Assembly: GCA_963662155.1 (NCBI GenBank)
Contig: OY759268.1
Location: 4,913,701-4,977,700 of the forward strand
Origin: Lamellibrachia columna
Lineage: Eukaryota; Annelida; Polychaeta; Sabellida; Siboglinidae
DNA length: 64,000 nt
Reading direction: 5' to 3'
Part shown: positions 1-64,000 of the stretch, piece after piece
Numbering within the stretch: the stretch's first letter is position 1
Layout of the letters: each line of letters begins with the position of its first letter
The notes under the pieces: generated by a model
What the model saw: only the letters and a program-made list of their open reading frames with translations
Told to the model about the DNA's origin: nothing
Databases searched by the model: none
Position numbers and translations under genes: made by a program

Positions 1-1
1 G

Positions 2-163
2 CCCGATCTCTTCAGGTAGGTCAGCAGTGGCAACATCTGGCGCCACTTGTGGGGCTATAATGATCGGGGTAATGATGTTTGGAGCAACGTGATTGGCCAC
101 TGCTATATCATTGAGCAGAGGATGGGGGCATGCTGCGACACGAGTGTAAAATCCTGGATCCAT
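2..163 (-). CDS. hypothetical open frame running off the left edge
   Basis: 54 codons from ATG at 163-161 with no stop to the window edge. Begins MDPGFYTRVAACPHPLLNDI and continues with a run rich in Ala, Pro, Ile and Val, ending ADLPEEIG. The frame is also open for about 60 nt before the ATG. No family recognised. It could be the start of a transposon ORF or of a neighbouring gene, or chance. Confidence 0.25.
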   Translation of the reverse strand, partial: MDPGFYTRVAACPHPLLNDIAVANHVAPNIITPIIIAPQVAPDVATADLPEEIG

Positions 164-944
164 CCTGAATATCAAAAAACATCTCTTAATATATGTCACT
201 GTGAGTGTGTAGCATGCTACTGCCTAATTAACTATTGTCTAGTATTGATGGTGTGTCTAATTACTTATCGACGATCATGTCTAATTAAGCGATTCCATGA
301 CAGGAATTTTTACTCCCCCGTCATAGACAGTATATTAGACACGAAGTGGAAAGGGACCAACAGCTTTTAGTGTCTCTTCCGAAAGGCAATGTGGTGAGAA
401 ACGAAACTGTCCACAAAACGACCAGTGCCAGGGCAGTGCCAGTGGCGGTGCCAGGGCAGTGCCAGTGGCGGTGCCAGGGCAGTGCCAGGGCAGTGGCGGT
501 GCCAGGGCAGTCATTTCGAACTTTGCTTCGGTTCCCTCCGTCCTCGGTCGACAGTCCGACGTTTTGTCGCCGAGTCACCATTACAAGTTTCATATGCTAG
601 ATGTATCGTCTAGGATTCAGCAACCGGCATCGAGTTATATACCTCACGAGCATATGTCTGTTGTCGAAAGTGTTTTTAAATAAAAACGAGATCGAGGAAG
701 ACTCCGGGCGATAATCAGGAAGATTAAGTAGATTCTCCATTTCAAAGGTAATGCCAGTGAACTAAAGCAACTGACAATACTATAATACATGTACTTACTG
801 GATTTGTTTTAAAATACTTGTGTAACTTAAAACTGACAGCCCTAAGAAGTAACTTTTACATAACGCATATACGCCCGCCAAAAACAAAATGTGTACACAA
901 ATAGCGCCACCTACCAGATAATTTTGTAACATTTATTTCAGTTG
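164..944. other. no gene; short GC-rich repeat at 423-511
   Basis: Mostly unremarkable AT-rich sequence. At 423-511 there are about four imperfect 23-24 bp units built on GGTGCCAGGGCAGTG. Open frames across it on both strands follow the repeat and are not supported as genes. Confidence 0.5.
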
Positions 945-3490
945 CACAATAATAATAAATAAAAGTACTTATATAGCGCCCGATCAATCGAGATTGCTTT
1001 CAGGCGCGTTATATATATAATAATATTTCATAGGCCATAAATTTGCTAAGAGAATAATTATACTGAGAATAGTCTACACAAATGATAAACATAATATGTT
1101 TTATTTCAGGCAAGAGCCCATAATATTATATATACATACAAGTAAAAAAAAAACATTAAAAAAAAACATACATATACACACATGATGAACAATAGAGGTA
1201 CATGTAGTGAGAAAAATATATATAAATATAAATATGCATACATGACGTGTAGTAAAAATATATATAAGATAAGTCAGGATAAAAAATATATATATTTGTA
1301 TAAAAGTACAAACATCATGAATTAATAGCATACAATTGATCAATCCAATGTTTAATCAATGGACTTCGATAATAAATAAAAGTGTGAAGATAATTCACAA
1401 AAAGTATATTGTCGGATTTTTCTAACCGGCATAAAAGGCTAAAAATTGATGAGCGAATACGTTCATTAATGGATTTAACATAATTAGTAGCAAACATATG
1501 GCTTGCATTACAGTGGGGTGACAGGTTGTGTATAATTCTAAAACTGTTGTTATAAGCGACAGTAATACCTTTCAGACTCTGTTTTTTTTAAATGACACCA
1601 AAGACTTGAGGTGTACATTGAACCACAGTATGAATTAAATAAAGTTGTTTTAATGGAATTGTTGCATAAGTAAAATTTTCTGGCTAAAGCTAGATACATC
1701 TTTTCTGCCTGGCAATATAGTCATCATCAGTAAGATTATTGTTTATAATATGGCCAAGGTATTAAGGTATTTACATTTCTCAGTGTAAGGTAGTGTATGG
1801 TTATTGATAACAACAGGATGAATATTTTTCTTGTCCCTAGGTTTGTTATCAATAACCATACAGAAAGATTTGTTGGCGTTGTATGTTATATCAAACATAT
1901 TGCCGTACTCGGCACAACAATCAGTGAGTTTTCTCAACCCAGCAACACTAGGTGAAAAGACACAAAGGTCATCGGCATACATCATATGATTCATTATGGT
2001 TCCTGCATAAAGACAGCCAATTTGTAATTTATTCAAATTTACACTTAAGTCATCCATGTAAACGTTAAAAAAGATGTGGAGAAAGGATTCCACCCTGCTT
2101 AACACCGTTTGAAACGGTAAAAAATTCTGAGAAGCTACAACACCATCTGACAGTGAATTTCTGGGTTCTGTACCAGTAATAAAGAATGCGAACAATAAAA
2201 GAAGGACATCCCCGGTCAATTAGCTTGGTGAATAGCTTACTATGATCGACTTTGTCACAAAGGCCTTAGAGGCATCCAGCATTGTAACATACATAGATGA
2301 CCCATTCGCTATGTAGTGTCGAAAGAGTTCTTTTAATAAAAATATGAGCATTTCAGTTGTGATGCTTTTTAAATCCAAATTGGTTTACATATGTAGATAA
2401 AAAAAGTAGAGACCCTGGATAATATCAAGGATTCAAATAATTTACTAGCAATTGTGGCTAGAGCAATGGGTCGGTAGTTGTTGTTATCAGACAGGTCACC
2501 CGTCTTATTTTTAATTATGGGGGCTATGATTGTAATCATCATAGCATCCGGTAAAAAAACCGTGAATTAACATGCTGCTATATAAAAGTGACATGAGAAC
2601 ATGAAGTTTTTCATTCGCATATTTAAAATGTTCGTTACTTACACTATCATAACCCAGGGCTTTGCCTACAGGCATTGCATGTATTATATCTTTAATTTCC
2701 TTAACATTAACAATCATTTGAACATTAAGCTGTACATTGCTACAGTATTCATTGATCTTCTTGGTGTTGACTGGAGAGCCAGGTATAGAGGTAAGTAGGG
2801 ACTGGTAATGATGAAGCCACATATTCTTTACATTTTCGACACCAGAAGCACCACCAACATTGCTAGGATTTGGCAACCTGGCGTTATTCATATGTTTTAT
2901 ATCCTTCCAGAAGTTTTTGAAGTCATTATTACATAGTTTAGAAGCAAGTCTTTCAGCTTTAAGAATTTCAGCATTTTTTTCACAGCGTCTTTTGTTGCGT
3001 TTAAAATGAGCGCGTCTAATTTTCATTATATCATACAAGGGACCATGGCGAGGACTCCCAGCAGAACGCCAGAAGAGAAAGGATTCTCTAGCAGCTTGAT
3101 GGGAGTCTCTGACTAGGTCGTTCCAGCCTAGAACAGTATACTTAGAAGACGTGTTGTTAGCCTTAGTAGGGATTACCTCGGCAGCGCCTTTGAGTGATTT
3201 TATAATATCATTGTAAAGATTGCTTAGCAAAGTGCGATGGGCTTCATCATTACAATTAGGGTTAGTACATCTTAAAACCTCATGAGGTACATCAATAGCA
3301 GATAAAAGCGAACCAGTTTGTGTATGATAGTTATGTAGATCCTGGGGGGAGGCAGCATTCCACACAAGACGAGGTGCTTGAATTTGCTCATGTATGGTGG
3401 CTTCAGAGGAAGGTAATAACTTGGCATATATAGAAAAGAATAGAGGTAAGTGGTCGGAAGAGACACAATCATATTTAACTTCCATATCAG
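945..3490 (-). mobile_element. degenerate non-LTR retrotransposon (LINE), minus strand
   Basis: Read 5' to 3' on the minus strand, 3485-2511 encodes the end of an endonuclease domain (SSDHLPLFFSI) and the linker before the reverse transcriptase, then loses frame. 2219-1743 carries an RT core segment with the catalytic motif MMYADDLCVFSPS. Frames are broken in between (about 2220-2510). The 3' end near 945-1020 reads GGCGCTATATAAGT followed by a TTA-rich tail, typical of LINE 3' ends. 1100-1500 is AT-rich 3' UTR-like sequence. Clade uncertain, CR1/Jockey superfamily likely. Confidence 0.75.
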
Positions 3491-3871
3491 ATATTGATGA
3501 GTGACTAGAGTTGTACGTGAATTAGTTGGATATTTTATTAATGTGTACAACTAAGAATACAAATGTTGCGTTGTATCTGGTTGTTGTAATTGTTCAACTG
3601 ACCCAAATTGATTGTAAAGCAACAACATATATAATAATGTTTAGTTTTTATTTCCCATTTTAAATAGCGGTGCGTTTACAATTCAAAGTTTAAGCTGTAT
3701 CACTAAACCCATAACCTTCTTACAGATAGTTTTATTCAATATATGAATTTGACCCTACTATATAATAATAATTATATTCCAACGGTTATTTTCTTTTAAA
3801 AGTATATAATCATATATGTAGTATATACGGGTGTCTGCATAACACACACAAGATGCGTATTTGATGCTGGT

Positions 3872-4072
3872 CATGCGCACAAGTTGACGAGGAGGTAATC
3901 AAACTCTCCGACAGTGGCACCACTCACCACAACAATCTTCACGCATGCGCTCAAGTTGACGAGGAGGTAATCAAACTCTCCGACAGTGGCACCACTCACC
4001 ACAACAATCTTCACGCATGTGCACAAGTTGACGAGGAGGTAACCAAACTCTCCGACAGTGGCACCACTCACC
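3872..4072. repeat. three 72-bp tandem units
   Basis: Unit boundaries recur every 72 bases (3874, 3946, 4018). Because 72 is divisible by three, the minus strand shows a 67-residue frame with a 24-residue repeat (VSGATVGEFDYLLVNL core). No family recognised; it lies downstream of the TM9SF2-like stop codon. Confidence 0.85.
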
Positions 4073-4079
4073 ATATGAG

Positions 4080-5460
4080 AACTGCCACAACTTGATTATT
4101 CATTCAAAATGGACATTGTAGAGGGACATGTCATTGCAACTGTGCATTTGAGTATACGTAACAATAAAAAAAAAAAAAAACGCTATTTTGTTTCCATACA
4201 CATTTTCAACACAAACTGTATCCACAATTGCATGCAATTGAAATATTTATTGACAAAAATTATATTATCAAATGAAATGACGAGGAGCATAATCTGCACA
4301 TCAAAATGTAAGTTGTGGCGGTGGTGAAATTGTGCCTTACATTACATTCACTATGTGGCGCCACTGGTACAGAGTTTGGGACGTAATAATAATAGGTCAG
4401 GCCTCGGTTAGACTTCCTGGTGTGTTACAGACAAATGTAGGGCACATAATGTTAGATATGTGATAAAAAAAAATCATATCTGACATAACTGCATTTGAGC
4501 AGGCACATTAGCAAGTTTGCTGGTAGAACCGGTTGACACTGTAACTGGATTTCTAGATGATTTTAATAGGCCGAAGGATTTTTGGCCACAAGCACCGTAA
4601 AGCACGTGTACGGAGTAATTCATGCACAAATTGGTCAACATTGACGGGTATGGCACATGCAGGCATTTTAAGAGTTAAAATATGGAATTTTTACAATACT
4701 CGACCAGCATGTCAGCGGCTGAGTTTTTGAATTTTTTATGATCACGTTTTCTTATAATCATGCAAAAACATTAACATAGCCACCAGTGGGAAATGTAACT
4801 ATAGGCTGAACCCAATAACTCTGGTGACACACAGAGGACGCTCCAGTGGAACCACAACAACGATATTCACGTGACCTGCTGCACTGCACGTGTTGTGTGA
4901 TATCGAATTGTAGGCAACAATATCCACTTATTTTCTCAGAAAGCTCTGTCATCGTGCATATATCGTTCACTAAGAACATAGTATCATAACGCTAATGTGT
5001 TTTACTGTATACAGCCACAGCAAGTTGAGATCTCAATATGAATATTAGTTACAAAATTCACTGGTACAGTTCACTGACATTGTACCACCCAGCAAAAACA
5101 TTTGAATAACATTTTCATTTTACAACGGTTTTATGAATATCATGGCAAGAATAAAAAAAATTCTACATGTAAATAAAACATTAGAAAAAATTTAAACATA
5201 TTGTATAATGATGTTCTTGAAACATCTTTAGAACATTCTTTACTTCATTATAAAGTATCCCAGCAAACACAATAATGTTTTGAAAATATCAGACTGCCCC
5301 AAAAACTGCTTTTGAAGCTGTCATAATGATATGAAAATATAGGATCTAGGAAACATTCATTGCTATAATTCCATCACTGGAATGTCATCACTGTCTATTG
5401 CCAGGAACTCATTTATACAACTGAATGTCAGCCAAGTGAACTGAGGCAATTGGGTCTGGA
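4080..5460. other. downstream flank or 3' UTR of the TM9SF2-like gene
   Basis: AT-rich sequence without a supported gene or transposon. Short minus-strand frames at 4474-4656 and 4758-4979 show no recognisable domain. May include the 3' UTR. Confidence 0.4.
4246..4251 (-). promoter_or_regulatory. candidate poly(A) signal AATAAA
   Basis: AATAAA on the minus strand about 1.2 kb downstream of the stop codon at 5461. It is the first exact hexamer I noticed in that direction. AT-rich sequence makes chance matches likely. Confidence 0.2.
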
Positions 5461-5576
5461 TCAAACTGCTCCAGCTTTGCATGCCATATTTGCATAACAG
5501 CTTTGCAAGACAGCTTTATGGCTCAGCTTGTAGATACGGGTGATGAAGAAATAGCATGCCAAGAATCCAATTGTCC
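5461..5576 (-). CDS. TM9SF2: TM9SF2-like terminal exon w16
   Basis: 116 nt including TGA at 5463-5461. Begins (G)[16 protein letters not shown], the end of helix 9 and cytosolic tail. Acceptor TTTTGTTTCAG. Human ends six residues after K-I-Y with K-V-D, a K-x-D/E Golgi-retention type tail. Here 22 residues follow R-I-Y and no K-x-D/E is at the terminus; the extra codons sit on a short GCAAAGCTG-like repetition. No GT donor is visible near the divergence point, so the extension is read as real or an alternative terminal exon exists. Confidence 0.88.
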
Positions 5577-8500
5577 CTGAAACAAAAGAACCACAGATAC
5601 AATTTGTCACAATTCCAGATTTGGTCTTATAGAGTGCTGAGGTTAGCGTGACAGCTGTTGTTACCAAACATCATAGCTCTGGAATATGTTGTAATAAGAG
5701 GCAGTCAAAACCCCTCTGCCCCATTCTATTTGCATAGATGGGTGGTTACCACTGGCAACGACTGAACACAATATTCATGACAGAGAATAAATGGGGCTGG
5801 GAAATACCTTAAGAGTTAAATGTGAGTGGAGGGAGCTCCTTGTATGTGGAGTGTAGGAAGTCACATTGATTCTTAAGAGTTAAATGTGAGTGGAGGGAGC
5901 TCCTTGTCTGTGGAGTATGGAAAGTTTCAGTGGCTCCTAAGGGTTAAATGTGAGTGGAGGGAGCTCCTTGTATATGGAGTGTAGAAAGTCACAAAGATTT
6001 AAACAGTACATCATTATCAATATGCAGTTAATCTAATATAAGAGTCAAAGTGTCTGTGCGTCTGTCTGTCTGTTGTGTTTTATGCACGGCCACATTTGTA
6101 GGCTGATCCAGACAAAACTTTGCACGGTGACCTGGGGGCCCTTCTGACAAACATAGGGAGGTCGAATGTGGAACTATCCCCACAGGGGCCCCGGGGGGAG
6201 TCAACATTTCAAAAAGGCTATAGCAGAAGTTACAACCGTGGAATTGTTTTTGTTTCTATGTCATCGTAAAGATAATAATTATGCCTACACATTATGCCTT
6301 TGTATGTATCCAGAAATGTTGAATATTTTTCAAGTGATTAGAGTTTGTCTGTACCCTATACAGGTGTTTTGATAGAAAGTATCTACACAAATACATATAG
6401 CATAACAAACATTAGCTAAGTTTTTTGATAGAAAGTATCTACACATAGCATAACAAACATTAGCTAAGTTATTGTAACATGGTATCTAGCCAGAAACTGC
6501 TTTGTGAAAGACTTGCTACATTGTAGTGAAGCAGTCACACTAATTATTAATAAATTGGTATATTTCCTGACAAAGTAGAAATCACTAAAGTGATACCATT
6601 TTTAAAAAAGATGACGATTCCATTTTTTATAAATATCGTCGAATTTCTATTTTACCAGACATTTCTGAAATTTTTTTAAGAACTATGTTTAACCAAATAC
6701 ACGAACATTTTCATTCCAATAACTTATACTATGATAATTAATATGGGTTTAGAAAAAAATTCTACAGAACTAGCCACTCTAGGAATAATAGATAGAATTG
6801 TTCAGGAACTTGATCAGTCAGCAACACCAACAAACACATATACCTTGATTTATCGAAAGCATTAGACACCATTGATCACAACATACTGTTACATAAATTA
6901 AATTACTATGGTATAAATGGTGCTGCACTTGATCTCTGTAAGAACTACCTATACAATCGCAAATAATATGTAGAAGTTGGAGATTTTAAGTCGGAATAAG
7001 CAACGATAACTTCTGGTGTTCCCCAAGGGTCTATTTTAGGAACACTCGTAATTATTACATATATTAATGACATAGTGTCCTCTTTAAATTTATAATATAT
7101 GCTGACAACACCACCTTATCCAGTACATTGAATAAATTTCTATCTTTGGATGGCCAAAGCCAAAGTATAAACAAAGAGTTAACAAACATATGCAAATGGT
7201 TTAAAGGCTAATAAACTTTCTCTAAACATTAAAAAAAATTATTATATTTCATATGCTTCAGAAAATTTAATCTCCTGTGTTGCAAACAGATGGGACAAAC
7301 TTTGAATGTGTACATTATTTAAATTGTTTAGGTATCATAAAAAATAACCACCTTATTTGGGAGAGCCACATAAACAAAATAACTAACAAAATCATTAAAA
7401 CAATTGGAATCTTAAATAAACATGTATTACATTTGAATATTTGATCTATAATGTACAATTCTTCCCTACATAAATCATGGTATACTGGTGTGGGGACATC
7501 AAGCCCATCACATTGTTAAACTCCAAAAGAGAGCAATACGATTAACTACTTTAAGTAAATACAATGATCACACATAGCCCATTTACATAGAACTTAAATT
7601 TATCAAGTTGAACGACATATACAAACTCCAAAAAATAAAATTTCATTTCAAATTAATTAATAACACACAACTTTGAAATTCATCAATACTACACACGTGG
7701 AAGAAATAATCTGTTTATTCCCAGTGACACTCAAGAGTACGCAACAAAGTACATTAGAAACAATATAATACAGACTGTTAACAATACTCCAAATATTATC
7801 CTCGGTAAAAAAATGTACTCACAGCTTATATGATTTTTCCACTTATATTAAAAAATACTTTATTAGGAATCATGAATCATGCTGTGTTATTCCTAATTGT
7901 AATATTTGTAAATCTTTAACCTAAAATACAGTGGAGTCTCATTTATCCCCACACTCTGGTCCCTATTGGTTCTGGTCAGATTAACGAAGCACGGATTATT
8001 GAACATCAGATAAACCAGACATGATTGTATATATTTATATTACGCTTGATATACAGCTGTATACTAAACCCTAGCACCCTACTAAAGTAAAAAATATACT
8101 GCAATGTCACATGATCACTTCAGTAATATATGATAGCGACATTTGATGTCTTAATGGGAGACTCCCTGACCTACCATGAATAATCTAAATATCTAATAAA
8201 TACGTCTGAGTCTGAGTCTTAGTAACATTGCTGTGCACAGCTTTAAACAGAACTAAAAAAAACCACTGACCTATATAATAATGTAGAACAGGGGAAAATA
8301 CCGGGTCACTCAGCTAGTTATCACTATGCAGATAATACACAGTATTATGCATATACTTTCATACACATTAACTTTCAGAAATGCAAATGCAGGAGATTTA
8401 TGCATAAACTGGAGGTTCTCTGGGTCACGGAGAATTGTGCTTAAATCAGAGGGTCTCATGGTATCAGAGAATTGTGGTGAAAATCTGAGTATTTTACATC

Positions 8501-11500
8501 CTTGTCATGCATACAAATTACCACTAGATCGAAATCGATTAGTTCGAAATACATTACACATGTACTATTAAATGGTTAACAGACATGTTAATACAAAAAT
8601 TTTTGCAGTAGATAAATTATGTGTGGAATAGTAATGGTCTAGGAATAAAACGATTTGCTCTACACCAGAAATATAGTAGCGTACAACAAAAATCCCTTAC
8701 CTCACTGGCAGTAGCCTACATATTTAACACACACGCAACTAACATAATATTAACCGGCAGGTCTAGAACTGAAGCATTTTCTTTTCTTCAAAGTTTGTGG
8801 TCCTGGGTGATGGAGGTGGTGATTCGTGGAGGCATTTGCGGTCTTGGGTGGCTGAGGCATTTTTTATTGGTAAAAATATTCTAAAATACGTCTTTTCATT
8901 CATAATGATAGTATTTACCCAAGTCTCCATTGATTGATATAACCCCTCCGGTAGTTATGGGTGTGAGTAAAAAGATGGATTGGCAATGTTTTGTTAACTG
9001 AGGCTACAGAAAAATATTTTGTTTCATCAGAAATCTGGGAGATTTGTTCTCCCTTGTGGGAGACCGGGAGATTTGATAGATTTCCAGGAGTCTGCTGGCC
9101 ATTCCGGGAAACTTAACATGAGTTAAATGGATGTGGAGGGAGCTCCTTGTCTGTGGAGTGTAAGTCACAGAGACTTACGATTCAAACAGATGTGGAAGGA
9201 AAAAGGGAAATAAGTACATAATTATCAATACACAGATAATACACTACAGTGTAGATAATACACTACAGTGTAGATAATACACTACAGTGTAGATAATACA
9301 CTACAGTGTAGATAATACACTACAGTGTAGATAATACACTAAATGCTTATACTTTGTGTATTGTGTACTAATTAGTTGACATGATGACTGTGTAGACCAA
9401 GTAGAGGAATGTGTATTGTGTACTAATTAGTTGACACTGACAAGACTTAGCAGACAGCAGGAAGAACAAGTAGACCATGATGACTGTGTAGACCAAGTAG
9501 AGGAATGTGTATTGTGTACTAATTAGTGGACACTGACAAGACTTACCAGACAGCAGGAAGAACAAGTAGACCATGATGACTGTGTAGACCAAGTAGAGGA
9601 ATGTGTATTGTGTACTAATTAGTGGACACTGACAAGACTTACCAGACAGCAGGAAGAACAAGTAGACCATGATGACTGTGTAGACCAAGTAGAGGAATGT
9701 GTATTGTGTACTAATTAGTTGACACTGACAAGACTTACCAGACAGCAGGAAGAACAAGTAGACCATGATGACTGTGTAGACCAAGTAGAGGAATGTGTAT
9801 TGTGTACTAATTAGTTGACACAGACAAGACTTACCAGACAGCAGGAAGAACAAGTAGACCATGATGACTGTGTAGACCAAGTAGAGGAATGTGTATTGTG
9901 TACTAATTAGTTGACACAGACAAGACTTAGCAGACAGCAGGAAGAACAAGTAGACCATGATGACTGTGTAGACCAAGTAGAGGAATGTGTATTGTGTACT
10001 AATTAGTTGACACTGACAAGACTTACCAGACAGCAGGAAGAACAAGTAGACCATGATGACTGTGTAGACCAAGTAGAGGAATGTGTATTGTGTACTAATT
10101 AGTTGACACAGACAAGACTTACCAGACAGCAGGAAGAACAAGTAGACCATGATGACTGTGTAGACCAAGTAGAGGAATGTGTATTGTGTACTAATTAGTT
10201 GACACAGACAAGACTTACCAGACAGCAGGAAGAACAAGTAGACCATGATGACTGTGTAGACCAAGTAGAGGAATGTGTATTGTGTACTAATTAGTTGACA
10301 CTGACAAGACTTACCAGACAGCAGGAAGAACAAGTAGACCATGATGACTGTGTAGACCAAGTAGAGGAATGTGTATTGTGTACTAATTAGTTGACACAGA
10401 CAAGACTTACCAGACAGCAGGAAGAACAAGTAGACCATGATGACTGTGTAGACCAAGTAGAGGAATGTGTATTGTGTACTAATTAGTTGACACAGACAAG
10501 ACTTACCAGACAGCAGGAAGAACAAGTAGACCATGATGACTGTGTAGACCAAGTAGAGGAATGTGTGTTGTGTAATAATTAGTTGACACTGACAAGACTT
10601 ACCAGACAGCAGGAAGAACAAGTAGACCATGATGACTGTGTAGACCAAGTAGAGGAATGTGTGTTGTGTAATAATTAGTTGACACTGACAAGACTTACCA
10701 GACAGCAGGAAGAACAAGTAGACCATGATGACTGTGTGGCCCAAGTAGAGGAATGTGTATTGTGTACTAATTAGTTGACACAGACAAGACTTACCAGACA
10801 GCAGGAAGAACAAGTAGACCATGATGACTGTGTAGACCAAGTAGAGGAATGTGTATTGTGTACTAATTAGTTGACACTGACAAGACTTACCAGACAGCAG
10901 GAAGAACAAGTAGACCATGATGACTGTGTAGACCAAGTAGAGGAATGTGTATTGTGTACTAATTAGTTGACACAGACAAGACTTACCAGAGAGCAGGAAG
11001 AACAAGTAGACCATGATGACTGTGTAGACCAAGTAGAGGAATGTGTGTTGTGTAATAATTAGTTGACACTGACAAGACTTACCAGACAGCAGGAAGAACA
11101 AGTAGACCATGATGACTGTGTAGACCAAGTAGAGGAATGTGTGTTGTGTAATAATTAGTTGACACTGACAAGACTTACCAGACAGCAGGAAGAACAAGTA
11201 GACCATGATGACTGTGTAGACCAAGTAGAGGAATGTGTATTGTGTACTAATTAGTTGACACTGACAAGACTTACCAGACAGCAGGAAGAACAAGTAGACC
11301 ATGATGACTGTGTAGACCAAGTAGAGGAATGTGTATTGTGTACTAATTAGTTGACACAGACAAGACTTACCAGACAGCAGGAAGAACAAGTAGACCATGA
11401 TGACTGTGTAGACCAAGTAGAGGAATGTGTGTTGTGTAATAATTAGTTGACACTGACAAGACTTACCAGACAGCAGGAAGAACAAGTAGACCATGATGAC

Positions 11501-14500
11501 TGTGTAGACCAAGTAGAGGAATGTGTGTTGTGTAATAATTAGTTGACACTGACAAGACTTACCAGACAGCAGGAAGAACAAGTAGACCATGATGACTGTG
11601 TAGACCAAGTAGAGGAATGTGTGTTGTGTAATAATTAGTTGACACTGACAAGACTTACCAGACAGCAGGAAGAACAAGAAGACCATGATGACTGTGTAGC
11701 CGAAGTAGAGGAATGTGCTCGCGAAGCCAATGATCTCCGTCTTTGTGTAGTAGTAGTGAATGCAGTACAAGAAGAAATAGATGGTTGTGAAGCCGGACGT
11801 GAGGAACGACTGCCACCACCAGTGGTAGTTCTACAACCACAGGTAGAACTTAGCACCTAAATCCTTATGAATCCAAGCTCAGAGGTGCAACAAACCAGAG
11901 TCATTAAGCAGTATATCGTGAACAGATTCATTAAGCAGTATATCGTGAACAGATTCATTAAGCAGTATATCGTGAACAGATTCATTAAGCAGTATATCGT
12001 GAACATATTCATTGAGCATTATATCGTGAACAGATTCATTAAGCATTATATCGTGAACAGATTCATTAAGCAGTATATCATGAACAGATTCATGAAGCAT
12101 TATATCGTGAACAGATTCATTAAGCAGTATATCGTGAACAGATTCATTAAGCATTATATCGTGAACAGATTCGTTAAGCATTATATCGTGAACAGATTCA
12201 TTATCAAAAAAAATATTTAGTTTTTGCAGAAGGTACCTATAGTATCAGATGATTTGATGGGGGTTCGATATCTGGATTGAGCAATGATATGTCAGTGAGA
12301 CGACATAATTAAACGCTTTAATGAACGTTGTCTTACTTCTGCACACAGGTTGGAGTAGCAGAAAATTATGGTGACTTCGGAGCAGGTCACAACAAAGATG
12401 ATGAAGACGAGGAAGAGGAAGCCAAACATGTAGTACATCTGGTAAGACCTGAAGAAGAAGCCAAACATTGGTACATCTGGTGAGACCTGAAGAGGAAGCC
12501 AAATATTGGTACATATGGTGTGACCTGAAGAGGAAGCCAAACATTGGTACATCTGGTGAGACCTGAAGAAGAAGCCAAATATTTAGTACATCTGGTGAGA
12601 CCTGAACAGGAAACCAGACATTGGTACATCTGGTGTGACCTGAAGAGGAAGCCAAAAATTTGTACATCTGGTGAGACCCGAAGAAGCCAAACCTTTAGTA
12701 CATCTGGTGAGACCTGAAGAGGAAGCCAAACACTGGTACGCCTGGTGAAACCTGAAAAGAAAGCCAAACACTGGTACATCTGGTGAGTCCTGAAGAGGAA
12801 GCCAAACACTGGTACATCTGGTGAGACCTGAAGAGGAAGCCAAACACTGGTACATCTGGTGAGACCTGAAGAGGAAGCCACACTGGTACATCTGGTGAGA
12901 CCTGAAGAGGAAGCCAAACATTGGTACATCTGGTGTAACCTCAAGAGAAAGCCAAACACTGGTACATCTGGTGTGATCTGAAGAGGAAGCCAAACATTGG
13001 TACATCTGATGAGTCCTGAAGAGCAAGCCAAACACTGGTACATATGGTGAGACCTGAAGAAGAAGGCAAATATTGCTGCATCTGGTGAGACCTGAAAAGA
13101 AAGCCAAACAATGGTATATCTGGTGTGACCTGAAGAGGAAGCCAAACACTGGCATGTCTGGTTAGACCTGAAGAGGAAGCCAAACACTGGTACATATGGT
13201 GTGACCTGAAGAGAAAGCCAAACATTGGTACATCTGGTGTCACCTGAAGAGGAAGCCAAACATTGGTACATATGGTGTCACCTGAAGAGGAAGCCAAATA
13301 TGTAGTACATCTAGTGTGACCTGTAGAGGAAGCCAAACATTGGTACATATGGGGAGACCTGAAGAGGAAGCCAAATATGTATTATACTGGTGTGACCTGA
13401 AGAAGAAGCCAAACATTGGTATATATGGTGCTACCTGAAGACAGGGTTGTTTGTTTTAAATCATTTTATTTAAATGATTGATTTAAATCATGATTTAAAT
13501 CGCTCCAAAAAATAAAAAAAATCATTGATTTATGATTTTTTTTACTTCCGTTTTTTTTAATCGCTGATTTATATGAATTTAACACAAATAATTGTTTACA
13601 AGCATCGAGATCAACAAAGTTTTGTGTGTTTTTAATACAAAAGCACAAAGTGTGCACACTTGTGTAGCTGTATTGATACCAGATAGCCTGATAGTAAAAT
13701 ATTTTATGACATTGTGTATACCGGATTTAAAAAAAATCAAACAAATAAAAAAAATCCGATTTTTTTAATTTAAAAAAAAATCATTATTTTTTCAACCCTG
13801 CCTGAAGAGGAAGCCAAACATTGGTACAACTGGTGTGACTTGAAGAGGAAGCCAAACATTGGTACACCTGGCGAGATTTGGACAAGAAACAAAACATTTA
13901 TTGAGTTATACGGGGAACTGTCTGCCAGTAATCTAATATATAAAAGAAAGTGTCTGTTTGTCTGTTGTGTCTTATGCACTGCTGTATTTGTGGGCCAATC
14001 CTGCTGACACTTTGCAAGGTGACCCAGGGGCCTTTCTGACAGATATGGGGGGTCAGATGTGGTATCACCCCAGGGGGTGGAGGTCAGATGTGGAACCATC
14101 ACCTTGGGCCCCCGGGGGGTTGGAGTAAAAATTTCAAAGAGGCTATAGTGGAAATTGGAATTATTTTGCTTTCTATGTCATTGTAAAGATAATAATCATG
14201 TCTACACATTTGTGTTGGATGTATGCAGCAACTTTGAATACTTTTTTGAATAAGTTATTATAATTTTCCTGAGGTGTCTATGTATAGAGGTGCCTATGGA
14301 TAGAAAGCATCCACATACAGTGTATATAGTTAAGCAATAGACACTAGCTACATTATAGTAACATTGTAGTTATACATAGCAACTGCTTTAAGTAGAAAGG
14401 CTTCCTACATTATAGTAACATTGTTGTAGCTATCCCTAGCCTTGGTTTTAACTAGAAAAGACCACTGACCTATACAATAATGTAAATGAAAAAGCCTTAT

Positions 14501-17500
14501 GACAGCCTTTTCTTCCCGTGCAACACTGAGTAACTCAGCAAGGTTTTATTATACTTTGAATTAATAATAGTCCATCAACCCAAGTCAACAATATGCATGT
14601 TAGTGTTTAAAAAAAAAAATGCAGAGGTGACCTATGTAAACGTGAGCCAAACTCAACTCCAGCTCTCACCATATGCTGCAGAGGTGACCTATGTAAACAT
14701 GAGTCAGACACAACTCCAGCACTCACCATATGCTGCAGAGCTGACCCATGTAAACGTAAGTCAGACTCAACTCCAGCACCCATCATATGCTGCAGAGGTG
14801 ACCTATGTAAACATGAGTCAGACACAACTCCAGCACTCACCATATGCTGCAGAGGTGACCTATGTAAACATGAGTCAGACTCAACTCCAGCACTCACCAT
14901 ATGCTGCAGAGGTGACCTATGCAAACATGAGTCAGACTCAACTCCAGCACTCACCATATGCTGCAGAGGTGACCTGTGTAAACATGAGTCAGACTCAACT
15001 CCAGCATTCACCGTATGCTGCAGAGGTGACCTATGTAAACATGAGTCAGACTCAACTCCAGCACTCACCGTATGCTGCAGAGGTGACCTGTGTAAACATG
15101 AGTCAGACTCAACTCCAGCACTCACCATATGCTGCAGAGGTGACCTGTGTAAACATGAGTCAGACTCAACTCCAGCACTCACCATATGCTGCAGAGGTGA
15201 CCTATGTAAACATGAGTCAGACTCAACTCCAGCACTCACCGTATGCTGCAGAGGTGACCTGTGTAAACATGAGTCAGACTCAACTCCAGCACTCACCATA
15301 TGCTGCAGAGGTGACCTGTGTAAACATGAGTCAGACTCAACTCCAGCACTCACCATATGCTGCAGAGGTGACCTGTGTAAACATGAGTCAGACTCAACTC
15401 CAGCACTCACCATATGTTACAGAGGTGACCTGTGTAAACATGAGTCAGACTCAACTCCAGCACTCACCATATGCTATTAAGGATGAAGAAGAGCTGGATG
15501 AAGATGCAGCCAAATGGGAGCACGCCTCCCATGATGATCCTGGGCAGTGATTGTGTGTAGAACGTCTGGTCTGGGATTTGACGGGGGATCTGATTGGTCC
15601 TCACAGGATGCTCAATCGGCTGTGGACAATAAGCAACAGTAAAACAACCAAAGCAATTAGTTTGTTGGGGTTTTTATGCTTACTTTTGAATAAAAGTAGT
15701 AACTTAGATATCACCCGAAACTTTCTTATTTTGGTTGCATGAGGAAGACTTCCAGGGAAAGGGGAGAATTTCCCAGGAATTTAAAATGTCTGTGGCAAGA
15801 TGTTTTAAGTGAAAGCTTCCATTGCACAGTGTAATTACATTGGGGCGCGGTAGTGTGGTGGTTAGAACATTGAGGTGCAGTAGTGTAGTGGTTAGAACAT
15901 TGGGGCGTGGTAGTGTAGTGGTTAGAACATCGGGGTGCAGTAGTGTACTGGCCAGAACATTGGGGCACGGTAGTGTAGTGGTTAGAACATTGGGGTGCAG
16001 TAGTGTAGTGGTTAGAACATTGGGGTGCAGTAGTGTAGTGGCTAGAACATTGGGGCACGGTAGTGTAGTGGTTAGAACATTGGGGCGCGGTAGTGTAGTG
16101 GTTAGAACATTGGGGTGCAGTAGTGTAGTGGCTAGAACATTGGGTGCAGTAGTGTAGTGGTTAGAACATTGGGGCGCGGTAGTGTAGTGGTTAGAACATT
16201 GAGGTGCAGTAGTGTAGTGGTTAGAACATTGGGGCATGGTAGTGTAGTGGTTAGAACATTGGGGTGCAGTAGTGTAGTGGCTAGAACATTGGGTGCAGTA
16301 GTGTAGTGGCTAGAACATTGGGGCACGGTAGTGTAGTGGTTAGAACATTGGGGTGCAGTAGTGTAGTGGTTAGAACATTGGGGTGCAGTAGTGTAGTGGT
16401 TAGAACATTGGGGTGCAGTAGTGTAGTGGTTAGAACATTGGGGCACGGTAGTGTAGTGGTTAGAACATTGGGGTGCAGTAGTGTAGTGGCTAGAACATTG
16501 GGGCACGGTAGTGTAGTGGTTAGAACATTGGGGCGCGGTAGTGTAGTGGTTAGAACATTGGGGTGCAGTAGTGTAGTGGCTAGAACATTGGGTGCAGTAG
16601 TGTAGTGGCTAGAACATTGGGGCACGGTAGTGTAGTGGCTAGAACATTGGGGTGCAGTAGTGTAGTGGCTAGAACATTGGGTGCAGTAGTGTAGTGGCTA
16701 GAACATAGGGGCACGGTAGTGTAGTGGTTAGAACATTGGAGTGCAGTAGTGTAGTGGCTAGAACATTGGGGCGCGGTAGTGTAGTGGTTAGAACATCGGG
16801 GTGCAGTAGTGTAGTGGTTAGAACATTGGGGCGCGGTAGTGTAGTGGTTAGAACATTGGGTGCAGTAGTGTAGTGGCTAGAACATTGGGGCACGGAAGTG
16901 TAGTGGCTAGAACATTGGGGCACGGTAGTGTAGTGGTTAGAACATTGGGGTGCAGTAGTGTAGTGGCTAGAACATTGGGGCACAGTAGTGTAGTGGTTAG
17001 AACATTGGGGCACGGTAGTGTAGTGGTTAGAACATTGGGGTGCAGTAGTGTAGTGGCTAGAACATTGGGTGCAGTAGTGTAGTGGTTAGAACATTGGGGC
17101 ACGGAAGTGTAGTGGCTAGAACATTGGGGCGCGGTAGTGTAGTGGTTAGAACATTGGGGTGCAGTAGTGTAGTGGCTAGAACATTGGGGCACGGTAGCGT
17201 AGTGGTTAGAACATTGGGGCACGGTAGTGTAGTGGTTAGAACATTGGGGTGCAGTAGTGTAGTGGCTAGAACATTGGGTGCAGTAGTGTAGTGGCTAGAA
17301 CATTGGGGCGCGGTAGTGTAGTGGTTAGAACATTGAGGTGCAGTAGTGTAGTGGCTAGAACATTGGGGCGCGGTAGTGTAGTGGTTAGAACATCGGGGTG
17401 CAGTAGTGTAGTGGTTAGAACATTGGGGCATGGTAGTGTAGTGGTTAGAACATTGGGGTGCAGTATTGTAGTGGCTAGAACATTGGGGCACGATAGTGTA

Positions 17501-20500
17501 GTGGTTAGAACATTGGGGCGCGGTAGTGTAGTGGTTAGAACATTGGGGTGCAGTAGTGTAGTGGCTAGAACATTGGGTGCAGTAGTGTAGTGGCTAGAAC
17601 ATTGGGGCGTGGTAGTGTAGTGGTTAGAACATTGAGGTGCAGTAGTGTAGTGGCCAGAACATTGGGGCATGGTAGTGTAGTGGTTAGAACATTGGGGTGC
17701 AGTAGTGTTGTGGCTAGAACATTGGGGTGCGGTAGTGTAGTGGTTAGAACATCGGGGTGCAGTAGTGTAGTGGTTAGAACATTGGGGCATGGTAGTGTAG
17801 TGGTTAGAACATTGGGGTGCAGTAGTGTAGTGGTTAGAACATTGGGGCGCAGTAGTTCAGTGGATAGAACATTGGGGTGCAGTAGTGTAGTGGTTAGAAC
17901 ATTGGGGTGCAGTAGTGTAGTGGTTAGAACATTGGGGCACGGTAGTGTAGTGGTTAGAACATTGGGGTGCAGTAGTTCAGTGGATAGAACATTGGGGTGC
18001 AGTAGTGTAGTGGCTAGAACATTGGGGCACAGTAGTGTAGTGGCTAGAACATTGGGGTGCAGTAGTGTAGTGGTTAGAACATTGGGGTGCAGTAGTGTAG
18101 TGGCTAGAACATTGGTGTGCAGTAGTGTAGTGGTTAGAACATTGGGGTACAGTAGTGTAGTGGTTAGAACATTGGGGTGCAGTAGTTCAGTGGATAGAAC
18201 ATTGGGGTGTAGTAGTGTAGTGGTTAGAACATTGGGGTGCAGTAGTGTAGTGGTTAGAACATTGGGGCATGGTAGTGTAGTGGTTAGAACATTGGGGTGC
18301 AGTAGTGTAGTGGCTAGAACAGTGGGGCGCGGTAGTGTAGTGGCTAGAACATTGGGGTGCAGTAGTGTAGTGGCTAGAATATTGGGGCACGGTATTGTGA
18401 TGGTTAGAACATTGGGGTGCAGTAGTGTAGTGGTTAGAACATTGGGGTGCAGTAGTGTAGTGGTTAGAACATTGGGGTGCAGTAGTGTAGTGGTTAGAAC
18501 ATTGGGGCGCGGTAGTGTAGTGGTTAGAACATTGAGGTGCAGTAGTGTAGTGGCTAGAACATTGGGGTGCAGTAGTGTGGTGGTTAGAACATTGGGGTGC
18601 AGTAGTGTAGTGGCTAGAACATTGGGGCACGGTAGTGTAGTGGTTAGAACATTGGGGTGCAGTAGTGTAGTGGTTAGAACATTGGGGTGCAGTAGTGTAG
18701 TGGTTAGAACACTGGGGCGCGGTAGTGTGGTGGTTAGAACATCTCTCATTTGAGAGAACCAGAGTTCGAGTCCTCTTGTTGCCATTTTGAAACTTGGGTA
18801 ATTTTGTTCATCCAACTTTGCTCCAGTTCACTGAACTGTACAAGTGAGTACCTGGCAATAGACAATGACGAGATTCCAATGATGGAGGTATAAGAACAAA
18901 CAGTTCACTGAGCTGTACAAGTGAGCACCTGGCAATAGACAATGACGAGATTCCAATGATGGAGGTATAAGAACAAACAGTTCACTGAGCTGTACAAGTG
19001 AGTACCTGGCAACAGACAATGACGAGATTCCAGTGATGGAGGTATAAGAACAAACAGTTCACTGAGCTGTACAAGTGATTACCTGGCAATAGACAATGAC
19101 GAGATTCCAGTGATGGAGGTATAAGAACAAACAGTTCACTGAGCTGTACAAGTGAGTACCTGGCAATAGACAATGACGAGATTCCAGTGATGGAGGTATA
19201 AGAACAAACAGTTCACTGAGCTGTACAAGTGAGTACCTGGCAATAGACAATGACGAGATTCCAGTGATGGAGGTATAAGAACAAACAGTTCACTGAGCTG
19301 TACAAGTGAGCACCTGGCAATAGACATTGACGAGATTCCAGGGATGGAGGTATAAGAACAAACAGTTCACTGAGCTGTACAAGTGAGCACCTGGCAATAG
19401 ACACTGATGGGATTCCAGGAATGGAGGTATAAAAACAAACAGTTCACTGAGCTGTACAAGTGAGCACCTGGCAATAGACACTGATGGGATTCCAGGGATG
19501 GAGGTATAAGAACAAACAGTTCACTGAGCTGTACAAATGAGCACCTGGGAACAGACACTGATGGGATTCCAGTGATGGAGGTATAAGAACAAACAGTTGA
19601 CTGAGCTGTACAAGTGAGCACCTGGCAATAGACAATGACGAGATTCCAGGGATGGAGGTATAAGAACAAACAGTTCACTGAGCTGTACAAGTGAGCACCT
19701 GGCAATAGACAATGACGAGATTCCAGTGATGGAGGTATAAGAACAAACAGTTCACTGAGCTGTACAAGTGAGCACCTGGCAATAGACACTGATGGGATTC
19801 CAGGGATGAAGGTATATGAACAAACAGTTTTCATGCAACATTTGCAGCATGGCTGGATGGCTCAATAGATGTAGAAATGGTGTTAGCATGGACGCGTCTG
19901 CCTCAATAACAATCGTTGGATGGCACGGTATAAACTAGCACTTTATTTTATAGTACATACCCTTTTCTTGAATTCAAAGTAGGCACCCACAAAGGTAAGG
20001 GGCACAGACACGCAGAACCACAGGGCGAGGAGAGAGATGAGGGTGCTGAAGGAAACCGCCCCACTGCTGCCGTACCCCCACAGCACAAGATTGAGGAGGA
20101 AGAAGATGCCAAACACGATGCTGCAGAGAAAGTCACAATATACAGTCTTACACGGTCCCTAAGACATTCTGTGTTGTGTTCTAAGTCACACATGCAGTGT
20201 TCTAAGACATACATGCAATGTTCTAAGTCGCACATGCAGTGTTCTAAGTCACACCTGCAGTGTTCTAAGTCACACCTGCAGTGTTCTAAGTCACACCTGC
20301 AGTGTTCTAAGCCACACATGCAGTGTTCCAACCCAGACATTCAGTGTTCTAAGCCAGACATTCAGTGTTCTAAGCCACATGTGCAGTGTTCTAAGCCACA
20401 CATTCAGAGTTCTAAGCCACACATGCAGTGTTCTAAGCCACACGTTCAGTGTTCTAAGCCACACATGCAGTGTTCTAAGTCACACATTCAGTGCTCTAAG

Positions 20501-23500
20501 GCACACATGCAGTGTTCTAAGTCACACATGCAATGTTATAAGCCACACATAGAGTGCTCTACGTCACACATGCAGTGGTCTCAGAATCCACTTTTAAGGA
20601 TGAAATGTCATTTTTGACAAAAATTACTCAAAATGTCTTTCCACTGTATTCTGATAGCTTTGTATATTTATTATCCATAAATTTAATTTTTGAGAATTTG
20701 ATTCTCAGCGCCCCATTCTATACACCCAGGGAAACCCTGTAGACACTAACTTGAATCTCAGCACTCAATTCATTACACCCAGGGAAACCCTGTAGACGCT
20801 AACTTGAATCTCAGCACCCCATTCCGGGAAACCCTGAAGTAACTTACCCGGGACACAGGAAGGCAGTCAAGAGTACGTTTGTCTTCCACTTCTCTCCTCC
20901 AATCACTGCAACCATGGCAACATGACAATAACCATGGCAACATGTCAATGACCATGGCAACATGTCAACAAAGTACTGATTTATTTAGTTTGCTGTCGCA
21001 TCTGGTCGAAATGTCAGCTATAAGTGAATGTTGTCATTGCCATCTCAGTGACTACATCTGGTCAAAAAGTCAGCTATAAGTGAATGTTGTCATTGCCATC
21101 TCAGTGACTACATCTGGTCAAAATGTCAGTTATAAGTGAATGCTGTCATTGCCATCTCAGTGACTACATCTGGTCAAAATGTCAGTTATAAGTGAATGCT
21201 GTCATTGCCATCTCAGTGACTACATCTGGTCAAAAAGTCAGCTATAAGTGAATGTTGTCATTGCCATCTCAGTGACTACATCTGGTCAAAATGTCAGTTA
21301 TAAGTGAATGCTGTCATTGCCATCTCAGTGACTACATCTGGTCAAAATGTCAGTTATAAGTGAATGCTGTCATTGCCATCTCAGTGATTACATCTGGTCA
21401 AAATGTCAGCTATAAGTGAATGTTGTCATTGCCATCTCAGTGACTACATCTGGTCAAAATGTCAGCTATAAATGAATGTTGTCATTGCCATCTCAGTGAC
21501 TACATCTGGTCAAAATGTCAGCTATAAGTGAATGCTGTCATTGCCATCTCAGTGACTACACTGCAACTGTGCTACACTGGACCCTGCAGCATTTAACGTA
21601 GGTTTGATTAAAATTTGAATCGTTTATTATAGTTTATCTAGAACAAGTCCCAAAAGCTTTATTTAATATAATACATCTAGAGTGTAGTATAATTGAGATC
21701 AGATTTGTTTTAAAAATTAATTCACCACATATCAGTGAAACAGGTATTTCACATCTCCATTATGCAGCAAATATTGATGATCAAATGATTCAGTGAGGGA
21801 TTGACTTGTTCGATGGGTGATTATTTTTAGTCAATATTTTAGCATTAGTAAATATTTTAATCTAGGAAAGAACAATGGTCGAGTCTGGCCTTTCAACCAA
21901 GTATAACCAATCATTCCGGGACACCAATGCATAATACTGAACGTATGACAATTGTCAAATATTGGAAACCTACGAGAAAACACGTGCTGTCACGACCAGA
22001 TGATTAATAAGATATTAATGGATCATCATATTTATGAATGGACACCCACAAGCAAACACGTTACTGACTTCATTAATTACATCACTAATTATTCCTAGAT
22101 AGTACTGGTGTTAAACATCTGGCAATAGTCTTAATGTTGGACATTCCACAGGCAACTGAGTGGTCCATCATTTTGTGCTCTCAGACTACACACGTACTGT
22201 CAACATGTAATCACTTGACTGCTTAGACAGAGAACAGGAGTCTTGTTCCATTTCAGTATTTATTTCAACATACAGCCCCCTTTCGTCTTATGTCCAGTCA
22301 CAGCCAAATCCACAGGGTGCTCTAAGTGTCCAATCAGAAAGCTCTAATGGATACTTATCTGCAGACTGCCCCGCGAACTACGTTCATATACAACTTTTAT
22401 TCTGCCACAATACAACGACACTTCAAAATATGGTTACCATAGACCAAAAGGATAGATCTTTACGGTGTAACTCTGGCTGGGATTATAAGGCCGGGAGTTT
22501 TGTAGCCTTGGGACGGTTCTAGTTAACAATAATTAATACTTAACATGATTTTTGTTGCTCAAGGAGAACTATGAAAATATTTCCATAATTGTAATTTTAA
22601 TAATTATGGTAGGGATAAACTACAGCAGTTTACAACTACTTTAAGTTTGGCTTAAAAAGACAGTGATTTAAATTTCAACTATTTTATTGTTCAGACCAGA
22701 CTCTGTTAGTGTGTGTGTGTTAGCAATGTTATCTTACGATTCAGACCAGACTCTGTTAGTGTCTGTGTTAGCAATGTTATCTTATGATTCAGACCAGACT
22801 CTGTTAGTGTCTGTGTTAGCAATGTTATCTTATGATTCAGACCAGACTCTGTTAGTGTCTGTGTTAGCAATGTTATCTTATGATTCAGACCAGACTCTGT
22901 TAGTGTCTGTGTTAGCAATGTTATCTTATGATTCAGACCAGACTCTGTTAGTGTCTGTGTTAGCAATGTTATCTTATGATTCAGACCAGACTCTGTTAGT
23001 GTCTGTGTTAGCAATGTTATCTTATGGTTCAGACCAGACTCTGTTAGTGTCTGTGTTAGCAATGTTATCTTATGATTCAGACCAGACTCTGTTAGTGGCT
23101 GTGTTAGCAATGTTATCTTATGGTTCAGACCAGACTCTGTTAGTGTCTGTGTTAGCAATGTTATCTTATGATTCAGACCAGACTCTGTTAGTGTCTGTGT
23201 TGGCAATGTTATCTTATGGTTCAGACCAGACTCTGTTAGTGTCTGTGTTGGCAATGTTATCTTATGATTCAGACCAGACTCTGTTAGTGTCTGTGTTGGC
23301 AATGTTATCTTATGGTTCAGACCAGACTCTGTTAGTGTCTGTGTTAGCAATGTTATCTTATGATTCAGACCAGACTTTGTTAGTGTCTGTGTTAGCAATG
23401 TTATCTTATGGTTCAGACCAGACTCTGTTAGTGTCTGTGTTAGCAATGTTATCTTATGATTCAGACCAGACTCTGTTAGTGTCTGTGTTAGCAATGTTAT

Positions 23501-26500
23501 CTTATGGTTCAGACCAGACTCTGTTAGTGTCTGTGTTAGCAATGTTATCTTATGATTCAGACCAGACTCTGTTAGTGTCTGTGTTAGCAATGTTATCTTA
23601 TGGTTCAGACCAGACTCTGTTAGTGTCTGTGTTAGCAATGTTATCTTATGGTTCAGACCAGACTCTGTTAGTGTCTGTGTTAGCAATGTTATCTTATGAT
23701 TCAGACCAGACTTTGTTAGTGTCTGTGTTAGCAATGTTATCTTAAGATTCAGACCAGACTCTGTTAGTGTCTGTGTTAGCAATGTTATCTTATGGTTCAG
23801 ACCAGACTCTGTTAGTGTCTGTGTTAGCAATGTTATCTTCACAGACATTATATTGTGTTGTGCAATCGTCTATTGAATGTCCCATGATTGACATTTCACT
23901 GCTGAATTAAATATCTTACCAAAACAACGAATATGGACTGCGTGTTGATACAACCTTCATTCCGATTTGGACTTTATATCAAACTTTGATGTACTTTGTC
24001 CAAGGGTGAGTTACTGAATTCTTACTTGATGGGGTGAGTCTATTTGCAAATTTCGACCCTACCAGAATACAGGCTCAGATGGAGGAAGCCATTTTTGTTC
24101 AGACATTGCAAAATATCCTTGAATGGATAGATGATCCGGTTTCTTGGTTATTAATATTAAAGATAATTACCTCTCAAGAAACTTGGTGTTTGATCTGAAT
24201 ATTTCGACCACATCCCGCAATCTTCTTCAGCAGACTGAATCTTGTGTCACATGACCAATGTCATGTGACACAAGCTGGAGTAGGACTAGTGGGAGCTCCT
24301 GGCCTACGTCACGGTTCACCATAAGTTTCTCTCTGTGGATGTTAATCGCCTCCTTTATTTTCCTCCTGTGCCAGTTCTCCTCATGGTCTAGAATTTTAAC
24401 GTCCTTCATAGAACACTGAAGGCCACAAATTGAACACAGGCCATCAGTCTATCTAGGAATAATTAGTGATGTAATTAATGAAGTCAGTAACGTGTTTGCT
24501 TGTGGGTGTCCATTCATAAATGTGACGATCCATTAATATCTTATTAATCATCTGGTCGTGACAGCACGTGTTTTCTCGTAGGTTTCCAATATTTGACAAT
24601 TGTCATATGTTCAGTATTATGCATTGGTGTCCCAGAATGATTGGTTATACTTAGTTGAAAGGCCAGACTCGACCATTGTTCTTTCCTAGATTAAAATATT
24701 TACTAATTCTAAAATACTGACTAAAAATAATCACCCATCGAACAAGTCAATCCCTCACTAAACCATTTGATCACCAATATTTGCTGTATAATGGAGATGT
24801 GAAATACCTGTTTCACTGATATGTGGTGCATTCATTTTTAATACAAATCTGATCACAATTATACTACACTCTAGATGCAGTACATTAAATAAAGCTTTTG
24901 GGACTTGTTCCAGATAAACTATAATAAACGATTCAAATTTTAATCAAAACTACATTAAATGCTGTACGGTCCAGTGTAGCACAGTTGCAGTGTAGTCACT
25001 GAGATGGCAATGACAACATTAACTTATAGGTGACATTTCGACCAGATGTAGTCACTGAGATGGCAATGACAGCATTCACTTACAGCTGACATTTAGACCA
25101 GATGTAGTCACTGAGATGGCAATGACAGCATTCACTTACAGCTGACATTTCGACCAGATGTAGTCACTGAGATGGCAATGACAGCATTCACTTACAGCTG
25201 ACATTTCGACCAGATGTAGTCACTGAGATGGCAATGACAGCATTCGCTTACAGCTGACATTTCGACCAGATGTAGTCACTGAGATGGCAATGACAGCATT
25301 CACTTACAGCTGACATTTCGACAAGATGTAGTCACTGAGATGGCAATGACAGCATTCACTTACAGCTGACATTTCGATCAGATGTAGTCACTGAGATGGC
25401 AATGACAGCATTCACTTACAGCTGACATTTCGACCAGATGTAGTCACTGAGATGGCAATGACAGCATTCACTTACAGCTGACATTTCGACCAGATGTAGT
25501 CACTGAGATGGCAATGACAGCATTCACTTACAGCTGACATTTCGACCAGATGTAGTCACTGAGATGGCAATGACAGCATTCACTTACAGCTGACATTTCG
25601 ATCAGATGTAGTCACTGAGATGGCAATGACAGCATTCACTTACAGCTGACATTTCGACCAGATGTAGTCACTGAGATGGCAATGACAGCATTCACTTACA
25701 GCTGACATTTCGACCAGATGTAGTCACTGAGATGGCAATGACAGCATTCACTTATAGCTGACATTTCGACCAGATGAGACAGCAAACTAAATAAATCAGT
25801 ACTTTATTGACATGTTGCCACAAACTGAACACAGGCCATCAGTCTTCTATGAAGGATGTTACAATTCTAGACCATGAGGAGAACTGGCACAGGAGGAAAA
25901 TAAAGGAGGCGATTAACATCCACAGAGAGAAACCCACGTTGAACCGTGACGTTGGCCAGGAGCTCCCACCAGTCCTGCTCCAGCTTGTGTCACATGACCA
26001 ATGTCATGTGACACATCCGTAACTTCAGTTTGCTGAAGAAGACCGTGGGATGTCGTTGAAATATTCAGATCAAACACCAAGTTTCTTGAGAGGTAATTAT
26101 GTTTAATAATGCAAAATATGTTTGTATATTGCAATAGAGATTAGAGTGTACATCGATTTTTTCAAGGCAATCTGCGACCCCAAATCAAGACAGTACATTT
26201 CGGGGATGGGACTATAGATTTTTCATGTTTACAACATTTTTCATACACTGGTTAGTGCTAATGTGACCATAGAATTTAAGTGAGGGCCTGTACACGAACT
26301 TTAAAAAAATCGCTGCAGTGTATATTGCAATACACGTCCTGTGTAAATTTGGCCACATGAATATAGCAGACACTCACTCTTGTAGATGCGAGCAGAGACG
26401 TAGCCGGCCGGCGTCCCCAGACACACGTACAGGATGAGGGCCGTAGTCATGAAAGAGCCGCGGTTGGCAGGCGACAGGAAGCCCAGGCACGCAAACACTG

Positions 26501-29500
26501 CAATAACACAACAAGTCTACATTATAAAGTAGCTTGTAACTTTGTATGTCTGTTCCCTCATATGTCCGTTAGTTTATCATGTGTGTAACTCTGTATGTCT
26601 GTTCCCTCATATGTCCGTTAGTTTCGCATGTGTGTAACTCTGTATGTCTGTTCCCTCATATGTCCGTTAGTTTCGCATGTGTGTAACTCTGTATGTCTGT
26701 TCCCTCATATGTCCGTTAGTTTCGCATGTGTGTAACTCTATATGTCTGTTCCCTCATATGTCCGTTAGTTTCGCATGTATGTAACTCTGTATGTCTGTTC
26801 CCTCATATGTCCGTTAGTTTCACATGTGTGTAACTCTGTATGTCTGTTCCCTCATATGTCCATTAGTTTCACATGTGTGTAACTCTGTATGTCTGTTCCC
26901 TCATATGTCCGTTAGTTTCGCATGTGTGTAACTCTGTATGTCTGTTCCCTCATATGTCCGTTAGTTTCGCATGTGTGTAACTCTGTATGTCTGTTCCCTC
27001 ATATGTCCGTTAGTTTCGCATGTGTGTAACTCTGTATGTCTGTTCCCTCATATGTCCGTTAGTTTCGCATGTAACTCTATATGTCTGTTCCCTCATATGT
27101 CCATTAGTTTATCATGTGTGTAACTCTGTATGTCTGTTCCCTCATATGTCCGTTAGTTTCGCACGTAACTCTATATGTCTGTTCCCTCATATGTCCGTTA
27201 GTTTCACATGTGTGTAACTCTGTATGTCTGTTCCCTCATATGTCCATTAGTTTCACATGTGTGTAACTCTGTATGTCTGTTCCCTCATATGTCCGTTAGT
27301 TTCACATGTGTGTAACTCTGTATGTCTGTTCCCTCATATGTCCATTAGTTTCACATGTGTGTAACTCTGTATGTCTGTTCCCTCATATGTCCGTTAGTTT
27401 CGCATGTGTGTAACTCTGTATGTCTGTTCCCTCATATGTCCGTTAGTTTCGCATGTGTGTAACTCTGTATGTCTGTTCCCTCATATGTCCGTTAGTTTCG
27501 CATGTGTGTAACTCTGTATGTCTGTTCCCTCATATGTCCGTTAGTTTCGCATGTAACTCTATATGTCTGTTCCCTCATATGTCCGTTAGTTTATCATGTG
27601 TGTAACTCTGTATGTCTGTTCCCTCATATGTCCGTTAGTTTCGCACGTAACTCTATATGTCTGTTCCCTCATATGTCCGTTAGTTTCGCATGTGTGTAAC
27701 TCTGTATGTCTGTTCCCTCATATGTCCGTTAGTTTCGCATGTGTGTAACTCTGTATGTCTGTTCCCTCATATCTCCACAAAAATTCTCCCAGGGAGATAT
27801 TATAAAAGAAACAAACATAGACGTTTGATGTAGATGATGTAACTCTGAGCAATAGGCGTTCATAGCTACGTACAATTATTGTTAGTAACGCTATAAATGT
27901 TTTCTACAATTTTTCACAAGTTACATAATCTACGTCAAACATCCACATAAGTTCCTTTGTATGGTAGTAACACTTTGTGACACCTGCAGTTGTACATGAT
28001 TTTGGGGGGCAAGAAGTTGTCACTGCCAGTGACATTGCCCTACCAAAACTTGACTGGATTGCTGGAGTCAAAAACTCTTGCATTGGCTGCAACACCAGAC
28101 CACTCAACTAGTTTACTGTTACAAGGTACCTATTTACATCATGTACTACACTGTCAGAACCCACTCATTTATATGGCAATGAATCTTCCATAATTATTGC
28201 ATTTAAATTACATTATAATGAGAGGTTTCTGAGAACCCAAATAAAATAAACTTCTTAATAAAAATTACACAAGTTCTTAAGAAACCACAAAATTTGTTGG
28301 TGATCAGAATCTAACATACACGTACGTCGACATTTCAGTAACTTTCATATTCTCTGGTTTTGAACTCATAAAATTTCACTGAGTGTGATAACAATGATGA
28401 CAGTGGTGACATGGCACTGGACCCACCAAGTGTGATGACAATAATGACAGTGGTGACATGACATTGGACCCAACAATTGTATTGACAGTGGTGTCATGGC
28501 ACTGGACCCACCAAGTGTGATGACAGTAATGACAGTGGTGACATGACATTGGACCCACCAAGTGTAATGACAGTGGTGACATGGCACTGGACCCACCAAG
28601 TGTGATGACAATAATGACAGTGGTGACATGACATTGGACCCAACAATTGTATTGACAGTGGTGACATGGCACTGGACCCACCAAGTGTGATGACAGTAAT
28701 GACAGTGGTGACATGACATTGGACCCACCAAGTGTAATGACAGTGGTGACATGGCACTGGACCCACCATGTTTGATGACAGTAATGACAGTGGTGACATG
28801 ACATTGGACCCACCAAGTGTAATGACAGTGATGACATGGCACTGGACCCACCATGTTTGATGACAGTAATAACAGTGGTGACATGACACTGGACCCACCA
28901 AGTGTGATGACAGTAATGACAGTGGTGACATGACATTGGACCCACCAAGTGTAATGACAGTGGTGACATGGCACTGGACCCACCATGTGTAATGACAGTG
29001 CTGACATGGTACTGTACCAACCAAGTGCGATGACAGTAGTGACAGTAGTGACATGGTGCTGGACACACCAAGTGTGATGACAGCAATGACAGTGGTGACA
29101 TGGCGCTGGACCCTCCGAGCGTTATGATAGTAATGACAGTGGTGACATGGCGCTGGACCCAACAAGTGTGATGACAGCAATGACAGTGGTGTCATGGCAC
29201 TGGACCCACCGAGTGTGATGACAGTAATGACAGTGGTGACATGGTGCTGGACCCACCGAGTGTGATGAGAGTCATAAAGAACATCTGCAGCCCATTGCCA
29301 ACGAAGACAGACAGGAGCATGCCCTTGCACGGAGGGCGGAAGACATCCCCATGCACCAGCTTCCACACAAAGTCCTTCTGAGCATCCTCCTGCGGGGAAC
29401 ACAAGCATCAGTGTTTGGTTTTTTCAGGGACAGACCACAATTTGTGCAGACATTTCCTTTAATCATTCATAGTAAATTATACATAAATTAACTGACGTGA

Positions 29501-32500
29501 GAATTTTGATAAAACGACATATTCTTCAGAAAAACACCCAAACCTGTCCAACTATTTCAACCCAGCCCAGCGACTGAGTGTGAAATGTCAGTGTTGTCTA
29601 ATAGCCACTGTGGTGAAACACGAGTGGTCAGTGAGGTGATATGTGAGTGGTCAGTGTGGTGATATATGAGTGGTCATTGTGGTGATACACAAGTGGTCAG
29701 TGTAGTGATATGGGAGTGGTCAGTGTAGTGATATGTGAGTGGTCAGTGTGGTGATACATCAGTGGCCATTGTGGTGATACACAAGTGGTCAGTGAGGTGA
29801 TACACGAGTGGTCAGTGTGATGATATGTGAGTGGTCAGTGTGGTGATACATGAGTGGTCATTGTGGTTTTACACAAGTGGTCACTGAGGTGATACGCGAG
29901 TGGTCAGTGTGGTGATATGTGAGTGGTCAGTGGGGTGATACGTGAGTGGTCAGTGTAGTGATATGGGAGTGGTCAGTTTGTTGATACATGAGTGGTCAGT
30001 GAGGTGATATGTGAGTGGACAGTGTGGTGATATGTGAGTGGACAGTGTGGTGATACATGAGTGGTCATTGTGGTGATACGCAAGTGGTCAGTGAGGTGAT
30101 ATGTGAGTGGTCAGTGTGGTGATATGTGAGTGGTCAGTGTGGTGATATAATAGAAAACACACATAACATTGTGAAGAATTGTACATAATAACTATGAATA
30201 TAATTCATAATTAATATTACTGTTCACAATGTTATGCGTTTTTTTTCGAAAAGCTGACTCCACAAAGATGGTTGTAGCAATCATAGAATACACAGTTAGC
30301 ACTGTGAACAAGGTAATAGTGGGGTGAATTTCAACAAATAAGTGCTACAGATCTTTCCTGGGGTCATGGATGAACCCCAGGAAGTTTGGTGCCTGTTACT
30401 GCAAAGCATCCAGAAGTAGCATAACAGACATACTCTAGCTTGATTATAATGACACAGCCAGAGACTCACAGCATTGTCAATTTGATTGTAGCGAGCAATG
30501 TCCTTATGGAGGGTACGCAGCATGATCCTAGCCACCATTGCAGACAGGAAGAGCACGATCACCAGGGAGTTGAAGATACTGCAAAACATCAGCAAAATAT
30601 CACTCAACTGGCATTTCATGCATTTATGTGGACAGGACAATGTCTTAGCTTTATTTTAAGGCCAATGTCACTACTTTAACGCCATTAGGATCAGAGTACT
30701 GTCTAAATACGGGTTAAGATGTAACAGTAATTTTTTTCAATTGTTTCTATTAATCTGCAGTAACTCTAACTAGTTCAATTTATCTAACTAGGTAAATTTT
30801 ACAACAGGTGTGCCAAATTTCATTAAAATCAATGAAGATTACAGTCACCAAAACAACATCAACAATTATTACAACCATCAAAACAACATAAATAGTGAAC
30901 ACAACCACCAAAAGACCATCAACAATGAACACTGAATCAGTAAAACAACATCACCAATGAACACTGAATCAGTAAAACAACATCAACAATGAACACTGAA
31001 TCAGTAAAACAACATCAACAAGGAACACTGAATCAGTTAAACAACATCAACAATGAACACTGAATCAGTAAAACAACATCAACAATGAACACTGAATCAG
31101 TAAAACAACATCAACAATGAACACTGAATCAGTAAAACAACATCAACAAGGAACACTGAATCAGTAAAACAACATCAACAAGGAACACTGAATCAGTAAA
31201 ACAACATCAACAATGAACATTGAATCAGTAAAACAACATCAACAAGGAACACTGAATCAGTAAAACAACATCAACAAGGAACACTGAATCAGTAAAACAA
31301 CATCAACAAGGAACACTGAATCAGTAAAACAACATCAACAAGGAACACTGAATCAGTAAAACAACATCAACAAGGAACACTGAATCAGTAAAACAACATC
31401 AACAAGGAACACTGAATCAGTAAAACAACATCAACAAGGAACACTGAATCAGTAAAACAATACCAATAATGAACATTGAATCAATAAAACAACATCAACA
31501 AGGAACACTGAATCAGTAAAACAACATCAACAAGGAACACTGAATCAGTAAAACAACATCAACAAGGAACACTGAATCAGTAAAACAACATCAACAAGGA
31601 ACACTGAATCAGTAAAACAACATCAACAAGGAACACTGAATCAGTAAAACAACATCAACAGGGAACACTGAATCAGTAAAACAACATCAACAAGGAACAC
31701 TGAATCAGTAAAACAACATCAACAAGGAACACTGAATCAGTAAAACAACATCAACAAGGAACACTGAATCAGTAAAACAACATCAACAAGGAACACTGAA
31801 TCAGTAAAACAATACCAATAATGAACATTGAATCAGTAAAACAGATCAACAAGGAACACTGAATCAGTAAAACAACATCAACAAGGAACACTGAATCAGT
31901 AAAACAACATCAACAAGGAACACTGAATCAGTAAAACAACATCAACAAGGAACACTGAATCAGTAAAACAACATCAACAAGGAACACTGAATCAGTAAAA
32001 CAACATCAACAAGGAACACTGAATCAGTAAAACAACATCAACAAGGAACACTGAATCAGTAAAACAATACCAATAATGAACATTGAATCAGCAAAACAAG
32101 ATCAACAATGAATACAGAATCAGTTAAACTACATCAACACAAAATGCTGAGCCACATAAAACAAGGTCCATGGGACTGAGTAAAACAACATCAACACTGA
32201 GTAATGTAACTTTAGGTAAATTTTACAACATGTGTGCCATTTTCAACATATGTGCCAAATTTAACTAAAATCAACAAAGATTATAGTCACCAAAACAACA
32301 CCAACAATTATCACAGCCATTAAAACAACACCAACAATTATCACAGCCATTAAAACAACACCAACAATTATCACAGCCATTAAAACAACACCAACAATTA
32401 TCACAGCCATTAAAACAACATCAACAATGAACACAACCACCAAAAGACCATCAACAATGAACATTGAATCAGTAAAACAACATCAACACCCACTGCTGAG

Positions 32501-35500
32501 CCACTTAAAACAAGGTTCATGGGACTGAGAGATACAAATATAACTGCATTTGTGGATCAAATCATTCTAGGTAGTATTCTATTCTATTGTTACGGGTCAT
32601 GTCTCTCACCTGAACCACTGGATGTTGGTCTGTTTGAAAGAGTCAAGGATGGAGTCCCAGCGAGACGCCCACTTCACGTTGTCGTTCCTCTGTTTAGACA
32701 ACAGTCTCCAGTCAACCACAGGCCATCAAGTGGCTGGGGCAGCCATTCTATATTTGCTTTGAATTGAGTAGTTTCAGTGGTTTTAAGATAAACTAATAAT
32801 TTTACACAGTTTGTTCCTGAAATACTAAGTAATATCGCAGATGAATAAAATGAAATTTTGACTGGACACGCATAATGTGACATACAAAAGATGTTTGATG
32901 TAATTGTACACATGAAATGAATGATATGCTGACACTAGGATACTGGTGTTTTAGAAGCCATGACAAATTCACTGGATTTCTGTAATTATTGTTCAGTTTT
33001 TGGTTGTACACACACTAGGATCCTTATTTTTTATTGAAGAACAGAAAGATGTTCATTTACCACTAAACGTATTAACAGTTAAATCAGCCATAGCCGAACA
33101 ACTCATGATTCACCAAAGTAAATTGAGATCAACTTAGTATGGTGGTCAAGTATTACCGAATCCCAACAGCTCCTTTCATGGTTCTTTATGTTGTAATTCT
33201 ACGATCTTCTCTGGCGTTTAACAAAATTGTTCTTTGGGTGTTATTTTTAACAATGCATGCAACAATATGTGGTACCAATATTTTAACAAGATTTAACAAG
33301 ATTGCCATCCCAAACAAAAAGTTCCAGATGGCAAGTGGACAAGGAAGCCATTGGCCTATCGAGAGTCCTACAATTTTATCATCTATGTGTAGCCCGCTCT
33401 TATCATATATCTGTCAATTCTATTTTTAAACATATTCACACTACTAGCATTAACACAATCATTTGGCAGTTTGTTCCATTCATTTATCATCCTCTGTGAG
33501 AAAGAGTACTTTCTCATGTCCAACCTACACTGCTCCTTAACTAATGCTGCTTTGTGTCCTCTGGTTCTACTGCCTTCTTTAAGTTTGAAGAACATATTCC
33601 TATCAACATCCTCATAACCGTTCACTATTTTAAACACTTCTATTTGGTCTCCTCTTAGTCTCCTGGTCTCCAGTGTTGTCAAACCACATTGTAATAAGCA
33701 GCTTTCATAACTAAGGTCTCTCAATCCTGGAATCATTTTAGTTGCTCTTCGTTGTATTCTTTCTAGCTTGTCTATGTCCTTCTTACGATACGGCCTCCAT
33801 GCTTGTATACAATATTCCAAATGTGGTCTAACTATTGCTTTGCACAGGGGTACAACTAGCTGTTTCTCCTTATACATGATAGTTCTCCTAATCAGCCCTA
33901 GAATTTGATTTCCTTTCGAAGCAGCAATCCCACATTGCTCTGAAACTCTCATGTCAGCACTAAATGTTACTCCTAAGTCCTTTTCATGTGTGATTCTACC
34001 TAGTACAGCATATCCCATTTTATATTCTTCGTCCATGTTTCCATGTCCTTATACTTCCCAAAATTGAATAACATTTGCAATTTTTTTGACCATTTATCTA
34101 GATCATCCTGTAAACTTTGTTTATCTGTATCATTAGTAACCTTTCTGAATACTTTTGTGTCATCTGCAAATTTCAGTATTTTGCTAGATATGTCATCTTC
34201 CAAATCATTTATATATATTAAAACAGTATAGGGCCTAATACTGATCCCTGTGGTACCCCATTCAGAACAGGTTTCCAGTTTGAAATCTCACCATCTACTA
34301 TTACTCTCTGCCTTCTGTGTGTAAGCCACTTTTCTATCCAGTTTATTACATAATTACCTATACCATGGGCTTTTAGTTTAAGCAACAATCTTTGATGTGG
34401 CACTTTATCGAAAGCTTTCTGAAAATTTAAATATACAACATCCACTGGTGACCCGTCATCTACCCACTTTGTAATTTCTTCCAAAAAACATAAGAGATTG
34501 GTTAGACATGACCTTGCTTTTAGGAACCCATGTTGAGATGTATTTATTAATTTATGTTTTACAAGGAATTCCACCATGTGGTCTCTAATTAATGTTTCGA
34601 GTAATTCCCAATAACTGATGTTAAACTCACAGGTCTGTAATTTTCTGGTTTGTTCCTTGATCCTTTCTTAAATAGCGGTGTAATGTTTGCTTCTTTCCAT
34701 TCTGAAGGAATTATTCCTTCTTCTAGTGACTAGTTAAACACTTTTGCTAGTGGTGTACAAATTTGCTCAACAATTTCCTTAAGCAGTTTTGGTGGTATCC
34801 TATCAACTCCGGGTGATTTATTTATCTTTCATTGTCTTAATTTCCTTTGCTATCATTTTAGGAGTTACAAATAACTGCCCCAAATGTTCTGATTTATTGC
34901 CCTCAAATTTAGTAAATGGAACTGGAAGTGAGCTGATATCTTCTGTGGTAAAAACTGAGCTGAAATACTCATTCAGGACCACTGCCATTTGAAACCCATC
35001 TGAAATTATGTTTTCACTATTGTTTTCCAGTGGTCCGACCTTATCTCGACCTTTCTGTTTACTCCTTACATAAGCATAGAAACTCTTGCTGTAATTTTTT
35101 ATATTACCTGCCAATTTTTTTTCAAAGGTTCTTTTAGATTTTCTAATTTCAGTTGTAGCTAGGTTAAGTGCCTCTTTGTAGTTTGTGTAGTCTTCTACAT
35201 TTCCAGTGTGTTTGTGAGCATCTGTTTGTGAGCAATTTTTCTAATAGCCTCTTTTGACAGGTGTTTCTTCCTGGACCTTTTCCCTTGTTTTCTTAATGGA
35301 ACAATTTTCTCAATGAAGTCCAATTACTTTATGATGCAATATCAAAATATGTGGCAATTCAGTGATCTTTCAAACAAAAACATCAGCAGCAGTCAGAAAA
35401 ATGAAGTCCAATTACTTCATGATGCAAAATCAAAATATGTGGCAAGCCCAGTATACACGGTCAACATATCTCAGTGACTCAATGTCATTTGTGGTACGGC

Positions 35501-38500
35501 AGATAACTGAATATCCTTCAAGAAACTATCTCTATACCTGCAATAAGAAGAAATGAATGATACAAAACATAAAAGAAATGAATGATACAAAACATAAAAG
35601 AAATGAATGGTACAAAACATAAAAGAAATGAATGATACAAAACATAAAAGAAATGAATGATACAAAACATAAAAGAAATGAATGATACAAAACATAAAAG
35701 AAATGAATGATACAAAACATAAAAGAAATGAATGGTACAAAACATAAAAGCTGACAAACTGGAATTTGGCTGAATTGAGGTCAAACATCTCTGAGAAACG
35801 AGGACATAAATAACTCTGGTGGGATGACTATATTTGTGTTTAAATGCACACAACGTACAGTGACTGTGACAATGCATGCAAGTGAGTCACAGTTCCTGAG
35901 TCTTACCTCAAACTTGACTGAGTATGTGTAATTAATGATGAAGTTGTTCCTCACAACCGCTGGGATTCCCATTGGCTCCAGAACATTGCACCCGTCCTTC
36001 TTCGAGTGCTTGATGCTGTCAGTAGCAATGACAACAACAATTAGTTGTTGCATGTAGCAATGATGACAACAATTAGTTGTTGTGTGTAGCAATCATCAAT
36101 GACAACAACAATTAGATGAGGTGGGGGAAAATGTCAATGTTTCAAACCCCAGGGCCTCCCACCTTAAATTGGTGAAGATTCCGTGATTTCTCACTTTTCT
36201 TCTTCTTCTTCCATTTGAGCTCATAACTCTACGTTAGCCACATTTGAGCTCATAACTCTACGTTAGCCACATTTGAGCTCATAACTCTACGTTAGCCACA
36301 TTTGAGCTCATAACTCTAGGTTAGCTACATTTGAGCTCATAACTCTAGGTTAGCCACATATAAATGTGGCTAGAGTATTTTTGAGCCATGATCATTAATG
36401 CATGGGAGCGGGTGACGTAGAGCTGGTACGGGTCTGTGTTGGTCAGAATATGTCGCGTCTGCGTAGTTTAGTAACACATTAGTGCATGGACTATATGAGA
36501 TCTAATAATAAGGACTATATAATTGTTCTATGTTGGGATGGTGAGATGGCACTGTCTAAACCTTTCTACTGATGGTTGGCTGACTAATTCTTGTGTGCTC
36601 TTGTTCTCGTGATGGCGCTGGGGAAGAATGAGAATTTGTAGGAGTCGACGCGGGTGAAAGTCTGGTAGAAGAGATAAGTGCTGCCTCTGGTACATGCTGG
36701 TGCGACGGCGAGTGACTTCGTTGTAACATCAACCAGTTTATGGTTGCTGCGGTACAGCATCATCAACTTGGCATCAGCTCGTCTTCTCTCTAGTGACTTC
36801 CATTCCAAACTCTCAAGCATGTTCCCTACACTGCTGCGTCGCCGGTAGTCGTTCAGTACGAAGCAGGCTGCTTGTCTCTGTACATTCTCTACTGCTTTTG
36901 TGTACTTTTTGGTGGATGGGTCCCATACCGTCGACGCATACACCACAATAGGCCTTACAAAGGTCTGGTAACACTGCGACTTGATGGCTTGTGGGCAGCT
37001 GCTGATGTTGCGCTGTAAGAAAGCCCTAGTGTTGTTGGCCTTCTTTGTTATGTTGGTGATATGATCATCCCATGTTAATTTCCTGTCAATGGTTACTCCG
37101 AGGTATTTGGCACCAGTGACCTCCTTCAGAGCGTTCCCGTGGATCGAGTAGCAGCTGACTACTTTCTTCTTCCTTTTGTTGGTGATTCTGATAATTTCGC
37201 ACTTGTTTGGGTTGAACTTCACCAACCAGTCTGCCTCCCATTTCTGCAACCTGTCGATGTCATCTTGTAATTTATAACGTTTAAAAGCATACTAAAATTA
37301 TTATATAAAAACAGGCGGATCTATTTTAATAAATAAATAATAATGACAATAATACTTATATAAAATCTGAATAGCTACAAGAACTCGATAACACTGGTTT
37401 GTGCAGGATAAGACAGAGCTTTAGACAAATCAACTTATTTGTCTGACTGGCGTTACGATCTAGAGCAACTCAAGATCATAAAGTTCAGCGTCGGTTAAAA
37501 AGCCTGGTTAGTACGAAAGATATGCGGCAGGGATATATAGCATGGATAGACAGTGTGTATGTATATGTCACGCTAGGTGTTGATACCAGAGCAAGTGCGT
37601 CTAACAAGCTAGGTTCAGTTACAACATATGGTAGCCTTGTTGGCCGTAATGTCTTTGTTTACACAGATCGTCCTAGACCCAAAGGGCGAGAAATACAAAT
37701 TTAATCTGGCTGGTCTAAGTGCAGATTTTACTTAGCTGCATTCAGGTTTTTCCCATCTAAGTCTTTATGTTGTACTTTTTCAGTGAACAATAAGTTTTCG
37801 CCATAATTTCATCAATCACAGGACACTCTCCAAACAAACCATAGGACACTCTCCAAACAAACCATAGGACACTCTCCAAACAAACCATAGGACACTCTCC
37901 AAACAAACCATAGGACACTCTCCAAACAAATCATGTGGAGTACATGGTGAATCCGCTTAATGAGGCATTACAACTCCTTGAACAAATTTGCACCCATGAT
38001 GGTGACGCATTTAAACTACAAAGTGGCAGAGAATACAGAGAAGACTTTCCTCAGGTATTATGCACTATCTTTGAGTTTGAAGAAGGAATAAAGGGGTTAT
38101 CACTCATCTATGAGGGGTGCAGTAGCATGTCACCAGACTGTGTCTATACAAGGGGAAGTAAGAGATCCCACACATGGTACATGTGTAGCCTGGATGCTCT
38201 TAAAAACAGGAGTCACGGCGGAAGTGTCCACGAGGTGGCTCAGTCAATTCTGTCAACTACTTTCCATGATAACACGATTTAATAAAAATAAACATATGAT
38301 ATTCATATTTTCTAGCGGGTCAAACTTATTGTTTTATTAAGATAAATAAAACAGGTCAATGAAATTATATTGCAGCAATATCCAGTTCACAAGCTAAACT
38401 GACTAACATATCCTGACAACATACATTATATATGTGTATATGTGAGGCATAACATTCCCTACATGTTTATTACTCATCTGGTCACATGTCAGTTAAGGTC

Positions 38501-41500
38501 CACTGAGGGATCGAGTCAGAAGGAATGTTTTTTTTGAGTAAAAAATCATAATTTTTTTTACAAATTATTTTTATTTGTGCTTTCTACCTGGTATCTATGT
38601 GCCTTCTACCTGTTGTCTATATGCCTTCTACCTGGTGTCTATGTGCCTTCTACCTGGTGACTATGTCCCTTCTACATGGTGTCTATGTGCCTTCTACCTG
38701 GTGTCTATGTGCCTTCTACCTTGTGTCTATGTCCCTTCTACCTGGGGTCTATGTGCTTTCTACCTGGTATCTATGTGCCTTCTACCTGGTGTCTATGTGC
38801 CTTCTACCTCGTATCTGTGTCCCTTCAACCTGGTGTCTATGTGCCTTCTACCTCGTATCTGTGTCCCTTCAACCTGGTGTCTATGTGCCTTCTACCTGGT
38901 GTCTATGTGCCTTCTACCTGGTGTCTATGTGCCTTCTACCTGGTGTCTATGCAAGGGAAGTAAAAGACCTGTAGAGGTCTCTATTTCTAACGCACGACAC
39001 ATGTGGTAATGTACAGTGCGATTGCACCCTGCTCGACAATACTCTAGTGACATAACGTGTGACTAACACAGATGTTTAAGCTGTAAATGGAAGAAGATAT
39101 GTTAAGCTCTCAATGTATCCACTGACTTTCTGACACGATCCCCAAGTAATCAATCACTGGACCATGAAACCTGAGACAGAGTGATGGATTAGACCATGAA
39201 TGCAGACATTAAGGTCAATGGGGTGTATTTGAGGCAGGCTGTACAAACATATTTCCAACCACACATACAAAAAGAAACTTATTTTTATAAACATGTTGTA
39301 ACAACAGAACAATACCTAAGGTGGTGTTTAAAGCTTTGTATGCAGGCAGGCAGTGTGTTTAAGGCTTTGTATACAGCAGGCAGTGTTTAAAGCTTTGTAA
39401 ACAGGCAGCTAATGAATGGATCAGAACACTACAAAATCCATGCTACAGAAGATACAAACTTTTTTTAAATAAGCATCAAAGAAAAAATCTAGGGATGTGT
39501 TGGCCAGAAACAACTAGCAATGATGACCATTGTAGGGACGTGTTGGCCAGAAACAACTGGCAATGATGACCATTGTAGGGACGTGTTGGCCAGAAACAAC
39601 TAGCAGTGATGACCATTGTAGGGATGTGTTGGTCTGAAACAACTAGCAATGATGACCATTGTAGGGACGTGTTGGCCTGAAACAACTAGCAATGATGACC
39701 ATTGTAGGGACGTGTTGGCCAGAAACAACTGGCAATGATGACCATTGTAGGGACGTGTTGGCCAGAAACAACTAGCAGTGATGACCATTGTAGGGATGTG
39801 TTGGTCTGAAACAACTAGCAATGATGACCATTGTAGGGACGTGTTGGCCTGAAACAACTAGCAATGATGACCATTGTAGGGACGTGTTGGCCTGAAACAA
39901 CTAGCAGTGATGACCATTGTAGGGACGTGTTGGCCAGAAACAACTAGCAATGATGACCATTGTAGGGACGTGTTGGCCAGAAACAACTAGCAGTGATGAC
40001 CATTGTAGGGACGTGTTGGCCTGAAACAACTAGCAGTGATGACCATTGTAGGGACGTGTTGGCCAGAAACAACTAGCAATGGTGACCATTGTAGGGACGT
40101 GTTGGCCTGAAACAACTAGCAATGATGACCATTGTAGGGACGTGTTGGCCTGAAACAACTAGCTATGATGACCATTGTAGGGACGTGTTGGTCTGAAACA
40201 ACTAGCAATGATGACCATTGTAGGGACGTGTTGGCCTGAAACAACTAGCTATGATGACCATTGTAGGGACGTGTTGGCCAGAAACAACTAGCAATGATGA
40301 CCATTGTAGGGACGTGTTGGTCTGAAACAACTAGCAATGATGACCATTGTAGGGACGTGTTGGCCTGAAACAACTAGCTATGATGACCATTGTAGGGACG
40401 TGTTGGCCTGAAACAACTAGCAATGATGACCATTGTAGGGACGTGTTGGCCTGAAACAACTAGCAATGATGACCATTGTAGGGACGTGTTGGTCTGAAAC
40501 AACTAGCAATGATGACCATTGTAGGGACATGTTGGCCTGAAACAACTAGCTATGATGACCATTGTAGGGACGTGTTGGCCAGAAACAACTAGCTATGATG
40601 ACCATTGTAGGGACGTGTTGGCCAGAAACAACTAGCTATGATGACCATTGTAGGGACGTGTTGGCCTGAAACAACTAGCAGTGATGACCATTGTAGGGAC
40701 GTGTTGGCCAGAAACAACTAGCTATGATGACCATTGTAGGGATGTGTTGGCCTGAAACAACTAGCAATGATGACCATTGTAGGGATGTGTTGGTCTGAAA
40801 CAACTAGCAATGATGACCATTGTAGGGACGTGTTGGCCTGAAACAACTAGCAGTGATGACCATTGTAGGGACGTGTTGGCCTGAAACAACTAGCTATGAT
40901 GACCATTGTAGGGACGTGTTGGCCAGAAACAACTAGCTATGATGACCATTGTAGGGACGTGTTGGCCTGAAACAACTAGCAATGATGACCATTGTAGGGA
41001 CGTGTTGGCCTGAAACAACTAGCAATGATGACCATTGTAGGGATGTGTTGGCCTGAAACAACTAGCAGTGATGACCATTGTAGGGACGTGTTGGCCAGAA
41101 ACAACTAGCAATAATGACCATTGTAGGGACGTGTTGGCCAGAAACAACTAGCAATGATGACCATTGTAGGGACGTGTTGGCCTGAAACAACTAGCAATGA
41201 TGACCATTGTAGGGACGTCTTGGCCAGAAACAACTAGCAAAGATGCACTATGGGAAAGAACAAATCAACATCAATATCATCACAAGACAGGTGCTCACTT
41301 GGAACCCTCAGGGCAAAAGGACAAGGCCGAGAAACACCTGGCACAGAGAAGTAGAGATGGAAAAGCAGGATTTAGATGGAAACAGCTGGAAGTGCAAGTC
41401 TACAACAATGTTCAGTAGAAACGAGTTGTTAATGGACTATGCTACGCCAGGGAGTGAAAACACTTAAGTCAATACAGGTAAATTGCTCATATGAATGGTT

Positions 41501-44500
41501 GAAGGGGAACTGGCACGTGTTGTTGGCGACCATAATTCGCCCACCTGTGACCCCCAACCTCCCACTACAATAGTTGATCCACATGTGACCCTTGACCTCC
41601 TGCTACAATAGTTGACTCACCTCCGAGGCTCCAGTTTTGCTGAGACGATTCGACTGGCTCCATCTGGCAGATTCTTGCCCCACTCGGAATTGGAGCCTTT
41701 GCTGTGGAAGTATATGGTGATGTCAACGTGGTTGAACACATAGTACGTGTCAGGTTGGTTGAACTCTTCCTGCAGCAAATGTAGAGAACTTCCTTTAGAG
41801 AAACGGATAGCGTTACAATTGATTGCCAAATTGAGTGTATGTGACAAGACAGCACAAGTAACATAAGATGATAGTACTGTTTGTACTTTCTAACCCAATG
41901 GACCTCACATGCTATAGAGACTGGGCCAGTAGATAGTATTCTCTGTGACAGTTAGAAGTGAGAACCTTACAATGTACAGAGAGTCAGAGACTGGGCCAGT
42001 AGATAGTAGTCTCTGTGACAGTTAGAAGTGAGAACCTTACAATGTACAGAGAGTCCGAGACTGGGCCAGTAGATAGTACTCTCTGTGACAGTTAGAAGTG
42101 AGAACCTTACAATGTACAGAGAGTCAGAGACTGGGCCAGTAGATAGTAGTCTCTGTGACAGTTAGAAGTGAGAACCTTACAATGTACAGAGAGTCAGAGA
42201 CTGGGCCAGTAGATAGTATTCTCTATGACAGTTAGAAGTGAGAACCTTACAATGTACAGAGAGTCAGAGACTGGGCCAGTAGATAGTATTCTCTATGACA
42301 GTTAGAAGTGAGAACCTTACAATGTACAGAGAGTCAGAGACTGGGCCAGTAGATAGTATTCTCTATGACAGTTAGAAGTGAGAACCTTACAATGTACAGA
42401 GAGTCAGAGACTGGGCCAGTAGATAGTATTCTCTATGACAGTTAGAAGTGAGAACCTTACAATGTACAGAGAGTCAGAGACTGGGCCAGTAGATAGTATT
42501 CTCTATGACAGTTAGAAGTGAGAACCTTTCAATGTACAGAGAGTCAGAGACTGGGCCAGTAGATAGTATTCTCTATGACAGTCAGTAAGAAGTAGCAATG
42601 AGGACTTACGTGGATGTTACACGCATCCTTGCGTATTCCTTTCTCTGTCACGTAGCATCCGTGAGGGAAACCAGGATTGCAGAACTTGCTCTTGCTGCCG
42701 CCCTGGACTTCATAGCACCAGGTGACAGGCATGTTGTCAATGATCCTACAACAAGCACCAGGTGACAGACATGTTGTCAATGATCCTACAACATGCACCA
42801 GGTGACAGGCATGTTGTCAATGATCCTACAACATGCACCAGGTGACAGGCATGTTGTGAATGATCTTACAACAAGCACCAGGTGACAGACATGTTGTCAA
42901 TGATCCTACAACAAGCACCAGGTGACAGGCATGTTGTCAATGATCCTACAACAAGCACCAGGTGACAGACATGTTGTCAATGATCTTACAACAAGCACCA
43001 GGTGACCAACATGCTGGCAATGATCCTACAAGCACCAGGTGACAGCAAGTAATATGTGGCAGACTTTGTCACAAAGACTGTTGGAAATATACACTTAGTA
43101 TTTGTTTTTAAGGTATCTAAGGAAAGAGGATTATTTCCCTAACAACCAATGAGCTCTCTGAACCAATTGAGCCAACATTTTTTTCAAAGATTTAGGCACT
43201 AATTGTGGGGAAAACTTTAATGATCTCTTGTCCATGGGTGAAATAATGCTGCGGACCTGCCTGTCATACCCCACAGATCTCCACCTACAGGTCTCCCAAC
43301 ATTTCACTCCCTGGACTATAACATTACCTACACTCTTCAGGTGTTGTCATAGCTGCTAGTAAACAGGTAGTGATATCTCTAGAAGCTACGGAATACATCA
43401 AATTATTTCTCTCTGAAGAAACAGATCAGTTCTATTGTTGAAAGGAGCCATGTTTAACAAAAACTCCTATATTAAATGGTTAATATATTTCATGACATCA
43501 TGGCAAATCACTGCTATGCATATATTATGACATATCATGTGACACACACTGATATCATGAGATGTATGATTGACGGCTATCATTCCATTTGATTTGTCAA
43601 ATGCACAATCAAATGCGCAATCATATGCATACGTAATTCTTTGAATAATTATTACTGTTAGGTTCACTTTCACAAGTTCACAACATGCCATTGGAAAAAG
43701 TGCTCTGTAGTGAGCAGTACCCTCAGCAGATTATGAAATCATTGTCTGTTCTGTGAATCTACTTTCACAATGTGCTCATTGAAAAAGTGCTCTGTAGGTC
43801 AACTGGTTAATGCCTGAGCTGTTATTCATAGAACATGAAAAGACCAACTGGTCTATAAGTTGATGGCTTCAGAGATGACCTATTCAATGAGACAATGCAG
43901 CCAAATGACTCCCTTGTGTTGTGTTGGCACTGTTGGGGTGGCAGCTCATTGGGGGAGTAAACATTAGCAAAGCCAGCCCTAAATATATTTACAGCCAGAG
44001 AGAGTGATTAGTGGTAGCTGTAATTATCCACCAAGTTATATTCCCAGTGACCCCAACAGTGGACAGTCTATTGTCTTGGATTCCCCTTCCATTCTGTTCT
44101 AATTGAATGATTAGCCTGCGATAGTTTCCAGTAAAATGTGGAGGCCTTGAAATTAAGCTTTTGTAGATGTTAAAAGTTACTGGCCCCCCAAAAAACTTAC
44201 TGGCCCAAATATTTTTTATTGATTAAAAAAGCAAATTTTTTGGCAATATTAGAAGTCGAAGGATGCGAGTTTGGCTGTTATTTATTTTGTCATTGGTGAT
44301 TTACTTTCATGCTTGCAGTCAGTATTCCGTACGGCAGACAATGTTGCTGCAGGAATCGATTGAGAATCAGCTGCACTCGCATCAGGTCGCGTTTTGAGAA
44401 CGACGGGTGATGCCACTGTGTGCGTACTGAGTTACAACTAGTTATACACAAAAATACAACAGGCGAACTGGACATGATATTGTATATAATCATGACTGTT

Positions 44501-47500
44501 ACAACTGGGTTTATTTCTTTCAAATATAAACTTTTGGACTGAAGTACAAAGTTACAGTAAACTTAGCTATCTGTGCCTTAGTGGGTCCTGGATTGTATGT
44601 TAGGCGCTGTCGTGACACCTAGTGGGCAGTCCATGAACCAGTCGGTTTATATAAAATCGGTTTTCCCTCGTTCTGATACTGACTTTTGCGTGTCCCTGTT
44701 CACGATTATGCTTAATTATTCTGTTTTGTTGCGCCTCTGAGCTCAGGTCACTAGTTGTGACGTCATGCAGACTTTTTGCGAGGGTCGTACATATCAAAAC
44801 AGGATGGCAACTATACGAAGCAACAACTAAAAATCAGATGAGATGAAGATTGTGTTTAACTGTAGCGCTGGGGTGAATGGCAAGGACAAGCGATTGAAAC
44901 AATGACCCGTGGCTGTGACTAATAGTAACGGGATAAAAACAATCTGAAACTACGTGGAGCGAACTCGTCCCAAAAATGGCGCCAGGCCAGCGGGTCAGTG
45001 TTAATGTCGAGGCCTGCTGTCAATTGTCTATTTCTCCCTCCCATTTCCACCAACTCTGCCGGCCTGGAACTGTGCGATTCAGTGTATGGCTACACAGACA
45101 TGTTTATGTAGTGGGACTTGTATGTAGGACTCAGTGGTTACAATAATGGACTACTGTATTATGTTTTGTTTTCTCCAAATAAAACAAAACATTAATATAA
45201 AACCAAAACAATTTAAATTAATTCAAATGCATTTGCAAATGTGTAACCAAAACATCTGCATTTGAGTGCAACCCCAAAACATTTGCATGCATTCCTGGAA
45301 AATGGCATTTGCATTTGAATCAAGTGAAACATTTGCATTCAAATGCATTGACATGCATTTGTCAACAAGCCTGGTCACATGTCAAACATCGCAGTAGTCT
45401 CTCTGTATCAGGACTCCTTGCGTAAGGAACAGCCACTTGAAAGGAATAACTTGTGAAATCCCTGTTCTCACCAGCACTGTTTCATGTACCCATGGATATA
45501 AGGAACATTGGATATGTGGAACACTTTGACCAAGTTCCAACAGGTTCATCTAGAGACCACTGTTTTATGTACCCATGGATATAAGGAACGTTGGATATAT
45601 GGAACAGTTTGACCAAGTCCAACAGGTTCATCTTGAGACCACTGTTTTATGTACCCATAGATATAAGGAACATTGGATATATGGAACAGATTGACCAAGT
45701 CCAACAGGTTCATCTAAAGACCACTGTTTCATGTACCCATGGATATAAGGAACATTGCATATATGGAACAGTTTGACCAAGTCCAACAGGTTCATCTAGA
45801 GACCACTGTTTTATGTACCTATGGATATAAGGAACATTGGATATATGGAACAGATTGACCAAGTCCAACAGGTTCATCTAGAGAACACTGTTTCATGTAC
45901 CCATGGATATAAGGAACATTGTATATATGGAACAGATTGACCAAGTCCAACAGGTTCACCTAGAGACCACTGTTTCATGTACCTATGGATATAAGGAACA
46001 TTGTATATATGGAACAGTCTAACCAAGTCCAACAGGTTCATCTAAAGACCACTGTTTTATGTACCCATAGGTATAAGGAACATTGTATATATGGAACAGT
46101 TTGACCAAGTCCAACATGTTCATCTAGAGACCACTGTTTTATGTACCCATGGATATAAGGAACATTGGATATATGGAACAGATTGACCAAGTCCAACAGG
46201 TTCATCTAGAGACCACTGTTTCATGTACCTTTTGGATATAAGGAACATTGGATATATGGAACAGTTTGACCAAGTTCAACAGGTTCATCTAGAGACCACT
46301 GTTTTATGTACCCATGGATATAAGGAATATTGTATATATGGAACAGTTTGACCAAGTCCAACAGGTTCATCTAGAGACCACTGTTTTATGTACCCATGGA
46401 TATAAGGAACATTGTGTATATGGAACAGTTTGACCAAGTCCAACAGGTTCATCTAGAGACCACTGTTTTATGTACCTATGGATATAGGGAACATTGTGTA
46501 TATGGAACAGTCTGACCAAGTCCAACAGGTTCATCTAGAGACCACTGTTTTATGTACCCATGGATATAAGGAACATTGGATATATGGAACAGTCTGACCA
46601 AGTCCAACAGGTTCATCTAGAGACCACTGTTTTATGTACCCATAGATATAAGGAACATCGGATATATGGAACAGTTTGACCAAGTCCAACGGATTCATCT
46701 AGAGACCACTGTTTTATGTACCCATGGATATAAGGAACATTGGATATATGGAACAGTTTGACCAAGTCCAACAGGTTCATCTAAAGACCACTGTTTTATG
46801 TACCCATGGATATAAGGAACATTGGATATATAAAGAACAGTTTGACCAAGTCCAACAGGTTCATCTAGAGACCACTGTTTTATGTACCCATGGATATAAG
46901 GAACATTGTGTATATGGAACAGTTTGACCAAGTCCAACAGGTTCATCTAGAGACCACTGTTTTATGTACCTATGGATATAGGGAACATTGTGTATATGGA
47001 ACAGTCTGACCAAGTCCAACAGGTTCATCTAGAGACCACTGTTTTATGTACCCATGGATATAAGGAACATTGGATATATATGGAACAGTTTGACCAAGTC
47101 CAACAGGTTCATCTAAAGACCACTGTTTCATGTACCCATGGATATAAGGAACATTGTGTATATGGAACAGTTTGACTAAGTCCAACAGGTTCATCTAGAG
47201 ACCACTGTTTTATGTACCTATGGATATAAGGAACATTGTGTATATGGAACAGTCTGACCAAGTCCAACAGGTTCATCTAGAGACCACTGTTTTATGTACC
47301 CATGGATATAAGGAACATTGGATATATGGAACAGTCTGACCAAGTCCAACAGGTTCATCTAGAGACCACTGTTTTATGTACCCATAGATATAAGGAACAT
47401 CGGATATATGGAACAGTTTGACCAAGTCCAACAGGTTCATCTAGAGACCACTGTTTTATGTACCCATGGATATAAGGAACATTGGATATATATGGAAAAG

Positions 47501-50500
47501 TTTGACCAAGTCCAACAGGTTCATCTAAAGACCACTGTTTTATGTACCCATGGATATAAGGAACATTGGATATATAAAGAACAGTTTGACCAAGTCCAAC
47601 AGGTTCATCTAGAGACCACTGTTTCATGTACCCATGGATATAAGGAACATTGGATATATATGGAACAGTTTGACCAAGTCCAACAGGTTCATCTAGAGAC
47701 CACTGTTTCATGTACCCATGGATATAAGGAACATTGGATATATGGAACAGTCTGACCAAGTCCAACAGGTTCATCTAAAGACCACTGTTTCATGTACCCA
47801 TGGATATAAGGAACATTGGATATATGGAACAGTCTGACCAAGTCCAACAGGTTCATCTAGAGACCACTGTTTCATGTACCCATGGATATAAGGAACATTG
47901 AATATATGGAACAGTTTGACCAAGTCCAACAGGTTCATCTATAGACCACTGTTTCATGTACCCATGGATATAAGGAACATTGGATATATGGAACAGTCTG
48001 ACCAAGTCCAACAGGTTCATCTAAAGACCACTGTTTTATGTACCCATATATATAAGGAATATTGTATATATGGAACAGTTTGACCAAGTCCAACAGGTTC
48101 ATCTAGAGACCACTGTTTTATGTACCTATGGATATAAGGAACATTGTATATATGGAACAGTTTGACCAAGTCCAACAGGTTCATCTAGAGACCACTGTTT
48201 TATGTACCCATGGATATAAGGAACATTGTATATATGGAACAGTTTGACCAAGTCCAACAGGTTCATCTAAAGACCACTGTTTCATGTACCCATGGATATA
48301 AGGAACATTGTATATATGGAACAGTTTGACCAAGTCCCAACAGGTTCATCTAGAGACCACTGTTTTATGTACCCATGGATATAAGGAACATTGGATATAT
48401 GGAACAGTCTGACCAAGTCCAACAGGTTCATCTAAAGACCACTGTTTCATGTACCCATGGATATAAGGAACATTGGATATATGGAACAGTCTGACCAAGT
48501 CCAACAGGTTCATCTAAAGACCACTGTTTCATGTACCCATGGATATAAGGAACATTGGATATATGGAACAGTTTGACCAAGTTCAACAGGTTCATCTAGA
48601 GACCACTGTTTTATGTACCCATGGATATAAGGAATATTGTATATATGGAACAGTTTGACCAAGTCCAACAGGTTCATCTAGAGACCACTGTTTTATGTAC
48701 CCATGGATATAAGGAACATTGTGTATATGGAACAGTTTGACCAAGTCCAACAGGTTCATCTAGAGACCACTGTTTTATGTACCTATGGATATAGGGAACA
48801 TTGTGTATATGGAACAGTCTGACCAAGTCCAACAGGTTCATCTAGAGACCACTGTTTTATGTACCCATGGATATAAGGAACATTGGATATATGGAACAGT
48901 CTGACCAAGTCCAACAGGTTCATCTAGAGACCACTGTTTTATGTACCCATAGATATAAGGAACTTCGGATATATGGAACAGTTTGACCAAGTCCAACAGG
49001 TTCATCTAGAGACCACTGTTTTATGTACCCATGGATATAAGGAACATTGGATATATATGGAACAGTTTGACCAAGTCCAACAGGTTCATCTAAAGACCAC
49101 TGTTTTATGTACCCATGGATATAAGGAACATTGGATATATAAAGAACAGTTTGACCAAGTCCAACAGGTTCATCTAGAGACCACTGTTTCATGTACCCAT
49201 GGATATAAGGAACATTGGATATATATGGAACAGTTTGACCAAGTCCAACAGGTTCATCTAGAGACCACTGTTTCATGTACCCATGAATATAAGGAACATT
49301 GGATATATGGAACAGTTTGACCAAGTCCAACAGGTTCATCTAGAGACCACTGTTTCATGTACCCATGGATATAAGGAACATTGGATATATATGGAACAGT
49401 TTGACCAAGTCCAACAGGTTCATCTAGAGACCACTGTTTCATGTACCCATGGATATAAGGAACATTGGATATATGGAACAGTCTGACCAAGTCCAACAGG
49501 TTCATCTAAAGACCACTGTTTCATGTACCCATGGATATAAGGAACATTGGATATATATGGAACAGTTTGACCAAGTCCAACAGGTTCATCTAGAGACCAC
49601 TGTTTCATGTACCCATGGATATAAGGAACATTGGATATATATGGAACAGTTTAACCAAGTCCAACAGGTTCATCTATAGACCACTGTTTCATGTACCCAT
49701 GGATATAAGGAACATTGGATATATGGAACAGTTTGACCAAGTCCAACAGGTTCATCTAGAGACCACTGTTTCATGTACCCATGGATATAAGGAACATTGG
49801 ATATATGGAACAGTCTGACCAAGTCCAACAGGTTCATCTAAAGACCACTGTTTCATGTACCCATGGATATAAGGAACATTGGATATATATGGAACAGTTT
49901 GACCAAGTCCAACAGGTTCATCTAGAGACCACTGTTTCATGTACCCATGGATATAAGGAACATTGGATATATATGGAACAGTTTGACCAAGTCCAACAGG
50001 TTCATCTAAAGACCACTGTTTCATGTACCCATGGATATAAGGAACATTGGATATATGGAACAGTTTGACCAAGTCCAACAGGTTCATCTATAGACCACTG
50101 TTTCATGTACCCATGGATATAAGGAACATTGGATATATATGGAACAGTTTGACCAAGTCCAACAGGTTCATCTAGAGACCACTGTTTCATGTACCCATGG
50201 ATATAAGGAACATTGGATATATATGGAACAGTTTGACCAAGTCCAACAGGTTCATCTAAAGACCACTGTTTCATGTACCCATGGATATAAGGAACATTGG
50301 ATATATATGGAACAGTTTGACCAAGTCCAACAGGTTCATCTAAAGACCACTGTTTCATGTACCCATGGATATAAGGAACATTGGATATATGGAACAGTTT
50401 GACCAAGTCCAACAGGTTCATCTAAAGACCACTGTTTCATGTACCCATGGATATAAGGAACATTGGATATATATGGAACAGTTTGACCAAGTCCAACAGG

Positions 50501-53199
50501 TTCATCTAAAGACCACTGTTTCATGTACCCATGGATATAAGGAACATTGGATATATATGGAACAGTTTGACCAAGTCCAACAGGTTCATCTAGAGACCAC
50601 TGTTTCATGTACCCATGGATATAAGGAACATTGGATATATATGGAACAGTTTGACCAAGTCCAACAGGTTCATCTAGAGACCACTGTTTCATGTATCCAT
50701 GGATATAAGGAACATTGGATATATATGGAACAGTTTGACCAAGTCCAACAGGTTCATCTAAAGACCACTGTTTCATGTACCCATGGATATAAGGAACATT
50801 GGATATATATGGAACAGTTTGACCAAGTCCAACAGGTTCATCTAGAGACCACTGTTTCATGTACCCATGGATATAAGGAACATTGGATATATATGGAACA
50901 GTTTAACCAAGTCCAACAGGTTGTGTAAAACACCATATATTCGGGACCAGTATGTATTGTCATTATAAAAACATACATTCAATCATAGTCACAATTACAT
51001 ATTATAGTTAAAAATACATTAACATAAGTAAAAAGATTACATGTACATATGTGATAATAAATGGCGTATAAAATTGAGATAAATAATTTTTGTTAAATGT
51101 ATAAATAAATAAATAAGTAACTAAAATACACGTTCAGAGTCCTCATTCACAGTTGGCATTTTCCTCAGAACGAAACAAGCTTAAAAAGATCAGGATATTC
51201 TTGAACTTAGTAAGTGTGTCTATGTTTGATACGTTCTTGACATGTGACAGATGTTTGGACTGAACCCAGACAGCTCACGGACCTGACAACACAACTTTTG
51301 GCTGCTACATAAGAAGCCAACATCTGTCGAACGATGCACCAAGGAAGCGCCACCTACCAGTGATGTTGGTAATTGCGCACAATTCCATGTCGGAGGAAGT
51401 TTAGCTTCTTTTTCGACTGTTTTGACACATCTGTTTTCTGTGTTTCATCGACGTATTTCTTATGACAGAGCGGCGGCTCGCAAGTCTTCGGCTCCCCAAA
51501 GTTGATCTGAAACACACAGACACAACTGAGTGTCTACTGCCACATGTACACGTGTACAGTTAGTATGTATAAAATTGGTATAATTGCTGAAATGTTCACC
51601 CTGCTCGTATCAACCAATACAGTGGCGATGTAGCACAAATAATCAGACATGATCATACACCATGTCTGATTAATTGTAGACATACCGTATAATTCCAAAT
51701 ACAAGCGCACTACTTAACAGACACACACCCCTTTTTGAGAAATGAAACCACGCTCAATAACTTTGGTTTTCAGGAGAGTTTTTATAAATAATTCAGAGTG
51801 TATGCTTTTAGTCACAAGGTGGCTCCACGTTGCTATCACTACTGGCGGTTAGCTAAACATGGGAGTTTGAATTTTCAGCACCGATTCAGCAGAGACAGAG
51901 GACGTCCTTCAATATCCAATGAAGTCCTCTCGCTGGTGCAATTGTCTATTTAATGCCACTCAACACCATCGAGTGCCATTTGGTTTGCCTGATGTTCATT
52001 GCACGTACGTAACATGCAGGACATTGTTGCGTCCACCCACCCCCGACAGATTGTGCCACTTAAGTCAAGAGAAAAAAACATAGACATGCACCCAAGCCTT
52101 CGCACTCGGGCACATCTATACAGTATGTGATATTTTAAATACCTCATTTGCATTCATGTGAAAACCATACCAAAAGTGCTGATGACTTTGTAATGAGTGA
52201 TAGTCTGATTAACTACCCAACATTTGTGACTTTCCTGGACAAGTGTTAGCATTGTCAACTAAATTACATTGCTAACACTTGTCCAGGACAGTCACAAATC
52301 ATTGTCAACTAAATTACATTGCTAACACTTGTCCAGGACAGTCACAAATCATTGTCAACTAAACTACATTGCTAACACTTGTCCAGGACAGTCACAAACC
52401 ATTGTCAACTAAATTACATTGTTAAAATGTTACAGCCAAAATAAGATGTCTGCATCTTTAGCATATAGTGATGATGCAACACCAAATCTTACTAGACATG
52501 ACTAGTGTGACAGGAAATATACATAGCGTTGTCACTGACCTTGTAGGGCGACGGTTGGATGCGGTCTCCAAACACCAACTGACCCAGGTTCTCACCAATG
52601 ACGTCGATTTCAACCGGCCGGCAAAGGTCAAAGCTGGAAACAAACGAGGAAGTAAAATGTTCTGTCACAAGACAGCGGGATAAGTGGGTTTGACAAGGCT
52701 GTGCTCAGCCACTGAGTCCACCAGCTGTGTGTCTGTATGACAGTAAGTCAACTACACGCTGCTTTCTTTGTTAGTTACATAGCACATTGTATGATAAGTG
52801 GGTTTGATAAGGCTGTGCTCAGCCACCGAGTCCACCAGCTGTGTGTCTGTATGACAGTAAGTCAACTACACGCTGCTTTCTTTGTTAGTTACATAGCACA
52901 TTGTATGTGTTGTTACTGAAGTTTGTGATGTTACTGAAGTGTGTGTTGTTACTGAAGTGTGTAAGGTTACTGAAGTGTGTGATGTTTCTGACGTGTGTGA
53001 TGTTACTGAAGTGAGTGCTGTTACTAAAGTGATTGTTGTTAATGAAGTGAGTATTGTTACTGAAGTATGTGTTGTTACTGATGTAACTGATTTTGCTGAA
53101 GTGACTGATCTTACTGAAGTGTGTTACTGACCTGCTGTATTTGTACGGTATGACAGACTCAATAGAGTTGAGGCTATTGACGTAAACTTGAATGTCCGT
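5461..53199 (-). CDS. TM9SF2: TM9SF2-like nonaspanin, 16 exons, 5' end missing
   Basis: Spliced gene joining 53199-53132, 52633-52540, 51506-51358, 42745-42610, 41769-41621, 36015-35907, 32689-32610, 30578-30470, 29389-29257, 26497-26378, 20905-20848, 20120-19961, 15619-15468, 12448-12337, 11830-11659 and 5576-5461. Total 1917 nt = 638 codons plus TGA. All 15 introns are GT-AG and phases match. From remembered human TM9SF2, homology is continuous from the first luminal residues to the ninth helix: V-P/I-PY near the start, [66 protein letters not shown] and FGYT. Family members are Golgi/endosomal multispanning proteins with a luminal N-terminal domain and nine helices. The signal-peptide exon lies beyond the window or was not found up to 64000. 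Odd points: a changed C-terminus and repeat arrays in every intron. Closer to TM9SF2 than TM9SF4 by the YFGYT-IMV and SGTIGF segments. Confidence 0.95.
5810..6000. repeat. three 64-bp units, with a fourth copy at 9118-9175
   Basis: Starts at 5810, 5874 and 5938; core GGAGGGAGCTCCTTG. A diverged fourth copy with similar downstream sequence lies at 9118-9240, beyond the Helitron, so the flanks of the Helitron and the 9.1-9.3 kb block appear to share ancestry. Confidence 0.8.
6530..8220 (+). mobile_element. decayed CR1-like LINE inside the Helitron
   Basis: Conceptual reading with several frameshifts and stops gives an RT order: [80 protein letters not shown], then connection and C-terminal segments ending in [15 protein letters not shown]. 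3' end (8190-8220) has short TCTGAG repeats, as in CR1-type tails. No intact frame remains. Confidence 0.75.
7929..8168. mobile_element. Tigger/pogo-like MITE in the LINE 3' region
   Basis: Left end CAGTGGAGTCTCATTTA, right end complementary to it with small changes (CAGGGAGTCTC on the minus strand). Preceded by TA. About 240 bp with no coding capacity. The right-hand TA duplication is not clear. Confidence 0.45.
8318..9233. other. intron sequence without a recognised gene
   Basis: Short plus-strand frames at 8326-8571 and 8621-8884 show no domain. 9118-9240 is the fourth copy of the 64-bp unit plus its flank. Confidence 0.4.
9234..9340. repeat. 19-bp tandem repeat, about six copies
   Basis: Nearly exact units ACACTACAGTGTAGATAAT, containing the near-palindrome CTACAGTGTAG. 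Confidence 0.9.
9376..11658 (-). repeat. 96-bp minisatellite carrying exon w15 end and donor, about 23.5 units
   Basis: Each unit holds 55 nt equal to the end of exon w15 ([19 protein letters not shown]) and about 41 nt of intron that begins with the donor GTAAGTCTTGTC. Counting the translated frame gives 23 full 32-residue units after the native exon end plus a partial one. Two units have GT changed to CT (they read LLSAKS), so 21 decoy donors remain besides the native one. No stop codon occurs in the coding frame until 9368. A Y/F and L/F difference separates the array from the native exon. Confidence 0.97.
11659..11830 (-). CDS. TM9SF2: TM9SF2-like exon w15 (helices 8-9)
   Basis: 172 nt. 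Encodes [40 protein letters not shown] and [17 protein letters not shown](G). Helix 8 and most of helix 9. Acceptor GGTTGTAG, donor TCTG|GTAAGTCTTG. The last 55 nt and the donor are the seed of the 96-bp array at 9376-11658, which stays open in this frame for 23 more units and then stops at 9368. Confidence 0.96.
11899..12203. repeat. 27-bp minisatellite, about 11 copies
   Basis: Unit core ATTCATTAAGCAGTATATC plus GTGAACAG. The sequence just left of it (11876-11905) matches, inverted, part of the dispersed element at 44690-44750, which has a single diverged unit; the array seems to have grown from that element. Both strands are open because 27 is divisible by three. Confidence 0.9.
12337..12448 (-). 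CDS. TM9SF2: TM9SF2-like exon w14 (helix 7)
   Basis: 112 nt. Encodes (W)[20 protein letters not shown], then [17 protein letters not shown]. Acceptor CTTCTTCAG|GTCTTACCAG, chosen because it restores the split Trp codon and the [10 protein letters not shown] alignment; the AG eight bases downstream would not. Donor GAA|GTAAGACAAC. The first ~36 nt plus AG form the 38-bp unit repeated 12449-13885. Confidence 0.94.
12449..13885 (-). repeat. 38-bp minisatellite of the exon w14 acceptor, about 28 units
   Basis: Each unit is the first ~36 nt of exon w14 plus AG: on the minus strand CTTCCTCTTCAG|GTCTCACC then AGATGTACCAATGTTTGG. The pyrimidine tract of each decoy acceptor is the exon's own GGCTTCCTCTTC. 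Interrupted at 13442-13800 by a hAT MITE. 38 is not divisible by three, so only every third decoy keeps the reading frame. Confidence 0.95.
13442..13800. mobile_element. hAT-type MITE with 8-bp target duplication
   Basis: 359 bp, ends CAGGGTTG...CAACCCTG, AT-rich body with repeated GATTTAAATCAT. Flanked by the 8-bp direct repeat CCTGAAGA at 13434-13441 and 13801-13808. It sits inside a unit of the 38-bp array and so is younger than the array. Confidence 0.92.
13932..14542 (+). mobile_element. second Helitron copy, diverged
   Basis: Starts TCTAATATATAAAAG and ends GTAACTCAGCAAG, a mutated form of the CTAG end, with a hairpin-like CCCGTGCAACACTGAGT just before it. Body collinear with 6032-6525 plus 8221-8317. 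Confidence 0.7.
14620..15467 (-). repeat. 57-bp minisatellite of the exon w13 donor, about 15 units
   Basis: Minus-strand unit starts with the exon end and donor (GCATATG|GTGAGTGCTGG) and continues through the first ~45 intron bases. In the exon's own frame TGA follows at once after each donor copy. Because 57 is divisible by three, two other frames stay open (317 and 268 residues); these are not genes. Confidence 0.96.
15468..15619 (-). CDS. TM9SF2: TM9SF2-like exon w13 (helix 6)
   Basis: 152 nt. Encodes [20 protein letters not shown], then [20 protein letters not shown] and [10 protein letters not shown](W). [10 protein letters not shown] and GG.LPFG are family signatures. Acceptor TTGTCCACAG, donor ATATG|GTGAGTGC splits Trp. 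The donor is reproduced in 15 tandem 57-bp units just downstream. Confidence 0.97.
15841..18742 (+). repeat. 30-bp A-box-like minisatellite, about 97 copies
   Basis: Unit GGGGYGCRGTAGTGTAGTGG followed by TTAGAACATT, with occasional 29-bp units (one G lost). TAGTGTAGTGG fits the pol III A-box pattern TRGYNNANNNG. A minority type has TAGTTCAGTGG. The array runs head to tail into the tRNA-like unit at 18715-18788. Confidence 0.95.
18715..18788 (+). ncRNA. tRNA-like unit (A box, B box, T4), probably not a functional tRNA
   Basis: A box TAGTGTGGTGG at 18723-18733, hairpin TCTCTCATTTGAGAGA at 18742-18757, B box GTTCGAGTC at 18764-18772 and TTTT at 18785-18788. Order and spacing are tRNA-like. The T arm has only four pairs with an eight-base loop, the anticodon hairpin loop is too short, and the acceptor stem is poor, so a tRNA-derived SINE head or tRNA pseudogene is more likely. 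It is the only unit of the array with a 3' half. Confidence 0.55.
18830..19830. repeat. 77-bp minisatellite, 13 copies
   Basis: Unit begins CAGTTCACTGAGCTGTACAA and runs through GTGAGTACCTGGCAATAGAC to GGAGGTATAAGAACAAA. A left group (AATGACGAGA type) and a right group (ACTGATGGGA type) differ by linked changes. Short minus-strand frames of 63 residues recur every 77 bases and are not genes. Confidence 0.93.
19961..20120 (-). CDS. TM9SF2: TM9SF2-like exon w12 (helices 4-5)
   Basis: 160 nt. Encodes (G)[39 protein letters not shown] and [14 protein letters not shown]. The LALWFC.SVPLTF.GAYF block is diagnostic. Human has GYFGFKK where this has GAYFEFKK. Acceptor TTTCTCTGCAG, donor AGG|GTATGTAC, phase 0 out. 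Confidence 0.96.
20173..20575. repeat. 21-bp minisatellite, about 19 copies
   Basis: Unit TTCTAAGTCACACATGCAGTG with many point variants. On the plus strand it reads as a seven-residue repeat (QCSKPHM). It begins about 50 bases upstream of the exon w12 acceptor in gene direction; the shared TGTGACTT...CTGCAG suggests the acceptor region may be its seed, weakly. Confidence 0.88.
20693..20847 (-). repeat. about three 50-60 bp units starting at the exon w11 donor
   Basis: On the minus strand each unit starts AAGTTA, the +3 to +8 bases of the native donor, followed by CAGGGTTTCCC and GTGCTGAGATTC. The copies lack the GT itself. Confidence 0.7.
20848..20905 (-). CDS. TM9SF2: TM9SF2-like exon w11 (start of helix 4)
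   Basis: 58 nt, the smallest exon. Encodes (M)[18 protein letters not shown](G); human has [18 protein letters not shown]. Acceptor GGTTGCAG, donor GG|GTAAGTTAC. Found by homology; it is too short to stand out as an open frame. Confidence 0.94.
20955..22100 (+). repeat. left arm of a large inverted repeat
   Basis: Complementary to 24451-25819. Endpoints: TGGCAACATG at 20955-20964 pairs with 25811-25820; ATCACTAATTATTCCTAGAT at 22081-22100 pairs with 24451-24470. Includes ten 56-bp tandem units at 21003-21560 (core GTCATTGCCATCTCAGTGAC) and about 540 bp of single-copy arm. Confidence 0.93.
22691..23840. repeat. 48-bp minisatellite, 24 copies, in the inverted-repeat loop
   Basis: Unit TTCAGACCAGACTCTGTTAG plus TGTCTGTGTTAGCAATGTTA and TCTTATGA. 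Divisible by three, giving long frames on both strands (352 and 380 residues) that I do not accept as genes. Units alternate between TATGATTC and TATGGTTC types in the right half, which suggests two-unit duplications. The 22101-22690 stretch before it has no recognised feature. Confidence 0.95.
24171..24430 (-). mobile_element. Penelope-like element 3' fragment, minus strand
   Basis: Minus strand 24409-24227 encodes [20 protein letters not shown] followed by [20 protein letters not shown]. The spaced NW.RRKIKEA.NI.....NRD.G.ELP pattern resembles, from memory, the C-terminal end of the GIY-YIG endonuclease of Penelope-like elements. A perfect 15-bp stem hairpin follows at 24241-24274. The copy at 25843-26105 is inverted relative to this one. 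Confidence 0.5.
24451..25819 (-). repeat. right arm of the large inverted repeat
   Basis: Inverted copy of 20955-22100, longer because it has about 14 rather than 10 of the 56-bp units (24975-25780). Outside the array the arms are highly similar, with scattered substitutions and small indels. Confidence 0.93.
25820..26105 (+). mobile_element. Penelope-like element 3' fragment, plus strand
   Basis: Plus-strand frame from 25852 encodes [20 protein letters not shown] then [20 protein letters not shown] and stops at 26020. Near-identical to the inverted copy at 24171-24430, with the same palindrome (25986-26015). 26106-26377 between it and exon w10 has no recognised feature. Confidence 0.5.
26378..26497 (-). 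CDS. TM9SF2: TM9SF2-like exon w10 (helices 2-3)
   Basis: 120 nt. Encodes (V)[20 protein letters not shown], then [25 protein letters not shown] and GTPAGYV are family signatures. Acceptor GTTATTGCAG, donor AAGA|GTGAGTGTC. A 49-bp array starts about 35 bases upstream of the acceptor. Confidence 0.97.
26533..27771. repeat. 49-bp minisatellite, about 25 units, with a higher-order period
   Basis: Unit TGTGTGTAACTCTGTATGTC then TGTTCCCTCATATGTCCGTT and AGTTTCGCA. Shortened units (GCATGTAACTCTATATG) recur. Blocks beginning at 27020 and 27502 are almost identical, giving a 482-bp higher-order period. Confidence 0.92.
27772..28382. other. intron sequence, no gene recognised
   Basis: A minus-strand frame at 28107-27904 (67 residues) has a mixed composition and no recognised domain; it could be a fragment of an old transposon ORF. 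Nothing else stands out. Confidence 0.35.
28383..29256 (-). repeat. minisatellite of the exon w9 donor, mixed 36/47-bp units
   Basis: On the minus strand each unit has CACACTTG|GTGGGTCCAG then TGCCATGTCACCACTGTCAT; the native exon end reads CACACTCG|GTGGGTCC. About 20 GTGGGTCC sites are present. Units alternate with and without an extra ACTGTCATT segment, and one subtype has TTGTTGGGTCC. Closest units to the exon are most exon-like (CTCG form). Confidence 0.9.
29257..29389 (-). CDS. TM9SF2: TM9SF2-like exon w9 (start of helix 2)
   Basis: 133 nt. Encodes [20 protein letters not shown], then [20 protein letters not shown] and LITL. Human has [24 protein letters not shown]. Acceptor TTCCCCGCAG, donor CTCG|GTGGGTCC. 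The donor and about 11 exonic bases are repeated along 28383-29256. Confidence 0.95.
29607..30146. repeat. 23-bp minisatellite, about 23 copies
   Basis: Unit GAGTGGTCAGTGTGGTGATA plus YRY, quite diverged. In the intron between exons w8 and w9. 29400-29600 is plain intron. Confidence 0.88.
30470..30578 (-). CDS. TM9SF2: TM9SF2-like exon w8 (helix 1)
   Basis: 109 nt. Encodes (S)[20 protein letters not shown] followed by [16 protein letters not shown]: core helix 1 and the family-diagnostic [12 protein letters not shown] cytosolic motif. Acceptor GTTTTGCAG, donor GCT|GTGAGTCTC, phase 0 out. Confidence 0.97.
30842..32489. repeat. 32-bp and 30-bp minisatellite, about 45 units
   Basis: Main unit AACATCAACAAGGAACACTG plus AATCAGTAAAAC. 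A variant block (AATACCAATAATGAACATTG) occurs at 31456, 31811 and 32065, marking longer duplications. A second type at 32290-32420 has the unit CACCAACAATTATCACAGCC plus ATTAAAACAA. Related single-copy sequence with GTAAATTTTACAAC flanks both sides (30786-30860 and 32213-32300). Confidence 0.93.
32610..32689 (-). CDS. TM9SF2: TM9SF2-like exon w7
   Basis: 80 nt. Encodes [16 protein letters not shown], then [10 protein letters not shown]: the WASRWD...IQWFS motif just before the first helix of the nine-helix core. Acceptor TCTAAACAG, donor AG|GTGAGAGAC. Confidence 0.95.
33376..35300 (-). mobile_element. CR1-like LINE, 5'-truncated, frameshifted
   Basis: Minus strand in order: 35114-34818 pre-RT region ([19 protein letters not shown]), 34577-34218 RT with [20 protein letters not shown] and [14 protein letters not shown], 34203-34000 with the catalytic KFADDTKVF, 34036-33383 connection and C-terminal region ([46 protein letters not shown]). 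At least three frame breaks. The regions before (32690-33375) and after (35301-35549) show no other feature. Confidence 0.85.
35550..35750. repeat. 25-bp tandem repeat, eight copies
   Basis: Unit AAATGAATGATACAAAACAT plus AAAAG, nearly exact. In the intron between exons w6 and w7. Minus-strand frames ([17 protein letters not shown]) come from the repeat. Confidence 0.93.
35907..36015 (-). CDS. TM9SF2: TM9SF2-like exon w6
   Basis: 109 nt. Encodes (S)[20 protein letters not shown] and then [16 protein letters not shown], the YTYSV-F end of the luminal domain. Acceptor CTACTGACAG, donor GAG|GTAAGACTC, phase 0 out. Confidence 0.94.
36021..36115 (-). repeat. three ~31-bp units starting at the exon w6 acceptor
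   Basis: Plus-strand units GTAGCAATGACAACAACAAT plus TAGTTGTTG begin six bases from the exon edge. Each minus-strand copy has TTGTCATTGCTAC, the start of the native acceptor tract. Confidence 0.75.
36207..36370. repeat. 29-bp tandem repeat, about six copies
   Basis: Unit CATTTGAGCTCATAACTCTA plus CGTTAGCCA. Confidence 0.9.
36584..37270 (-). mobile_element. C-terminal piece of another LINE
   Basis: An uninterrupted 221-residue minus-strand frame without the RT catalytic core: [92 protein letters not shown]. This is the RT thumb/connection region of Jockey/CR1-type elements. 5'-truncated at about 37270. The intact frame suggests a fairly recent insertion compared with the other LINEs here. 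Confidence 0.85.
37271..38576. other. intron sequence with a 23-bp repeat and one unassigned frame
   Basis: 37821-37930 holds five units of GGACACTCTCCAAACAAACC plus ATA. A 115-residue plus-strand frame at 37935-38282 ([20 protein letters not shown]...) has protein-like composition but no recognised family, no splice context and the opposite strand to the gene; possibly an old transposon fragment. 37316-37360 resembles a LINE tail (AATAATACTTATATA). Confidence 0.4.
38577..38955. repeat. 22-bp minisatellite, about 17 copies
   Basis: Unit TGTGCCTTCTACCTGGTGTC plus TA. A two-unit variant (TCGTATCTGTGTCCCTTCAA) occurs twice in a row, showing multi-unit duplication. 38956-39490 has no recognised feature apart from short AGGCAGTGTTTAAAGC repeats near 39345-39400. 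Confidence 0.9.
39491..41228. repeat. 43-bp minisatellite, about 40 copies
   Basis: Unit GATGACCATTGTAGGGACGT then GTTGGCCTGAAACAACTAGC and AAT. Two variable sites (GGCC/GGTC AGA/TGA and GCAAT/GCAGT/GCTAT) give unit types whose order repeats in blocks. Confidence 0.95.
41234..41465 (+). mobile_element. RTE-type LINE C-terminal fragment
   Basis: Plus-strand frame 41243-41467 contains [20 protein letters not shown] and [18 protein letters not shown]; a second frame continues toward NGLCYA. From memory R.ALRWNPQGKRKRGRPRNTW is the conserved end of RTE/BovB-like proteins. It abuts the last unit of the 43-bp array directly. Confidence 0.7.
41541..41620 (-). repeat. two ~40-bp units starting at the exon w5 donor
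   Basis: On the minus strand the first intron bases GTGAGTCAACTATTGTAGCA are followed ~41 bases later by a diverged copy GTGGATCAACTATTGTAGTG. A minimal, two-copy version of the donor-derived arrays. Confidence 0.75.
41621..41769 (-). CDS. TM9SF2: TM9SF2-like exon w5
   Basis: 149 nt. Encodes [20 protein letters not shown], then [10 protein letters not shown]...[11 protein letters not shown]. Human counterpart has DTFYIFNHVDIKIYYH...AKLEPK. Acceptor TGCTGCAG, donor AG|GTGAGTCAAC. The intron just past the donor holds a second, diverged copy of its first ~41 nt. Confidence 0.95.
41915..42586. repeat. 70-bp minisatellite, about 9.5 copies
   Basis: Unit GAGACTGGGCCAGTAGATAG then TATTCTCTATGACAGTTAGA, AGTGAGAACCTTACAATGTA and CAGAGAGTCA. 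Ends 24 bases from exon w4. Left copies have CTCTGTGACA, right copies CTCTATGACA. Confidence 0.95.
42610..42745 (-). CDS. TM9SF2: TM9SF2-like exon w4
   Basis: 136 nt. Encodes [14 protein letters not shown]...[16 protein letters not shown]...KDACNIH, the most conserved luminal block. Acceptor TTGTTGTAG|GATC, donor CAC|GTAAGTCC, phase 0 out. The first ~31 nt and the acceptor are repeated about eight times in the upstream intron (42746-43045). Confidence 0.96.
42746..43045 (-). repeat. 40-bp minisatellite of the exon w4 acceptor, about 7-8 units
   Basis: Minus-strand unit: TTGTTGTAG|GATCATTGACA then ACATGTCTGTCACCTGGTGC, that is the acceptor plus 31 nt of exon. Some units have AAGATCATTG. Each unit keeps an AG|GATC acceptor-like site with a weak pyrimidine tract. 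Confidence 0.93.
43046..45475. other. intron sequence with a dispersed element at about 44560-44990
   Basis: No gene recognised. 44690-44881 is shared with two other places in the window: inverted at 11876-11905, and in the same orientation at 55625-55671 plus 57531-57632 (CATATCAAAACA...ATGGCA, GAAGATTGTGTTTAA-TGTAG). The rest is AT-rich with short ATTTGCATT-type repetition at 45225-45370. Confidence 0.55.
45476..50924. repeat. 82/84-bp minisatellite, about 65 copies
   Basis: Largest array in the gene. Unit CCACTGTTTCATGTACCCAT then GGATATAAGGAACATTGGAT, ATATGGAACAGTTTGACCAA, GTCCAACAGGTTCATCTAGA and GA. Left units are mainly 82 bp and diverged; right units (after about 49030) are mainly 84 bp with TATATATGG, and much more uniform. 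84 is divisible by three, so frames up to 187 residues appear on both strands. Blocks near 47400-47755 and 48970-49320 are nearly identical at 1565-bp spacing. Confidence 0.97.
50925..51357. other. intron sequence, nothing recognised
   Basis: AT-rich sequence with short ATAAATAAATAA runs near 51100. The same holds for 51507-52220 after exon w3: no repeat, gene or transposon recognised. Confidence 0.4.
51358..51506 (-). CDS. TM9SF2: TM9SF2-like exon w3
   Basis: 149 nt. Starts [18 protein letters not shown] and ends [12 protein letters not shown](W). It contains the two luminal cysteines aligned with the human KETCKLVC region and the NYQHHW signature. Lysine-rich centre (KQSKKK). Acceptor GTGTTTCAG, donor TG|GTAGGTGG splits the Trp codon. 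Confidence 0.94.
52221..52430. repeat. 50-bp tandem repeat with an inverted leading unit
   Basis: Three to four units ATTGTCAACTAAATTACATT plus GCTAACACTTGTCCAGGACA and GTCACAAATC. The 30 bases before the first unit (52221-52250) are its second part inverted, so 52221-52300 can fold into a hairpin. Confidence 0.88.
52540..52633 (-). CDS. TM9SF2: TM9SF2-like exon w2
   Basis: 94 nt. Encodes (S)[18 protein letters not shown], then [13 protein letters not shown], the conserved GENLGQ...GDRI..SPYK block of the luminal domain. Acceptor GTTTCCAG, donor AAG|GTCAGTGAC. Phase 2 in, phase 0 out. Confidence 0.93.
52679..52905. repeat. two ~113-bp direct repeats
   Basis: GATAAGTGGGTTTGA...TAGCACATTGTAT occurs at 52679-52792 and 52793-52905 with two or three differences. 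Lies between the exon w2 acceptor and the 18-bp array. Confidence 0.93.
52906..53131 (-). repeat. 18-bp repeat abutting the exon w1 donor, about 12 units
   Basis: Plus-strand unit GTGTGTGTTACTGAAGT-like, diverged. On the minus strand the units resemble the donor's own intron side, CAGTAACACACTTCAGTAA, which starts four bases after the exon. No exonic base is included with confidence. Confidence 0.85.
53132..53199 (-). CDS. TM9SF2: TM9SF2-like exon w1 (first exon in window)
   Basis: 68 nt, phase 0 start, ends two bases into a codon. Encodes [19 protein letters not shown] and then KYS; matches the human segment with VNRLDSVESVLPYEY. Acceptor GTTTTCAG, donor CAG|GTCAGTAAC. At least one upstream coding exon (signal peptide) must exist. 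The intron side of the donor merges at once into an 18-bp array. Confidence 0.9.
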
Positions 53200-53221
53200 C
53201 TGAAAACAAAACCATTGCGTC

Positions 53222-55372
53222 TTTGAAGTTGAGTCAGTGTTAACAGTTTTGTAGGTGATGTAATAACAACACAAAAGGGGAAAGATGGCGCTTGAAGCAA
53301 GTCAAATCTGAGTCAGTGTTAACAGTTTTGTAGGTGATGTAATAACAACACAAAAGGGGAAAGATGGCACTTGAAGCAAGTCAAATCTGAGTCAGTGTTA
53401 ACAGTTTTGTAGGCGATGTAATAACAACACAAAAGGGGAAAGATTGCGCTTGAAGCCAGTCAAATCTGAGTCAGTGTTAACAGTTTTGTAGGCGATGTAA
53501 TAACAACACAAAAGGGGAAAGATGGCACTTGAAGCAAGTCAAATCTGAGTCAGTGTTAACAGTTTTGTAGGCAATGTAATAACAACACAAAAGGGGAAAG
53601 ATGGCACTTGAAGCAAGTCAAATCTGAGTCAGTGTTAACACTTTTGTAGGCGATGTAATAACAACACAAAAGGGGAAAGATGGCACTTGAAGCAAGTCAA
53701 ATCTGAGTCAGTGTTAACAGTTTTGTAGGCGATGTAATAACAACACAAAAGGGGAAAGATGGCGCTTGAAGCCAGTCAAATCTGAGTCAGTGTTAACAGT
53801 TTTGTAGGCAATGTAATAACAACACAAAAGGGGAAAGATGGCACTTGAAGCAAGTCAAATCTGAGTCAGTGTTAACAGTTTTGTAGGCGATGTAATAACA
53901 ACACAAAAGGGGAAAGATGGCGCTTGAAGCAAGTCAAATCTGAGTCAGTGTTAACAGTTTTGTAGGCAATGTAATAACAACACAAAAGGGGAAAGATGGC
54001 ACTTGAAGCAAGTCAAATCTGAGTCAGTGTTAACAGTTTTGTAGGCGATGTAATAACAACACAAAAGGGGAAAGATGGCACTTGAAGCAAGTCAAATCTG
54101 AGTCAGTGTTAACAGTTTTGTAGGCGATGTAATAACAACACAAAAGGGGAAAGATTGCGCTTGAAGCCAGTCAAATCTGAGTCAGTGTTAACAGTTTTGT
54201 AGGCGATGTAATAACAACACAAAAGGGGAAAGATGGCACTTGAAGCAAGTCAAATCTGAGTCAGTGTTAACAGTTTTGTAGGCAATGTAATAACAACACA
54301 AAAGGGGAAAGATGGCACTTGAAGCAAGTCAAATCTGAGTCAGTGTTAACACTTTTGTAGGCGATGTAATAACAACACAAAAGGGGAAAGATGGCACTTG
54401 AAGCAAGTCAAATCTGAGTCAGTGTTAACAGTTTTGTAGGTGATGTAATAACAACACAAAAGGGGAAAGATGGCACTTGAAGCAAGTCAAATCTGAGTCA
54501 GTGTTAACAGTTTTGTAGGCGATGTAATAACAACACAAAAGGGGAAAGATGGCGCTTGAAGCCAGTCAAATCTGAGTCAGTGTTAACAGTTTTGTAGGCG
54601 ATGTAATAACAACACAAAAGGGGAAAGATGGCACTTGAAGCAAGTCAAATCTGAGTCAGTGTTAACACTTTTGTAGGCGATGTAATAACAACACAAAAGG
54701 GGAAAGATGGTGCTTGAAGCAAGTAAAATCTGAGTCAGTGTTAACAGTTTTGTAGGCGATGTAATAACAACACAAAAGGGGAAAGATGGCGCTTGAAGCC
54801 AGTCAAATCTGAGTCAGTGTTAACAGTTTTGTAGGCGATGTAATAACAACACAAAAGGGGAAAGATGGCACTTGAAGCAAGTCAAATCTGAGTCAGTGTT
54901 AACACTTTTGTAGGCGATGTAATAACAACACAAAAGGGGAAAGATGGTGCTTGAAGCAAGTCAAATCTGAGTCAGTGTTAACACTTTTGTAGGCGATGTA
55001 ATAACAACACAAAAGGGGAAAGATGGCGCTTGAAGCCAGTCAAATCTGAGTCAGTGTTAACAGTTTTGTAGGCGATGTAATAACAACACAAAAGGGGAAA
55101 GATGGTGCTTGAAGCAAGTCAAATCTGAGTCAGTGTTAACAGTTTTGTAGGCGATGTAATAACAACACAAAAGGGGAAAGATGGCACTTGAAGCAAGTCA
55201 AATCTGAGTCAGTGTTAACACTTTTGTAGGCGATGTAATAACAACACAAAAGGGGAAAGATGGCACTTGAAGCAAGTCAAAACTGAGTCAGTGTTAACAG
55301 TTTTTAGGCGATGTAATAACAACACAAAAGGGGAGAGATGGCGCTTGAAGCAAGTCAAAACTGCACAGTCGA
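53222..55372. repeat. 79-bp minisatellite, about 27 copies, 711-bp higher-order period
   Basis: Unit GAGTCAGTGTTAACAGTTTT, then GTAGGCGATGTAATAACAAC, ACAAAAGGGGAAAGATGGCA and CTTGAAGCAAGTCAAATCT. The rare AGATTGCGCT variant recurs at 53441 and 54152 (711 = 9 x 79) with matching neighbours. In the intron upstream of exon w1; starts 22 bases from its acceptor. Confidence 0.96.
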
Positions 55373-55670
55373 GCTTTGGAAAAGTGATAATGTGCATTTT
55401 TACACAGAAATTAGGTTTTACTTAGACAAAAATGAGGCGGGCCAGATTCTAGATACACTGTAAGTGGTTTCAAATTATAAACAAAGAATTACCTAAATAT
55501 ACAAATGGCAAATGAACTAATATAATATCAGGGTTTAACGTTTTAAAAAACCAGGCAAGCCAGATATGCGAAATAATTTAGGCGAGCAATTTTGTAGTTT
55601 TAAAATTAACCACTTGGTGGTGCACAAAATGTCTGCACGTCATCACTAGTAGCAACGCCATGCAGACTTA
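55373..55670. other. flank with part of a dispersed element
   Basis: 55625-55671 (ACTAGTAGCAACGCCATGCAGACT region) aligns with 44745-44775. The same element resumes at 57531 beyond the LINE. No gene found here; specifically no signal-peptide exon for the TM9SF2-like gene. Confidence 0.5.
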
Positions 55671-57530
55671 TTCCTAAGTCATGGACATGTGGATTTATTA
55701 AGCCAACTTATAAAAATAAAGGTTCTGTTGCAGATGCAAATAATTACAGGGGAATATCCATCCTCAGTTGTCTTGGCAAACTATTTACATCTGTATTAAA
55801 TAACAGGTTGAATGAGTATTTAGATAGCAGGAATATGATAGATGAACAAACAGGATTTATATATACTTATCAAATGATAAAAAACTGTACTGCACTTTTC
55901 TTGATTACAGTAAAGCTTTTGATACTATAAATATACCTGCTTTGTGGAGTAAACTCATAAACCATAATATTAATGGAATAGAGTGTTAAATGTAATATAC
56001 AACATGTATACTAAGGCCAAGTCTTGTATTAAAATCAATGATAGTTGTATGTCTGACTTCTTTAAATGCAATCAAGGGGTAAGGCAGGGGGAGAATCTCT
56101 CACCATTGTTATTTAAACATTTTCTTAATGACATGAAAGATTTTGTTAGAAAATCTTTTAATGGTTCGACTATGGTTTCTAATCTCATTAATGGCAAACT
56201 TCAAACTAATGACGTATGTGTTTTTCTAAAGTTGTATCTATTATTGTATGCAGATGATACTATCATAATGGCGGAGTCAGCCACTGAACTTCAGGATTGC
56301 TTAAATGCAGTATCTCATTATTGTAAATTATGGTCTTTAAAAATTAATACAACTAAGACTAAAGTTTTAATTTTCTCTAAAGGTAAAACCCGTAAAATTC
56401 CTACATTTTCTTTCAATGGAACAAACCTCGATGTTTGTTTTGACTATGTTTATCTTGGTGTCAACATGAATTACAATGGAAGGTTTGTTTTTGCCAAGCA
56501 AAGGCAATATGTGCACAGAAAGCTATGTATAGTTTGATTAAAAAGTCACAACAATTACTTCTTCCAACTGATATAATATTTCAACTATTTGATCATACTG
56601 TTGTACCAATTCTGTTATATGGTTGTGAAGTATGGGGTATGAGAATTGTGATATCATTGAAAAACTTCACTTGGAATTCTGTAGAATGGTATTACAACAA
56701 ATCTACTTCTAAATGTATGATATATGGCGAACTAGGCAGACCACCACTAGTGATACAAATTAAGCAAAGGATGGCTAATTTCTGGATTAAGTTAGCACAA
56801 GGAAAATATTCAGAGTTATCAGTGATAATGTACAGATTATTACTCAACTTAAATAATAACAGTGAGTATGAATCACCTTGGATAAAAACTGTTCAAAATA
56901 TGTTATATGAAAGTGGTCTTTCTAACGTTTCACACTTTCCTAATGCCGTCAATCATAAATGGCTATATAATTGTCTCAAAATCAGACTTCATGACGAATA
57001 TATTCAAACATGGTCATCAAATGTATTTCACAATGATAAATGTATTACCTATAGAATATTTAAAGAAGTATTCGAGTTTGAATCATATTTGACATTGTTA
57101 CCAGATAGATTAAGAATTCTTTTCACTCAATTAAGGCTGGGTAACACAAAACTGCCTATTGAAACAGGCAGATGGTTCAATATTGATAGAAATGAAAGGT
57201 ATTGTACTTTGTGTAATAGAAATGAGATTGGGGATGAATTTCATTTATTGTTTCAATGTGACACTTTAAGAGACCAAAGGAATAGATTTCTGACAAAATA
57301 TTTTATGAATCACCCTAATTCGTTCAAGTTCTCTGTGTTATTTAATATTCATAGTTTAAATAAACTAATAAGAATTTGTAAGTTCATCAAAATCATAATT
57401 GGTAAGTTTAACTAACATTGACTGGTCTTATTATTTTTAAATGTTTTGAGTACTTTCAAGTACTCTTGGTATTGCATATTTATCTCATACACCATTGTAT
57501 GGTATTAGAGAATAAAACTTGACTTGACTT
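55671..57530 (+). mobile_element. non-LTR retrotransposon (RT + C-terminal Cys/His region)
   Basis: 5'-truncated. 55690-55980 is broken but reads NYRGISILSCLGKLFTSVLN and DYSKAFDTINIPALWSKLIN. 55983-56537: GVRQGENLSPLLFKHFLNDM and the catalytic LLYADDTIIMAESATELQ. After a +1 shift near 56500, 56525-57415: LLLPTDIIFQLFDHTVVPIL, LYGCEVWG, and a C-terminal YCTLCNRNEIGDEFHLLFQC knuckle. Ends in AATAAAACTTGACTTGACTTG-like tail repeats. Clade not assigned; fairly young since long frames survive. Confidence 0.85.
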
Positions 57531-57619
57531 GTGAGGCTACATATCAAAACAACATGGCAGCTATACACAGCGACAACACGAAAGCAGACGAGGTGAAGAT
57601 TGTGTTTAATTGTAGCGCC

Positions 57620-60600
57620 GGGGTGGATACACAAGATTCAACTTAACCTATCAATTCCTTCAAAGCTAAACTTCTCAACTAGTCAAATTCCATAACTTTA
57701 TACACCCTAATTGGTAAACTTGCAATAAACTGCTGGATCAGCTCCTGCCAGTCAGCAGACATTATACAGATGTAAATATACACAAGATTCAACTTAACCT
57801 GTCAATTCCTTCAAAGCTAAACTTCTCAACTAGTTCAATTCCATAACATTATACAATTTAATTAACAACCTTGCAATATATTTCATACAGTGTCTACTAT
57901 TTGCCTACTGACATCTCTGCGAACACAATGATACGTAGACCTAGAGACCATCACACGCGATACAATACTAGTCATGACAGCTAACTGACGTTGATGTCCA
58001 TCACTAATTAAAACGATGATTCAAAACAAGTTATTGCACATAGCTCTCGAAAAAATTTAGGTTTTTACAATTTTTTTTTCAACCCTAACAGCCATTGGGT
58101 GTATTCCCCGTGACCAAACCATGTTTTGAATTATATAAAATTGCATATTATCATTTATAGAGTGTGGCTCAATAGATATATGGTTTTCTTTCATACAAAG
58201 GCTGTGATGACACATATGATTAACATATAAGCATGGGTCAACAAGAGTGATTCTATGTGAAACATGTAACTGAGCCTATATGAACTGTCATCGCATGACT
58301 GTAGTCACACCTGATTTGTCAGTTAGTAACTCCATATTTCACAATTCTTTCTTTTGTGCAGCCTGTCCTTTGTACACACTCATTGCTTGGTGACAGGCAT
58401 CAGTTTTCATGCATTTTACAACTATATTTTTAATAAAAAAACCTCCTACGTATCTGGTCAATGGCTACTGCATTTCATTTACTAAAGTACCTATTTTTAC
58501 ATTGACAGTGTTTGCCATAAAAATGGAAGTGAACATATTTTAGAGACAAGCATATATAGTGCACCCTACAAAAAAATATTACATCCATCTACATGTTTGA
58601 TTTCTAGAAACATTTGAGCAGAACCAGATAGATCATGGATTCAGACTGGGCAGTGCATACACAGGATAGCCACTTGAGTGCGTAACAACCTGTAATTCAC
58701 CTCAGCTCTTGAAAGTACACATTTTCTCAGCTAGCTTGTGTGAATTCCTAACACAATGTTTCAGAAAGACCAGAATGTGTTCTGTAATCACATTGTATTC
58801 AGCTTGTTTTTATTTTGTACTTCAAAGCACTTTATTGTTTTACCTCCAGCACTATTACGCAGATGTAGATATATACAAGATTCACCTTAATGTGTGAATT
58901 CCTTCAAAGCCAGACTTCTCAACTAGTTAAATTGCATAACATTATACAATCTAATTGGTAAACTTGCAATAAACTGCTGGATTAGCTCCTGCCAGTCAGC
59001 ATACATTATACTGATGTAAATATACACAAGATTCAACTTAACCTGTCAATTCCTTCTAAGCTAAACTTGTCAACTAGTTAAATTCCATAACATTATACAA
59101 CCTAATCGGTAAACTTGCAATAAACTGCTGGATCAGCTCCTGCCAGTCAGCATTCATTATACAGATGTAAATATACACAAGATTCAACTTAACCTGTCAA
59201 TTCCTTCAAAGCTAAACTTCTTAACTAGTTAAATTCCATAACTTTATACAACCTAATTTGTAAACTTGCAATAAACTGCTGGATCAGCTCCTGCCAGTCA
59301 GTAGACATTATACTGATGTAAATATGCACAAGATTCACCTTAACCTGTCAATTCCTTCAAAGCTAAACTTCTCAACTAGTTCAATTCCATAACATTATAC
59401 AATTTAATTAACAACCTTGCAATATATTTCATACAGTGTCTACTATTTGCCTACTGACATCTCTGCGAATACAATGATACGTAGACCTAGAGACCATCAC
59501 ACGCGATACAACACTAGTCATGACAGCTAACTGACGTTGATGTCCATCACTAATTAAAACGATGATTCGAAACAAGTTATTGCACATAGCTCTCGAAAAA
59601 ATTTAGGTTTTTACAATTTTTTTTTTCAACACTAACAGCCATTGGGTGTATTCCCCGTGACCAAACCATGTTTTGAATTATATAAAATTGCATATTATCA
59701 TTTATAGAGTGTGGCTCAATAGATATATGGTATTCTTTCATACAAAGGCTGTGATGACACGGATGATTAGCATATAAGCATGGGTCAACAAGAGTGATTC
59801 TATGTGAAACATGCAACTGAGCCTATATGAACTGTCTTCGCATGACTGTAGTCACACCTGAGTTGTCAGTTAGTAACTCCATATTTCACAATTCTTTCTT
59901 TTGTGCAGCCTGTCCTTTGTACACACTCATTGCTTGGTGACAGGCATCAGTTTTCATGCATTTTACAACTATATTTTTAATAAAAAAACCTCCTACGTAT
60001 CTGGTCAATGGATACTGCATTTCATTTGCTAAAGTACCTATTTTTACATTAACAGAGTTTGCCATTAAATGGAAGTGAACATATTTTAGAGATAAGCATA
60101 TATTGTGCACCGTACAAAAAAATATTACATCCATCTACATGTTTGATTTCTACAAACATTTGAGCAGAACCAGATATATCATAGATTCAGACTGGGCAAT
60201 GAATACACAGGATAGCCACTTGAGTGCATAACAACCTGTAATTCACCTAAGCTCTTGAAAGTACACATTTTCTCAGCTAGCTTGAATGAATTCCTAACAC
60301 AATGTTTCAGAACGACCGGCATGTGTTCTGTAATCACATTGTATTCAGCCAGTTTTTATTTTGCACTTAAAATCACATTATTTGTTTACCTCCAGCACTA
60401 TTACACATATGTAGATATATACAAGATTTACCTTAATGTGTGAATTCCTTCAAAGCCAGACTTCTCAAGTAGTTAAATTACATAACATTATACAATCTAA
60501 TTGGTAAACTTGCAATAAACTGCTGGATCAGCTCCTGCCAGTCAGCATACATTATACAGATGTAAATATACACAAGATTCAACTTAACCTGTCAATTCCT

Positions 60601-63600
60601 TCAAAGCTAAGCTTCTCAACTGGTACAATTCCATAACATTTCACAATTTAATTAACAAACTTGCAATATAATTCATGCAGTGTCTACTATCTGCCTACTG
60701 ACATCTCTGCGAACACAATGATAGAAAGACCTAGAGACCATCACACACGATACAACACTAGTTATGACAGCTAACTGATGTTGATGCCCATCACTAATTA
60801 AAACGATGATTCGAAAAAGGTTATTGTACATAGCTCTCGAAAAATTTAAGTTTTTACCATTTTTATTTCAACCTTAATAGCCATTGGGGGCATTCCCCGT
60901 GACCAAACCAAATGTTTTGAATTATATAAAATTGCATATTATCATTTTCAGAGTGTGGCTCAATAGATATATGGTTTTCTTTTATACAAAGGCTGTGATG
61001 ACACAGATGATTAGCATCTAAACATGGGTCAACAAGAGTGATTCTATGTGAAACATGTAACTGAGCCTATATGAACTGTCCTAGCCTGACTGTAGTCACA
61101 CCTGAGTTGCCAGTTAGTAAATCCATATCTAACAATTCTTCCTTTTGTGCTGCCTGTTCTTTGTACACACTCATTGCTTGGTGACAGGCATAAGTTTTCA
61201 TGCATTTTACAACTATATTTTTAATTAAAAAACCTCCTACGTGTATGGTCAATGGTTACTACATTTCCATTGCTAAAGTACCTATTTTGACATGACAATG
61301 TTTGCAAAAAAAATGGAAGTGAACATATTTTAGAGACAAGCATATATCGTGCACCCTACAAAAAAATATTACATCCATCTACGTTTGATTTCTAGACACA
61401 TTTGAGCAGAATCAGATAGATCATAGACTCAGACTGGGCAGTGCATACAACGGATAGCAACTTTAGTGTGTAACAACCTGTAATTCACTTCAACTCTTAA
61501 AATACACATTTTCTCAGCTAGCTTGTGTGAATTCCTAACACAATGTTTCAGAAAGACCAGCATGTGTTCTGTAATCACATTGTATTCAGCCAGTTTTTAT
61601 TTTGCACTGAAAAGCACATTATTGTTTTAACTCCAGCACTATTACACAGATGTAGATATATAAAAGATTCACCTTAATGTGTGAATTCCTTCAAAGCTAA
61701 ACTTGTCAACTAGTTAAATTCCATAACATTATACAATCTAATTGTTAAACTTGCAATAAACTGCTGGATCAGCTCCTGTCAGACAGTAGACATTATACAG
61801 ATGTAAATATACACAAGATTCACCTTAACCTGTCAATTACTTCAAAGCAAAGCTTCTCAACTAGTACAATTCCATAATATTATACAATCTAATTAACAAA
61901 CTTGCAATATATTTCATGCAGTGTCTACTATCTGCCTACTGACATCTCTGCGAACACAATGATAGAAAGACCTAGAGACCATCACACACGATACAACACT
62001 ACTTATGACAGCTAACTGACGTTGATGCCCATCACTAATTAAAACGATGATTCGAAACAAGTTATTGAATATAGCTCTCGAAAAATTTAGGTTTTTACAA
62101 TTTTTTTATTTCAACCCTAACAGCCATTGGGTGTATTCCCCGTGACCAAACCATATGTTTTGAATTATATAAAATTGCATATTATCATTTTCAGAGTGTG
62201 GCTCAATAGATATATGGTTTTCTTTTATACAAAGGCTGTGATGACACAGATGATTAGCATCTAAGCATGGGTCAACTAGAGTGATTCTATGTGGAAGCAT
62301 GTAACTGAGCCTATATGAACAGTCATTGCACGACTAGTCACATCTGAGTTGTCAGTTAGTAACTCCATATTTCACAATTCTTTCTTTTGTGCAGCCTGTC
62401 CTTTGTACACACTCATTGCTTGGTGACAGGCATCAGTTTTCATGCATTTTACAACTATATTTTTAATAAAAAAACCTCCCACGTGTATGGTCAATGGCTA
62501 CTGCATTTCCATTGCTAAAGTACCTATTTTGACATGACAATGTTTGCAAAAAAAATGGAAGTGAACATATTTTAGAGACAAGCATATATCGTGCACCCTA
62601 CAAAAAATATTACATCCATCTACGTTTGATTTCTAGACACATTTGAGCAGAATCAGATAGATCATAGACTCAGACTGGGCAGTGCATACAACGGATAGCA
62701 ACTTTAGTGTGTAACAACCTGTAATTCACCTCAGCTCTTGAAAGTACACATTTTCTCAGCTAGCTTGAATGAATTCCTAACACAATGTTTCAGAACGACC
62801 GCCATGTGTTCTGTAATCACATTGTATTCAGCCAGTTTTTATTTTGCACTTAAAATCACATTATTTGTTTACCTCCAGCACTATTACACAGATGTAGATA
62901 TAGACAAGATTCACCTTAATGTGTGAATTTCTTCAAAGCCAGACTTCTCAACTAGTTAAATTGCATAACATTATACAATCTAATTGGTAAACTTGCAATA
63001 AACTGCTGGATCAGCTCCTGCCAGTCACCAGCCATTATACAGATGTAAATATACACAAGATTCAACTTAACATGTCAATTCCTTCAAAGCTAAACTTCTC
63101 AACTACTCAAATTCCATAACTTTATACAACCTAATTGGTAAACTTGCAATAAACTGCTGGATCAGCTCCTGCCAGTCAGCAGACATTATACAGATGTAAA
63201 TATACACAAGATTCAACTTAACCTGTCAATTCCTTCAAAGCTAAACTTCTCAACTAGTTCAATTCCATAACATTATACAATTTAATTAACAACCTTGCAA
63301 TATATTTCATACAGTGTCTACTATTTGCCTACTGACATCTCTGCGTACACAATGATACGTAGACCTAGAGACCATCACACGCGATACAACACTAGTCATG
63401 ACAGCTAACTGACGTTGATGTCCATCAGTAATTAAAACGATGATTCGAAACAAGTTATTGCACATAGCTCTCGAGAAAATTTAGGTTTTTATAATTTTTT
63501 TTTCAACCCTAACAGCCATTGGGTGTATTCCCCGTGACCAAACCATGTTTTGAATTATATAAAATTGCATATTATCATTTTGAGAGTGTGGCTCAATAGA

Positions 63601-64000
63601 TATATGGTTTTCTTTCATACAAAGGCTGTGACGACACAGATGATTAGCATATAAGCATGGGTCAACAAGAGTGATTCTATGTGAAACATGCAACTGAGCC
63701 TATATGAACTGTCTTCGCATGACTGTAGTCACACCTGAGTTGTCAGTTAGTAACTCCATATTTCACAATTCTTTCTTTTGTGCAGCCTGTCCTTTGTACA
63801 CACTCATCGCTTGGTGACAGGCATCAGTTTTCATGCATTTTACAACTATATTTTTAATAAAAAAACCTCCTACGTGTCTGGTCAATGGCTACTGCATTTC
63901 TATTGCTAAAGTACCTATTTTTACATTGACAATGTTTGCCAAAAAAAATGGAAGTGAACATATTTTAGAGACAAGCATATATCGTGCACCCTACAAAAAA
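57620..64000. repeat. long-unit tandem satellite, about 4.5 units of 1.24-1.55 kb
   Basis: The marker ATGACAGCTAACTGACG recurs at about 57971, 59517, 60761, 62002 and 63395 (spacings 1546, 1244, 1240, 1394). Each unit contains 4, 2, 2 or 3 copies of a ~151-bp sub-unit (core CTGCTGGATCAGCTCCTGCC), which fully explains the spacing differences. Every unit also shows short minus-strand frames (for example 59816-59577, 60134-59886) with a common sequence such as GGFFIKNIVVKCMKTDACHQ; they are broken and not assigned, perhaps a decayed transposon ORF. The array continues past the window. Confidence 0.92.

Follow-up and report, generated by a model that had tools for sequence, protein, structure and literature searches.

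The window, i.e., the whole stretch of 64,000 nucleotides of tubeworm DNA analyzed here, carries on its minus strand a TM9SF2-like gene, modeled between positions 5461 and 53199 as 16 coding exons that are joined by 15 in-frame GT-AG introns and encode 638 residues. Pfam EMP70 matches the model with 676 bits and the best named matches are TM9SF2, which places the gene in the TM9SF2/EMP70 family. Among the matches listed, the nearest protein to the joined model is P0002, the TM9SF2 of Lamellibrachia satsuma, with 87% across 97% of the query; the next is P0001 (83%), and none is identical. A search with exon e15 and the first repeat units that follow it likewise leads to TM9SF2. The 1917 nt of the model are free of stops and frameshifts. 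When solved structures of the family were sought by sequence, none was returned for the piece formed by the last two exons, e15 and e16, and none for P0002.

The two ends of the gene deserve a comment. The last modeled exon, e16 (w16; 5461-5576, minus strand, phase 1), follows the acceptor TTTCAG/GGACAATTGG and contains a 13-bp repeat at 5472-5517. It codes for GTIGFLACYFFITRIYK, the first G being split across the junction, and then for a C-terminus without the KVD of the family. KVD stands at the C-terminal end in 156 of the 214 homologues listed; it is described as a COPI-binding signal, needed by human TM9SF2 for one tested function, in PMC6348303. It is absent from e16 and, by pattern, from the rest of the sequence below 11659, but the gene could in reality end in an exon past the limit of the window. 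Within the window, a more suitable final exon on the far side of the e15 array was considered and rejected, as neither the pattern search nor the tblastn matches listed yielded a candidate. At the other end, a pattern search of 53132-64000 for the first exon or exons, with a signal peptide and FYLPG/GMAP-like motifs, found none.

The most conspicuous feature of the gene lies at exon e15 (w15; 11659-11830, minus strand), which has the acceptor TTGTAG/AAC and the donor CTG/GTAAGT, and which taken alone is 90% identical to L. satsuma TM9SF2. Its donor end is part of a minisatellite that TRF places at 9380-11717 on the same strand, with a period of 96, 24.4 copies, and 98% matches, a repeat far beyond chance as such. 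Each unit reproduces the final 59 bases of the exon followed by 37 bases of intron, which include the donor. The native, exon-side copy (11622-11717) is followed by 23 extra copies and by a partial one of 34 bases (9380-9413), which has neither exon end nor donor and runs into an in-frame TAG that ends at 9368. The exon differs from the unit consensus at three of the 59 shared exon bases. GTAAGT is kept in 21 of the 23 extra units and reads CTAAGT in the other two.

Much of this had been described in a first-pass annotation of the sequence, and TRF and unit alignment confirm its 23 repeats of a 96-bp unit with the end of the exon and a donor, as well as its count of retained GTAAGT; its figure of 55 exon nucleotides per unit is corrected to 59. 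It was also right that the period is divisible by three and that the frame runs on to 9368: the minus-strand reading frame through the array is open from 11830 to 9368, i.e., over 820 amino acids. The arithmetic of its central proposal, in which splicing from the nth donor to e16 yields an intact protein with n additional blocks of 32 residues, holds as well, because translation of each intact decoy donor joined to e16 (at 5576) gave an uninterrupted frame in 21 of 21 cases, longer by 32 residues per unit. The hydrophobic stretch of about 19 residues attributed to each unit is borne out by a best 19-residue Kyte-Doolittle mean of 2.14.

How could such an array arise? The seed would have been one 96-bp tandem duplication across the e15 junction, between two CACA tetramers, that left the native exon and its donor intact; unequal exchange or slippage would then have amplified the unit. 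One CACA is found in the exon (GAG-CACA-TTCC) and another in the intron past the array (ATA-CACA-AAG), where the intron continues as ...TACACAATACACAAAG, while the exon sequence at the start of the unit is GAGCACATTCC. From these two contexts we infer that CACA microhomology seeded the duplication.

The differences among the units affect eight positions, with seven replacements, one silent change, and no stop; among 288 random single changes of the unit, 16 create a stop, and zero stops would be seen with a probability of ∼0.6. The LYFGY of the exon reads LYLVY in every unit, while the glycine at this site is present in all 189 pattern-matched homologues (186 LYFGY and 3 LYLGY) out of 214 listed proteins scanned, i.e., 120 among the matches listed of 258 and all 94 of a second set. 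Another of the three exon/unit differences replaces F with Y, which is the state of P0002 and of 12 of the 189 matched homologues, 175 having F. Since P0002 also has Y, the units may have retained what the exon originally encoded, or the change may have occurred twice. On the whole, the variation of the units looks neutral for the protein. Five-residue strings peculiar to the units occur in 16 of the 214 scanned homologues, and they consist of a natural VYLFF variant (12), TFLYL (2), and LLSGK at the exon end (2). No further unit-linker sequence was found in the 214, a set that excludes the proteins of the source species itself and therefore says little about its transcripts.

The array at e15 is not isolated, and four other junctions of the gene, all on the minus strand, are spanned by arrays that overlap the exon ends by 8-37 nt. 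Two of them carry donors. At e13 (exon 15468-15619), 15 copies of a 57-bp unit at 14620-15475 include the exon end CATATG/GTGAGT; in frame this unit reads TGG TGA, so that a stop is met already at the first decoy. At e9 (exon 29257-29389), 20 copies of a unit of ∼47 bp at 28382-29272 hold the exon end and a GTGGGT donor. The other two arrays carry acceptors. The one at e14 (exon 12337-12448) extends over 12412-13441 with 27 copies of 38 bp, whose unit combines 36 nt like the exon start with AG, and the one at e4 (exon 42610-42745) extends over 42714-43045 with 8.4 copies of 40 bp, reading TTGTAG/GATCATTGACAACATG... (IIDNMPVTWC). The decoys that match the native-site pattern were each translated, and only one of 38 leaves the protein intact (e13, 0/9; e9, 0/13; e14, 1/11; e4, 0/5); the count at e14 covers acceptor-pattern copies only, which are 12 including the native one, of ∼27 TRF units. 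With the 21 donors at e15, the 22 at e13 and e9, and the 16 acceptors at e14 and e4, decoys of native pattern number 59 over the five junctions.

The e4 junction was probably duplicated in another species too. The predicted TM9SF2 of L. satsuma (P0002) has the e4 block twice, reading WIVDNMPVTWIVDNMPVTWC, and the duplication at this junction is therefore probably older than the split of the species. Alternatively, the doubled block could reflect a gene predictor that took a second copy of the acceptor; the DNA would have to be duplicated either way.

Do the arrays of this gene favor its junctions? Tandem arrays make up 57% of its intron bases. The comparison used 40 of 76 TRF rows, the others having been removed by hand because they fell outside the gene span, overlapped or sat within a retained row, or, in one case, lay inside e16. 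Random placement of the 40 arrays would lead 1.19 of them to span a junction, whereas five do so (P 0.004). At 9 of the 30 intron-side junctions an array edge lies ≤10 bp away, where 1.36 would be expected and 0 of 5000 null runs reach 9, in a post hoc test that covers one gene and in which Null B takes gaps as uniform. This excess persists over six settings, in which gaps were capped, the free intron length was halved, or arrays under 100 bp were dropped: the observed number is 9 (6 without arrays <100 bp), the expected one ranges from 1.19 to 2.75, and no more than 4 of 5000 null runs attain the observed value. The clustering is weaker at wider cut-offs. Within 30 bp, the 11 of 30 observed are reached in 267 of 5000 runs with the free intron halved and in 116 of 5000 with short arrays dropped and gaps capped; within 100 bp, 15 are observed and 10.75 expected. 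The idea that strong donor matches in the arrays are specific to the sense strand was rejected: among the 32 arrays of 2.5 or more copies, donor scores of at least 7 occur in 5 on the sense strand and in 7 on the antisense strand (with approximate donor weights). As the antisense strand scores this often, a donor match alone means little, and the argument is limited to donors derived from exons.

With so many copies at hand, which donor of e15 is cut? Or, are several of them used in turn? The sequence context points to one answer, which we hold to be probable: the original, exon-side donor is predicted to be cut, so that the extra copies leave with the intron. Because 37 of the 38 sister decoys break the protein, a functional gene would require the outermost site to be taken, always or nearly so, at each of the four sister junctions, and e15 is likely to obey the same outermost-site rule. 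The 15 native joins, all of them GT-AG and in frame over the 638 codons, support this reading, as do the anatomy of the e15 array with its putative seed microhomology, the seemingly unconstrained units, and the excess of arrays at junctions. At e15 itself, the decoys equal the native donor over the nine bases scored (10.42) and have 56 of the 59 upstream exon bases in common with it; sequence thus gives little preference, and position must decide. Exon definition favors the donor giving the shortest exon. As long as that donor is chosen, copies on the intron side would cost nothing, and the in-frame array at e15 would be a matter of luck, with rare misuse of a decoy giving a longer, uninterrupted protein. 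Against silent decoys stand this near-identity and the behavior of test constructs, where, of two equal donors, the one closer to the intron may prevail. The first-pass annotation had itself mentioned, as the simplest alternative, that only the first or only the last donor is used; the version with the first donor explains the data better than use of the blocks.

The argument that this gene must splice correctly is weakened, since it may be under less than full constraint. In a comparison based on 182 of 290 fetched proteins (those of 560-700 residues), 29 of 244 near-invariant positions are changed in the window gene, while eight are changed in P0001 and eight in P0002; six of the 29 are shared with these two proteins, and seven are in e16, whose end aligns poorly. 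In 180 background homologues the median of such changes is 0, the 95th percentile 5, and the maximum 20. Lone departures from the shared consensus number 29 in the window gene, 8 in P0001, and 2 in P0002. This copy is accelerated, and it may be a duplicate under relaxed constraint.

If so, the gene could even be a decaying duplicate of TM9SF2 that is losing its function, where arrays overrun the junctions unopposed and the outcome of splicing is irrelevant. A count of changes above the background maximum and the many lone departures agree with decay, and so do the missing KVD, for which the pattern search below 11659 in the window offered no better last exon, and the failure of the upstream pattern search to find a first exon. 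However, the terminal exons could be located beyond the ends of the window. Moreover, despite many replacements, the 1917 nt have no stop or frameshift and 15 of 15 introns are canonical, and the conserved relative P0002 has a doubled e4 block, so that junction duplication needs no decay. We regard decay as rather unlikely.

Another possibility is the one that the first-pass annotation put forward, an extension encoded by copy number: some of the transcripts would be spliced at decoy donors and encode TM9SF2 with n extra membrane blocks of 32 residues, an odd n flipping the C-terminus. The 21 in-frame decoys, their equality with the native donor, and the hydrophobic block in each unit speak for it, and the title of the report on the human 6-16 minisatellite names multiple splice donor sites. 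The open frame itself is weak as a coding signal. In this gene, 9 of 15 introns can be read through to +38 in the frame of their own exon, and combined with the one chance in three that a period is divisible by three, an open array would be expected with a probability of ∼0.2. With an accident of about 1 in 5, and with unit variants that are mostly replacements, the notion that the open frame reflects selection for coding was rejected. The invariant glycine is hit as well, the unit-linker sequence is absent from the scanned homologues (the source species being outside that set), and the sister arrays are not usable in such a way. The neutral-looking changes of the units, the loss of LYFGY, and the need for the outermost site at the sister arrays leave the use of extra blocks unsupported, and we judge it improbable. 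The broadest version is more doubtful still; it would make junctions favored birthplaces of minisatellites in this lineage, endow genes with dozens of perfect decoys, and let copy number set the length of a ladder of TM9SF2 forms, with one extra helix per unit, where the unit happens to be free of stops and a multiple of three in length, e15 being such a place. Finally, a putative regulatory role of the e15 donors as a U1 sink or a recursive-splicing ladder, altering processing without coding, could appeal to 21 GTAAGT decoys within 2.3 kb of the sense strand, but it is very improbable given that elsewhere in the gene the arrays bear acceptors or are without any strong donor match.

Returning to the preferred reading, in which the decoys leave with the intron, how does this gene compare with known systems? 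By analogy, the closest precedent is the donor minisatellite of human 6-16 (IFI6), the unit of which is reportedly 12 bp. Judged by the title of the original report, cited in PMC4526556 and PMC2572611, that minisatellite provides multiple splice donor sites, and the likeness lies in repeat copies that offer several donors to one transcript. In structure the e15 array agrees with this type: it begins at an exon end and 21 of its 23 extra units have a donor. Unlike the short unit of 6-16, the tubeworm unit measures 96 bp and carries 59 bp of coding exon; moreover, the tubeworm gene has four further junction arrays, two of them of the acceptor type, and its extra donors are candidate sites. In MIR137HG, the length of a VNTR correlates with the use of alternative 5' splice sites (PMC6692358); there, however, the alternative donors are in the pre-miR-137 sequence, apart from the VNTR, whereas the tubeworm unit itself holds the donor.

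Another comparison is with intron gain. PMC4974935 describes a tandem duplication of intron-exon structure in a potato RdRp, treats the duplication of splice signals as a model of intron gain, and mentions fission-yeast genes in which a 24-bp segment occurs several times. As in that model, the tandem duplication of a segment that contains a junction or AGGT multiplies splice signals. In contrast to it, an existing tubeworm intron was enlarged, the copies stay inside, and a new intron is unneeded; the gene is accordingly not a case of intron gain by duplication of an exonic AGGT, as the unit lies across a junction already in place and the gene is modeled without any additional intron. With the TM9SF2/EMP70 (nonaspanin) family, the host gene shares the EMP70 domain, and it differs in being an accelerated copy whose modeled C-terminus is without KVD. 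In the titles and abstract openings of the open-licence literature searched, neither a gene with several junction-spanning arrays nor any tubeworm case was found; the genome paper of Ridgeia (PMC9921365) gives a tandem-repeat annotation and intron lengths, and junction arrays are unmentioned in its relevant passages.

These comparisons indicate why the locus is of interest. Five junctions with 59 decoys of native pattern are a natural experiment on splice-site choice, with position as the main cue. If only the outermost sites are used, this cleanly demonstrates that position selects the site in the face of almost perfect rivals; if the decoys are used, copy number becomes protein length; and the clustering at junctions, should it extend to the whole genome, would suggest a mutational process acting at splice junctions. 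What is new relative to the known systems is the scale within one gene, the presence of both donors and acceptors, and a unit that is, by chance, an in-frame membrane block.

In the TM9SF2-like gene, an array of 70-bp units at 41916-42582 begins 28 bp into the intron that follows exon e4 (42610-42745, minus strand), as counted from the donor of that exon. The best sense donor score of the unit (ATT/GTAAGG), from approximate donor weights, is 5.52. By eye, the unit resembles a degraded donor region, and the array is perhaps an older junction-derived one.

Other repeats occur in the same gene. A separate fragment at 13801-13900 is akin to the acceptor array of exon e14 (87% identity over 100 bp), from which it lies ~360 bp away in the same intron. 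Elsewhere, a single intron holds two arrays of a 56-bp unit in opposite orientations, at 20999-21560 and 24991-25776, which align over 562 bp with 94% identity and have a 48-bp array between them.

At the modelled C-terminus, a 13-bp repeat of 3.5 copies (5472-5517) lies within the coding end of exon w16, and it occupies the expected place of the KVD terminus of the family. Immediately 3' of this exon, at ~5364-5422, is a relative of the 77-bp unit of the array at 18824-19829, in opposite orientation and with 85% identity over 59 bp.

As for the wider window, open frames at 1743-3521, 33383-35240, 36584-37291 and 55610-57415, judged by eye, look like pieces of putative reverse-transcriptase (LINE-type) elements. 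A 151-bp tandem unit is found at two places, 58862-59424 and 62883-63302, ~3.5 kb apart, and the two occurrences share 93% identity over 420 aligned bp.
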